Source: Ascidia mentula
Taxonomy: Eukaryota > Chordata > Ascidiacea > Phlebobranchia > Ascidiidae
NCBI GenBank assembly: GCA_947561715.1
Contig: OX387203.1
Span: forward strand, 4,774,001-4,838,000
Direction: 5' to 3'
Length of the DNA: 64,000 bases
The position numbers and the translations under genes are program-made. Shown here one piece after another: positions 1 through 64,000 of the stretch. The notes below the pieces were generated by a model, which saw only the letters and a list, made by a program, of their open reading frames with translations, did no database searches and had not been told where the DNA came from. Within the stretch, counting starts at the first letter, position 1, and every line of letters starts with the position of its first letter.

Positions 1-199
1 ATTTTAGGAGTGTTGAAGTGTTGCATCTTAAGTGCGTCTCGGTCACCACTTCAACGGTTTTTCCCCCGTACAACATGCGATAAGGACCCAAAAAAATCGA
101 AACCTTTTATTCCGCCTAAAGCAAAGTTTAGGAGGACCCACTATTTGCAAACACAATAGGCAGTAATCTAACATTATTCATGTGAGGTCGGGGCACAAA

Positions 200-560
200 A
201 AAACTAAAGAGTTATTTTTTGATTTTTCCGTTTTTGATTTTTCGAAAATAGTTAACTTTTTGTCTGTGGTGCCTTGCATGTTCTGGTAAACACATTCTGA
301 TAAAACATTAATTGAAATTTTCTAGGGTTTTTACCGACTTTTTTTACTAAAACGTCACCGAATTTCTACACGTATGATAGTTGCGAACGATTCTGTGTGC
401 ATAAAAACACCAAAAGGAGTGTTTTTAAAATATGTCACTTATATGTTCTGGTAGATACATTTTGATAAATCATTCATTGACATTTTATGTATATGTGATA
501 GTTGCAAACGATTCCAAGTGCATTAAAACGCGTTTGCGACACATTGCGTTTCACATTAAC
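200..560. repeat. Diverged copies of the 190 bp tandem repeat
   Basis: Two degraded copies of the unit that forms the clean array at 2.9-4.1 kb. The landmark block TTGCAAACGATTC recurs near 381 (one change) and 502, and the block TTCTGGTAAACACATTCTGA recurs near 280. Spacing is irregular, so these are old outliers of the array. No gene is visible in 1-900. Confidence 0.7.
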
Positions 561-927
561 ACTTAGACCATTTGCATTGTAAAAATAAATTCCATGTAAG
601 TTATGTTATTTTGTTTCATTCGTTCATCATTCGCATTTGTTACAGCTTGCACACCATGGTATGAGTGTAGCTTCGCACGACATCCAATCCGTTATCTTTT
701 ATAGTTCCGTTGATATTCCAGTCAACAATCGACACGCAATCAGGCAGTTCTGAACCTGTAACCTATCGCTCACCTATAACCTTTTGCTGTACAAACTACT
801 CCAGACACTAACTGACCTGACAAGTTTTCTTGCTTTAAATTCATGCAATTGTTTTTAAGTGTGTCTTGAATCACCCAACGAGGGTAAAATGGATTTATCT
901 TTAATGAGTAGAAAAGATACAAACGTC

Positions 928-1000
928 TCCCGATAGTCTAGTGGTTAAGATTCCTTGCCATTCGCATTAGGACGAAGTTCTCGGTTCGAACCTCACTGTA
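928..1000 (+). repeat. tRNA-Glu-like pseudogene or SINE head
   Basis: The segment opens like a tRNA-Glu (TCCCGATAGTCTAGTGGTTA) with an A-box-like block, and has a good B box (GGTTCGAACCT) at about 983-993. The 3' acceptor half does not pair with the 5' half, so it is unlikely to be a working tRNA. It is best read as a pol III SINE head or a tRNA pseudogene. Confidence 0.5.
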
Positions 1001-1082
1001 AAATTTGCGCTCATTGTTTTGGCAAAAAAATGTTTAAAAGAAAGATATAACGACAACTCCAGCTCCAACGAATCGTCGTCAG

Positions 1083-1150
1083 TTGTGGTGTAGAGGTTAA
1101 AGTCACTGTAATGTAATGCTCTGCACCCGAGTTCGAACCCCGGTAAAGAT
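1083..1150 (+). repeat. tRNA-derived SINE-like element, copy 1
   Basis: It carries A-box-like TGGTGTAGAGGTTA and B-box GTTCGAACCCCGGTAAAG, about 45 bases apart. Two further copies lie on the minus strand at about 2048-2118 and 2232-2305. They share the head GTGTAGAGG, the tail CGAACCCCGGTAA and a diverged middle. Three copies with shared pol III boxes indicate a tRNA-derived SINE family rather than chance. Confidence 0.6.
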
Positions 1151-1369
1151 AACATCTTTCTCCATAACCGATAAGTCACATTGGGTTCGAACTATCCCCT
1201 CTCAGATAAACTTGAACTGGCGACCCTCCTTAATACGGAGGTCTGTCTAGATTACCGTAATTTCCTTCACTCTGGATACACAAATACCAATAACAATAAG
1301 ATAAAAGTCAGAACCTTGCTCTGCATAAAAATCTAACATGTTGTAAGTGCCATCACTATCGCCGCTGTA

Positions 1370-1585
1370 ACTCTCGGGATTAACCCAAGAACTGTAATGT
1401 AATTCATCTCGTGTCATTAATTAAAGTTAGCAACTGTCCCGGTAATGATGGTAACACGTAAGGCCAGGGATTAACCCATCTGTCACCGCTACCCCCAATG
1501 AATTAATGTTAAGGCCCGGGATTAACCTATCGTAAGGCTCGGGATTACCCCAAGCATCGTCAAGGCCAGGGATTAACCCAATTGC
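1370..1585. repeat. Short interspersed motif cluster
   Basis: A motif close to AAGGCCCGGGATTAACCCA recurs five times (near 1375, 1462, 1512, 1535 and 1562) with irregular 20-90 base spacing. It is not a strict tandem array. No coding frame follows it. It may be the decayed body of the neighbouring SINE-like elements. Confidence 0.55.
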
Positions 1586-1706
1586 CATGGTATCGTTGAT
1601 GAAAACTAACCGAACCTAAACAAAAAATCAAGAAAAAAACAAGGGGACATACACAAATTTTTCTTAAATTTTGCGAAATCATTGGCTGACTAATCTCCTT
1701 ATGCAC

Positions 1707-1824
1707 CCGCTTCTGAGTTGGCCACCTGCCTATGCCCCCTGATGGGACACTTGCCCCCTGGTGGGGCGCTCCCTGATGGAGCATAAGGTGTGTTTTCGGA
1801 TCTCGGTGGCCAACTCAGAAGCGG
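1707..1824. repeat. Inverted repeat, 20 bp perfect arms, 78 bp loop
   Basis: The left arm CCGCTTCTGAGTTGGCCACC (1707-1726) is exactly reverse-complemented at 1805-1824. The loop is GC-richer than its surroundings and contains short repeats of GCCCCCTGATGG type. It could be a small foldback element or an RNA hairpin. No flanking duplication was found. Confidence 0.6.
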
Positions 1825-2047
1825 GGACTTCTTAGCCTGACTAAACGCAGGGCTACCTGGCCGCGATCCTTAGCCTGATTTTGGTGAGTTAACGGGGGTG
1901 GGAGAGATAATTACCGAATTACTTTTACCCATCCGTGACAGGCACACACACGGAGTGGTGACACCAGCGGGAAGAATTTAGTTAGAGTGGGATAAGTCCG
2001 AACCCGAAGTGAATTAACGGTTACCGGGAAAGAAGTATTAACTTTAC

Positions 2048-2118
2048 CGGGGTTCGAACTGTGGTGCAGAGCATCAATAGAGGGGGGCGGTAACCTCTAC
2101 ACCACGGCTGGTGACAAT
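2048..2118 (-). repeat. tRNA-derived SINE-like element, copy 2
   Basis: On the minus strand it reads A box GTGGTGTAGAGGTTA, a variable middle, then B box AGTTCGAACCCCGGTAAAGT. It is the same family as the copies at 1083 (plus) and 2232 (minus). Confidence 0.6.
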
Positions 2119-2231
2119 GGTTTGAAGAACTAATTTCCCTTTTAGGTTTCTTTGTGCAGAGTTTTTACTTAAAAGTGATTTGGCTAAGCTCGCAGTCGAC
2201 GTGCATTAAGGTTACTGGGAAAGGGTTTTAA

Positions 2232-2305
2232 CATTACCGGGGTTCGAACTATGGTGTAGTGTATCTCGTGTTCGGGGCGTTATCCTCTACACCAAGTCTG
2301 GTGAC
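2232..2305 (-). repeat. tRNA-derived SINE-like element, copy 3
   Basis: On the minus strand it has head TTGGTGTAGAGG and tail AGTTCGAACCCCGGTAATG, matching the other two copies. The middle part is unrelated or heavily diverged. Confidence 0.55.
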
Positions 2306-2929
2306 GAAATCTCGTGGTCAAAGTGTGCTACGTAAGTTTATGTTTTTACTTAAAATCGGAAAAGTCAAAAAAGAGACATGGAATATGGATTCTTGCTGTC
2401 GGTCTGAAACAACCCAGCCATGAATTACACGGAGGTTCGATATCCGGAGCGGGATAACTGTTTCGTGTTCTTTTAACCAGCACAACAACGGAACACATGT
2501 TTCGTTATTCGAACCAGTAATCGAACCAGTAATCTTTATTTGAATCAGTAATCTTTAGCACTCCTACCAAGCGCTCTACTCACCCCACAACTGAACACAC
2601 TGAGGCCGTTGCTGGTAGTTTAAACATTAAGTTAAAAAAATCTTTTGGATATAGTTAAAGGGTTGCAATTTAGTAGAATGTTACCGTGTTATAATCTTCA
2701 TCCCTAGATTTGAAATCGATTGAAATCGATATACACGCATTCTGACAAATTTTTGACTGCCATTTTTTCTATCTGAAAGTCGCAAGTGATTGTATCTGTG
2801 TTTTGATGACTAAACGTATATCTGTATTGATTAAAAATATTTAACTTGTATTACCTTGTTCTGGAACCTAAATCGGAAATTCATTTTAAATAAACAAGTT
2901 TTGGACAAAGCGTTATGTAATTCCAACGC
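2306..2929. other. No gene seen; repeat-derived sequence
   Basis: No coding frame with splice support. A small direct repeat (TCGAACCAGTAATC and variants) lies near 2510-2555. From about 2640 the sequence grades into degraded copies of the 190 bp repeat. Confidence 0.4.
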
Positions 2930-4140
2930 ATCTCATGGTAGCAAAAGATTCTATGTGTATTAAAACACAAAAAAGACTGTTTTCTATTTTTTCAAAAATG
3001 ATTTGGCTGTAGTGCCTTACATATTCTGGTAAACACATTCTGATACAACATTCATTGCAATTTTCTTGTTTTTATTTTCAGTTTTTGACCAGAACGACAC
3101 GGAATTCTTATACATATAATAGTTGCAAACGATTCTATGCACAATTTGACACTAAAAAGACTGTTTTTAACTTTTCGAAATTAATTACCTTTTTGGCTGT
3201 GGTGCCTTACATGTGCTGGTAAACACATTCTGATAAACCATTCATTGGAATTTTTTAGGGTTTTAACCCAGTTTTTGACCAGAACGACATCGAATTCGTA
3301 TACATATGATAGTTGCAAACGATTCTATGCACAATTTGACACCAAAGAGACTGTTTTAAATTTTCGAAAATAATTAACTTTTTGGCTGTAATGCTTTATA
3401 TGTTCTGGTAAACACATTCTGATAAACCATTCAATGGAAATTTTTAGGGTTTTTACCCAGTTTTTGACCAGAACGACATCGAATTCTCATACATATGATA
3501 TTTGCAAACGATTCTATGCACAATTTGATGCTAAAAAGACTGTTTTAAATTTTTCGAAAATAATTAACTTTTTGGCTGTGGTGCTTTATATGTTCTGGTA
3601 AACACATTCTGACAAAATTTCATTGGAATTTGTTAGGGTTTTTACACCGTTTTTGACCAGAACGACATCGAATTCTCATACATATGATATTTGCAAACGA
3701 TTCTATGCACAATTTGACACTAAAACGACTGTTTTTAATTTTTCAAAAATAATTTAACTTTTTGGCTGTGGTGCTTTATATGTTCTGGTAAACACATTCT
3801 GACAAAATTTCATTGGAATTTGTTAGGGTTTTTACACCGTTTCTGACCAGAAGGACATCGAATTCTTATACATATGATAGTTGCAAACGATTCTATGCAC
3901 ATTTTGACACCAAAAAGACGGTTTTAAATTTTTCGAAAATAATTAACTTTTTGGCTGTGGTGCTTTTTTGTTCTGGTAAACACATTCTGATAAACCATTC
4001 AATGGAAATTTTTAGGGTTTTTACCCATTTTTTGTCAAACGCCTTTGTATGTTCTGGTACACACATTTCGATAAATCACTCACTGCCATTTTCTTGGTTT
4101 TTAACCAAAACGGATAGTTGCAAACTGATTTAGAGACAAT
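2930..4140. repeat. Tandem array, ~190 bp unit, about six copies
   Basis: The block TTGCAAACGATTC recurs at about 3123, 3313, 3502, 3691 and 3881, a spacing of 189-190 bases. Degraded units lie at both ends (near 2945 and 4117). Each unit also contains GACCAGAACGACATCGAATT and TTCTGGTAAACACATTCTGA in the same order. Neighbouring units look about 90 percent or more alike. The 106-residue frame at 3813-4133 is only a translation of this repeat. The same unit borders the Penelope-like fragment at 7-8.5 kb, so it may be satellite DNA or the terminal-repeat part of that element. Confidence 0.85.
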
Positions 4141-4189
4141 TTTTATCTAAACATTTAGATCACATTTCCAGAAGACTAACAGTGGTGTT

Positions 4190-5390
4190 GGAATTTATTT
4201 GCGCCAGATTTTGATGTGATGCACGCCGACCGAACCTATTTCTCAAATAATTAAGTCTTGCTAATAAAATTTAGCACTAGTCTACTACCAATGTCTAACA
4301 GTGTGCGTTTACAACATTTATAGCACCACCTCTGTGTGCACCCAGAAGAAGAGCAACAAACCTTGTAAACCTCAACCTAATTTCGGATACTGGAACATTG
4401 CTAGTGGCAAATCGTGCCGATGCAAGTAAAAATGCACAACCGATTAACGAAATAACACAATTTGATGGTAAATAATCTTCTTACAGTAGAGGTCTTCACT
4501 GATGAGGTTTGATGTGGTTGTGTGGTCATGATCACACGAATTCACCATATATGGCTGCATTTTGTAGATATTGTAGCCTTATAAATTGTTTTGAACTTGG
4601 GAAATTTCCTAAAAAGTAAATTGTCACATAACATAAAAATCTGTCTGCAGCGCACAGAATTCATATTTTTTGGCTCCACTTGCCTATGTACGTCACAAAA
4701 AATTGCAAAATTGGACTCCGTAGTAAAACCAAATTGCAGATTAATCTTACCGCCAGGGACGCTTTTCCTCTCCGTTGCCACATGCAAAACAAGAAAACTC
4801 TGTCATTAAACTATGTTAAAAGTTTGTTGTAATAAGGAGTCACTAAAAAGATTTGTATTATAATTAACTAAGGCAGATCCGATCCCAACATTAAGACAAA
4901 TGCATCACGTGATCCTCATTCGCTACGCGCGCGGCTTAACTAGGGCTAGGCGCCATATTAATGCTCTTCCTATGCTACAGTGGGAACACGTGATGCGTAA
5001 CAAACATGCAAGGCAAGGTCACACAACAAAACACAACAAGGAGCATGCAAATGTTGGGATCAATCCAAAAAGTATTTTACAAGACCTTTTTAATTAATTA
5101 ACTATAGTAATACAAATGTTACAGAACATTATGTAAAGTTAATCACTCACCTGTTGAAACCAAACACAACCTTCCGTTGTAAAAACTTGATCGAATGGAG
5201 CAACACGTTCTTTGGATTGAAGGCGAAGAGAAAAAAGTTTCCCAATTTTAATCAGCGTTTTGGTTTGCGTCGCAGGGACCCTGATAAACAGGAGAATTGA
5301 AGAAACAAGCACGCGAATTTCCCTGGAGGTGTATCTTGTTGAGAATTCCAATCAAGTAGTAAGGCATTGAAAAGCCTGCTGTTGCAAATG
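4190..5390. repeat. Segmental duplicate, copy A
   Basis: This segment is repeated in the same orientation at 8560-10215. Shared blocks in order: GATGCACGCCGACCG, a cysteine-rich open frame behind a splice-acceptor-like AG (4303 and 8649), GGTTTGATGTGGTTGTGTGG (4507 and 8871), GATCCCAACATTA (4880 and 9440), a 140 bp block ending at GCAAATGTTGGGATC (5060 and 9895), and CACAACCTTCCGTTGTAAAA (5166 and 9987). On the minus strand, 5281-5155 reads as a possible 43-codon internal exon with an acceptor TATCAG and donor GTGAGT. That frame is not open in copy B, so it is not called as a gene. Copy A lacks the MITE present in copy B. Confidence 0.8.
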
Positions 5391-5519
5391 GACAAATTAT
5401 AACTCAAACGACAAGAGTTCTTCATTTAGAGCCAGTAGTTTTGAAGACTTTGAAGACTTTAAAGACAGGCATTGTTTTCCGCTCTTCGGCTTCTCTCTAT
5501 GTCCTATACACCCACACTG

Positions 5520-5586
5520 GGATTCGAACCCACACCATCTCGCACATCTATTCTATGGAGTTTTATTAGCTCTGTATGGTCGGACC
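5520..5586 (-). repeat. tRNA-like pol III element
   Basis: On the minus strand there is a perfect B box (GGGTTCGAATCCC) with a weak A-box-like block about 50 bases before it (near 5575). The acceptor stem does not pair convincingly, so it is a tRNA pseudogene or SINE head. Confidence 0.45.
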
Positions 5587-5589
5587 AAA

Positions 5590-6790
5590 CTCAGTTTCAC
5601 TGACAATTCGTTCCAATAAACCTATACCCTTTCACACTTGGGACCTACATCTAAAACTCGTAGAAACTCTCATGATCATACGACCCAAAAATTAAAATCG
5701 TTCTCATTGTTCAAAGCATCTTTTTCGTTTAAATGCTTACATTACGTCACACATGCTTCCAGCGTGACGACAATGAAAAGATTCGCTTGTTTCAATGACG
5801 CAATAAACAAACAAAAATATCACTGTAATCTGCAGGTGACGAATGGAAGCTTTTGAAAGAACACACGCGGTGTGAACCCAACATCAGTTAAATAAATGCG
5901 CATAAATCCACGTTTGCAGTTAGCTGTGATCTCATAGCGCGTAACGTACGAGTGGTATAAAAAATGTAAAGCTGTAATTATAGAATAAAATGTAAGATAT
6001 AAAGCGTGATTGGACGAGTCAGATACAGACGATATATATACAAAAGTACGGGCGACAATAACATTGACGGAAAAGGACGCAAGACAGTTTGGAAAGAATA
6101 ACATGTAAAAATTTTTACTGCACAAACCTTTGTGTGCGAAAAAGTCTTATTATGATATCAATAGATGTGATAAACAATCCTGTTTTCCCGAAAACAATAC
6201 CACGTTAAACAGATACAACAAAGCAGGATATTTAAAAGTCGCCGGTGCTGGAAGTGTTCTTGACATATACAATAGTTTGTAAGCCGAGTCGCCTAGACTT
6301 GCTCTTGAACCGAAATGTATTTTGGGATGAAAGTTACGGTGAAGGTCGACTTTCTATTGTCCCGAGAAACAAGCATGAAGTGACAAGCAGAGGGCAACTA
6401 TTTTCGGCTCGACTTATCGTATCATCTACGAGAGGTGAATACACATAAATATATAGAGTGGATAGAAATCTACATCCAATGGTAGAAAACAAAGCGAATG
6501 GGCTGCAAATAAACGATATTATTGAGTTTTACAGACGATTGCAGAAGTGAGGACAAAAACAGTATGATTGTGACACAATTACGTATACGGACCAAGATTC
6601 TCACCAACCAATTTTAACTGGTCCATTTTGCGTCCACAATGCAACAGTACGCTACACAATGGCAAACTTGCAATTATGTCCCATGTATAATGAAAGGCCA
6701 CGCGATAATAAGCACGCCGTTTAAAGGGGTGGAAGTACCCACGTATTGCGCATAGATAGCGCTACGCGATACGTAGAGGACGTTTCAAAT
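5590..6790. other. No gene seen between the two duplicated segments
   Basis: Short frames here (5638-5856, 5820-6125 minus, 6245-6448) have no recognisable family, no paired splice sites and no conserved pattern. The stretch appears unique within the window. I see nothing supportable in it. Confidence 0.4.
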
Positions 6791-6799
6791 GAGTCGCTA

Positions 6800-8540
6800 G
6801 AAGAATGTCACATGCTAACATTTTGATACTAAAACGACTGTTTTTATTTTTTGAAATTAACTTCCTGGCTATAGTGCCTTGTATGTTCTGGTATTCACAC
6901 TCTGATAAATCATTCACTGCATTTTTTTATTTTTACCCAGTTTTTGGGCAAAACGACGTGTAATTCCAACACATATGATAGTTGCAAACGATTCTGTGTG
7001 CATTTTGACACTAAAATGACTGTTTTTAACATTTTAAAATTAATGAACTTTCTGGCTGTAGTACCTTATATTTCCTGGTATTCACATTCTGGTAAATTGT
7101 TCACTGCAAGTTTCTGGGGTTTTTTCGAGTATTTGCCCATAATAAAATCTAAATCCAACATGTATGATAGTTGCAAACGATTCAAAAATATGAAATTCCA
7201 GTTGCTGCCAGGCATATTGCGATTTAAAATGTACTGCTCTTCTGGCATAAAATATACGTATTGTATACGTGCCTATCCTTCGCGCTACTGGAGACGATAC
7301 GTAAATGACACGTTTGTCATTCTTGATGCAGCAAAAGTGCAAGCCTTCCTGACTTACATCAACAGCATCGAGGATTCCATCAAGTTTACGTTGGAAGAGG
7401 AGAGCGATGGCAAGATACCCTTCTTGGATGTAGAAGTTTACTGGGACAAGGATGGAATTTTCAATGCTTGTATACATCGAAAACCAACACATACGGATCG
7501 CTACCTTTCGTTTCTTTCGGTACAGCCGATAGAACAGACCCACATTTCGAAAGTAGAAGACCAAGCAAAAGTGGTTAGTGTCGTCCAAAATGCGCTGCGA
7601 ACAAACCAATATTTGGCATGTATGTTAAGCGCGAGACCGGCAGTAACCCAAAAGGATGAAACGCCCACTGGCGGAACAGTTGTTATTTCCTACGTCCCTT
7701 GCCTTACCAAAACATTGCGAAGATTGATGTCGGATAACGGTATAAAAGTCTACACTAAGCCCCATACAACGCTTGGCAATCTAATATCAACACCTATTGC
7801 TACGGAGGCTTCAGAGTCAAAGGAAGTGGTCTATTTAATACCATGCAAACATTGCGATGGTATATACATCGGCGAAACCGGAAGGGCCTTTAAGACGCGA
7901 CTGAAAGAGCATCGCCGTGATGTCGCATCGAAAGATGCTAGCAAGACTGCGTTGACATAGCATGAGGTAACATTGCGACACAAAAATCTACCTTTGCCAG
8001 ATCGCTTTGTGAAATTAAATATAGAATTTATTTCCGGCAGTTTGTAACAATTTGTTGTAACTGTTGCGCCTCCCGCAATGTTTGGTGTTTCTGCCACGGG
8101 ATCTGACAAATGGTGTCAACGTGTCCCTTTTTTGTGCTACTGCACGTTTTACTTTGAAATTGCGGCATCAATACCTGATGAAGTCTCACCGCCAAAAGAC
8201 ATCTAATTCCAACACAAATGATAGTTACAAACGATTCTATGCGTATTTTGGCACTCAAGCGATGGTTTCCAGTTTGTCAAAAATGATTGACTTACTGGTT
8301 TTAGTGCCTTGTGTATTCTGGTACACATATTCTGATAAATTATCACTGCAGAGTTTAGGATTTTCAACCAGTTTTGGGCCAAAACGACATCTAATTCCAA
8401 CATATATAATAGTTGCAAATGTTTATATGCGTATTTTGACACTAAAATTACGGTTTCAAATTCTTCTAAAATAGTATCTTTCTGGCTGTTGTGGGTTATG
8501 TTTTGGCACACATCCCAAAGTTATTCATTGCTATTTTTCA
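6800..8540. repeat. 190 bp repeat array B, interrupted by a Penelope-like fragment
   Basis: The landmark block recurs at about 6977, 7171, 8224 and 8415. The first two and last two are 191-194 bases apart. The ~1050 base gap between the second and third holds the reverse transcriptase and GIY-YIG fragment. The repeat units on either side are in the same orientation as those at 2.9-4.1 kb. Confidence 0.75.
7200..8190 (+). mobile_element. Penelope-like retroelement, 5'-truncated
   Basis: The open frame ends at 7960. From about residue 106 it reads as the C-terminal part of a Penelope-like reverse transcriptase: motif C region RRYVNDTFVI, then IPFLDVEV, then the PLE signature RKPTHTDRYL. After a linker comes a GIY-YIG endonuclease (VVYLIPCKHC, then GIYIGETGR, then RLKEHRRD), whose Tyr-Ile-Gly and following Arg are present. 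RT plus C-terminal GIY-YIG is diagnostic of Penelope elements. The first ~85 residues of the frame are translated 190 bp repeat, so the true N-terminal RT half is missing. The frame also ends soon after the endonuclease core, earlier than usual for the family. It is a dead fragment lodged inside repeat array B. Confidence 0.9.
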
Positions 8541-8648
8541 AGTTTTTTTTTTGATTTTGATTTGATGCACGCCGACCGTCGATCCCCAAAAATGAAGTTT
8601 AAATGCGCTAATAACACTTCGCACGATCCTGGTATCATTGTCTACAGT

Positions 8649-8875
8649 GTGCGTTTACAACATTTGTAACACCACCTCTGCGTGCACCCAGAAGAAGAGC
8701 TACAAACCCTGTAAACCACAGCCTAATTGTTTTGATACCGAAACAAGTGGAAAATCGTGCGAATGCGAAAATCGGAAATCGTGCGAATGCGAAAACGAAA
8801 ATCGTGCGAATGCGAAAACACGACTTAATGGTAAAATAATCTTCTTACAATCTTGGGTCCTCACAGATAAGGTTT
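8649..8875 (+). other. Cysteine-rich exon candidate within the repeated unit
   Basis: After an acceptor-like CTACAG the frame reads CVYNICNTTSACTQKKS, then KPCKPQPNCF and SGKSCECEN: eight cysteines in about 45 codons, no stop until 8875. Copy A (4303-4430) has the same acceptor and start (CVYNIYSTTSVC) and ends with SGKSCRCK and a stop. Preservation of a cysteine-rich frame in both copies suggests a captured exon of a small secreted peptide gene. No signal-peptide exon was found next to either copy. It may be a dead exon carried by the repeat. Confidence 0.3.
8752..8822. repeat. Minisatellite inside the cysteine-rich frame
   Basis: Three near-identical units built on AAATCGTGCGAATGCGAAAA, 24-27 bases each. 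In copy A the same place holds a single unit, so the expansion happened after the segmental duplication. It extends the frame with repeated SCECEN-type residues. Confidence 0.75.
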
Positions 8876-9500
8876 GATGTGGTTGTGTGGCCATGATTAC
8901 ACGAATTCACACATATGTGGCTATCATGAATTGTTTTGAATTTGGGAGAGATTTCCTAAAAAAAATTGTCACTAATCAGTAAAATCTGTCTACAGCGCAG
9001 AGAATTCATATTTTCGGCTGCTTATAAATGTCACTAAAAAGCTTGTGAAAAGACTAAAATTAAACTAACTTTAAAAAAAGACTTGAATTAAAGTTTAACT
9101 GACCTAAAAGAAATGTTCTTCGCGAATGAAGTCTCCATTCCATTGTATTGATCAAATCCAATTAAATTGAATGCAAAGTATTCGTGATGAATCCATACCA
9201 AACAGTCTACGTAAAGTAAAAATTGTAGGGTATGTAGCGTCTGAAAAAATTGCAAAGTTTGAACCCGTATCAAAAGAAACAATTGCAATTTAATCTTACC
9301 GCCAAGGTCGTTGCCCACATAGTATTTTGTCCTCTCCGTTGCCACATGCAAAAACAAGAATACTCCGAACTATGTTAAAAGTTCATTGAAATAAGGAGGC
9401 ACTTTTAATGATCTGTATTATGTTTAAGTAAGGCGGATGCGATCCCAACATTACGAGAATATGCATCATGTGATCCTCATTCTCTACGCGCGATTCTTAA

Positions 9501-9763
9501 CTAGGAAGATACTTTTACACCGGGTCACAAAGTTTTTTCCAAACTTGATCCACATATAAGCCTATGTAACATAGAAATCTGTGCGAATATTAACGCTACG
9601 ATTTCGTGTAGTATTTCAACTCAAATTTGTAAACAAAAATAACAGGTGGTGGCCCTGTTTACACCTAATCATCAAAATTCTCACAGATTTCTGTTTTACA
9701 CAGACTTATACGTGGATCAAGTTTGGAAAAAACTTTGTGACCCGGTGTAGTAGTATTTTCCTC
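9501..9763. mobile_element. MITE with long terminal inverted repeats, TTAA-flanked
   Basis: The first and last ~55 bases are inverted copies. The left end reads TAGGAAGATACTTTTACACC, and the right end, reversed and complemented, reads GAGGAAAATACTACTACACC. Both continue through GGGTCACAAAGTTTTTTCC. Weaker inverted similarity continues inward to about 90 bases (AGAAATCTGTG on both sides). TTAA flanks both ends (9497-9500 and 9764-9767). Copy A (near 4935) has a single TTAACTAGGGCTAG with no insert, an empty site. TTAA flanks with an inverted repeat aligned to the very end suggest a piggyBac- or Kolobok-type MITE. The flanks can also be read as a 9-10 base duplication (CTTAACTAGG), as in Mutator-like elements. 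Confidence 0.85.
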
Positions 9764-10344
9764 TTAACTAGGGCTAGCGCCATATTAGTGTTCTTCCTAT
9801 GCTATAGTAGGAACACGCGATGCGTGACAAACATACAAAGCAATCCAAATCACATCACAAAACACAACACAACAACGAGCATGCAAATGTTGGGATCGAT
9901 CTAAACAATATCATACAACCTGTTTTAAATTAATTAACTATCGTAATACGAATGATACAAATCACTCAACTGATCAAACCAAGCACAACCTTCCGTTGTA
10001 AAAACTTGAGCGAATGAAACAACACGTTCTTTGGATTAAAAGCGAGAAGAAAAAAGTTTCTCAATCTTAATTAGCGTTTTGGTTTGCGCCGCAGGGACCC
10101 TGAAAAACAGGAGAATTGAAGAAACAAGCACGCGAATTTCCCTGGAGGTGTTTCTTGTTGAGAATTCCACTTAACTAGTGAGGCATAGAAAAGCCTGCTG
10201 TTGCAAATGTTGTGTAAAATCATAAGTTTGATAAATAATACCCAAATGTTTGAATGTTTTTTTAATCGCCGTTATTGAATCGGCAAAGACATATTGAGCG
10301 GGAACAACGAGTAGTAAGTTACTAAAATATCAGCAAAAGTGGGC

Positions 10345-11444
10345 TTATCGCAAATGCAATACAGATATTAGACAATTGCCGTGAATACTCTGCTTTAAAT
10401 GCAATTGTATATGGTGAGCAGACAATTCAATAAACAATGGAATGCAGGCAGGATAAGAAAAGCCTTTGTCGCAACGCTGCGTTGGGTACAGGGGAAATTG
10501 GAATTTGGCTCTGCATAACTTATAAAAGAACAATCAAAACTAAAGACCAATCCCCAAAGGATTTTAAACCATTTGTGCATTTGGTTTCAACATGCATGTC
10601 TCAAGGAATTTAAAGACGACCTCATTTTGCAAATTTAAATTAAATTTTTCTTACTCTTCAACACCACATCCACACATAATACAGTGTTTTATTTGCAACA
10701 TATTAAGTTTAATTATAGACGAAACATGTGACCATATATTTTTCCTGCTTCACTCCAGCATTTCAACGTCGTCCAGTATCTTTTTTCCGCCTCTGCATTT
10801 ACGGTAGGTCGTACAAGTCAGACACCACAATCTGTCTGTTTAAACAAAGAATTCATTATGTTACTTAAAATTAGTTGGTTTAGCTGATAAAGGGATAGAT
10901 ATCATGACTATTTGTTTGCAATAAACTGTACCAAATTATTTACCACTTTGTGTATAATGAATATTGCAGTTGCGAGCACATTTTCTGTTGCAAATTTCCT
11001 GTAAAAGGGTCTTCATTAAACCAGATTAATGGCAAATATAAATCGTAACAACACAACTACAATTTTGTATCCTAGCTTTTTAAATCTGGTTTCTAAAAAT
11101 GACTATCAATTTCCTGGACAGTAAGGTTTGGTATGTCACAGGATAACATAAAGTGTTTTGGCATGCTTTCTCATTTGTTTTGTGCGCCGCAGTTTTTTTT
11201 AAAGTCCGCATGCTTACTTACTTGAAAAATGTCTCGAGCCAGACTGCAACCTTAAAGATAAAAGCAGAACGTCAAAAAGTTATCGCATTCCAAGAATTTA
11301 ATATCTCATATAATTAGCCCAAATCCCCGCCATATTGTTATGTATAACAAAAGTAACTTCATGCAAATAATAAAATTCTGTTTGTTAGTACGTTTTTCGA
11401 CTTACCTGTGAAAACCACCAAGATCAAAACAAAAGAAGCCTTCA
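10345..11444 (-). CDS. Small secreted peptide gene, partial model
   Basis: The first exon is clear: ATG at 11444 encodes a signal peptide, MKASFVLILVVFTG, and stops at a perfect donor (GTAAGT) at about 11414. Further exons are tentative. A 22 base mini-exon lies near 11230-11251 (acceptor TTGCAG, donor GTAAGT). A cysteine-rich exon lies near 10955-11006 (EICNRKCARNCNIHYTQ in one frame). A terminal frame ends at 10345 and includes RCDKGFSYPAC and a stop. I could not make all phases close, so which pieces belong together is unresolved. The gene is head-to-head with the secreted-peptide gene starting at 12515. The family is not recognised. Confidence 0.4.
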
Positions 11445-12029
11445 TTTTCTTCGGTCTCCTAAGACTAAATACAAAGAAACAAGGGCCATCACCTTTTAAT
11501 GAAGCACACAAGGAAATTGAGGCGACAGTGTGTCCATTGAAACGCAAGGAAAGTGGGAAAGTTTTGCCGCCAAAAGTGAATACCTTTCATAACGTGACTC
11601 ACTGAGTGGTTCCTGCATAGATTACAGTGCATCGTGATTCGCATTTTTTCCGTGCTGCTTTACCGTGCCTTGAGTTATATCTAAGACAATCATACGAGAA
11701 AAAATTCCCACTAGAGCGTTGAATCGACGATTGTGTGTCAACAAGCTTACTCAATTGAAACCCTGTTCGTGCAGTGGTGCCTTGAGGAATTTTTTTCTCC
11801 CGTTATGCTTGGAATTCACGTTACGCAGAAGAAAAGTTTTTCTACGAAACAACAATTGGCTTTCAAAAAGTTGGGAGTACAATGGATGAAACCATTTGTT
11901 GACGTTCTAAAATGATCACAGTTACCCTTGTTTGAGATTTTTAGTGTTTTAAATAAAATATTGCAGTTACTTTTAACAAATAGTCATTATTATTTTGTTT
12001 TCATTTAAATGCAATAATAATTTTTTGTG
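11445..12029. other. Divergent intergenic region
   Basis: Separates the minus-strand signal-peptide exon from the plus-strand one at 12515. Short frames at 11408-11605 and 11733-11915 have no splice or family support. It probably holds promoters for one or both genes, but no TATA box stands out. Confidence 0.35.
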
Positions 12030-12080
12030 AGCTGCATACAGATGGCAACTGTTTAGACCTATGGACTCATCAGTGCAGCT
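12030..12080 (-). ncRNA. Hammerhead-ribozyme-like motif, decayed copy
   Basis: Read on the minus strand: stem I strand AGCTGCA, core CTGATGA, stem II GTCC-ATA-GGTC, then TAAA in place of GAAA, stem III CAG-7-base loop-CTG, cleavage triplet GTA, then stem I partner TGCAGCT. All three helices of a type I hammerhead can be drawn, and stem I is a perfect 7 bp. The second core block has T where the conserved G belongs, so the copy is probably inactive. It is the same family as the motifs at 21616 and 49360. Confidence 0.65.
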
Positions 12081-12514
12081 TAGTGTGACTCTTTTAGACA
12101 ACTTTGCCGGCCAAACGGTTTGTACTTGTACTATACAATCACCGTCATCAGTTCGGCACCAAATTGGCTCCATTTTCCTCATATATATGATAAAATAAGT
12201 CTAATCAAGAAAACATTTAATTATTTTCGCCATGTATCCTTTTCTCCCCGATTGTTCTCCGTTATGACGATCATCACACTATAAAGTAAGGAACAACGCC
12301 GATTTAGCGATATTTCCTTCGGTATATGACTGTTCACAGAAACCCTATTAAGGGTTTTTGCGCGAAAAATCCAATATCCGGCATTAGCGCGAACGTTGAT
12401 TCCGCATATAGAAAGCTCGTCCCGACTAAACATAGTTAAAATGTGGGATACAGTGGTTTTCGTATCATTTGGGTTTCGTTTGGCTGAGTGTATTTAGTTA
12501 TAAGTCGTGTAGAA

Positions 12515-13264
12515 ATGAAGATTTTACTTGCCTCCTTGTTAATAATTTGCATCACTTCGTCTGCGATGGGTAAGCAACTACAAATTAACCTGTTTTATTG
12601 AAATTCACTGTATTTGTTGATAATTTCGTAACAAGTTGTATCGAAACCGTAACATGTAAAATGTTGCTGATATTCATCTAATAACTAATACATTCTGTAG
12701 GTTTGACATCAAATGAAACCCAGATTTTGAACGTAAGTTGCACAAACTTAAGTTTGTCTACGTTGCACAAAGATGTACAAGCTGCTTGTAAAGGTGTTGA
12801 TTTTTTTGTTATAGTATATTTGCAACTACTTCTGCAACAAGAATGCCACGAACCACTTTGTTACCGGGGATTGTCCGACTACATTCCCAGGTCAGTAAGA
12901 ATAATTGGTGGAATGTTTTGTTGACAAATGTTAGGCTCCAGAAAACCAATGCTACTGGCTTGTTCTATTGGCAACATTAGTTTGTTAAATTAAACTGAAT
13001 AGAATTTAAGCGTGTAAATTTGTAGCAATGTAAAAACTTTTACAATGACTGGATTGGAATGGAACAAGCTATAAAGTTTAAGGCCCTTATTTGATTACTG
13101 ATGACAAAGTTGGTCGTAAAATGACTGGTGTTTGTATCAAAGGATTTGGATTTTGCCTCTTCTGTCGGTTCGGATTGAATTGCCTGCAGAAGTTTAACTA
13201 CCAGGAAGGAGACGCACAGATGGTGTTCGATATTATTCTTGACATGGATGACGACCAGTTGTAA
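12515..13264 (+). CDS. Secreted cysteine-rich peptide, four exons
   Basis: Exon 1 (12515-12569) encodes a signal peptide, MKILLASLLIICITSSAM. Exon 2 (12701-12732) gives LTSNETQILN. Exon 3 (12815-12890) gives YICNYFCNKNATNHF and a further cysteine. The last exon ends at 13264 and contains CIKGFGFCLFCRFGLNC and an acidic tail ending MDDDQL. Its acceptor is either at about 13079 or at about 13108, both in phase. Splice phases join at every step and donors are good (GTAAGC, GTAAGT, GTCAGT). The mature peptide is about 80-100 residues with about seven cysteines and two possible N-glycosylation sites. I do not recognise the family. Exon 2 is also in phase with the coiled-coil exon at 14751 and with the exon at 17129, so alternative 3' ends are possible. 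Confidence 0.55.
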
Positions 13265-14695
13265 ACTGTTCTTAACTGTTAATGCTTGCAGTTGTGTATG
13301 TATTCACTGTGTGATCTTGTCAGAATATAGTTTTTCACATGCCGTTTCATGATGTTTCAGTCTTATCTTTCTCGAAACTTTTTGAAAGTTTATTTCAATA
13401 AATTTGCTGCATGCCAGAAAGTGTTCTCCACAGCGTGGTTTCGCCTTTCTATCAGCATGGTAATTTTGCTCTGACTGGTCATGCGGAACGTTGCCTTTAT
13501 CCAAATGAGGGCGCAAAAACAACATGGTTAATATCATTAAAATTAATTTCTAATTATTTCGCAGCACAACTACAAATATGACTCCAGTGCGTAAAACTTT
13601 TGTCACCACTTAAACGAGTATGTGTGCTCTGTTTTAAAGTGCAGTTATTTCACCTTAGATTTTATGCGATAGATTATATTCAATGGCCCTCTACAAGGCT
13701 TACATATTCTGCCGAACCACTTAAGAAACCATAACATTGTGCCCTGCTTCCGTATACACAACATAGCGTAACGCACGATTGTTGTGTCCCGCTCCATATG
13801 TTGCACAAATACTCTCCTTGATGAGTCGGCAGAACGGCAAGCGCGTGCCCATCAGGATTGATTGGTAGTGCTGGATTAGTCAAACTATTGTAACTGCGAC
13901 GAGGTTCGTGCGTTAGTGCATTTAGAATCCATAGAGGCAATTAAGGGCCACATACGGTTTTGAAATAACTTCGCGTGCCACTGAACGTGGATTTTTCTTG
14001 TGGTTTTTACAGCAAGCAAAACAGAGAAAATTATCACACCCGAATTCTCTGGATAATGTATATTACAGCCCTGTATAATTGTGAATGTAGTGTTTTACTT
14101 CACTAAAAATAAGTGTCGTTTTTAAACTATGCTAGTTATCACACAAAAAATGACTATCTTTATGAGTACGGTGCGCTATACGCATAGTTGATTTGTCCAA
14201 CGTATTCCTATTTCCTTGACATATGGTACTCGACTGAATAGGAATTTAAGTGTTCATTCTTTGACATTAAATTCAAGAGTTCCTTATATCCCTTCGAAAA
14301 TTATGGGTATAATTTGTACCCACGCACCAAACTAATGGAGACCTTTGTTTTTCCCATTTACCGTTTCCTATATTGCGGTAATCGTTTCCTGTATTGTGCA
14401 GCTGCATCAAACTCAAAGAACTTGCAATTGAAGAACTCCATCTATTGAGCGTTCAATATTTTTGCAGCCTGTACTGTCGCAAACAACTCACTTTAAAGAG
14501 GGGTTCATCGCACTGTCATGAAAAATCATATATTACGATACTATATATTATACAATACTTTTGAAATGAAATACGTAATCATGCCTTTGAAATAAAGATT
14601 AAAAAAACTGCTCGAAGACAACAATTTAATGCGAAGTTGTGCAGATTTAGTCCCTGGAAGTTGAATTGCCTTTCTTTGCGGCATAGGCTACGACA
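13265..14695. other. No gene seen; possible large intron
   Basis: No exon with both splice sites and a sensible frame. A minus-strand frame at 13680-13940 has no recognisable family. If the signal-peptide exons at 12.5 kb also splice to the coiled-coil exon at 14751, this is an intron. Confidence 0.35.
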
Positions 14696-14750
14696 GACCT
14701 GCCTAATTGCCTTTAAAAAAGGTGTCAAATACATAATACGTGTTTTTTAG

Positions 14751-15197
14751 TTGAAAATCCAGGAAGAAAGCCTTAAACAAGAAATCGAAACACTGAGGTT
14801 AAAAATTGCAGACCTGGAAAGTGATTTAAATAAAGCTACAGACAAGTTGAACAGGTAGGCTAAATGTGGTTGATGTTTAGCTTTATTGCAGAAATAACCT
14901 TTAAGGTAAAGAATAGCCTACATATTTGGAAACAGATGCATTTCGTTCATTAACAAAACAAACTTACGTTAAGCGATTAAATTTTCACCTTTCTTGTGTA
15001 CACGGTGGAAGGGCTTTTAACTGGAACATGTTCTTTTTTTTAGAGGCAATGCATCGTGTGCAATCGCTAATTATGGAATAATTTACAAAGTGTTGAGACA
15101 AAGTTGTCATGGTATTTTGCAAGAAACTTGTCCGATGAACGTTACTGTTGTGCGAGGAATAAATGTGTCTTTAAACTTACAATACACTTCGTTTTAA
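14751..15197 (+). CDS. Coiled-coil plus cysteine-containing C-terminus, two 3' exons
   Basis: Exon 14751-14854 follows a strong acceptor (TTTTTTAG) and encodes a heptad-patterned coil beginning LKIQEESLKQEIETLRLKI and ending ATDKLN. It splices in phase to 15044-15197, which adds RGNASCAIANYGI, three more cysteines (QSCHG, ETCPMNV) and ends QYTSF with a stop. No start codon lies in these exons. The signal-peptide exons at 12515 and 12701 end in the right phase (phase 0) to supply one, giving a secreted ~100-residue protein with a coil and a small disulfide domain. That join is an inference. The LTR fossil begins 15 bases after the stop codon. The acceptor and first half of exon 14751 are duplicated at 22263-22355. 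Confidence 0.5.
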
Positions 15198-15211
15198 AAA
15201 CCATCACAATA

Positions 15212-17105
15212 AAAAAGCGTTGTAGTGCTTTATTGCATTCCAAAGTTAAGACTGACTCCACGCAACACCAGCAAAAGACAAACGAGGTGAAAAAGGCAAT
15301 TAATCCGCTTCGTTAAAATGCGGTAAAGTGAGCGCTACATAACCCCCCGCCAGAAGCGGACAACAAAATTTAGAAACAAAACGGGCCGAAGGGCCGAGTA
15401 ATGCGACCAGAGCGCGTGCGTTGAATAGTAATGCGACTAGAGCGCGTGCGTTGGGTGGCAATGATGGTTGCCGGGTGGATGGAACTCGACTCTGCTTGCA
15501 AGGTTTCCTTGGCGCGGTGGTGGAGCTATTTGGACTGGTTGTGTCAGGTCGACGTGGACAGGCTTTAAACGGTCAACAGAAACTGTCTGTTGACGCCCGC
15601 CAAAGTCCAGTGTGAACGTTTTGTTTGTCCTTGCTATGACCCGGTATGGCCTTTCATACGGAGGTGTCAAAGGCGGGCGATGTTTGTTTGTGCGCAAGAA
15701 TACATAAGCGCTATAGTGTCTAATGACTTTGGAACATTTTCATGCGGATGTGAGTGGCGCGACGTGGGTGTCGGCAGTTGACAGGGCACGATAAGCCGTC
15801 GTGCGATGAAGCTTGACACCAAGAAACCTAGTAAAAGATGTCCATAAATCAAACGTGAATTGTGGGCCGCGGTCGGAGGAGATGTCCAAAGGTACACCAA
15901 AACGCGACACCCAGTGGTATGCATTGCCATGTTAGACGGAAGTGGACCGACAATGTCTACATTAACATGAGCAAAACGAGCCCGTGAAGGCGGATAGTTT
16001 TTAAGAAGCGAACGTACATTTTGTTGGAGCCTGTAATCTCCACACGGCCTCCAGCCGCCTGTAGACTTTGGGAACATGTGTAGCGGCGAAGCCCAGGGGC
16101 TGGACGAGCGTCGGGTAATCCCCATTTTTAACATATTTGCGAACACATTTCTTGCCAAAGTGAGTTACTCAGAAGGAAGGCGCCGAGCACGCGCGTGCAC
16201 TGGAGGTCTACTTGTTGTTATGAAATGCTGCACTCCGTGCCTGGGGAGCAATTCAGAAAAGTGAGACGCTGTAGCTGCTGGAAACGCGCGTAATCACTCT
16301 TGTCTGAGGTGAGAGCATTTATGCGAGGTCCCGGCTTTTTGCAAAAAACTAGCAAACGTTTGTGCGCTGACCAAACGCTGTCATTAAAGATCAACTAACA
16401 AAGAATATGATCTTAAAAAGTCGACGCAGAGCAGTTGCGCTTAGACATCCGCCAAAACAAAATTCCAGACTAGAAAATTGCGCCCAGACATTCGCTCCAT
16501 TATAAAAAATACGCTGCTCGTTTTGCCGGCCGTCGCAGCGGCTAAAGACGGTCGGCTTGCTCGTTTCCCTAAATGAACATGGAGGACAACACTGACGTTT
16601 TACCGAAACGGCGGTGGTAAAAGGATAATTGGGAAGTGTTTCTTACTTGTTGTGGTGCGGAGTAGGACTGAACCTCGGGCGTCGCACCTTTAATACTGCG
16701 TATTCCTTCTCCTTAATTGCTGCGTACTTGTCTTCTTGCGGCGGTTGTTCCAAGTAAATCAATCAAACGACTTACTGTGTTCTAATCGAGTGCTGACACT
16801 ACATAAAAGTACTTGGTTTCGTCAGCTGTCTTTCTTTTGAGCTTCCGCTTGCTGGAACCAAACAAACAAGCTTAATCGCCACAGCGTTCTGACAATCACT
16901 GCCGTCCATCTTAATTTGAAACTTATATCAAGAAATATACATTTTTGACTCGTCGGGGTAACCATTATAAAAAAGCGTTGAAGTGCTTTATTGCATTCCA
17001 AAGTTAAGACTGACTCCACGAGTCCACGCACCACCAGCAAAAGAGAAACGCGGCGAAAAAAGGCAATTAATCCGCTTCTTTAAAATGCGGTAAAGTGAGC
17101 TCCAC
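15212..17105 (-). mobile_element. Ty3/gypsy-type LTR retrotransposon fossil
   Basis: Two similar ~130 bp direct repeats at about 15212-15345 and 16974-17105 are read as short LTRs. On the minus strand both begin TGT, contain GCAATAAAGCAC and end near the same point. A purine-rich tract abuts the left LTR (near 15350), and a primer-site-like TGGTTACCCCGACG follows the right LTR. Between them lie only about 1.6 kb, with recognisable gypsy-family protein parts on the minus strand: a reverse transcriptase piece (near 16100-16150) and integrase pieces (near 15960-15990 and 15440-15690). The element is broken and strongly shortened compared with the usual ~5 kb, with many breaks. The LTRs differ visibly, so the insertion is old. 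Confidence 0.8.
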
Positions 17106-17128
17106 AACAACGAATTTTTTGTGTATAG

Positions 17129-18189
17129 GTTCAACGCTTAGAAAAGACGATAGCAGCGCGAGATATAGAAATTGAAGTCAAAACAACAAGTCTTCAAGAG
17201 GTTTGTCAACATACGTGATAATTTACTAAATATTCAAGGTCTGTGTGTTTTCGTGCTGAAGGTTGTAATTCAAGTGGAAAAACTCGTGACGGAGATTAAG
17301 AAAAAGTAAGTTTAATTGCCAACAAAATGAAGTTAAGTTGAACGGTTTAATTGTGGATAAGAAAGTTATAAAATTTGTGTTGACGTCTGTAAAGCTGTTT
17401 ATGTTGAATTTTTGAAATGACTGTTGCTTCTTGTACTTGTAATCAATTTTTAACGGGTTCCAGAATAAACATCTTGTTTATTGTTACAGTTTGACTGAGA
17501 AAATTTCGTTAGAAGCTGAGGTAAAAGTTAGAAGTAAATGTGCTCGGAGCAAACGTGTTAGGTAACGTAAATAAAATTGAAAGATTTTATACTTGTAATA
17601 CACTTATGCTTTCTATATGGAAGCCATTGCAGGAATTTTATAATGCAGATTCAACGCTCAGAGAATAAGTTAGAGGCGCTGAATATAGAAATTGAAGACA
17701 AAACAGCAAGTTTCCAAGAGGTTTGCCTAAATACACGCTAGATATTATATATTTTATATCCTAGTGTTGTTTTTGTGTTTGAGGTTGAGTCTAGATTGGA
17801 AGAACTGGAGAGGGAGATTACGAAAAAAGATTACCATATTCTCGAAATCAAAGGTTTTATTTAATTTTGGGAGTTTTATTTTATCACAACATATTTTTGC
17901 CATGGGATCTAATACATCGAAACCTGCAGGCAGCTCACTTCCAGGACATAATTTTTCCGTTAAAATCAGTAGCCGCAGTTTCTTATCTTTAAATCATTTG
18001 CAAGACCACGATTTTCCTTGTGATGTGAACTTTTATTAACGTCACTATCTTGTCTGGCACGGATGAAAAATTCTTCTTATTATAATTTTTGTCTGTTGAT
18101 GTATTTCGGGTGATTTGCAACAAGTAGTGGACAAATACGAAAAAGTGAAGCAGGATTCGGATGCGATGTCAAATTTTCAGGAAATTTAG
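17129..18189 (+). CDS. Coiled-coil protein, six 3' exons with a tandem exon duplication
   Basis: Exons 17129-17200, 17262-17305, 17490-17561, 17633-17720, 17784-17853 and 18125-18189 join in phase and end in a stop. They encode about 135 residues of charged heptad repeats (VQRLEKTIAARDIEIEVK, then EKLVTEIKK, NLTEKISLEAE, IQRSENKLEALNIEIEDK, SRLEELEREITKK, DKYEKVKQDSDAM). The first exon pair is clearly duplicated: 17129 matches 17633 (IEIEVKTTSLQE against IEIEDKTASFQE), and 17262 matches 17784. No start codon is present. Exon 17490 would also accept the 14751-14854 exon in phase, and exon 17129 would accept 12701-12732. Function is unknown. A tropomyosin-like rod is possible but not shown. Confidence 0.55.
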
Positions 18190-19375
18190 TTTGTGTTACA
18201 ACGCATACACTAAACGATGTTATGTTGTAATACGTGTGTATATTATCGTTTACATGCTTCCAATTGTAATATTTCTTAGCTTTTGTGACTGCTTTTATTA
18301 CACAGACGTCTTACTGATATAAGTAACTTGTTTATGGTTTGCGTACTGAAAAAACAAAACGTTAAACATAAAAAGCGAATCTTTTTTTATTAATAGGTTT
18401 CCCGGCTTCGCAGCCCAGGCATTGCAGCCCAAGCCTGAAAACTTATCTCGATACTATAGCTGTGGTTGCCAAGTTAGGACCTGTGCAGTAATTCTGCAAT
18501 ATTAAAATTCAGAGGACATTGAGTATATAGATGCTGACACAATATGTAATCAATGAATAGGGAAACTAATTTTACAACATAAAAATTCAAATGCATTTGT
18601 GACCGAAAGCAATGCTGTTCTACAGCTCGTGGCCAACAAAGATATAATGATGGTCGCAAGAGGGCAGGTTTGTGTGTGGGGGGTATAATTTACAACATAT
18701 GATTGTAAATAGTAATTACCCATAATTATGCTTGCAGTTACATATCATGCACATTTGTAACCGGAATTTAGCCAATACGTCCTTAAAATAAATAAAACAT
18801 GTCAATGTTTTCTGAAGTATAGGCCAGTCTCTCCATTCTCAGAATTATGAGTAAATTCGTTGTTAGTGTTCCTTACCAAGCCAATTTTTAAGAAAATTTG
18901 TTCGTGCCGGTCCTAACACAGTAGACCCCGGAAAAATGTCATCAACGCGTCACATAACCGATGGCTGTTTTTCTAGAAATTTTACTCAGACAAAGACATA
19001 ATGACTTTAAGGTGTCTCGTTTAGCGGAAAGCAGCAACTACCAAAATAGTAGACTATTTCTTCGAAATGTTTCATGTGCTGGACTATTAACCTATGCGAG
19101 GAACAAAGGTTTTCTATTGTTCCTGTATCTGATTTGTTTTCGTCAACGCACACACCAGCTAACTGACACTCTATAAAAGACTGCTGCATAACGAAGTAAG
19201 CATAAGAAAGCTTGTAAAGTGGTAAAACAGTAAAAAACGAATTTTGAATGGAGTTGGACGAAACGTGTAGAAACACTTTAACTTGCAACGGCATAAACTT
19301 ATATTCTCGGCAGAGTTACCTTTGTGCTGTCGCAATTTAGATTTTTTTCCAAGGTTTTAGTTTTAATCATCTGCC
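18190..19375. other. No gene seen
   Basis: Intergenic stretch between two same-strand coiled-coil genes. Frames at 18474-18659 (minus), 18961-19176 and 19007-19294 (minus) lack splice signals or a family pattern. It probably holds the 3' UTR of the upstream gene and the promoter of the next. Confidence 0.35.
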
Positions 19376-20506
19376 ATGGAACTCGTGAAGCTAAAAATTC
19401 TTGCCCTAAGAGATGACGCCAAAAAACTGGCAAACGAAAACGACAAGTTGAATGCGGAGAACGACCTTATTCGTTCGGCATTGGAAAAGGTATTTATGAT
19501 TCAACAAAATTAATCTCTGTTACGTGTTCTCAAATAAATTTTTTCCCTGAGAAAAAGAGTGGTGAACATTTTTTTGCCTCCTTAGTTGGAAACGGAAAAC
19601 AGCTCTTTAAAACGTTCCACCGTGAAACTGGAAAGAGAATTGGAAAGGGTGGAGAGGAAACTGGCAGAATTGGTTATTGTTGAAGAACTAACAGACGGGT
19701 AATTAAGTAAATGACATGTAAACTAAGTTACCTGTCAATTAGTTACGTAAGCAATTGCTAAATTTTATTCGATAGCAATTATATTGATTTTCTAAAACGT
19801 TGGCTATTTTGGTGATTTACTGTCTGGTCTGGGCTGCATTTTCCACAGAGAAGTTTTACAGTTGTTTATTGTTTTGCAGGGGAACGAAATGTCACCGTAA
19901 GGTAAAATGCCGAATTATGAATGTTGTGTGGGGTGTGTGTATTGCGCGTATTTCTTAAAAAAGCCTAATAACAGGTAGAGCATGATGTGAACAACTGACG
20001 GTTATATGACTCGTCGATTCTAGGTCTATATAGTACCTGCATAAACACCTATTGTTGCAGTTTCAGCTCATGGAAAATACCTTATCGGCCTTTGAACAAA
20101 AGGCCGGGGAGATGCAAATGAAATTTGATCAAGTGAGTCTTCTAAATAAGTTGTAACGCAATTATCATCCAAACAAATGCGTTTTCTTGGCAGGCCTGCG
20201 CAAATGCAGACCATTTGGAAAAGGAAAACAAACAAAAGCAACGGAAAATTACATTGTTGGAGAGTAAGTTACGCTGTTTTCTGTTAAGCCTGTACATTTG
20301 ACGCAGCTATCACCAAAAAAGCTAGACTGTAGAAACTACGTTACGACACAATCATATAATCTTCTGTTGGTGTTATGAGATAATTGTAAAGCCGTTAAAG
20401 TCAAATTTAACATTTTTTTACAGTGGAGCTAGGAAGAGCTGAACAAGATCTCAAGGAATGTAAAGAAAATTTCGCTGCCACATTTGTTCTCCTGGCAGAA
20501 ATATAA
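19376..20506 (+). CDS. Tropomyosin-like short coiled-coil protein, 157 residues
   Basis: Six exons (19376-19489, 19586-19698, 19880-19901, 20061-20132, 20194-20263, 20424-20506) join in phase to a 157-residue protein. It is almost wholly heptad-patterned and rich in Lys and Glu: MELVKLKILALRDDAKKL at the start, KLERELERVERKL near residues 50-65, LSAFEQKAGEMQMKFDQ near 90-105. It ends FVLLAEI. The style resembles a short tropomyosin, but it lacks the usual 248-284 residue length and I see no diagnostic tropomyosin C-terminus, so the name is descriptive. One exon is only 22 bases. A polyadenylation signal AATAAA lies near 20677. It could act in the cytoskeleton or as a structural rod. Its neighbours on both sides also encode coiled coils. 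Confidence 0.65.
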
Positions 20507-20973
20507 AAGTCAAATTTTGTTATGTGCATCCTACTTCTGTGGGGACTTGAAACTTAAATATTGCAGCGTGTTATTAATTTACTTTATTCGGAATAATTTT
20601 TTTTAAATTATTTGGTTTTTATCAAAAGAAATCTGCAACCATTATTGTAAAATTTATGTTTACCAGCGAAGTCGAATAAATACACAAAAATTCTTTTGAA
20701 GTAAGATGTTTGTTATGTTTTACAAGTTCCCGCTCAAACACTGATCACGTGATAAGTGTAGTTTGATTTGTTTGCGATTTGTAAATTCAGAAAATACTAT
20801 TTGCGGCAAACGTAAACAAGGTTTAGGATGTCGCAGCCAAAAATTAATTCCTTCTTTAATTCGAACCTCGGGTAAGCGTCCATTTTTTAGCTGTCGTCAG
20901 TGCGGCACAAACTAATTGTAAAAACATGTGAAGGAGAAGTGGTGGTTATTGTAATCAAAATGGAGACAGCAAT

Positions 20974-23900
20974 ATGGCAACAAATTCGTCACGAAAGGCT
21001 TTGTATTGGAATACGTACAAAACGTCAAACCAGACTTTACAAATGTATCAAAGCAAAAGGGTAAGCAACATAGTTCCTGAAGCAAAACAGTTCCTTCACG
21101 ATTCCATTATTTGACAATGGATAGAATTGTAATGTTTATTTTAGTTTTATTAATTAGGGTATTTATATATTATGTTGTTTATCCAAAAACAACATAGCAC
21201 GTTTTTGCCCTGTTTACAAATAGGATTAACTAGAACAGGTTTTTTGTTGTGTTTTGGCTCTAGGCCTAATACAAGCATTGGGTTTCTTAAATTTTTAGAA
21301 GGAGCAAAGAGCTAAGAAAATGAATGACCAGATGATGTTTAACATGAGTAGTGAACTCTCCACACCACCCAGTGATTCGCAAATAATGGACGACTCACAA
21401 AACTTTCCGAGCACCTCATCCCAATCTCAGGTATATATGCCTTATGCCATGGTCCTATTCATGCCTATGCCATCTATTTGAATAAGAAGTGATGATGCTT
21501 AATAAAGTGAAACATCTAGTTTGGTACCCAACATATCGACGATTGACCGAAAGGTACCACAAAGTGGAAATCTGTGTGCCTGCTAGTCTACCAGCTAGCA
21601 CAGTGCTACATCAACAGCTGCACTGATGAGACCTTACAGATCGAAATAGTGCGTGTATACACCCTGTCTGCAGCTCTCATTGATTATTATGGCTCTTTTG
21701 CGCATATAAAGTGAAACATGTTTTCTGAAAAATAGAAGGGTTGACACAGAGTTGTTTTAGTAATATTTGAAATTGTCATTATAGTTTTACTTGTGTCAAG
21801 TCAAAAAAATGTTACTGGTCAGGTTTTAATTTCGAGAAGTTAAAAAATTTTCAATGTTATTTAATTTCTTTTTGTTTTGGTCTGCATTTTTTCAACCAAC
21901 CAAACTTGATATCACCTGTGTCAGAATGTAAATTTTGACTGTGTTTAGATCCTATTGGCCATAAAACTTTATATTGTCACAGGAAAGTTGCGGTTGGAAT
22001 TCACGACCTGCCAGCTTAAAACCAATGAGAAACCCCAACTTGGGACGTAGTCGGTCAGGCTTTTATGGAATAGATACAACTGACACCAAACCTGACTTTA
22101 GACTTTACATGGAGGAGGTGGAGAGGGTGGCCAAAGAAAAGGAAGAAAGGTAACAAAAATGTGTATTTTTTAGAATATGGTATTTTTTAGAACCGAAATG
22201 ATTTTTCGGATTCATCATCACCACTATTTTTGGACATGTTTTCTCTTTAAGGCATTGATTAAAGACCTGCCTAATTGCCCTTAAAAAAGGTGTCAAATAC
22301 ATAATACGTGTTTTTTTAGTTGAAAATCCAGGAAGAAAGCCTTAAACAAGAAATCAAGAAATCTGTATATACTTGTGTTAAAGTTTGTCATTGTTACAGA
22401 GAAATGCTGCAAAACTTTCTGCTGTCTGCCAAGCAATGTTGTGAGGAAGCCAATCAAATGGCTACGGAACTTAAAGAACAGCAAGCCAATCAAACAGAGA
22501 CTTTGCTTTCAAAATGTCTGTATTACAAACTTTATTTTGATTTTCGGTGCGTTAGTTTTAGGGCGTTTGCATAGCAAATCACATCATTTATTGTTTTTTT
22601 TTTATTGTGTAAAAGACCACAACACAAATGAACAATATATACAGAAGGTAATGAGCTTGGTATTAGAGGCAGGTACCCATGTAACTGTCAGGTGATTTCC
22701 TAGAGATTTCTAGAGAATCATGCTCTGTCTCATACTGTACTACCAGATCCTTTTGTTGCCTTAACTGTTAGCAATATTTATGTTTTTGCTGCAGTTCGAA
22801 AACTAGCAGATGACATTCCAATCCAGAAACTAGTGGATAATAATAATGCACAGGTAGATGTATTCAATGATTTTTTTGAGACTGGGTTATCAGTTAAACT
22901 TCTGTTGCAGATTGAAAGGTTAGATAAAAAATTACAAAGCTGCCTGGATCGATTAGAAAGCCTGCAAGCCACATTTGATGAACAGAAAGAAATTCTGGCA
23001 AAGTCAGAAGCCAGTGTAGTTTTGGCAGTGCAGGTTTTTTTCAACCTTACTCTGTTGCAAACCCTTCCCTTAGTCATTTTCGTTGCATTATATTTTGTCA
23101 GGCATGTTGGCAAAATGATCTTGAAGACCTGAAGAATTGCATGAGCCTAAAAAGGCCATTTTGTACAGAAATTTCAACACAATATTCACCAAAAGTTTCA
23201 ACAATTTCAAAGGCATCTCAAACTTGTCCCAACAACTATCAAAGCTTTTCTGACGATGGTATAAAACATGCTTGGTTTTATCTCGGTGCCGACATATGCC
23301 ATTGCACTTTTTAGAACATGCAGTTCCTTGTGCCAAAATGGATTATGATGTAGACAATACAGATGAAGAATTCTTGACCTATAAAAGGTACATATATATA
23401 TATATATTATAATACATGACTACAGGGACATGGCTTAAAAAGCTGGGTGTTTTTATCGGTACCAGTGACATTGTATTCACATGTAGATTATTTATTTGTA
23501 AAGTACTTTGTTGTGCAAAGCAAAATGTGACTTGATTTGTATGTTAAAAACCAGATAAAAATATGTTTTTGTTGAGAAGCTTGGGAAACACACATTTCCA
23601 ACAACAACACAGAGGAAAACGTGACCAAAAACCAGTAAGACTCACGTTGTTATATTTTGGTCTAGTACATCCATGAAACATGGTTTGCAAAGTTGTAAAA
23701 TTCGGTTCAATATAGTGATATCTTTATATCAAGTGTTGTACAGTTGTGTAAACATTTAAGATTGCTGAAAAGAAAGTTAAAGACAAACAGCACTGGAGAA
23801 AACCAAAGAAGACAAAAAGAACTTTGTCTCCAGCAATGGTTGGATTTATATATACAGGCAGTACTTTCTTGAGGACTGGTGTAAATGAATACATATAATT

Positions 23901-24742
23901 GCAGGTAAATGAAGTTCCTCCAAGGTTTGTGGATAGAGGTGGTGACTACCATGGTTCTAGTGGAAACAGTGCCACAAGGTCAGTTCTTTATACTGCATTT
24001 ATGTGTTAGTGCGACAACAGTGCAGTACTTTGAAACTTAATGTAGACTTTTTAACTTTTGTTCATATGATTTGCACAAAACTGCACCAAGAAACTAACAA
24101 TGCTAACTTCAGAAAAAGGTGTTATCTTTTTAAAAATACATACTTCATAATATGGTTTAGGGTAAAAAAGTCCGACATGCAAGAACGTCAAACAGTAAGT
24201 AGTGTTTTTGTATTCACCAAAACAATAAATCGTGACTGTAATTGTTTCGCAGCTGGAACTTTCCCCAATAAGCTCACCTGGATTGGTTATGGTAACTTCT
24301 AAAGTAAGAAATTGGCCCTACAAATATAATATTTTTCACTTTTTCACACTAAAGTAGTGAAGATTTATGACAAATATATTTGTTATTTCTTACACAATTT
24401 GAAAGGTTATTTGTTGAAAATGTATGCACATAAAACCAAAAATGAAGCTGATCAAAGGTAAGACATTTGCCCTAAGAAAAATGTAGCCAAGTGTCATAGC
24501 AAAAAAATAAAACAAGCATATGTTTCTTGGGCAACTCAAAACCAAATTATTCTCTTTGTCGACGGTAAAATATTTACAAATAAAACAAAAATGGAGCCAA
24601 AAGATTGCCATCATCACATTGTATCTGTATAATTCAATGTCAATATTGTACTTTGCAGAATTTTGGACGGAATCGAAAAAAGGCGGATGACTATTTTTTC
24701 AACTGGTTTCAATCTGACGAAACAGAAATAAGTTTATTTTAA
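20974..24742 (+). CDS. Coiled-coil protein, IHO1/Mer2-like layout, 403 residues
   Basis: Thirteen exons close exactly in phase: 20974-21060, 21299-21430, 21983-22149, 22400-22515, 22795-22853, 22911-23033, 23102-23258, 23315-23387, 23580-23634, 23905-23978, 24161-24194, 24253-24303, 24659-24742. The protein starts MATNSSRKALYW. A Ser/Gln-rich stretch (PPSDSQIMDDSQNFPSTSS, about residues 54-72) is followed by a basic segment and a central coil (about 110-260, including ELKEQQANQTETLL, DRLESLQATFDEQKEIL and VVLAVQ). Then come SKASQTCPNN and an acidic-aromatic C-terminus (NWFQSDETEISLF). This order (N-terminal SDSQ motif, central coil, ASQT block, short C-terminal motif) recalls vertebrate IHO1 (CCDC36), the HORMAD1 partner in meiotic break formation. 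Similarity by eye is weak, so the assignment is a hypothesis. The gene model itself is strong. Confidence 0.75.
21616..21675 (+). ncRNA. Hammerhead ribozyme, type I-like, core intact
   Basis: In order: stem I strand AGCTGCA (21616-21622), core CTGATGA (21623-21629), stem II with a 5-base loop (21630-21642, GACC/GATC with one mismatch), core GAAA (21643-21646), stem III with a GTAT loop (21647-21666, two mismatches), cleavage triplet GTC (21666-21668), stem I partner TGCAGCT (21669-21675, perfect 7 bp). Every conserved core base of a hammerhead is present in the right order. It lies in an intron of the coiled-coil gene (between 21430 and 21983), sense strand. Related decayed copies occur at 12030 and 49360. 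Hammerheads of this kind are known from small retroposons and Penelope-type elements. Confidence 0.7.
22263..22355 (+). repeat. Transposed copy of a splice acceptor and half exon
   Basis: Bases 22263-22355 match 14696-14786 with about two differences. The copied block covers the last ~55 bases of an intron, its acceptor and about the first 35 bases of the coiled-coil exon (LKIQEESLKQEI). At 22.3 kb it sits in an intron, 45 bases before the true exon 4 acceptor. Joined from exon 3 it would put a stop immediately after the splice, so it is not used in the main model. The flanks are unrelated. Confidence 0.85.
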
Positions 24743-26696
24743 TTTATTTCGACTTGTGGCTTTTTTTCAATGAAATGCCATTTAAAATGAACTGGGTATA
24801 AGTTTTTTGTTGCTCAGAATCAAATATATTTGTTGCCGTTCTTTTGCTGTTTCTGAAAAATATATATTCTAACAGCAAACGTTGCGGTCTTTTGTGAGTG
24901 CCCTGCAGTCTTCACACAACTCTTCTTTAAGGCATTAGTTTAATAGCAATGACAAAATTTGCGAAGTTAAGGATGCAACTGACGCAATTGAAAGAATAAT
25001 TAAGACACAGCAAGAAGCAAATACAGAAATTGTTTTTTCGTGCGAAGTTTCGTAATGCAAAAAACTGGCCATCGCTCATGAAATTGATTTCAACAAGTGT
25101 GGTAAGTACACTGGTATGGAAGCTGCTTCCAAGTTTTAGGGCAGCGCGAAGAAGCAGGATGCTGCAGGTTGTCTCACATCTGGCATTGATGAGTAGCAAT
25201 TGCACGCACAGGAAAAAATCACTTTGCACATTCTATGTACATTTGATGCCACAAATGGTTAAGCCAACCACCATGCAGATTTTTTTTTGCCAAAAACAAC
25301 ATGCAAGGGCTGCATTTAGTATAGCTGAACTGAGCTGTACCACATAGATAAACATGGGTTAGTAAACTGGTATAAAACAGAAAAAAAATGACCAATTAAA
25401 ATAAAAAATGGGTACTTGGGATTCAATTGTCTCAAAACATTGAAAATTTTATTTATCGCTACAAATTACTTAACCTGTTGTAAGTTTAAAATGCGGTGGA
25501 CACTTTCAATGTTGTACAAAAAAGCCAATGCAACAAGAAATTTAGTAACATAGAAAAAATCCATGACCTCGCTAAGTGCAATATTTAAAATATGCCAGTG
25601 ACTTTTTGATACAAGGTAAAGTTTCTTGGGCCCCAACCAGATAGCATTGGTAAGTATTGGGCACAGTGATTTGTTAATTGTGATTGCTTTGACATTAATT
25701 ACATTTCTTAGTAATCCTTTTACACCAATTATTCGGGGCGTTTAACAATTATGATAGGCAAAAAATAGATGGTTTTGCAATATTAATTTTAATGGTAAGC
25801 AAACAGTTAAGGCACCATATTACAAGCATCCAGTATTGTTAAGAAACAAGCACTATAGTCTTTACAAGGTATAATGCGCCACCACCACAACAAAAATATG
25901 TGCTACAGAAAATAGCACTAAACAAGGCAGACTGCAAACAGTGGAGAAGCCAGTCAAATTTGTATGTGTTTTGTTTACGGGTGCAACAGTTTTTTGAAAC
26001 ATAAGGCAGAAAGCTGTAAGGCATGTCTGGCCGAAATATTATTCAAATAAAAATTAGCTACAAATTACACATATGGAAACCTCAATCTTTGTCTTACAAA
26101 TTTGAAGTAAGGCCATAGCTACAATGACGAAAAAGATTCAAGTGCCAAAAATGTTGATTTGCTAATCATACAATGAAGCATACAAATCCACAACTTTTGA
26201 TTTAAATTTTGTGGTTGCCAAATGTCAATACTCGCTTTTGCATTGCAACAGTGGAATTAGTAGTACTGAAACAAGGCTGTTACAAGTGCAGTGATTTTGA
26301 AACAATATTATTCAGCAATCAGTGAAAATACAGAATTAGTGAATGTAATTTATAATACTGGACGTGCAACAACACAATACAGCGATTAGATTTGAAAAGC
26401 ATATATTTACAGAAAGAAAATGGAACATTAAATGAAAGAAAACAGTAAGTTTGATGTATGGTACTCAAGTTGCTTCTGGTACATGCAGCGCATACCTAAA
26501 ATGTAAATTACATCTATTAGTTTAGAAATACATTACTTTTTCTTTTAAATTGAAATTAGAAAGGACACAACACCATTTAAAAACTGGCCCAGTAAAAAAT
26601 AAATTGGCATAATTTACTGGCAATCCATCCAAAGAATATACTTATTTGTGTGACTATAACACTTAAAAAATTACAGCTAAACGTTCAATGCATTGT
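24743..26696. other. Convergent 3' region; likely synaptotagmin-like 3' UTR
   Basis: Lies between two convergent genes. No coding exon is supported. A short open run at about 24950-25040 (plus, DAIERIIKTQQEAN-like) is coil-like, but it has no usable acceptor phase and soon stops. On the minus strand AATAAA-type signals occur near 25450, so the 3' UTR of the minus-strand gene may occupy roughly 25.4-26.7 kb. Confidence 0.4.
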
Positions 26697-29600
26697 TTAC
26701 CATTCAGTTGTTGGCTGGTTTAGGTCGCTAGAGGACAAATCTATGGTAGCTTGCCCCATCAGCACCTTCTCAGAGGAAAGAAACCCAGTTTGATTCTTTA
26801 CAGTAACATGAAGCTTGCCATGTGAGACATCTCTCAAAGGTGCCTCAAATTCCAGTCTGCAAGATATGAACATATGTAACATTCATCATTGCACAATGGT
26901 GTTATACTGTACAGCATTGGGCAGCTTAAATGAATTAGTTAATTAAATTTAAATGAGCAGTTCTCATAAATTGTGTCAACAGTATTAAAATATTGGCTCC
27001 ACTTTGCTTTTTATATTAAAACAGTTTAGATTTCAGGTGATTTAGACAGGAATTCTCTGCAAAAATGCATACAACAAAACACAACTGTTTACTGATGGGC
27101 TGAGTAAGATAAACATTTGTTAACAGTCTACATTTTAGCTAAAAAAAAGTATTGCATGATGACAAAAGCTTATTCTCTGACCATGGTTAATACTTGATCA
27201 GCCATTGGTCGCACAACCGAATGTAAATCATTTGAAAGAAATTATGTGGTGAAAATATTTTGTTTCCAATAAGGCGTATTCACTGAAAAGTTTTACACAC
27301 TTTTGATCATAGACAGGATTCAGGTTGTTCTTCACCACTTTAGTTTTTTTCCGGTTTTTCTTATCATTGTTTAGATGAATTCGTATGTAAGGGTCAGACG
27401 TTCTGTCGTCATCATCACAAATGATTAGATTCCTATAAGTGAAAATGTGATTAATAATAGAGACTTTGTGCATGTATTCCGAGACTTTGTGCATGTATTC
27501 CGAGGTAACTAAACACATTTTAGCATATTAATTTGTAGAGAAATCTGATGTACAGTATTTTCTTGTACAATCGTACAGACATTTGCAGAACATATTTGCC
27601 GGATAAGGTTACGTTACTTGTTGAAACAGATAGTAAATTGGTAGGAAACTGAGCATTCTTTTCAAACATACTTTTATTGCATCTTATTTAAAGTCAGACT
27701 GTTATTTGATAAGGGTTTGACTTTTGTTGCTGGTATTTGCATCACATTTAAATCACGGGTATTTGCATCACATTTAAATCAGATAGCGCATTTATGACAT
27801 TAGGGCAAGAACCTGAAAGCTTTAAATTCAACAGTGAATCAAGAATACACTTAATTTTAAACATCACAGTGATAAGCTTTTTACAATACCATAAATATAT
27901 CTTTATTTCTATATTCTGACATTATGTGAGTATTCTCAGGTGAGTCAATATAGAGACAAGGTTAGGTTGATAATATAGCAAATCAACTGTGTTGATAATG
28001 ACTTACTCGGCACGGACAACCACAACAACCAGTTTGTGGTTGTGGTAGCGGTAAGTAAGCTTGACACGCCCAAGACCGTTGTCATTTTTCTCTTCTGCGG
28101 TTTCAGAATTTTGCATCCTGCATAAAAATTGATTTTATTACAGGAAGTGTCACAACAAGCTTTCTCACAATTATATACAACCAATTTGGTACGCAAATCT
28201 ATAATCAAGGTAAATTTGTCAGCACTATCTCATAGCGCAACAGATTTGCAGATCATTAAATTATTTAATACAAAAATCCAAAGAGATTATAACGGTTTCC
28301 ATAACCTACTTTGCATTTAACCTCTTTCTGAGGTCATTCAAAGCTCCTGGGTTGGAGATTTCGGAAGCCACACTTGGTGTGCGATTCAGGCCAGTGTTTA
28401 CTGGTGTACGCAAAGAGCCGCTTTCTGTGAATTGTGATTGCATATTTGTAATGCATTTATCTCAATACACTTTACCACAATGTATTTAGGTGTATGTTTT
28501 ATATCAAGATTTAGTTATCTTCTGTTTGGCATATACTAGGTGTTGGCAACCTCTTGGAAACAAGATTCATGACATGCCAAATGATTTACAAGTTCATATT
28601 ACAACACTGGAATGTACATACCTTTTCCTAAATTAACCACTTAAAATTCAAAATTGCTGATAATGTAATTCGTGTAATGATAGGGTGTCATGAAGTTTGG
28701 TTACTAAACAAGGTCAATTGACACTTTGACATAATTGGAGAACCATTATATTACATCCAAAAGGTTGCCAACCCCTTGCAAACATAACATAGCTATACAA
28801 AACCTTTATTATTGAAGTATAAGAAGTAAATAGACGGTAAATAGACTTCATCCAACAATTACCAGAAAAGAAATATTTACACACATCAGTAAAAGGTCGG
28901 TGCAAAATTCCACGGGCGAAATTAAAAAAGCACACTATTTTTAAAACCAAGCACATCATTGATATCAGACAGGTAGGTTATAGGCAGAATGTGGTGAAAT
29001 GTAGATAATTCTTCCAGTATGATCCACGATTTGTTTAGAACTTACCAAAATTCTTTAAAGCCAGAAAAAAAAAATTTATTTATGTTGATCAGGTTTCGAA
29101 AAGCATACACTTCATATTTCATAGTGATTACTGACAACCCTTGGGTCCTATGTAAACTTCAAATTTCATGCAAATTGCAATTTAAGGATAACTTATTTTA
29201 ACCTTCATCCCAAAACTCATTAATGTTTTTTTTAGTTAATGCACAAATATATTAATTGTGGCCTGCTTTTAACAACATTTAATAAGGGGGACATTGGGCA
29301 AAACAACTTTCCATGGGGTAACTGGTGTACACAAAACTGGCTATCACTGCATTGGTGATAACTACAAGATTACAGGCTTACATGCAAATTATCAACTCCA
29401 CAAAGTGAAAACCTTACCACAAAAGGCTTGCAATGTCTTATCAACTGTTAAAAATGAAAGATATTTGTTAAAAAATGGCAAACCATGGGATGATTTTGAA
29501 TGTTTGTTTTTTTGATTCATAGTTTGTTGAAAAAATACCAGTTTAATTACCCTTTCTGTACACAGGTGATTTAAATCAAGGTATAATAATCAGAACAGTT

Positions 29601-32600
29601 AAATGCTCAATACAGGAAAGTACATTTATCTGGTGTTTCCTATCCTTTACCAGGTAATATATATACTATCAGCTTGCCCTAAACATAACCTGTCAGGACC
29701 AATCATTGGTTAATTAATTTATCATTTCCCAGCTATACAGTCTGCGTTATTCCCAGCAGCGAGTCTGTTTTGAATATGTACAAAATCGCATTCGTGATAA
29801 TGTGGTTTCGTCATGCAAATGTAAAAAACATAAAATTCAATGCACACCAAACTCCACATCTCCAGTGCTCTCACTTGCTGTTTCACTGACTGTTGAAATT
29901 TTCTCTTTTGAACCATTGCCCGAATCTTTACCTGCAAACAGTTCAAAACACCGCTTTTTTAAAAAATGCCTTACCTGGGGCCATGTTGAACATGTATAAG
30001 TAAACAATGAACAAAACAGATCAATTCAGTGATTTAAAATCAGGCAAAATAAAAGCATACTATCATTTAAAATCAGTACACTTTCAGTATGCCAACTTAA
30101 TTACCAATGATTTTTAAGTGTACAAAATACTCTTTGTGTATGCTTTTGGATTCGTTGTTTTTTTGTGACCTTCATCTTTTCTGTTGCACAAACAAAATGC
30201 AAACAGTTAAATAACATGGGTTTATACCCAGAACCAAATAAATTGGGCATATTTCTTGATCCAGTTTTATTGTTTTTCTCCATTCATTACTAATGCCACA
30301 ATGGTGCCAATCACCATGGTGATGCTATACAAGAGGTTGTTAAAATTGCTTTAAAGCTATTGTGTTGTCACAATTGTCAAATTTTGTAAAAATGTTGCAT
30401 TTAATGAAAAGTAAACAAGAAAATGTCATTAAATAACGTCAGGAATTAGCCTGTGCAGGTCGGCGCTGACCGAGGAATCTGTCTTTGTACATATTAGTAT
30501 TACCAAAGAACTCAAATAAGAGAAACAAAACGATCAGCGTCAGTGTAATCTTGAATTCTATTTGAATGAGACAGAAACTGATGATGCCATTAAGCAAAAT
30601 TTATAATTTTCTTTCAAAAATATAAGATAACATACACTGAAATGGACTGTTTTGTAACTCTTTTTCGAGTTCTTGGATTGAAAACTATAAAGCACTCTTT
30701 ATTGAACGTTGAGCAAAAACATTAAACCTGTGGGTGTTTTTTTAGCAGTTTTGTGCACAGTTATTTTGCTTCCTTCCCCCTCGATCGGAACATATGGCTT
30801 CGGTTTCAACATCTGTATAAAACATTTGGACAATGATTAACTTCAAAATAAACAATTTATGAAAAAAATCCTAATGCAAAATTCTACTTTCATAAATTAA
30901 AGAGTGAAACAACCTAGGGTTGATCAAAAATGCAGAATACATGAAGACTTACCTTTAATGTGACTTTAACTTTGAGGACAGAGCGACCATCACCTCCTAT
31001 CAAATGTATTGGTTCATTCAATATCATGTTTTCTGCATCCAGAACCTTCTTCAAATCTAACTCATAGCTGCCAAGGCTCTGTTTACCAGTGGAGTTCTCA
31101 ACCTACAGGCATTTTCAGCAAGTTAGACAACGTTTAATTTGTTTTTTGACAAACTACCACACCCGAGCAAATCACAATTTCAGTGTTTCCGGAAACATAA
31201 TTATTGTGAGCAAACATATTTTTACGACACATCTATCATTGGATCAAACATTATGACTACAAAAACCTATAAAAATGGCAGACAATTTTGCTGCCAATTT
31301 TTATCGATTGAATCAGAAATGCTGCACAGAACCGACATTCAAAATCACTGCATATTTACTACTATGATTTTTTGGGGAGTTAAAAAAGCAAAAACAGCTA
31401 ACAAATTTTCTTCCCTTTTTGCATTTAAAACACACCAACATATCATAATGTTGATAAACCCATAAATATTAAACTGTGTTGCAAAACCAAGTTTAAAAAT
31501 GCCTAAGTTGGGAATCATTTTTCAGGTTCCCCAAGGGGAACAATTCCATGCAGTTCCAGGATGTACAGCAATTTTTCTGCTGACCATTCCATTGCACACA
31601 AGATGCAACATTTTATGCCAGGGTGCAGTAGGAAGAGACGCATGGAAAGTTGTGAATATTCAACAATGCATACAAAGTGTAGGTGACATAACAGGAGCAA
31701 AAAATAAGACTAAAATGCCCTGATATTTAAAAAAATCACCAGCATTTAGAGCACAGTAATCGTAATGGATAGCAGGTTGTTAGTAATGGATAGCAGGTTT
31801 AAATCAAGAAGACACAAACAGAGAAGCATTTGCACGCAAGTCACGCAAATGAAACCTGCTTTTTGTTGAACACCCTGGATGCGCGAACGACAGTGTTGAT
31901 GCGACGTTTGTCTTTTAGCTATAATTTGCATTTAGCCATGCAAAAAAAGATTTCAGTTAATGAGTTTAGTTGCTTTGCTGTCTCAATCACAACGCTGAAA
32001 CGCCACACACAGATATCACACTGTTTATTTGTCGGTAAGAAACAGGATTGAGATGATTTTTTGAGTGTTGGAAAGTATGTATAAAAATCCCTAGTCACAA
32101 GCGTGAAAACTTTTTGTGATAGCTGAATTCGATTCATGGTCAATGCTGAAGCAATGCAAAATTTCTATGCAAACTGACCAAGCACTTCAGGGAATATGGT
32201 TACATATGTCCAAAAAAATACTGTTAGTGAAATAATAAATAATATTTAAAGCTGGATTAGTTATAAAAAAAATAAACCAATTATGTCTTTGCAAAACTAA
32301 ATAAAGTTACAAATGCAGGCCTCAATATGTTAGTTATCGCCCACACTAGTTACAAACATACTGAAAGTCAGCTAAACAACAAACAGAAGACAAAGTCACA
32401 CCAGTCAATACAAACATCCTTACCTCAAAGGAAATTGTTTGGTTTCGCGGATTTTTGATCAAAACTCGAAAATTTTCCTCCCAAACTGGGTGGTTTGTCT
32501 CAGGAGCAGGCTAAAGAGAAATTTTAATTTTATTTTTTACTTCCTTGTTTGCGGGGTGCTTTTTTATTAGAAGAAACAATTGTAGGAAAAACTAAAAGTT

Positions 32601-35600
32601 GAAAATTAACAACTAAAAATTTGATTTTAGCCAGAAAAGTTGTTTTGTGGCAAAAACTTAAACCATCCACGTGTCAAGGGTCAGGTTTAAGACAATCAAA
32701 AATTCAATATACATTTTATTAAAAGTTGACGCAACTTAACTAGTGCTTACTTAAGGCTTTTGCACTAAAACAATCGTTATGACAAATCGTTTAATAAAAC
32801 AACAATTTGTACTTGATACAAACAATGTAATCGTAATCATTTCACTGGAAAAAAAAGAAAAGTGATTTTGGACATTTTAATAGAGTTTTTTTTATACACA
32901 AACCAAGCAACTAATAAACCAACCTGAGTTTTGAATGGCTCATTTTCTGGAACTGTAATTTTTAGAACAGGACTGGGGTCAAAAACATCTTCATTGTCTC
33001 CCTGTTAAGAGATAGAAACTTTAATTAAATAATAATATGACATAAAACTAATGACTTTTTCATGCAATAAAACTTCATATGAATATGTGTTAAAGGAAAT
33101 TTAAAGGTATTTTTACAACTGAACTGTCTGGTTATGTAATGAGCAGAAAAATTACACTCACAAAAGTAATAAAAAATAAATATTAGCATGCAGCAAGAGA
33201 CATGCTAGCACTAAAGAGAAGGCACTCTATCCAAAATATTACCATACACTTAGACAGTGTAAATGCACACAATATTAACATTTGTGGACGATATAGACAT
33301 GCGCCATTTACATACACAATTTGGTTATGCCTAGACTTACTGTTGCAAGTTGTGCACTGTCAGCATAAACATTGAGCAAAGCTAAATTGCGAGGCTCCAA
33401 CAGTTCCACTGCCTTGGCCTGAGAAAAGGAAATGATAATAAATGCCGACAAGTACATTGTAGCAAGTTACCACCTTTGCTAAATCGCTGACATCGCTTGT
33501 CAAATCCATCCACTCAAGCCTGACATGAATGGAACCTCTGCTAACATCACTAAGGTTGAACCACTATAAAGGAAATGTCAAGTTAGGGTGTATACATACA
33601 AAAGATCAAACATTATTTTTGTGTTTACCTCATCCACGATGCCCTGGTCGTGGACATATTTTATTGGAAGGGAAGCACTGTAAATATTATGTGTTATCAG
33701 TGTATGAAAAGAAACAACTGCTTTGCAAGCTTGTGATATGTCCTTTAATCAAATATATTTTAAAATCTATGAACAGCTCCAATATTAACAATAGGTTATA
33801 CATTGTTAACACTGTTGCATAAATATAAAATGCATTACGGCGATTTAGGCTGTTCTTTTGTGTCATAAGTCTGTTAAAGCTACATAGGTAGTGTTATAGG
33901 GACTAATGACGTGTTTGTTCAAAAACTAAATTAAAAAATAATTTACTCATACTGACATATCATGAACTACAGAAGCTGGAAACCAATGTCAATATACATG
34001 GGTATACCTTCCCAATTCATCAGCCTTGTTGAGGGGCCCGTCATCGTCAAACAGGAGAAATTCAACTGTTGTGAGAGGGATATCGTTGATAAGAACATCG
34101 AAAGTTTCATCCCATCGTGGGTTCACATTGTGCTCAATCACTTGGGTTTTGAACTTCTGATGACGTCCAACTTTAAAACAGTGTTAAAGGTTTTAACTGG
34201 TGATAATGTGGACAAGTTTTCCTTTTTATGCCAATTTGTGTCAATAGAACATCCAGAAAAGGATTTTGAAACTTTAGTTTTTACTGCATGCATAAATATT
34301 GAGAGTACTTTATTTAGATTATTTTTTTATTCATATTTCTTGAGTATTTATCATACATTTCTATTTGTTAAAATCAATCTATAAATTGGCTTTACATCAT
34401 CAGGGTAACCATGCTCAAATCTACCAACTATTATTATTATTTATTTTTTACTGATTGTATGCTTCCAAAACACAGCAGAACCGTCGTGATAGCTTAAAAG
34501 TAACATAATGTCAAGAAGTGAAACATTATGTTAGCATGTATGCATGCATGTAAACGTATTCACCCCACATCAAATAGTTAGTAACACAATGGGCAAAGTT
34601 TATTTAGTTGTTCATGCAAGATTGTTTGAGTCAGGGGTAGGCAACCTTGCCCTAGCAACAGGTTAAAACCAACGGTGTTGATGGGCCTTGCTATTTTTTC
34701 CATTAACAATGTCGCGACTGTAGGTTACCAACCCCTGGTTCAATGGCAGTTTATTTTTTTTAGTTCATGGTGTCTTTATTGCTGGTTTGATAATAACTGC
34801 TAAATTTTCTTCAGATTTTTTAAAAAATTTTTATCTGCTTTCAGATACACATTTTATTTTTCATTGAAAATTACACAATGAGTAATTATTAAATTTTAGT
34901 TGTTTGTTTGTGTGATTTGTGCAAAAATTGGAAATACTACAATTAAACTCATATATATATACACTGTAAGTTGATGATCTATAACCACTGAAGTAACCTC
35001 ATATTACTATTAGCACATGCCTGAAACTGTGCCAACAATAATGAACCCAGGCTTGTCCCTAGAGCTCAAAACGTTTCGACAGAGAGTTTTAGTTGCTAGT
35101 TGGGAGCTAGAACTTCTTCAATCTTTATGTATATACACTGGATATCAATGCATTTATGTATTAATATGATTTACCTTTGGTGAACTACATTGCTAAATAA
35201 AAATTTAATAATTGCACGGACATCACTTTGAAATAATTTTGAAAATTATATCAATTTTAAACACCTTGACACTACAGCATTACCACACACTGGGACCTAA
35301 TAAAGTTTTCCTTTTGTAAGTCTCACAATTGTAGTCAAACTAGCACCAAATTATGTTCACTCAGAAGATTTCCTGCAAGGCAATTCTTGCAATTAGCAAA
35401 CTTCTGTTCAAATGCAGCAAATTAAGTGTGTGCAATGTGGTATTGGAATGATTGCCACAATTTTGGACAAGTGAACAACACTTTTACAAGTCTCATACCT
35501 TTTAGGTGGAAACCTGTCCAAAAAGAACGAGTAAATATGTTGCTATTTCACAGTTTTAACACTTACTTCATGTTGGACCCACAAAAAAGACTTTAAAGGA

Positions 35601-38600
35601 ACCATGTCAATGTATTTTACTATTTTTACCTAAAACTTTCAGTCTGCCGAGTGCTCCGGTGTTGGGTTTAAGCACTGGGGAACAAGGTAGGCTTGGGATT
35701 ATGGTTTTTTATCAAAGCAAAGGAAAACTACGCAGGAAATAATCTAAATTAAATATTTGGGCTAGGTGACTGTGACAAAGCCAGGCAGAGCTATTACCTG
35801 ATTTCATGAAAAATGTAAGATTCAAGAAAAATATAATTGCAGCAATAATTTTTAAAAGTGGCAACTAAATGATGATGGCAACAAAGCAGACTATAACCAA
35901 AAATTTTAACTAGTTGTAAATGATTCCAAGTGACAAAGACACTGAAGTGGTAAAAAGAGTGATGGCATAACAAAATATTCCAGTCTATTTTTTTTTACCA
36001 TGCATGTGATTAAAATGCAATAGCCAGACTGAACAATTTGGCCACCCAAGCTTATTGGAGAAAATACTTCATAGATGTTAGTGTCGCAAAATGGCAGCTA
36101 TAAAAGATTCCATGCAAGTCATGAAAGGCTGAAAACCCAACTAACCAGGTCTCTGTGCGTCTGGACTAAGGGAATGACTAGGATAAACTGAAAACAAAAA
36201 TGATTTAGGCATTTGGATTCCATTTTTATACGTGACAGAAACTGTTGATGGTAATGCATGTCTGTTTGTGGTGAAATATATTTTACTAAACATAAGCAAA
36301 GCTGTGTACTGATGAAGTTACACTGTTATAATGGTAGTTTTGTCATGAAAATCAACTTCAGATGACACTTAAAGTTGTTTACGGCTAATTCAATGACAAG
36401 GTAACCATGACTTTGTGACAGTGTGATGAATCAGACATTGTCTGAACACAGTTAATCATATTGTGTACGTGACATTTGTGGTGTGTTTGACCTGCAAATG
36501 CACAAGCATAAAAATTGTCACATACACTTTGCAAATAAAGGTTATACCTTTGATCGTCACAAACGGATCGCTACCACCGCCAAATCCAAGAACTTTTTTG
36601 TCTTTTTCTTCCAAGTCTTTTGCTTCTATGACGTGTATTCTCACCACACCCTGCAAACAACAGTATTGATTCATAAAAAAAATGATAAGAATGTTTTTAA
36701 GGACTAAAAGTGGTCTGTAAATTGAACAAAAAAACTCATAATTAGGTGATAGCATGAACCGGATACGTAGCAAGCAACATCCTATTGACAGGCAAATTCC
36801 CTTTAAAACAACAACACATTTTTTTCCTCAAGATACCTCGAAACAATTGCGCAAACATGTTTTTTCCAATGCCTAAAAGGTCTAAAAAATTGAATTATTG
36901 TCATTTATCAGTCAATACTAAGAGAATAAAATGTACTGAATGTCAACACTTGAGAGCTGTGTCAAGTGGTTGGAAGAAATAAAAAAGACTTGCATTTAGG
37001 CTTTAATGGGTGTTGCACCATATAATCTAATAAACAGGATATCCCTTATCTTTGCTCCTATTACAGAGATAGAGGAGATGTTTGCACAAACTATTACTTC
37101 CTATAAGGGATTAATAGCGCCATGTCATGCAAGATTAAAAACAAGGCGGTTTTGGCTAGATGGGTTTTATTTTAAAATGCAACTGTGGATAGGCTGTGAA
37201 ATGTCCATATCTGTTGGAACTTTTTATTGGTTTTGTATTTTAACAAACTTTATGCTGCTTTGGATTTGCAATAATTTGTAAACAGTGTAAAAATATGTTT
37301 AAAATGTTTTAGGATATATGGCTTAGGTCTCCTCTGCTTTTCCTGTAATGGAACATGGGACACTACGTGACACAAACAGTGGTTAAACCAACACCACAAA
37401 ATGGTAGTTGTAAGTTCATAGAAATATTGACCCTTAAGTACTGGTTTTCTATATGCTAATGCCAGACATGCACTACAAGCAGTTCATGTTTACCTAACAA
37501 ACTTACAACGTTACACATGGCATGACTTTTGCCACCACTACACAACATATATTTGCACTCTTGTCAATGTATTTATTTATTGATTGTCATTACAGATAAG
37601 TTTTATAAATTCTGACCTTTGGCAGAGGGTACTTGAGTTCACTGATGTCAAGGTCAGCACTGAGCTTAACAATGTACCGCTCAGGCATGACCATAAGACC
37701 TCCGATGCAATCAACAACAGCACCTCGGAGTAAGCCATCAATCCCAGGCAAATCGAACAGGTTCGCCAAATGTGTGAGATTGAAGTCAATTTGCTGGAAA
37801 TTTAAGGAATGTAAATTGGTAAAGAATGGTTGGTTGTCTGTGATGACATTGAGCATATTTACATGTAAATGGAACAGAGACGCTAGCATTACTGTGTTAC
37901 TATTCACAGGCAACTGGCACATTTGCATTTATGCAATCAATACGGCAAGGAAATACATTAATTATATATTAGAAATTTTTTTTGTTTTTTTTTAGTATTG
38001 GAAGATTATTATACAAAATAAAATGTTTTACGCACAAAAGTGACTGAAACCACAGTGGTAACACACACAAAAAACAAGACCAAAATGTGCAAAATCTTTC
38101 TAAAACATACTGGGTCTCGTATGAATGAAACTGACACAGCTCCCACTATGGGCAGTTGTGGAATCAACGGATACAGCTCAATGCGTAGAAGACCACGAAC
38201 TTGAAGGTCACAAATTCCTGCCTCCAGACCATTGATTGAAACGCCAAGGTTGCATTCGCTGTCATACCTGAAAACACAATAATATTTTGAATAGGATAAG
38301 GCCATACATTTACAATTTGATACTAAAACAAACTGCTGTGGAAAAGTATTCAAATTTAGTGGTGCAAAATTTTTTTATTAGACTAAGGATATACTCAGTG
38401 CGCTGGTGCTGAAGCATTTCCTCCTATCGGCAAACCATTGCAGCAATGCAAAGTAACAAAGACAGGATATACCTAATCCCAACGACCTAGCATACCACCT
38501 CACAACCTGCCAATTTTCCATTGTGAATTATGGCTGAAGGAAATATTATAATGTCACGGTGGTTTATCAACCAGGATGTGTTGTAATAGGTAAAAGCAGT

Positions 38601-41600
38601 ATTTACAAAACTTTTTCGCATACAAGCACTGGGAAAGATTTCACTTGAGATGCAGCAACTTCAAATCTATCAGGACAGTTTTCCCTCTGTGGACCTATCA
38701 GACAGTTTCCCCATTTTCCCAAAATTTGTTGTGTTGAAACATTTTTAAATTTTTATTGCAAGAAAATTTCCAACAACATTTAATATTAACAATTTTTAAT
38801 ATATATTTGTTTCTACTTTGCATTGTGAGTCAGTTATCGCTTGATGATGATACATAATTATTTTATGCGATGATGCTAAACCCAATATTCACACATATGT
38901 GCAACCTACACCAATTGCATATCCATGATAATTTCATTGCGGCTGGTCTGTGTCTTGTCGTAGACTTTGATGCCGGCTATACGGGGCGACCTTTCACCCA
39001 AATCCACGTCGGTGAATGTGAAGCTGGACAGGAGAGCAGAAGAGTTTCTAATCGATGTTTGTACCTGGAAATTTATGGACAAAGGATTAAAATGTGTCAG
39101 CTCTCATTATGTGTGCATTAGGACATGCATTATGCATTGTGATATTAGCGTATGTTGGGTTCATGCCCTGTGGGTTCTAGCCTTCTGGAAGGGCGTGTGA
39201 GGCGTTAAAACCGCTTGCAGCATGACAAACTACATTGCGATAATTATTCTTTCACAGTTAATGGGTATTACAGACTACAATATGATTCAAATTACGAAAA
39301 AGTGTTTATTTTGTGGCAAATTAAAACAGTGAAAAACCTGTGCCTTCTACCACACATGCACAGACTTACTCCCCAAAAATAAATCACCTGCCTTCTGAAA
39401 AAAAGGCAATACATTAGAAGTGATTCTTTTGTCACAGGAGTCAAAAGACGATTTTAAGCAAACAAAAGCCCTTTGTTAAACATCGCAATGTTTTATTAAT
39501 ACATTTCACTAACCTGGTTTGTAAGGAGCTCCTTGACATAGTCCCCTACATTTGGCCATAGCTGTTGAAGAATCTTGTTCAGCCATTCTGCTTTTTCCAT
39601 GTCAGGAAAGTAAACCTACGGGAATAATTGCACCATATTACCGTGATATGTGGTATATACATGAATGTGGAGGGAGAAAATGCAATAGTTTACATATATT
39701 TGTTGTAGTGTAACTTACACTGTTGTGAAATCAAAACTACGTTTAAAAAATCACTGCACACTTGTCATTATGACACACAGCACTTTATATATTAATTAGT
39801 TTTTTACAGTAGTGACAAATATTATGATTTTTATATATTTGTAATACAATTAAAATACTCTATTAATAAACAGATCAATACAATACAAACCTCCATATCT
39901 TTGACATTAACAAATACCCAAGATTACTGCAGTAAAATGTTCTTTTTCAATATTACCAAACGAAAAATAAGGCTGTGTTATAAATAGAAGGAAGTTATTT
40001 CAGCACACTGTATGTGAATTGGCTTAACGTTTCGCTCCCACTACTGAGTTTCACAAGTCTATTGTCTAACTCAACAACCCATCAATGTACAATTCAACCA
40101 GCGGATGTATACAATATATGTAGTGTTGTATATACTTTGTTCAAACTAGAACAAATTATCTCGTTTCCCAAACAGATTTAAGATGAAAGGTGTTTCCTAT
40201 GACTCACATCTAGTAATTAATAAGTATTATTCATATATGTGTAAAAAAAAATAGACAAGTTAAACATATCTTTCCAGTAGTTATACAAGTAAATAGCATA
40301 TGCACTTGTTTTTGATACCTTTTGTTAAAACACAAGACAACAAATAATACAACTGCAAGTCTAATGGGTTTTTGCAAAAATCACTTACTCTGACTGAGTG
40401 ACAACTAAGGTACTGCTTGGTGAAACCACTATATCATGTGTATCATATTCTGTTTTCCTCTTTCTCAGATTGGCCAAAACAAAAGGATTGAAGCACCAGA
40501 TATCACACACCCACACATACAAACGAGATTGTGTGTTGTCAACAAAACAAGTGAAAATTAAGTATCGCTTGAAGAAACCACACTCTCTCTATTTCGTTTT
40601 TAGCTCAAGATTTCTTTCCGGCCTTTAATTTTGTTATAAATATATTTTTTTTATCCATATAGGCATCACTATGTAATACTATATGAAGCACTTTTTCAAA
40701 AAAATATTGTCACATCAACATAACGTTCCTTTCATATTGTTGGGCGCAAAACAACATTTCCAGACGGTTTAAAAAAAGGTTGGTGGACCACACTTTATGC
40801 ATCACATCCCTTCTCTCCCCTCTATGTAAAATTTATCATGTAAGGCATACCAAGCTTCCCTCTCTGCAAATGTCACAGCCAGAACCAAATGTCAGAATAT
40901 CCAGAACCCTTGACAGTTATGCAGCACAGTGCTTTTTATTAAAGGAAACTGTGGTGGTTTTTCGATAAAAGTGACATTTCGCCTGTAGATCAGCTGTCAG
41001 TTTTCCTCAAAAGGAAGAAACGTTAACCACCTAAATTTGCAAAGCTTGCAAATTTGCAGTTTGACAATCTGCATTCCTTGCATTATCGAGACTTTCACTA
41101 TAGCGTTGTCATCAGTAATTCTATTTGGTTTGTGGTAGTAGACTAGTAGCATTAGGTTAATATTTTATCTGTACACAAATGCTGCAATGCTTGCCAACAC
41201 ACAAACTTAACAACATTCAACATGAAAAACAATAAAAGAGCGAAAAAATTGCCATTAGTAAATAAATGACACTTTTGGACTAATGTAAGGTAAATATAAA
41301 CATTAGAACATACCATTAATTCTTATGTATGCAAAAACTAGCACAAGAAACCCTCAGCTAACTTATCTGAACTATGTTCACAACTGCACAATACTTAGTA
41401 TTGACAAAGCACCTGTTCCTCACCAGAGCGTGTCTACACATTGTAAAAAACCACTAGCCTTTGTCCCATCAGTATTTGTAACCTGTGCCTCTAGAGCATT
41501 GGATTGTCGGCAACTAAACAAAATCATAACCATAACAAAACCACATTTACATCATTTTGAAAATCAAAATAAATTTTATAAATGTACAATATGACAAAGT

Positions 41601-43360
41601 TTTATTGTAAATAGTTAAATAATTCAGACCACTATTGCAAATCTACCATCAATGTATGGAACATGGTATAAAAAAAATACATTTGTTTGTGTTTGTCCTT
41701 TTATATACAGTTAGCCATATCAGTGTTATGTCACGATAAATTCACTAGAAATAATAAAGCCAATAATGAAAAAAAGCAATGTATATTTTCAGAACAAAAA
41801 ATTCTATATAACTCTTAACTTTTCACACAACACATGTCAGAATAAATTGTCAAGGCAATGAGTCAGACATAAGAGGTGGCACCAAGTTGTTAAAAACCCT
41901 TTTTCCACAGTAAGTGTATTGTATTTATAAACTCCAATTTAAGCATACCCAGCTGGGAAGTTGTCTCCCCTCTGAGCGATAAAGTGCTTTCATTTTCTCC
42001 ACAAAGAGGGTTGGATCATCTGCTGACAATTTTGATACCTAAAGTTTAAACAAAAATAAAAATATTAAACAAAATAAAAAAATTATTTAACGCACAACAT
42101 AAACATATAGAACCATTGCAATGTAAAATGCGAACTTGAGAAATATTTATTCAGAGCCAATACAAAAAACATCTACTAAAGAATTTTTTTTGTTTTAGGA
42201 AATAGGGATATATCTGTTTAAAGTGCTTAGATTGCTAACATATGATATAAGTGGTTCCCTAATTGTGGCAAATTAAGCCCTCAGTTGGGCATTCCCCATT
42301 TATTAGGATAACAATTAAATTGATAGAAGCAAAATGTTCCAGATTACAGTCAGCTGATTTATTAAATTTAAATTAGAATTTAAAATATAGCAGCTGACTT
42401 CAATTTGAAACATTTACCTTCAAACAATTAAATGATAAAACACAACACTTTATTCCAGTTGGTATTTAACCAAACCAATAGAAGCAATAACTAAAGTACA
42501 AATAATATTTTATCACCAATGCTGATTAAAACAAAATAAATGTTTTTACCTCCGATCCAATTTTACGCTTTCTCACTTTCTCAGCAATGAAAACCATCAG
42601 ACAAACCCCTGAAAAATAACAAAAGTTTAGAAGAAAATCATGTTCACTTGGCAACAAAACTTACCACAGAATATCCAGAGTAAGCTGAAATTAAAGTAAC
42701 CAAGGAACCAGACCAATGACGCAAGAGCAAACTTGTAGCTCCCAATTCTCAACAAATCCATAGTGCTTGTCACTCTACACATCAAAGGATGATACATAAA
42801 GGCTATGTTTAAAAGCCATTTAAAAGCCAAATAAAAAAAATATTTTATATTTCCCAGTTGCATATTTCTCAGTAAATTGTAATGAAGGGGAAGACAATTT
42901 ACCAAGTGTTTGCTTGTGTTAGATTAACACATACATGCAACATTTTAACAGTCCTAAAAGTAGTTTAAAAATCAAAATTACCAGATATATATGTGTCAAT
43001 AGCATGAACGTCAACTATATGAGAAATGAAAAACTTGGTTGGCAAAATGATTGGGAAGACACACACATACATATATATATATAACATGAAGACAACAAAT
43101 AATGCCTGCAAACATTATTGGCCACCTAAAAGCTTTCAGCTATAAGTTATTCCATGTATTTAGTCTACTTACTTTGCCCAAAGTACTGACTGAACTATCT
43201 CCTGCATGGTGCTTGGTTTCTTGCTTGTGTTTTCATGATTAGCTGATTCTTCTTTTGCATCAGATGCAACACCATCTTTCAATGTTTCGTTGTCCATTTT
43301 TAATGGAGTAATCACAGACCCATTGTCTTCAGCAAATCCGGAGTCATTTCTTCTGGACAT
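26697..43360 (-). CDS. ESYT: Extended synaptotagmin (E-Syt), ER-plasma membrane tether
   Basis: About 22 exons. Clear ones, in coding order: 43173-43360, 42665-42774, 42550-42608, 41949-42038, 39514-39615, 38910-39064, 38111-38267, 37617-37793, 36548-36650, 34008-34170, 33629-33677, 33474-33563, 33341-33418, 32924-33001, 32424-32510, 30953-31102, 30759-30812, then 28322-28424, 28007-28117, 27301-27432, 26697-26856. The protein has a short acidic N-terminus, a hydrophobic hairpin (FALASLVWFLGYFNFSLLW) for ER insertion, and an SMP lipid-transfer domain (from VYFPDMEKAEWLNKI through MVMPERYIVKLS). C2A (VVRIHVIEAKDLEEKD, SDPFVTI, LLFDDDGP), C2B (VELLEPRNLALLNVYADSA, HPVWEENFRVLI) and C2C (VVVVVRAENLIICDDDD, NPVYDQK) follow. 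The aspartates in the C2A and C2C loops fit Ca2+ binding. Phases close except in the Ser-rich linker between 30759 and 28424. A candidate exon at about 29844-29935 does not phase cleanly, so one or two linker exons are missing. Three C2 domains fit the E-Syt2/3 layout. The start is the ATG at 43360, as upstream in-frame codons lack ATG. Confidence 0.93.
27460..27501. repeat. 21 bp direct duplication in an intron
   Basis: GAGACTTTGTGCATGTATTCC occurs twice back to back in the intron just upstream (in transcript sense) of the C2C exon at 27301-27432. A second, similar event lies at 27732-27780, where a 23 base unit is doubled with three bases between. These are recent local duplications without an evident function. 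Confidence 0.85.
35060..41030. repeat. Scattered GAAACGTT-type repeat remnants in E-Syt introns
   Basis: Short blocks containing CGAAACG or GAAACGTTAA next to a small stem recur near 35071-35110 (minus), 40020-40055 (minus) and 41005-41025 (plus). They resemble the 3' half of hammerhead-like repeats but lack a clear CTGATGA. They are probably remnants of a dispersed repeat. Most other intron sequence between 34.2 and 43.1 kb shows nothing recognisable. Confidence 0.3.
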
Positions 43361-44770
43361 TGCCACTAAGCTCAAAGACTTTTAACTGTCCAGACTGTAT
43401 TGTTTTGAAATTCCTAAATGGCTCGGAGATACACCATTTCAAAAGCAACCCTATGCAACTTAGCAGTTCTTTTATATCTGGGCCTACTAAAACAAACATA
43501 ATGTGTTTAAGTTAGAGTTTGAACATTGTAAAGTCAGAATTTGTCATCTATAGGTTATAAACATAGCATTGCATGTTTAATGCCATGTTCAGCTACCAAA
43601 AACTCTTCACGTTCAACACTAGTGTATAACCCAGATTATAAAGTTGATAATTTGCACTAAAAATTTTCTCTTAGCAAACATTGAAAACAAGTGAACATTT
43701 TTTTGTAAATTTATTAGAATTTTTGCATGGATTAAAGATTAAAATTTGCAAATCAAAACATTTCTAAAATATCTGGTGTTTAAAGAAATTCAAACTCACA
43801 TAGGTTGTAGCAAAACAAAAATGGTAAATTAGTTTATGTAGGTTAACAGGCTTTACAATAAAACATTATAAAAAATACTTTTTTGTCTACACAATTGCTC
43901 CTTTTATTTCTAAACAAAGATGGCTTTGCTACTCTACTAATTAGAATCAATCATTGAAGTTAAAAATAGGTTACTGGTGCAACATCTATTCACTATTATT
44001 GTATTTTTGTCGTGACCTTTTTTACCCTTTTGCCATTGCTGCAACAAATTGTGTTCCAATCAATTTTTACGCAAGCCGACAAGTTCAATCCCGAACAAGT
44101 AAACGTCAAGAAAAATAACACAACGTTGAACAAACAAACACAGTAAGTCACTACGCATTTGCGGGTATCAACACCGCAGCTGTTATCACTTCCGATAATG
44201 AGCGATCTTCTGTTGCAACCATTGCATAAAAGAAGAAAGCACACCTATGAATGTAAATGACCCATGGTAACCTTTTCCTGTAAACGATTTCTATGGTCAA
44301 AAAAGGAAATAGGTGAATGGGTACAGGGCGAAATCCTAAAGGATAATGAAGTATAACGCCAACGAAATTTATAAAATAGTATTCTGTTGCATTGAAAGAT
44401 TTTTGCAAAACCCGCCAAAAATGTGTGAGACAAAATACGTGACATGCATTATGGCGGGGGATTTACCAGTTTGGAGAAGTGGACTATAATTGTAGGCTAG
44501 CAAATTACGTCACAGTGCAAGTTCGGTGTCTGAGTATGCGCTTTTTTTGACACGTCTGCATTGCTATACATTTGTTTTACCCATATCATACATAATTTTC
44601 ATTCTACTGTTAGTTTCACGATAATGTTACGTCACCATGACCACGCGCTTTACGTTCTGCGTATTGTGGCAGGCATAGCGGCTCCTCAGGCCTTCCTATC
44701 CGTCACGACTATTTACAATTCCGGAAATATGTTGTAGGCGTTTTGTTTCAGTTGATTTTTGTAAGGCGTC
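43361..44770. promoter_or_regulatory. Divergent intergenic region, E-Syt / TTLL
   Basis: 1.4 kb between two head-to-head start codons. It must contain the 5' UTRs and promoters of both genes unless far upstream exons exist. No TATA box stands out at either end. Frames here (43996-44244, 44151-44408, 44245-44445, all minus) have no family pattern or conserved splice sites. Confidence 0.5.
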
Positions 44771-47700
44771 ATGCTATCAGTTGGGTCCAAACGTTGTTGG
44801 AAGAAATATCTTCGTAATATGGGAGTCGGCGTTTTGTCAAGAACCAAGCTTTGGGCTGTTATACTTGGAGTAATTGTTACAGGTAAACAGCGTTATACCA
44901 GATTGGAAAATTTATTTTTTGATCGTTTTCGACGATCGTTAATAGCGCGGTCGATCGCACTGACGTCACGAATACATCACTCTTTACCTATTATTATCAC
45001 ATTTCATTTGTTTATATATGTAAAAGAAGTTTTTAACTCTGTACAGTCAAGGTGATATCAACTACCTACTTGCTTTATCGATAAATTAAATTATATTTTT
45101 GAATTAAGTAAAACTTTTTGTGGAAAAAGTTTTGTAGTAAATGTTATTGACCAGTTTTAATTCGTCAGGTTTCTGTTTCATTGGACTCCGAATTTCAGAA
45201 GTTATTGAACTGCAGAAACGCGTACTTGCTGTGAGACAATCGGGTCCTGCACATGAATCAGTTGTAAAATTTGTTGAGAAAGCAGTAACACACAGACAAC
45301 TCACATACTGGCTTCAAGCAAAAAGGTGCATTTGCGGGGCTTGTGCTTTACTTGGCAACTACAAATTTTTTGAGAGTGTAAATATGACACTTCCTGAAGC
45401 CATGTTATCGGGATTTAGGACCTTTTATTATGAATTTATTCTCCAAACAGCTGTAATTGTTCTTCTATATGTTTTGAAAACTCGGCTGTTGTAATGTTTT
45501 TTTTTGAAAATATATGAAAACTATACATGTATGTTTTTTGAAAATATATGTTTTGAAAACTCGGCACTGATTTATTTCTGTACTAATAAGAGTAATATAA
45601 ACACATTTGGTTGCGGTTCAAACACATCACTTGAATCTAACTTCTGCAGGCTATTTGCATACCTTACTGAGTAGGATGTAAATAAGTAGTATTGTTCAGC
45701 AGTTACGTGCTTACCTAAAACTGCCTCTGTTATGATAATATCCTACGACCGTTGCCAAAAACATACGGACAGTAAATTTTGAGCAAATGTTTTAGTAAAT
45801 TTTGGAGTTTGTAACACATGAAGGAAACACACAAAGTAAGGTTTTAGCTTCTATTGTTTGATTAGAAAAAAACATCCTGCACACTTTTTTGAAAAATCGA
45901 AAATTTGCTTACATAAACATTGCGATTGATGAAATCCTCTGTGCGTAAATAACAAGCTTTCCAATTTGAAACTCTCACTGTGTTGTTGTTTTTTTAATTT
46001 ACAGTGCCGAGTCCCCGCATATGAGACATGTAAGAAACATATTTGAAATGTTCGGGTTCGATCGATGGGACACCAAGACTGGTTCATGGGATGTTATGTG
46101 GGCCTACGATTATCCATTTCCATCAAAAATTAAGCCTGAGGACATCAAGCCAAACCAATTGGTGAGCGTTTATGCTGAGTGAACATTTGTTGCATACACA
46201 ATGTAAATAGTTGTAACTATTCCTATTTAGCATTTGCTTTCATGTATTAATGTTTTTGGTCATCACATTTATTAACTCAAGGTGTTCCTTTGTGTTTGAT
46301 TTAGATAAATCACTTTCCTGGATCAGGATACCTTACAAGCAAAGTATTCCTGGTGAAGTCGACACTTAAGTAAGTGCTTCCATTTTTACATTTACAATCA
46401 TGGGCAAATATGGTATATACACTATAGGGTAGAATCTGTTTTAGTTGAGGGCCAGTGGTATCATAACCCAGAAAGGTCAGGGCCACTTTGCCGTAAGAGT
46501 TCAAAGTGAGATATGAAAATCCAGTTCTTGGTGAGGTTTAAAATCACGGCCCATGGCACACAGGGTTGCTGCTCTACTGACTGAGCTTCTGTATTACATT
46601 AGTGTACTCGGTATACCGACCGCTGTATTATTGATAAGCCAACCTTTGTATCACAGATACATTCCAACTGCGTTTGAGTTGCCAAGAGACAAGGACAAGT
46701 TCACTGAATTTGCAAAATCCAATCCGAAAAAACTGTGGGTGCAAAAAAGTAACAACCATCGAGGAATCACCATTAAATCAGTAGAAGGCAAGTGTGTATT
46801 CATATGCAAATTTAATGAAAATATATTCATTTTCATTTATATTCATATATTCAATGTGTACATTTTTCTTCCAGGTCTAGATCTCAGTGCATCAAATACG
46901 TTTGTGCAAGAATTCATCAGTGATCCATACCTTATTGACAACCGAAAATTTGATATCGGCGTTTACACAGTTATCACTTCTGTCAATCCTCTCAGAGTTT
47001 ATGTGTTTGATGGAGAATGGCTTATAAGGTATGTACACCAATATCTTTAATTTCCTTTAAGGCTACAACAGTCGTAAAACTAAACACTGGAAAGTTTTGG
47101 AGCAATTTCATGGGAGTATCGCAGTGTTACTGAGCACAGAGCTGGGGGTACCATGCTAATTGTTTAATAAAAACACATTTTCCCTTTTTTTATAAATAGG
47201 TAGCATTCTGTTGTTACCTTACAGCCCCGTTTGTTTTTTATTAGTGTCTGGTATGCCCTGCTTTTACAGTTCTCACCAATTTGTGCTCAAATCATTTGCC
47301 TTGAGGGTGTAAATATGATCCATTGTAGCAGCTATTCTTACTTGTTGTATGTATGGAACATATGTACATGTATTTCTGTTCTAGGTTCTGCCCAGAAGAC
47401 TATGCACCCCTTGATGTAAATAACCCTAGAAAGTATGTAGTGGAAGATGACTACACACCAACATGGGAGGTAACTTTAACTAAACCAATGATCACAGAAT
47501 ATTTAACATGTTCTGAGCTTCTATCCTGTAGCATAGAAATTCATATACATTAGGGCATCTGAATATTTATATACATATGAACACATTAGTAGAAATAATT
47601 ACATTCAGGCAAATCATGGGTTGAATAAATGCACTGTTAAGCTATTATTATTTCCTTTCAAGTGGTGCCCACATAAATAATTTAGCTTAAAATGTCTTGG

Positions 47701-50154
47701 TTTAGTGATTTTGGCTGTTTCTTCTGTATACCTGTGTGTCTTGACTTTAGTGTCAGTGAAATGACTGGTAACAATGCTGTTGAAGCTTGTATGTTATATT
47801 CCCTTTTTGTTATCTAATTTAAAAGATGCGCAAACCTAAATAATTACAGTCTTGAGTCATACATTAATTCTCTCAAACACCACCAAAAGTTATTTTTATC
47901 TTGCTCCAGCTAAAAATAAAAAAGATTCACATAAACTATTGAAAAGTAAGGTTTATTTTTTATGTGTTTTACATTAAACTAAAAGCAATTTGCAACAAAG
48001 TGGTTGTAGTAATATACTAACACAAAAAAAAATGGTAATACTCGATTTAAACATGTCCTAGTAAACTTAATTTAATTTTTTTATATTTAAACAGAATCAT
48101 AAATATACAAAAGATATGCTTGAACCCCTTTCTCTCTGTCAAATAGCCTTACCAAAACATTTTGATTCTATGCAGATGCCTTCGTTAAGAGATTATTACA
48201 CAAGACTAAAGCTTTCACACAAGGAAACAATTCTTGCCCATATAAGAAAAAACAATTTAGATGCCAGTGATCTATCCAGGAGAATTTATGATGCTGTGGC
48301 TGAAATGACGTTGGAAAAGCAAGCCAGTTTCGCCAAGGCACAGGAAAAGTTAGTGTTGCTTTTATTGTACCTGAATGGACTTTCCCTAATGCTCAAGTTT
48401 TATTCAATATTTGCATGGAAGAATTTGCTACAGCTAGCTAAAATGCATATACAAGGATGGCATAAGTCCCAGTAATATGTCGTTTGCACATAATTGTTGT
48501 GATAGATCTATTAATGTTTGTATAAACTAGCGTTTATCACTTCATAATTAACGTAAAAGTAGCTTTCTTAACATTGAAGCGGGGTGTGTTGGTTTTAGCT
48601 GGTTAGTTACATCCATTTTAACATATTCTTGAAACCTAACTTAGTGCATAAAGCTGTGTTGTAATATAGTGATAAGTCAAGTTTTTTTACACAGATATCC
48701 GTATGGGACTTTCTCATTCTTTGAAATGGTGAGATTTGATTTTGTCCTTGACTCCAAACTCAACATCTACCTTATGGAAGTGAATATGTCTCCTAATCTA
48801 TCGAGTGCCCACTTCTCAGACAACGCTCTACTGTATGAAAAGGTTCTTCATAATACTCTCAGCTTGGCTGGGATTGCTGACAAATTGTTGAATGTTCATA
48901 GGTAAGTTTAGATTCATGTCAAAATCAATTTTATCTTGAACAAACATCTTCTATGCATATGAACCCCTAAATGCAAAAAAAGTGGCATGGGCATCGATAA
49001 AACCACAAGGATTATCTAGTCAAACACCCATGTAAAGGTAATTTCCTCACAGAGAATCACAGTCTGCTGTATGGGTCATAATCAGCACCAGGAGGTCATG
49101 GGTTGACATTAGTTGGCCACTCTGCTTGTATTGCATGGGCATGACTTGTTTTTAATAATCAGTTATTTTTTTTACAAGCAGGCCTACTTTTTGTATTTCT
49201 CTGAAATATAGTCACTTATATCGTGCAATACACCACTGGTGACACATGCCTTATAGGTTTGTCACCCCCAATAAGGCAAACAAATCTTCATTAAATTTGT
49301 GGACAGCAGATTACCTGATCAAATGAAATAATGCACGAGGAATATATTGCATTTATTCAGACAGTAGCACACACGGTTTTGACCTACAAGGTCTCATCAG
49401 TGCAGCTGACTGTGGCACTTGGCTAACTTGCTTATTGTCATATGTTTCTAGTGCTATGCATAGTGAAGTGCTTGTCAGTTCCAAGGACATTCAAGTATAT
49501 GAAAAGGAATGCTCAGATTGTACGCAATGCAAGTCACTGGTAAGTAACTGAATCATTATATTCCTTCACTTTCGTAATGCTTGGGTGTAAAATGATATTG
49601 AAAGGTTTAAATCCTGCAACTTAAAAGTAACTATTCAATGGTATTTGCATGCTCACTTAATTATATTTAGCTGTGCAAGTTGTGTGCTCCATGCTTAACA
49701 AGTCTGTTGCAACAACACTTGGAGAAGGCCTACTCGGAACATTTAAACAGATTGGACAGTTTAAGAGCATTTCCAAAGCCCCTGGTAAGTATCTGAAAAA
49801 ATTATTTTGCATGACTCGTGGGACAAATTTTGAGGACAACTAATTTAAACATCTACAGCAAAAAAGTAACCGTTTGAAAGCACAGCCTATTAGAAAATGT
49901 TGTTCTGTCATATATTTTTCTTTTTTATGACTTGTTGTAAATATAAATATGTTGCTGGTTTTTGCCACCAAAACCCATGAATGGGTGATTACTTCAAAAA
50001 ATGTTTGTGGCTAAAATTATTTTTGTCACAATTCCTATAGATTGGAAACGTGCAAAATCAAGCGGAAACTGACAAACATTTGACCGAACAAGACCAACTC
50101 ATGCAACTCTGGTTCAAAGGAATGTGCCAAAAATCGGCCGTGTGGTGTCAGTAG
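44771..50154 (+). CDS. TTLL15-like: Membrane-anchored tubulin ligase-like protein, TTLL15 type
   Basis: Twelve exons close in phase to 545 residues: 44771-44882, 45169-45325, 46005-46161, 46305-46369, 46657-46787, 46875-47028, 47385-47469, 48095-48348, 48695-48901, 49452-49539, 49671-49784, 50041-50154. A single hydrophobic segment at about residues 28-45 (KLWAVILGVIVTGFCFIGL) should act as a signal anchor. The TTL/ATP-grasp core follows: MWAYDYPFPS, INHFPGSGYLTSK, KKLWVQKSNNHRGITI (lysine of the nucleotide pocket), TFVQEFISDPYLI, FDIGVYTVIT, RFDFVLDSKLNIYLMEVNMS (metal-binding Glu and Asn). The C-terminus has cysteine-rich CSDCTQCKSLCKLCAPC. The DYPFPS block and N-terminal anchor fit ttll-15, for which tubulin-modifying activity is poorly established, rather than the TTLL1-13 enzymes. 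The intron after 46787 has a GC donor. Confidence 0.88.
49360..49407 (-). ncRNA. Hammerhead-ribozyme-like motif, decayed copy
   Basis: On the minus strand: AGCTGCA, CTGATGA, a perfect stem II GACC-TTGTA-GGTC, AAAA in place of GAAA, a weak stem III and GTC. The downstream partner of stem I is not recognisable. It is the same family as 21616 and 12030, and probably inactive. It lies in an intron of the TTLL gene, antisense to it. Confidence 0.55.
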
Positions 50155-52408
50155 AGCGCATGTTGTTCTATCGCTCAACATCATATGCATTCCTTACCTC
50201 AAAACCGGCACCAGTACTTAGTAAGACATTTTAGTACACGGGTCCCCTATCACCAATCCGTGTGTCATTTTCAACTGATCCGCACGGAAGAACAAATTCT
50301 TGTTTTTAATTTCTTGATGCTTAACGCTGCATGCACCCACTCCAAAAACGTGGTTCATACGCAACAAATCAACGACCTGTTCGTGAAAACAGCGTCTACT
50401 TTTAACCTGACTGTGGTACAGAATGGTTAAGTCAATTGAAAAACATTCCACCTCATAATGACATTCTTGTTATGGCGTTTTTTTTGTAAAATTCCACTAA
50501 CAGTGAATCCAAACAAAGCTCCAGTGTTTGGACTTGACATGTGCAATACCAAGCCACGTATAAATATTTTTTTACTTACGGCGATATTGCAGTTTGTTTT
50601 GGCACAGGGCTTCCCAAAGACGACTCTTATGGGTCGTAAAGTGTCAATATTACACAAACTACAACATTTGTTTTTTTGTCCTTCCATGGTATTTTTTAGT
50701 CGTTTCACTACAATTAACTGTGGCAATATAATATCTAGATATCAATTTTAAACATGATGGGTCGCGGAAACTGTTAACCTGTAAAACTTGGTCGCAAGCG
50801 ACAAGTCTCATTATTCTAACACAATTAACTTCAAGTTTTTCATTTTTAATTTATTTGAACTAGTAGCAGTAATCACGTAAAAATGACCGCGATTTTGTAT
50901 TTTTTTATAAATTTATAATGTTTTTCTGTTCTTTTCCCTCTCTTTGTCCCCACGATGCATATTTGTTTCAGTTACACGCTGTAAACTTGTCAAACCTTTT
51001 CTACGCACTCTGTAAGCATCAAAACTACTTTTTTACAATTTGAGCTCTCGAAAAAGTCAGCAATTATTTTTTTAGTGTGTGTTTTGCTAATGTGTGTGTA
51101 CGTCACCGTGAATGATAATATCCTACCCTTTGTTTGGGCGTGTTGGTAGAGCGTTGAGCTTGGTTAACCAGGGTCGTAAGCTTGATGTTTCAGATCTCGC
51201 TTCGACTTGACGTGAAATTGTCTGATCAAGCTAAGCTGCAATGCCAGAACCTTTCCAACTTTCCAAAAATCGAATATCTTTCATTTTTTTATCGAAATAA
51301 CGAACAGATCAGTTATTTTCATGTTTTGCGGGATCAGATTCCATGCTTAGTTGCCACAGTGACTACGTCAAAAATGCAATCATCCAAACCGTGGAAAAAA
51401 ACCCACATGAAATTAAAGCCGCTTTAATTAATCAGTGGCTTCTTCCGCTGGGAAGATGTTGTCATTTGTCTGCTAAAAAAACACAATTATTAACAAGCGT
51501 CTATATCACGTCTGGGGCCCGTCGCCGGATATTTACGCGTGTCGTATTTTTGTTCTTTGCTTCCTCCGATTCGTATGACTAACGCACCACGCATCCGCCG
51601 GAATCGCTCGTCATTGTTAGCGGTAAACGCTTGATTGTGTAAACATGATTCACAAGACGATTTCTGTAAGACCTCCAAGAAAATTGCGAAATTCGATTTT
51701 CCCTCTTATTTTAAATGTTCATAAAATCCCTATTTTAGTCCCAATTACGAAATAACTGCATTTTTGTGATACTTTTGCTGCCAGACACACCGACAGACTT
51801 CTTTAAAACTTCATCAGTTGTGTTGTGGTTACGTTTCAATTGCTGTGAAACCCTGATGATGTTCTTGTTGTATATCAGACGAAACGGCAAACAACAGAGT
51901 ACGTTAATTTATGTCAGAAAACCAGTTCTGTTTAAACTGTGTTTTTGTTTATTAACATAAGCTTGACGAATCGGTTTTGTTGAAGAGTGTTGTTGGCTAC
52001 CTATGTGTTATTTTTGTGATTGGAATTACCTGCAGTATGCTCTGCCGTACGATTTACCATGTCATCAACAGAAATGAAAGCGCTTCACCGTAAATGCATT
52101 TAATTTTTTTTTGAACAACGCAAACCCTGTGTCCTTTTTCTATATGTGCCGTTTTTTATTTCATGAAAAAAAAACGCAATGTAATGACGCAGTTACTTCA
52201 TAATATCATTTCTGCTTATCTCGTTATGGTATTTCCTATTTTTGCACCGTTACGTTTTATCGACAAAAAAATACAAAAAGAATAAACAGGTCCCATTTGA
52301 ATACACGTTGATCATTAGCGTATATACATGATATTTTGCAGAATTTTTTCAGGTTTATTATGAAACTTTTAATTTACGAGCAATTTCTTTTCATGTGTAA
52401 TAGGAGTT
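50155..52408. other. Intergenic, no confirmed gene
   Basis: After the TTLL stop no exon with both splice sites and a family pattern is seen. Frames at 50185-50430, 50458-50751, 51182-51427 and 51343-51582 are open but unrecognised. The 3' UTR of the TTLL gene should occupy the first part. Confidence 0.35.
51131..51205 (+). repeat. tRNA-like SINE head or tRNA pseudogene
   Basis: Contains an A-box-like TGTTGGTAGAGCGTTGAGC and, about 40 bases on, a degenerate B box (GTTTCAGATCTC). The acceptor ends do not pair, so it is not a working tRNA. Confidence 0.4.
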
Positions 52409-52582
52409 GATTGCGAAAAGCTGCAAGTGTCTATAAGTTCCAAGAAGAAGACAATAAAAGTTGCGTTCTTCGTGGAAAAATGTCAAAAATTACACCGCCA
52501 CATGCCAGAATTAGACTTCCCCTTAATACACATCTATAACGGTGACACCGGCATTGCACGTTTAGCTGCACAGAGCATTTAA
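52409..52582 (+). CDS. Possible orphan 3' exon
   Basis: After an acceptor-like GTGTAATAG the frame runs 58 codons to a stop. It reads VDCEKLQVSISSKKKTIK, FFVEKCQKLHRHMPELDF and HIYNGDTGIARLAAQSI. The composition is protein-like, with an alternation of hydrophobic and charged residues unlike the spurious frames nearby, but there is no start codon, no matching upstream exon and no family. It may be the last exon of an unrecognised gene or a dead fragment. Its 3' end overlaps the convergent frame on the other strand. Confidence 0.2.
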   Translation, partial: DCEKLQVSISSKKKTIKVAFFVEKCQKLHRHMPELDFPLIHIYNGDTGIARLAAQSI

Positions 52583-52830
52583 AGTGTCTATTTTAGTAAC
52601 GTGATCTGGAAGAGAGTTCAGCATATGTTTAAGAAAGCGACCTGACGGTTGACACATTATGTCGTGCATTGATCCTATTTCCGACCTGGCAATTTCGGAG
52701 TAAATACTTAAAGAGGTTATGGGAGCACATGCAATATGTGACTCACTGGCGACCTGATATGATAACACACTGTGGATATCGGTTTGAGCAGACTCACTGA
52801 AATTTAACAAAGCCTTGCTGCAAAAATAAC
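52562..52830 (-). CDS. Possible orphan 3' exon, opposite strand
   Basis: On the minus strand an acceptor-like TTTTTGCAG at about 52830 is followed by about 85 open codons: KALLNFSESAQTDIHSVL, CAPITSLSIYSEIARSEI, RFLKHMLNSLPDHVTK, then a stop. It looks protein-like but matches no family I know, and no upstream exon is found in the 140 bases before the ShK gene promoter. Treat it as a candidate only. Confidence 0.2.
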
Positions 52831-52906
52831 GAAGTTGTGATATTACGCGTCCTCCACGCAGAAATCTTTTTACAACGTTTTAGATTCTTCTGACTCAGAC
52901 GCACGA

Positions 52907-52914
52907 TATATAAG
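52907..52914 (+). promoter_or_regulatory. TATA box of the ShK gene
   Basis: TATATAAG lies 55 bases upstream of the start codon at 52969. That places transcription start near 52940 and leaves a 5' UTR of about 30 bases. It is the clearest TATA box seen next to a gene in this window and fits a highly expressed, tissue-specific secreted product. Confidence 0.7.
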
Positions 52915-52968
52915 GGTGCGGGATTACTCTATGTGGTATAACATACCGTTGAAAACTGACTGAAATCG

Positions 52969-54066
52969 ATGAAGACCTCAATCGTATTCGCTGTATTGTT
53001 TGTCGCACTTTTTGGCCTCTGCCAATCAGCGCTGTTCTCATCTTCTGTCCGAGAACTCCTCTTGAACCAAGTCAAGGAAAACTTGAAAAGACGAAACTGC
53101 GCCGGCTGCAAGGACGCTGCAGGAATCTATTGCACGAATTTCGATTGTGCAACGAAAGGTGTTCTTTGCGCGAAAACGTGCGGACTTTGCAATTCATGCG
53201 AACATTACGGAATCACTACACCGCCTCCTACTGATACCGGTGCACAGGACAAGAAGTTTGGAGGCAGAGCAGGCACCGTGGCTCCTGCATGCGACCAAAG
53301 TAAGTTTGCAATAGGTCCTATATAGGAAGTAATTTCGAAGAAGAACTTTTTTTCTTGAAATTTGCACCGCAGTTGTGCACGTAGGGTGTGTTTCACAGAA
53401 AAGCTGACACCTAAGCCATAACTTTGATGAAAACTGACCACAAGTTATTAAAAATTCCATTTTTACAAACGATCTTTCTTTTATTTTTCAGCTTGCGAAG
53501 ATGTACAGCCCTTTTACTGTCCGATCTACAAGCAGCAAGGAAAATGTAACATCTACCAGTTCCGCCTCTGCAAAAAGACCTGTGGAGTCTGCAACTTGTG
53601 CAGCGACCAACAACCGCCTGCGTCTGATGCCACTCCGACTGGTGTCCCTGCGACGGCGCCACCAAGCGGAAGCGCCACGTTGCCATGCTCCTTAAGTATG
53701 TGACTGACTGAAATGGCGCTTATCTAATCTTAAAACCAGTTATAAAGCCACAACAAATATACGTATGCAAAACGCGTATTGAAAAGCAACTATAAAACGT
53801 ATGAAACTAAAACAAAACTTATAAACAAAGTAAAGTTTGTGAACCGTCAGTCAATTTACAACAAAATTTTTGCATTTTTAGGTTGCCAAGACTCGGCTCA
53901 GTCATGTCCAGCATGGGGATCACTCGGTTACTGCGACCCGCAAGGCAAATACCCTGACACTATTACGGCTTGCCAATACACATGCAAAGCATGCCGCAAG
54001 TGCGCACTGCCACCAACAGCATACAGAGCCCGAATCTCAACCAGCTCCATGGCACCAAGAAAATAA
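52969..54066 (+). CDS. Secreted protein with three ShK domains
   Basis: Three exons close in phase: 52969-53299, 53492-53695, 53882-54066, for 239 residues. A signal peptide (MKTSIVFAVLFVALFGLCQSA) is followed by one six-cysteine ShK-type domain per exon. Each ends in the typical C-x2-TC-x2-C block: CAKTCGLC (exon 1), CKKTCGVC (exon 2), CQYTCKAC (exon 3). Linkers are Pro/Thr/Ala-rich (TTPPPTDTG, TPTGVPATAPPSGS), as expected for mucin-like O-glycosylated spacers. The ShK fold is named from a sea anemone peptide but is widespread in ordinary secreted proteins, metalloproteases and tyrosinase-like enzymes, so no toxin role follows. The open frame looks intact. Polyadenylation signals (AATAAA-like) lie at 54061 and near 54166. 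Confidence 0.88.
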
Positions 54067-55067
54067 ATGCGTATTTTTCTCACAACTGTAAATATTAAAC
54101 CTCACAACGTTGTATTTTGTTTCCTATTAAATGTGTTTAAAAATAACGTTTTTGCGGTTATCAAATAATAAACAATTACATGAAGCGGAACTGGTATGTT
54201 TATGGTGGATATTGAGGGTTTGCAAGCATAAAAATACTTGTCGCGGTTGGTCGCATCCAATCAGAATGCGTACATTTGTTGCTGCATTGATTTTCGTAAT
54301 GATTACAACCACTCGTTCCACAACAATTAACTAACATCCCTATATTTTTTCTTGTCAATTTCCTCGCATAAACTGTTACGGCAAGCAAGATTCCTGGCGC
54401 CAAGTTAAACTGATTAACTCATAGTGAATTTGAGATTCGCAATATGTGCCCACATTGGAATATAGGTTCGGCCCACATATCATAATTTTTAATAAAGGCA
54501 CAAAGTAGAACGTAGAAACATATAGGTACCGAGAGGCATATGAGCATATCAGTTAAAAAGGCGACTAATATCTTTGATCTTGTGCGATAAAAGTGAGGAC
54601 ATAGTCTTTGTCAGCACGGTTTGATGCTGCTAAGCAGCCTGGAGTCATACGTCCCTTGCGGTCAGGATATGGCGGCATTTGTGCGATTTTGCGCGTGCGC
54701 AATGTACAGCCATCTTAAAACAGTTGCAGCAGCTCTACGGTGCCTTAAAACGGAATGCTTATTTCCTTCCAATCTCACGAACACAATGTTCTGTCGGTCC
54801 ATTGTAAATGTGTATTCCATTCCCTTCTCTAAAAAATATCGTTTGCAGTTTTTAAGTAACAAACAGCTGAGTGGCAAGTTCTTTTTCTTTACGATACCTA
54901 GGTTTGGTCTGTTTGTCGTCGCGGTTGATTGCACATGGTGGCGTACAAAAAAGGCGAATGTGATATTGGGCTGCAAAGGCTGGAAAGTTGTACTATTGCT
55001 AGTTGTAGCGTACTGCAAAGCTTTGTGCTCTATTTAAAACCAAGAGTTACAAGCAAATCATAGTAAC
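54067..55067. other. Intergenic; unspliced antisense and sense frames look spurious
   Basis: Holds the 3' end of the ShK gene and the promoter of the next. A 138-codon plus frame (54621-55037) and a 118-codon minus frame (54662-55018) overlap fully. Neither shows a family pattern and both are probably chance. Confidence 0.4.
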
Positions 55068-58000
55068 ATGTACAGCAGGGTGCTACGAAGTATGGGCCAC
55101 ACTGGAAGGAAAGTGGTAAGTTTTTGGAGATGGACTTATGTAACTGGCGCATAAAACAGTTCAGGATATGAAAGAATTACAATGGCATAAGTTACAACTG
55201 CCAGAAGTATTATACCTTACCACCAGGTTGACCACATTCTCGTTACGTGGGAAATATAACAAGTGCCTACAAGCCTCGATATGAAAAATGTTGTCATTTA
55301 AAATACAAACGTGACTAGGGTTTGTGGTGTTACCATTTCCGCAAACGCTGCAGTCCAGTAAGACTACCGTGACAGCACGTTGTAAACAGAGTCGCTAAAT
55401 CGCTCTTACAGTCCAGTGTGGAAAGAACGCTTAACTTTATGCACTTGTTGTCATGTTGCTATTAGCGTAAATGTGATGCCACTACAGCACTTGCGGTGGG
55501 ACAATGTCCATTATTAATAAATGACTGTAATAACTCGCATTATAGCGTATTTATATCAAACACTAACACGCCCAGTGTTGGTTTCTTTAATGCGCCACTG
55601 AACCGAAAAGTATTAATATATATCACGTGGTTTTCTGCAGTGCGTGCACGCGCGCAACAAGTCGAGCGTGACGGCGCCGATCGCAAATCGATTCTTCTTG
55701 TTTAACTACTTCGAAGATCCGGTAAATGTGGAAAGATTCAAATCGGTTTGGTTGACTGGAAGCGAATACGTGGCCAAACAAGATCACTTCATCGCAACAT
55801 ATTTACACTGTTCTACCGACCCCAAAATTAAGTTAGTAAAAATTTCTGTTCTGTGCAGAAGTGATTTTATAAGATTGTTTCAATATTTTTGGACAATGTG
55901 CCATAGATTGGATTTACTGCAGAGCTGAATGTTAGTTTACTCTGCAAGTGCAAATTCATGTATAAAGGAGTATTTTTGCATTGATGTGGACATGATCTTT
56001 TAAGCGATTTGTTTGGCACCGTTCAATATTAGCATAGGTTTCTCCTAACACCAAAAATGCTCTTGGCAAATTTGCGCTAAGCCCTGGAGCGAAAAATGTC
56101 AATCTCGCTTTCGATTTTTTTACAAAAGCTTCCGCGATATTGGCCGGATGGCCTTGTTTGTCCCAGTTCGGTTATCACCGGCAAACAGTGCAATGCAAAC
56201 ACCGGTTGCTTGCGCGAAAAAATATACGCCGCGCTGAAGATGTTGGCGCTACACAATATGTATGACGCACAAGAACTGTAAATGTGCTTCCGTATATATA
56301 TATGCACATATATATATGTCAATCATTGCATTTTATTAGTTAAAGTTTAAAATAGAGGGTAATTTGCAATTCAAAAACAATCTATTGTGTTCTGAAGAAA
56401 AATTATTTTTATGTTGCGTTGACAAATAATTCTTTACAATTGATATTGTTTCTATGGCCAAGTATGACTAATTGTCATTTAAAGTTTAGCGTAATTGGAA
56501 TGAAATCTGAATATATCATCACAGGTTGTTAGCCACTATATAACTGCTACTAATATGTAATCAATTAACGGACAAATTGTAAGGAGTATGTTCTTCATTC
56601 TGAAAAGTCGGTAATGATATTTTTATTCAGGTATCCATGGGTGAACTTTGCGCTCACCGATTCACTCGACATTTGCTTCTTCGGCAAAAAAGACGAGTTC
56701 TGGTCTAACTATATGCAGACCATAATTAAGGAGAACTATAAAGCTAGTCCAGGTATGACGAAAACCTATGGCTTCAATATTCGGGTATATAGCCTACTAA
56801 ATCGTTGAACACAAATTATTTCTGTATCACGTTTGAATGTGTTGCCAATTATCTGTAACAATATTGATTAATCAGTAACAAGTATCGGTTTCTTTTTTAA
56901 AAATTGCAAGAAATGTTTACTCACGTTCACGTAAAAAAGACTTCCTCGAATAACGTTAAATACATATTAGCCTTTTTTACTATTTTGCTTGCGGTCTATG
57001 TGAGCTACCTTTGGAATTTCACAACCCTGGTCAAAAAAACCATACTAGCTGATTTTTATGCGAAACAATTTCTCTGGCATTTAAACCAACCACATGGCAC
57101 GTGAACTAATGGCAATGCATTTCCTTTTTAAGCTGTCTTCAAGGAGATCGGGTGTTACAACGAAAAAGATCTTTGTACAGGGGACAAAGAACGATCAGCA
57201 ACCCACAGGTTCTTCATTACTGGACTGAAAGGTGCTCTTTTTATTTAAAAGCAATCACATTCCTGTTGTGTTATTATACTAAATCATCCTACTTAAATTT
57301 AGAAAAAAATTGTCCTTCTTTCTTTGTATTTTACAAACGTTGTTGTCTTTCATCTGGCGAGACTTCTTCAGCGTCTTTTTAACATATTTTACTTTATAAT
57401 TCTGGAACATCTTACCTAAAAACTATTGATCCTTAACTCGATATACCATACAAAAATTCAAAAGTAGTTGCTGAACAGCGAAAAACAAATTCTGATTAAA
57501 ATCTTTCTCGTTTCTCAGCCACTGAAGACGTAAAGGATGAAGACATCGAGTCAAACTGGAAGGAATGGACCGGTTCCGATTTGTTGCACTCAAATAAAAT
57601 GGCTGGAAACGTTGCTGTCGATACTCATTTGTACAAGGTCGGTTTGCATGAATGTATATTATACGCAGCAATACAATGTACCCGCTTATGAGTGTGGTAG
57701 CGAAGATATACTATAGGTGGTAGCGGAGATAAGGAAAAAAACGCACGCTCACACGTGACTGTAAAAACCTGAAGCACAAACGAGTGTACCAGGAGCAATA
57801 AATTTATTGCAGGTTTTTACGGTCACGTGTGAGCGTGCGTTGTTTTTCTTATCTCCGCTGCCACATGTTAGGTTCGCTTCCACACTGTAGTTAACAGTTT
57901 GAACTTTGAGGAGATAGCGTGAAGAAAAGATTTCCAGTTGCAGCGGTGTTTTGTGTGTATTTATTGCTTTCATTATTACTATTACGTAATATTTGCAGAA

Positions 58001-58590
58001 ACTGACCATGCTTATGGTAACCTACATATGCGAAATCAAATTTTCAAAATAAAATCTGCTGACGTTAATCTGAGGCTTGTTGCTTCACAACATATACCCG
58101 CTTATTACATTTTATCAACTATCGCATGTTGCGGTTTCACTCAAAATTTCACAAATATAAGTGTTTTACTACTAGATGATGGTTTTAAAATAAAGACTTT
58201 GTTGAGCTTCACTAGCTTAGAACATACGAAACAGTTTGTTTCTCATCTACATCAAATCAATTGTTTTAGGCATTCCAAATGTTTGGGATGTACAACTATA
58301 AAAACAATCGCAATGTTAGATAGAAATAATGTTATTCCCGACAGAAAAACGGCCAATTCACAAACAATGCAAAATCCTACTTCTAACAACGTTTTTACTC
58401 TTTATCGCAGAGAATCATGATGGCCCCGCTCTGGCGTTACGTCGTGCGTTCCGAGGTCACGGGAATGAGTGACCGCGAGGGTCACGTGATCGCCGACAAG
58501 CTCAACGCACGCTCCGGGATTCCACAGGGCGTGGAAACGATCACCGGTTTCTACCAAGTGGAGGTCACCGTCAAAGGCAACAAGAATTAA
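55068..58590 (+). CDS. Two-domain ABM-like alpha/beta-barrel protein, copy 1
   Basis: Six exons close in phase: 55068-55115, 55641-55831, 56631-56752, 57133-57231, 57519-57637, 58411-58590 (about 252 residues). The N-terminus is a basic MYSRVLRSMGHTGRKV, perhaps a targeting peptide. Two halves each read like an antibiotic-biosynthesis-monooxygenase (ABM, dimeric alpha/beta barrel) domain. Domain 1 has FFLFNYFEDPVNVERFKSVW, then FIATYLHCSTDPK, then YPWVNFAL. Domain 2 has DEDIESNWKEWTG, then VAVDTHLYK, then LWRYVVRSEVTG. Two fused ABM units would form one barrel in a single chain. ABM-fold proteins include heme oxygenases and cofactor-poor monooxygenases, but no catalytic residue can be assigned here. 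It is the most diverged of the three array members. Intron 5 holds the ~406 bp insertion at 57690. Confidence 0.6.
57690..58095. mobile_element. Insertion with a near-perfect hairpin, in intron 5 of copy 1
   Basis: Arms 57717-57771 and 57810-57864 are about 93 percent complementary (GCACGCTCACACGTGAC on one strand matched on the other), with a 38 base loop. An outer pair GTGTGGTAGCGAA (57692) and TTCGCTTCCACAC (57873) extends the hairpin. The larger segment is bounded by an 11 base direct repeat, TACCCGCTTAT, at 57679-57689 and 58096-58106. The relic at 60922-60932 has one TACACGCTTAT with no insert. Hairpin, flanking repeat and empty site together indicate a foldback-type MITE. The exact right boundary (57885 or 58095) is uncertain. 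Confidence 0.7.
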
Positions 58591-58936
58591 AGATGAACTT
58601 CTCGTTTCCATGACAAAATGCACAGTGTATTTGTACATTATCGTATTGTCCCAGTCACGTTCGTGCGCCGTGAACCATCACATACAGTAATTTGCACTTT
58701 ACTTTGCAAAAATTATCGTGCACTGCTTTTAATGTGTTTTTAGATTTTACCTGTGGTTTTGGTATGTTTCACGATCATGCTGCCTACCTATATCATTTTG
58801 GTTTGTAAATTTTATAAAATTCCGTTTCATTTACCACATTTTTTTTGTATTTGCAACAGCTGGTTATTAGTTTCATAATTTTCTGCTATTCTGCTGCCAA
58901 AGTTACGAAGGACTATCCTCATTCACCAAGACCTCT

Positions 58937-60765
58937 ATGATGGTGAGTAACTATCCCTTTTTTACATGGTAAAACGCCATAGAGCACTGGTTTCGCTTTG
59001 CCTATAAATAACACAGAAACAAAATAATCACAGAGCCCTTAAGAAGAAAAAAGTGCACCACGCAGTAATGTTTCACGCAACTGCTTAATTGCCAATATCG
59101 CCCCACTGCGCAGTTCTCAACTTGGCGATCACAGCTATCGTATCGCGATCATCAGGGATAGATTTACAGTGTAGTAATGTATATTGTACGTTATATAGAC
59201 TGTTTCGCCGCTTGACAACCGCTTTTATCTTTACAACTTCTTCGAGCCAACGAACGAACTCGAGCTTCTACTGGAGAAATGGAACGACGCGGCTCTTTAC
59301 ATTAAGACCAAAGACCATTTCCTCGCTACCTATCTCCACACTTCAAGCGATCCTAAATCCTCGTAAACTTTTGTGATTGATTAATTCTTAAAGCACGAAT
59401 AAGAATGTTTTTTTTCGCAGATACCCCGTAGTGAACTTTGCCGTCAACGAGTCGACCGACATTTGTTGCTACGGAAAACCTGATGTAGAATGGGAGAAAA
59501 TGACTGGAGGAAAAGAGGCACGCAAATTTAAAGGATACCCATGTGAGTCGCACTCTTATAACACTAAATAGTGTTTGTTATGGCCATAGCCAGTCCGTTA
59601 GAGGGCCAAGTATTGTTATTGGTTTTGTACATTCTCCCCTCGAAACAGAATACGTTTTAAACCGAACTAGCAATGATTTGGCTGCGATGCTAGTGAATCT
59701 TATATCTTGAATATTGCCCTATTGCATAAAACTGCATCATTGCGTGTGCGTGCAGTTGTTTAGCATTGTTCTTGACTGTTTTGCAGCTGGGTACAATGAG
59801 GTGGCAAGTTACAAAGGAAATGATCTCACATACGACGACAAAGAAAGAAACGCAGAATATAAATACTTTCTTACAGCAGTAAAAGGTAAGGGTGGTTGGT
59901 GTAGATAGTACGACATATTTGAGTTCTTTGACAGTAATACACTGATTTTCCAGTTGCCGATTCTGTCGATGAAAATGATTTTGAACGTAACTGGAAAAGC
60001 TATACCGGATGTGACGTCATACATAAGGAAATAGAGGGAAAAGGGTCAATAGTTGACAGTCATTTATACAAGGTTGGTTGGGGTTGTAATTTTTCGTTGT
60101 CAGAACTACATTTTTGCCCTTGTGGGCCCCTGACATGACATAAACTATTTCTGTGTCACGAGTAGTGTGTTGCCAATTAACTTAAATATTTTCTAATTAA
60201 TTTGTAACAGGTATCGGTTTATATTTTGAAAATGGCAAGAGAACTGTGCTCATGTTTACGTAAAAAAGACATGTATGGAAATCATTCAACTTTAAATACA
60301 TAATAGCCTTGGTTTAACTATTTCGCTTGTGGTCTTTATGAGCTACCTTTGGAAGTGGCGTATTATATAATTACACAAGTAATGACCCCCGAATGTTATC
60401 AAAGGCCTTACTAGGAACATTGCCCACGTGTGAGACATTTTTGATCCTTGACCGTACATGAACGGGTAGAGGGGGTTCTTCTGAAGGACTTTTTCTTCAT
60501 GTATTATTACCTGTTTTAATGTCCACATGGATGGGCACCTCCAGGGTGCGTTGTCTTATTAAACCCCCTTTAAAATCTTATGTTCCAGCGTTTCCAAACA
60601 CCGCTATCGAAAGTTTTTAAATACGTCACAAGGACTGAAGTCAGCGGATTGGACGACGGAGCGGGTCACGTGATATCCAATGCAGCCAATGAACGCGCGA
60701 AGCCTGAGGGCGTGGAAACGTTTACTGCGTTGTACTGTGTTCGCTTAACTCACAAACACGAATAG
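58937..60765 (+). CDS. Two-domain ABM-like protein, copy 2
   Basis: Exons 58937-58942, 59199-59362, 59421-59542, 59787-59885, 59954-60072 and 60589-60765 close in phase to 228 residues. Exon lengths 122, 99 and 119 are identical to those of copy 1. The first coding exon is only ATGATG before a GTGAGT donor. Domain 1: RFYLYNFFEPTNELELLLEK, FLATYLHTSSDPK, YPVVNFAV. Domain 2: NDFERNWKSYTGCDV, IVDSHLYK, KVFKYVTRTEVSG, ending with VETFTALYCVRLTHKHE. It shares about 90 percent of residues with copy 3. The CCYGK motif after domain 1 is shared by copies 2 and 3 and replaced by CFFGK in copy 1. No signal peptide or membrane segment, so probably cytosolic. Confidence 0.65.
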
Positions 60766-60897
60766 AGTTTATGTGGGGTTATGAAAACTTCTACTTGACA
60801 TACATTACCCAGTACCTCAACTACTCGTTTATTAACACTTGTGTTCTCGACTAACTCATAAATTTCGGCTTTTGTCATTACACATTTGTTTCCAATG

Positions 60898-61330
60898 TAC
60901 AGTATATACAGCAATACAATGTACACGCTTATGACATTTTATCAACTATCGCACTTTGCGGTTTGTCAAATCCACTCAAAATTTGACAAACGATTGAGTT
61001 TTTTACGAGATGATAGCTTTTACAAAAGACTTTGTTGAGTTTCACTAGCTAGAATATACGATAATGACGTAAAGTTAGTTTATCATCCACATAAAATAAT
61101 TTAGTTTCGGCATTCTAAATGTTTGGGATGTACAACTACAACAAAATCCCAATGTCAGATTATTCCCAAACATTATTCTCGACAGAAAAACGCCCAATTC
61201 ACAAGCAATGTAAAATCTTACTTCTAACATCGTTTTTGCACTTTATCGCAGAGAACCATTGTACATTTTCGTATTGTCCCAGTCACGTTCGTGCGCCGTG
61301 AACCATCACATACACTAATATGCGCTTTTA
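60898..61330 (+). pseudogene. Relic of a fourth array member (copy 1 type)
   Basis: From about 60905 the sequence matches intron 5 of copy 1 (57652-57690, then 58106-58410), including the acceptor CTTTATCGCAG at 61240-61250 and the first 8 bases of the last exon (AGAACCAT). It then jumps directly to sequence matching 58632 onward, 3' of copy 1. About 213 bases, almost the whole last exon, are missing. Everything 5' of intron 5 is also gone. The left junction is near 60898, where 3' flank shared by copies 2 and 3 stops. This is what remains of a copy-1-like gene between copies 2 and 3. Confidence 0.8.
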
Positions 61331-61621
61331 CCCAAATCGTTGCGCACAGTATGTACACGTGGTACACTGTACTTTGCGAAAATTATCGTGCACTGCTTTT
61401 CATGTGTTTTTAGATTTTACCTGTGGTTTTGGTATGTTTTACGATCATGCTGCCTAGCCATATCATTTTGGTTTGTAAATTTTATGAAACCCCATGCACT
61501 TTCAATCACCACATTTTTTTGTATTTCAATAGTGGTTACTTGTAACTGTTAGTTTCATAATTTTCTGCTATTCTGCTGCCAAAGTTACGAAGGACTATCC
61601 TCATTCACCACTACCTCAATA

Positions 61622-63743
61622 ATGGTGAGTAACTATCCCTTTTTACATGGTGGAATACCGTAGAGCACTGGTTTCGCTTTGCCTTTGCCAATTAAATGAC
61701 ACGGAATCAAATTGCACAACACCGAACCCTTGAAGAAGAAAAATATGTACCTGCCCAAGACAACGCAGTAGTGTTTCATGCAACTGCTTGATTAGCAGGA
61801 TCGCCCCACTGCGCAGGTCCTTACTTGGCGACCACAGTTACCGTATCGAGATCATTAGGTGGTAGATGTTGGAGTGCCTGGAATTCGAATCTTGTACAAC
61901 CTACCCAAGACCTTTAGAAATTCTCAGTGTTATGATAAACAATGGTGTTCATTCGGCCCTTAAAGTTGTATAGTACCTGGTACGCCGCACCGACGGCAAT
62001 AATATTTGTACTTATTTTTTTCATCTGTCGTTAATCGCATTGCCTTGAGTGGATGCATTACGCACACGATATTCGATTTCAACATTTGGCCTGGTCAGCT
62101 AATTTGTGTTATATTATCTTGTATTCATTAAACTTGTGTTATATTAGCTTATATTCATTAATTATCTACGTGGACATTGCCATTTCCATACATTGAGTTA
62201 TATATGCTTGTAGTAATGTATATTCTACGTTATATAGACTGTTTCGCCGCTTGACAACCGCTTTTATCTTTTCAACTTCTTCGAGCCAACGAACGAGGTG
62301 GAGCTTCTACTGGAGAAATGGAACGACGCGGCTCTTTACATTAAGGCCAAAGACCATTTTCTCGCTACCTATCTCCACACTTCAAGCGACCCTAAAGCCT
62401 CGTAAGCAGTTGTGCTTGATTGATTGTTGAGCACGAATAAGAATGTTTTTTTCGCAGATACCCCGTAGTGAACTTTGCTGTCAACGAGTCGACGGACATG
62501 TGTTGCTACGGAAAACCTGATGAAGAATGGGTGAAAGTGACAAGAGGAAACATGGCTGGCAAATTTAGGGGATACCCATGTGAGTCGCAGCCTTATAACA
62601 CTAAATAGTGCTTTTTGCGACCATGTTGTTCCTTGACTGTACTGCGTTCAAGTATCTGGAAGTATCAGTAGATGCACTGGTTCAGTGCCACAGCCAGTCT
62701 GTTGGGCTAAGTATTGTTATGGGTTTGGAACATCTACCTGCGAAACAGAATACCAGTTAAACTGCACTTCATTTTCAAAGCCCGAAAACCAAATTTCTCG
62801 CATTTCCTTTAGCTTTGTAACAGCGTATACCACAGGCTAACATTACGAAACATCGCATTCACGGAAAGTCACGAAAACGAAAATTTATTTTCTGTTTACT
62901 ACATAATGTTAATATTGCCCTATTGCATAAAACTGCATCATTGCGTGTGCGTATCGTCGTATTGCATTTTTCTTGACTGTTTTGCAGCTGGGTACAATGA
63001 GGTTGCAAGTTACAAAGGAAATGATCTAACATACGACGACAAAGAAAGAAACGCAGAATATAAATACTTTCTCACAGCAGTAAAAGGTAAGGGTGGCATC
63101 GGTGTAGATAGTACGACATATTTGAATTCTTTGACAGTTATACACTGATTTTCCAGTTGCCGATTCTGTCGATGAAAATGATTTTGAACGTAACTGGAAA
63201 ACCTATACCGGATGTGACGTCATACATAAGGAAATAGAGGGAAAAGGTTTAATAGTTGACAGTCATCTATACAAGGTTGGTTGGGGTTTTAACTTTTCGT
63301 TGTCAGTGCCACCTTTTTGAACTCGCTGTTCCCTGCCGTAGTGTGTAAAGTGTTGTCACCCGAAAGTTATTAAAGGCTTCGCTTGAAACCAGGAACATTG
63401 TAATCGTGTGACACCTTTTTGATCCTTGACCACCACATGAGCGGGTAGAGGGGTTCTGATGGGCTTTTTCGTCTTGTAAAATGTCTGTTTCAATGTCCAC
63501 ATGGATGGGCACCTCCAGAGTGCGTCGTCTTGCTAAACCCCCTTTAAAATGCATCTTATGTTTCAGCGTTTCCAAACACCGCAACCAAAAGTTTTCAAAT
63601 ACGTCACAAGGACTGAAGTCAGCGGATTGGACGACGGAGTGGGTCACGTGATATCCAATGCAGCCAATGAATGCGCCAAGCCTGAGGGCGTGGAAACGTT
63701 TACTGCGTTTTACTGTGTTCGCATAACTCACAAACACGAATAG
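61622..63743 (+). CDS. Two-domain ABM-like protein, copy 3
   Basis: Exons 61622-61624, 62238-62401, 62458-62579, 62988-63086, 63157-63275 and 63567-63743 close in phase to 227 residues. All internal exon lengths equal those of copy 2 (164, 122, 99, 119, 177). The first coding exon is a lone ATG followed by GTGAGT. Copy 2 has a second ATG in front, which here reads ATA. Domains are as in copy 2, with small changes (NEVELLLEKW, CCYGKPDEEW, GMAGKFRGYP-like region, VSGLDDGVGHVIS). Introns 1, 3 and 5 are alignable with copy 2, so the pair is a fairly recent duplicate. Intron 1 contains a local 30 base direct duplication near 62100-62160. Confidence 0.65.
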
Positions 63744-64000
63744 AGTTTTTGTGGGATTATGACAACTACTACTTGACATATAGTACCGATCAGTACCTCA
63801 ACTGTTCGTTTATTAACACTTGTGTCCTCGACTAACTCATAAATTTCGGCTTTTGTCAACACACATTTGCTTCCTTTACGCACCAGTGTACATGTTCTGA
63901 AAATAGTAAAATCATTTGATTTGGATAACAAAAAGTTTCGTTTTGAAAGCTCTTAACCAAGCCCCACGTGACGGGGTGTAGTGTGTGCTGCGCTCCAGGG
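63744..64000. other. 3' flank of copy 3
   Basis: Matches the 3' flank of copy 2 (60766-60895) up to about 63872, then becomes unique. No coding sequence seen before the window ends. Confidence 0.6.

Follow-up and report, generated by a model that had tools for sequence, protein, structure and literature searches.

The closest described systems are the metazoan retrozymes, non-LTR elements made up of tandem units of 170-400 nt that carry a type I hammerhead ribozyme and have no LTR. As set out in the available portion of PMC7229834, these elements are flanked by target duplications of more than 4 bp, have a GC content below 50%, and reside in genomes that also contain Penelope-like elements (PLEs). 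PLEs have been proposed to mobilise them, on the grounds of co-occurrence and of shared hammerheads and tandem copies (available parts of PMC7229834 and PMC7761336). Purified PLE protein cuts and extends both strands, with copying that begins at two internal sites matching the tail; in vitro, these start sites do not differ between the two strands (PMC11167929). The words ascidia, tunicate and Ciona are absent from the main text of PMC7229834. Nine type I hammerhead loci are on record for Didemnum vexillum, likewise a tunicate, in PMC8704543, whose available description includes neither a retroelement nor any insertion anatomy.

The window, i.e., the whole 64-kb stretch of Ascidia mentula DNA that was analysed, contains a type I hammerhead motif on the forward strand at 21616-21675, which was recognised by direct reading, by a covariance model of our own and by a match to RAGATH-1-hammerhead below its gathering score. 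The core strands CTGATGA (21623-21629), GAAA (21643-21646) and GTC (21666-21668) provide the hammerhead core CUGANGA, GAAA and UH in that order. Stem I is a perfect 7 bp helix in which AGCTGCA (21616-21622) pairs with TGCAGCT (21669-21675), stem II (21630-21634 with 21638-21642) contains one C.A mismatch, and stem III is formed by the pairs A21646-U21667, U.G, A-U and G-C, followed by an irregular hairpin. From general hammerhead anatomy, we take C21668 to be C17, with the predicted cut 3' of this base. An intact and ordered core with no base lost, a perfectly paired stem I and a single mismatch in stem II had all been described in the earlier note, and direct reading confirmed each of them: the motif is a hammerhead.

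Searched with a loose descriptor (CTGANGA, GAAA and three helices), the 64-kb window gave this site and no other, and 100 dinucleotide shuffles of the window gave 3 sites in total. With a covariance model (R1) built from 16 copies, all of them outside the window, the motif scored 75.0 bits (E = 2.3e-17, a rough value). Genome-wide, a pattern that fixes the core and part of stem I, and leaves stems II and III free, matched 960 + 878 = 1838 sites, whereas the reversed control matched 0 + 0. These matches, taken with the shuffle counts, place the motif beyond chance. The 1838 matches span several hammerhead subfamilies and, judged by this pattern, the family that carries the hammerhead has well over a thousand copies in the genome.

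The motif lies in an insertion of 194 bp between exact 14-bp direct repeats. The 5' copy of the target-site duplication, ATAAAGTGAAACAT, occupies 21502-21515 on the forward strand, and the repeat, with a spacing of 204, was re-found by script. The insertion itself (21516-21709, forward strand) was delimited by family matches and by borders common to other copies, and is a 5'-truncated retrozyme copy containing positions 100-293 of a 293-nt unit; the 3' copy of the duplication (21706-21719, forward strand) overlaps the end of the element by its first four bases. Around the insertion a host intron is predicted at 21431-21982 (forward strand), with splice-like borders between open frames that, by eye, stop at CTCAG/GTATAT and restart at CACAG/GAAAG. 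Pfam searches found no domain in the three forward frames of 13000-28000 or in one forward frame of 1000-15999. The earlier note had interpreted the motif as a hammerhead on the sense strand of an intron. That much was borne out for what is likely to be an intron, the frame borders having been judged by eye, but the interpretation overlooked that the hammerhead belongs to a transposed repeat with target-site duplications.

When 21516-21709 was compared with its own assembly, there were at least 48 matches at E ≤ 0.001, and at least 40 places, including the window, matched 185-190 of 190 query bases with 96-100% identity, both figures coming from the best 40 of 1868 candidates scored. With near-identical copies at so many places, the window hammerhead says little about its host gene: it belongs to a retrozyme family, of which it is a slightly damaged copy, and is not special to that gene. 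A search of a phage collection gave no match. Compared with the majority sequence of 38 other aligned copies, the window copy is changed at 3 of its 194 sites. The majority sequence of those 38 copies has an intact core with stems II and III paired; core changes occur in several single copies, e.g., L017 and L018. Two of the three changes in the window copy fall in helices: one makes pair 3 of stem II a C.A mismatch and the other makes pair 2 of stem III a U.G wobble, and each of the two recurs in one other copy. Because of this mismatch and this wobble, self-cleavage of the window copy is probably weak or absent. Having a single ribozyme only, it cannot release circles on its own, and cleavage there would at most nick an intron.

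Fold predictions, a coarse measure that takes in secondary structure and leaves aside tertiary contacts, pointed the same way. Of 30 rows from the subfamily of the window copy, 21 had a minimum-energy fold that kept 13 or more of the 15 hammerhead pairs, which amounts to 21 of 28 other rows, since the window copy was counted twice (as itself and as L001). For the window copy, the minimum-energy fold kept 0 of the 15 pairs, and forcing the hammerhead fold would cost 6.7-6.8 kcal/mol, compared with 0.0 in 22 of the 30 rows; these predictions support the earlier suggestion that self-cleavage may be weak. The cost was higher still, at 7.7 kcal/mol, for L023. Fold energies were ordinary relative to shuffles, with z values of 0.33 for the window copy and -0.50 for L003. 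In the latter, an intact copy, the frequency of the minimum-energy fold was 0.029 and the centroid was a competing fold that occupies the core strands, while for L074, L075 and L077, which represent other subfamilies, the minimum-energy fold was not a hammerhead. RNAalifold, run on the alignment, predicted five stem I pairs together with three others that take the place of part of the core and of stem III, at an energy of -2.83.

Among 100 listed pattern matches, which all lie on contig C1, standard pairing was seen in 95, 98, 94 and 93 for the four pairs of stem II and in 100, 92, 95 and 91 for those of stem III, although this mostly reflects common descent, given that the arms are the same in 75 and 77 of the matches. 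With helix I open, 93.1% of cells in the three helices were paired, compared with 17.2-34.6% in slid controls. The rows of the 34-row alignment (A1) were chosen by a pattern demanding CTGATGA, with 5 of 39 listed pattern matches excluded as apparent chance; the window coordinates replaced L001, which is the window copy, and two rows, representing other window copies, have no G of GAAA. Shuffles matched the observed level of pairing in 167 of 500 cases. No pair was changed on both sides in either 34 or 16 sequences, whereas the slid controls contained 1-3 and 0-2 such pairs, respectively. The paralogues are much alike, so that the missing compensatory change counts little either way, and the helices rest on their fit to the known hammerhead motif. 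The earlier note had named as a test the existence of a genome-wide family sharing the paired positions by compensatory change; a genome-wide family sharing the helices does exist (1838 matches against 0), but no compensatory change was found among the members compared. When two subfamilies, represented by one copy each, were aligned by parts, identity was 46 of 53 ungapped columns in the hammerhead and 129 of 223 in the remainder of the unit; by this comparison, the ribozyme seems to have evolved at a slower pace than the unit sequence around it.

Two decayed hammerheads of the same superfamily lie elsewhere in the window, both on the reverse strand. In the second (12030-12081; R1 47.5 bits, E = 4.1e-10) GAAA has become TAAA, and in the third (49355-49408; R1 42.6 bits, E = 7.7e-09) it has become AAAA and the 3' arm of stem I is lost. 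Other features of the window include frames at 15303-16164 (reverse strand) that resemble, by eye, the remnant of an LTR retrotransposon pol, with SSDRGPQF- and WRPCGDYR-like stretches; a Pfam search with the 165-aa frame at 15667-16164 (reverse strand) gave no match. There is also a weak C2-domain exon at 36456-36827 (reverse strand; PF00168, 19.5 bits, under the cut-off of 22), with further C2-like frames, by eye, at 27231-27527 (reverse strand), and a Tubulin-tyrosine ligase exon at 46535-47050 (forward strand; PF03133, 77.5 bits).

The retrozyme hammerhead has its core and the order of its helices in common with the Rfam families RF03152 (RAGATH-1-hammerhead) and RF00008 (Hammerhead_3). 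At gathering scores, however, no Rfam family reached threshold in the window and 19 loci or in a set of five sources, so that the covariance check proposed in the earlier note came out negative for the window and the sampled loci. In a permissive mode, the window gave RAGATH-1-hammerhead at 25.7 bits (gathering score 56.3) and SNORD25 at 23.3 bits (gathering score 39), and the best values for other copies were 29.1 bits with RF03152 and 24.9 bits with RF00008, under gathering scores of 56.3 and 48.5. RF00163 (Hammerhead_1) was absent at the limits used, under which overlapping matches of the same clan report the best one only. Genome-wide searches with RF03152 and RF00163 gave no match, but their controls were equally silent. 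In L076 (171-278), head-to-head hammerheads form a long hairpin that drew matches from a number of microRNA models in Rfam, the best at 38.3 bits (E = 3.1e-05) against a gathering score of 90; these matches are a false lead arising from an inverted retrozyme.

Longer copies supplied the 99 nt that are missing from the window copy, giving a full unit of 293 nt with the predicted ribozyme cut at position 252. Units occur singly, as dimers and as trimers, and in another subfamily they are arrayed at intervals of 285 and 286. A tandem array at C1:3332752-3334222 (G000) contains six same-strand hammerhead matches at a spacing of 285-286 bp, four of which were read in L074. Since the longest stop-free stretch in three joined units is 89 codons, the unit is, to judge by its frames, non-coding. 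It has a GC content of 0.474, below the 50% limit for retrozymes, and its duplications exceed 4 bp; its length and tandem arrangement agree with the non-coding unit of about 150-450 nt that is typical of a retrozyme. By its sequence features, the window element is thus a copy of a metazoan-type retrozyme, an element of a known kind.

Exact shared flanks of 9-15 bp border 28 of 40 insertions, a set from which 18 of 58 clusters had been dropped, compared with 83 of 1560 mismatched flank pairs. Doubtful by eye among the 28 are L030, where the duplication is element sequence, L034, where it is a simple repeat, and L024, which shares its site with L008. In a stricter analysis of the ends, 81 insertions were read, of which 41 were dropped for a flank in common with a kept one and 40 were kept. 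The 3' ends of these 40 fell into two alternative classes about 28 nt apart: 27 were outer (unit position 287-293, i.e., 35-41 nt past the predicted cut) and 11 were inner (262-267, i.e., 10-15 nt past it), with 2 at other positions. The 38 insertions whose 3' end is inner or outer all read through the predicted cut site, which implies that the RNA that was copied was uncut or re-joined there. No poly(A) tail was seen, by eye, at the insertion ends. Common flanks were also observed between pairs of loci, i.e., L006/L026, L008/L024, L027/L046 (by eye) and L061/L062 (by BLAST), so the assembly contains recent duplicates around some elements.

An inverted, truncated copy stands at the head of 21 of the 40 insertions. 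Both the outer border of this copy (262-270 or 290-293) and the 3' end of the insertion lay within the two zones in 18 of the 21, the other 3 having an end outside both classes and being left out of the pairing count. One end was inner and one outer in 17 of the 18 classifiable insertions (permutation, 0.0002), so that they have the PLE-like signature of an inverted head with a tail at one end only. The query used for L001-L030 ended near the outer 3' end and therefore favours outer ends. The query for L031-L060 consisted of the 5' 99 bases and is free of this bias, and in that subset the ends were mixed in 9 of 9 cases (permutation, 0.028).

The same assembly contains a PLE, with RT frames in L061 and a GIY-YIG end recognised by similarity to a fragment in the window; copies with RT/GIY-YIG gave 59 matches. 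The window carries at 6875-7957 (forward strand) a fragment of a PLE ORF in which C-terminal motifs of the RT are recognisable by eye and PF01541 matches a GIY-YIG stretch at 20.9 bits, under its cut-off of 22.6. There are 11 adjacent head-to-head PLE pairs, of which two on C70 are alike. The PLE pseudo-LTR (pLTR) precedes the ORF in L083 and follows it in L084, the two copies being 92.6% identical over 373 nt, and it carries a minimal hammerhead of its own, CTGATGA-N-GAAACGTC. This hammerhead (L084 296-329; L083 from 550) has a minimal helix III and lies, by eye, shortly before the apparent start of the ORF. The retrozyme hammerhead, in contrast, has a long helix III, and the retrozyme unit has no long frame and hence none of the ORF with RT and GIY-YIG by which a PLE is recognised. 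A PLE insertion on C1 has, by eye, one tail-less end and a tail of about 26 nt at the other, with a flank string of 16 nt shared between its two sides; in this one readable case, the PLE insertion follows the same plan as the retrozymes. A PLE pair on C71 has identical flanks and a tail at both ends, and a pair on C52 has no common flank string. No sequence similarity was detectable between the PLE pLTR and the retrozyme unit, so that the link between the two is anatomical only.

The reading that we hold with high confidence is that the window contains a recent insertion of a metazoan-type retrozyme, a hammerhead-bearing 293-nt unit that has been dispersed through the genome and is partly in tandem. 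In the life cycle proposed for it, tandem retrozyme copies would be transcribed, their hammerheads would cut the tandem RNA into single units, and the units would be ligated into circles. The resident PLE, with its RT and its GIY-YIG nuclease, would copy retrozyme RNA into staggered cuts, reverse transcription beginning inside the unit at two sites, which lie 10-15 and 35-41 nt downstream from the predicted cut, and each end of an insertion using one of the two start sites. We infer the cleavage, the RNA circles and the role of the resident PLE as donor.

LINE twin priming yields 5' inversions and target duplications of similar size, and a non-autonomous family moved by a LINE would agree with the inverted heads, the 5' truncation and the 9-15 bp duplications, as well as with the lack of similarity between the retrozyme unit and the PLE pLTR. 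Against it, no poly(A) tail was seen by eye at the ends, and the 3' ends fall at two set points about 28 nt apart, which occupy opposite ends of the insertion in 17 of 18 cases; moreover, the inverted pieces begin at the outer border of the insertion, as they do in the one readable PLE insertion here. We therefore consider movement by a LINE improbable. We also doubt that an autonomous PLE lost its coding part and that the unit is its pseudo-LTR rather than a separate retrozyme. The common insertion plan would fit this, and a PLE copy, L061 (with its duplicate L062), does adjoin a unit, but the neighbourhood of L061 seems to be nested, the matches of the PLE copies in L071-L073 are confined to the part further in and include no unit, and the resident PLE has a different pLTR and a different hammerhead, with helix III minimal there and long in the unit. 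The unit beside the PLE ORF of L061 had been taken up as a sign of a PLE pLTR, and was dropped because L071-L073 have no unit and L062 is a duplicate region.

That the ribozyme was kept by selection in its intron to control the host gene is very unlikely. Control of this kind has been suggested for a few highly conserved amniote hammerheads (in the available part of PMC7229834), and the sense orientation, the likely intron and the intact core are compatible with it. However, the insertion is flanked by duplications, the window copy differs from the family majority at just 3 of 194 sites and has many relatives elsewhere, and two of its changes weaken its helices and its fold. CTGATGA also resembles box C of snoRNAs, and the SNORD25 model scored 23.3 bits, but this lies under the gathering score of 39, and the family anatomy, the target duplications and the order of the hammerhead elements leave an intronic box C/D snoRNA with a negligible probability. 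The chance of a mere accidental resemblance to a hammerhead is likewise minute: the 3 sites found by the loose descriptor in 100 shuffled windows and the z values near 0 would allow it, but the family, with 1838 exact matches to the pattern where the control had 0, refutes it.

Returning to mobilisation by a PLE, we lean, with only modest confidence, towards a more general model in which PLEs mobilise metazoan retrozymes by two-ended, target-primed copying. Each staggered end would prime on the same kind of RNA, at start sites about 28 nt apart, the nearer of which lies just past stem I. The nearly invariable pairing of inner with outer ends would reflect a PLE dimer holding one RNA, and the ribozyme would make the circular template from which tandem units arise. 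On its own, the in vitro result of PMC11167929 would not lead one to expect that inner and outer ends are paired as found here.

The chief interest of the locus lies in the retrozyme family, in its size and, above all, in the pairing of its ends, which links it with copying by a PLE. The insertions themselves bear a PLE-type tail and an inverted head, and the two ends use different start sites in 17 of the 18 classifiable ones. In a chromosome-level genome with both PLE and retrozyme, the proposal that one mobilises the other becomes testable. A lone intronic hammerhead met in raw sequence should be tested first as a repeat. As far as we searched, insertion anatomy that points to a PLE as the mobiliser of retrozymes is new; the literature search returned no title or opening abstract reporting the PLE tail signature in retrozymes.

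Compared with the metazoan retrozymes of PMC7229834, in the available portion of that paper, the family described here is alike in its type I hammerhead, its tandem units and the lack of an LTR, has a unit whose length of 293 nt is within the published range, and agrees in target duplications, GC content and the presence of PLEs in the genome. It differs in having its own sequence, and in that many of its copies are 5'-truncated monomers or have inverted heads. Insertion ends with the PLE tail pattern, which that portion of PMC7229834 does not report, are mapped here. With PLEs, as described in the available parts of PMC3846280 and PMC11167929, the retrozyme shares tandem and inverted copies and target duplications; PLEs may also carry, on one end, a tail of about 31 bp and start reverse transcription at two internal sites, and the ends of the retrozyme insertions are alike in this.
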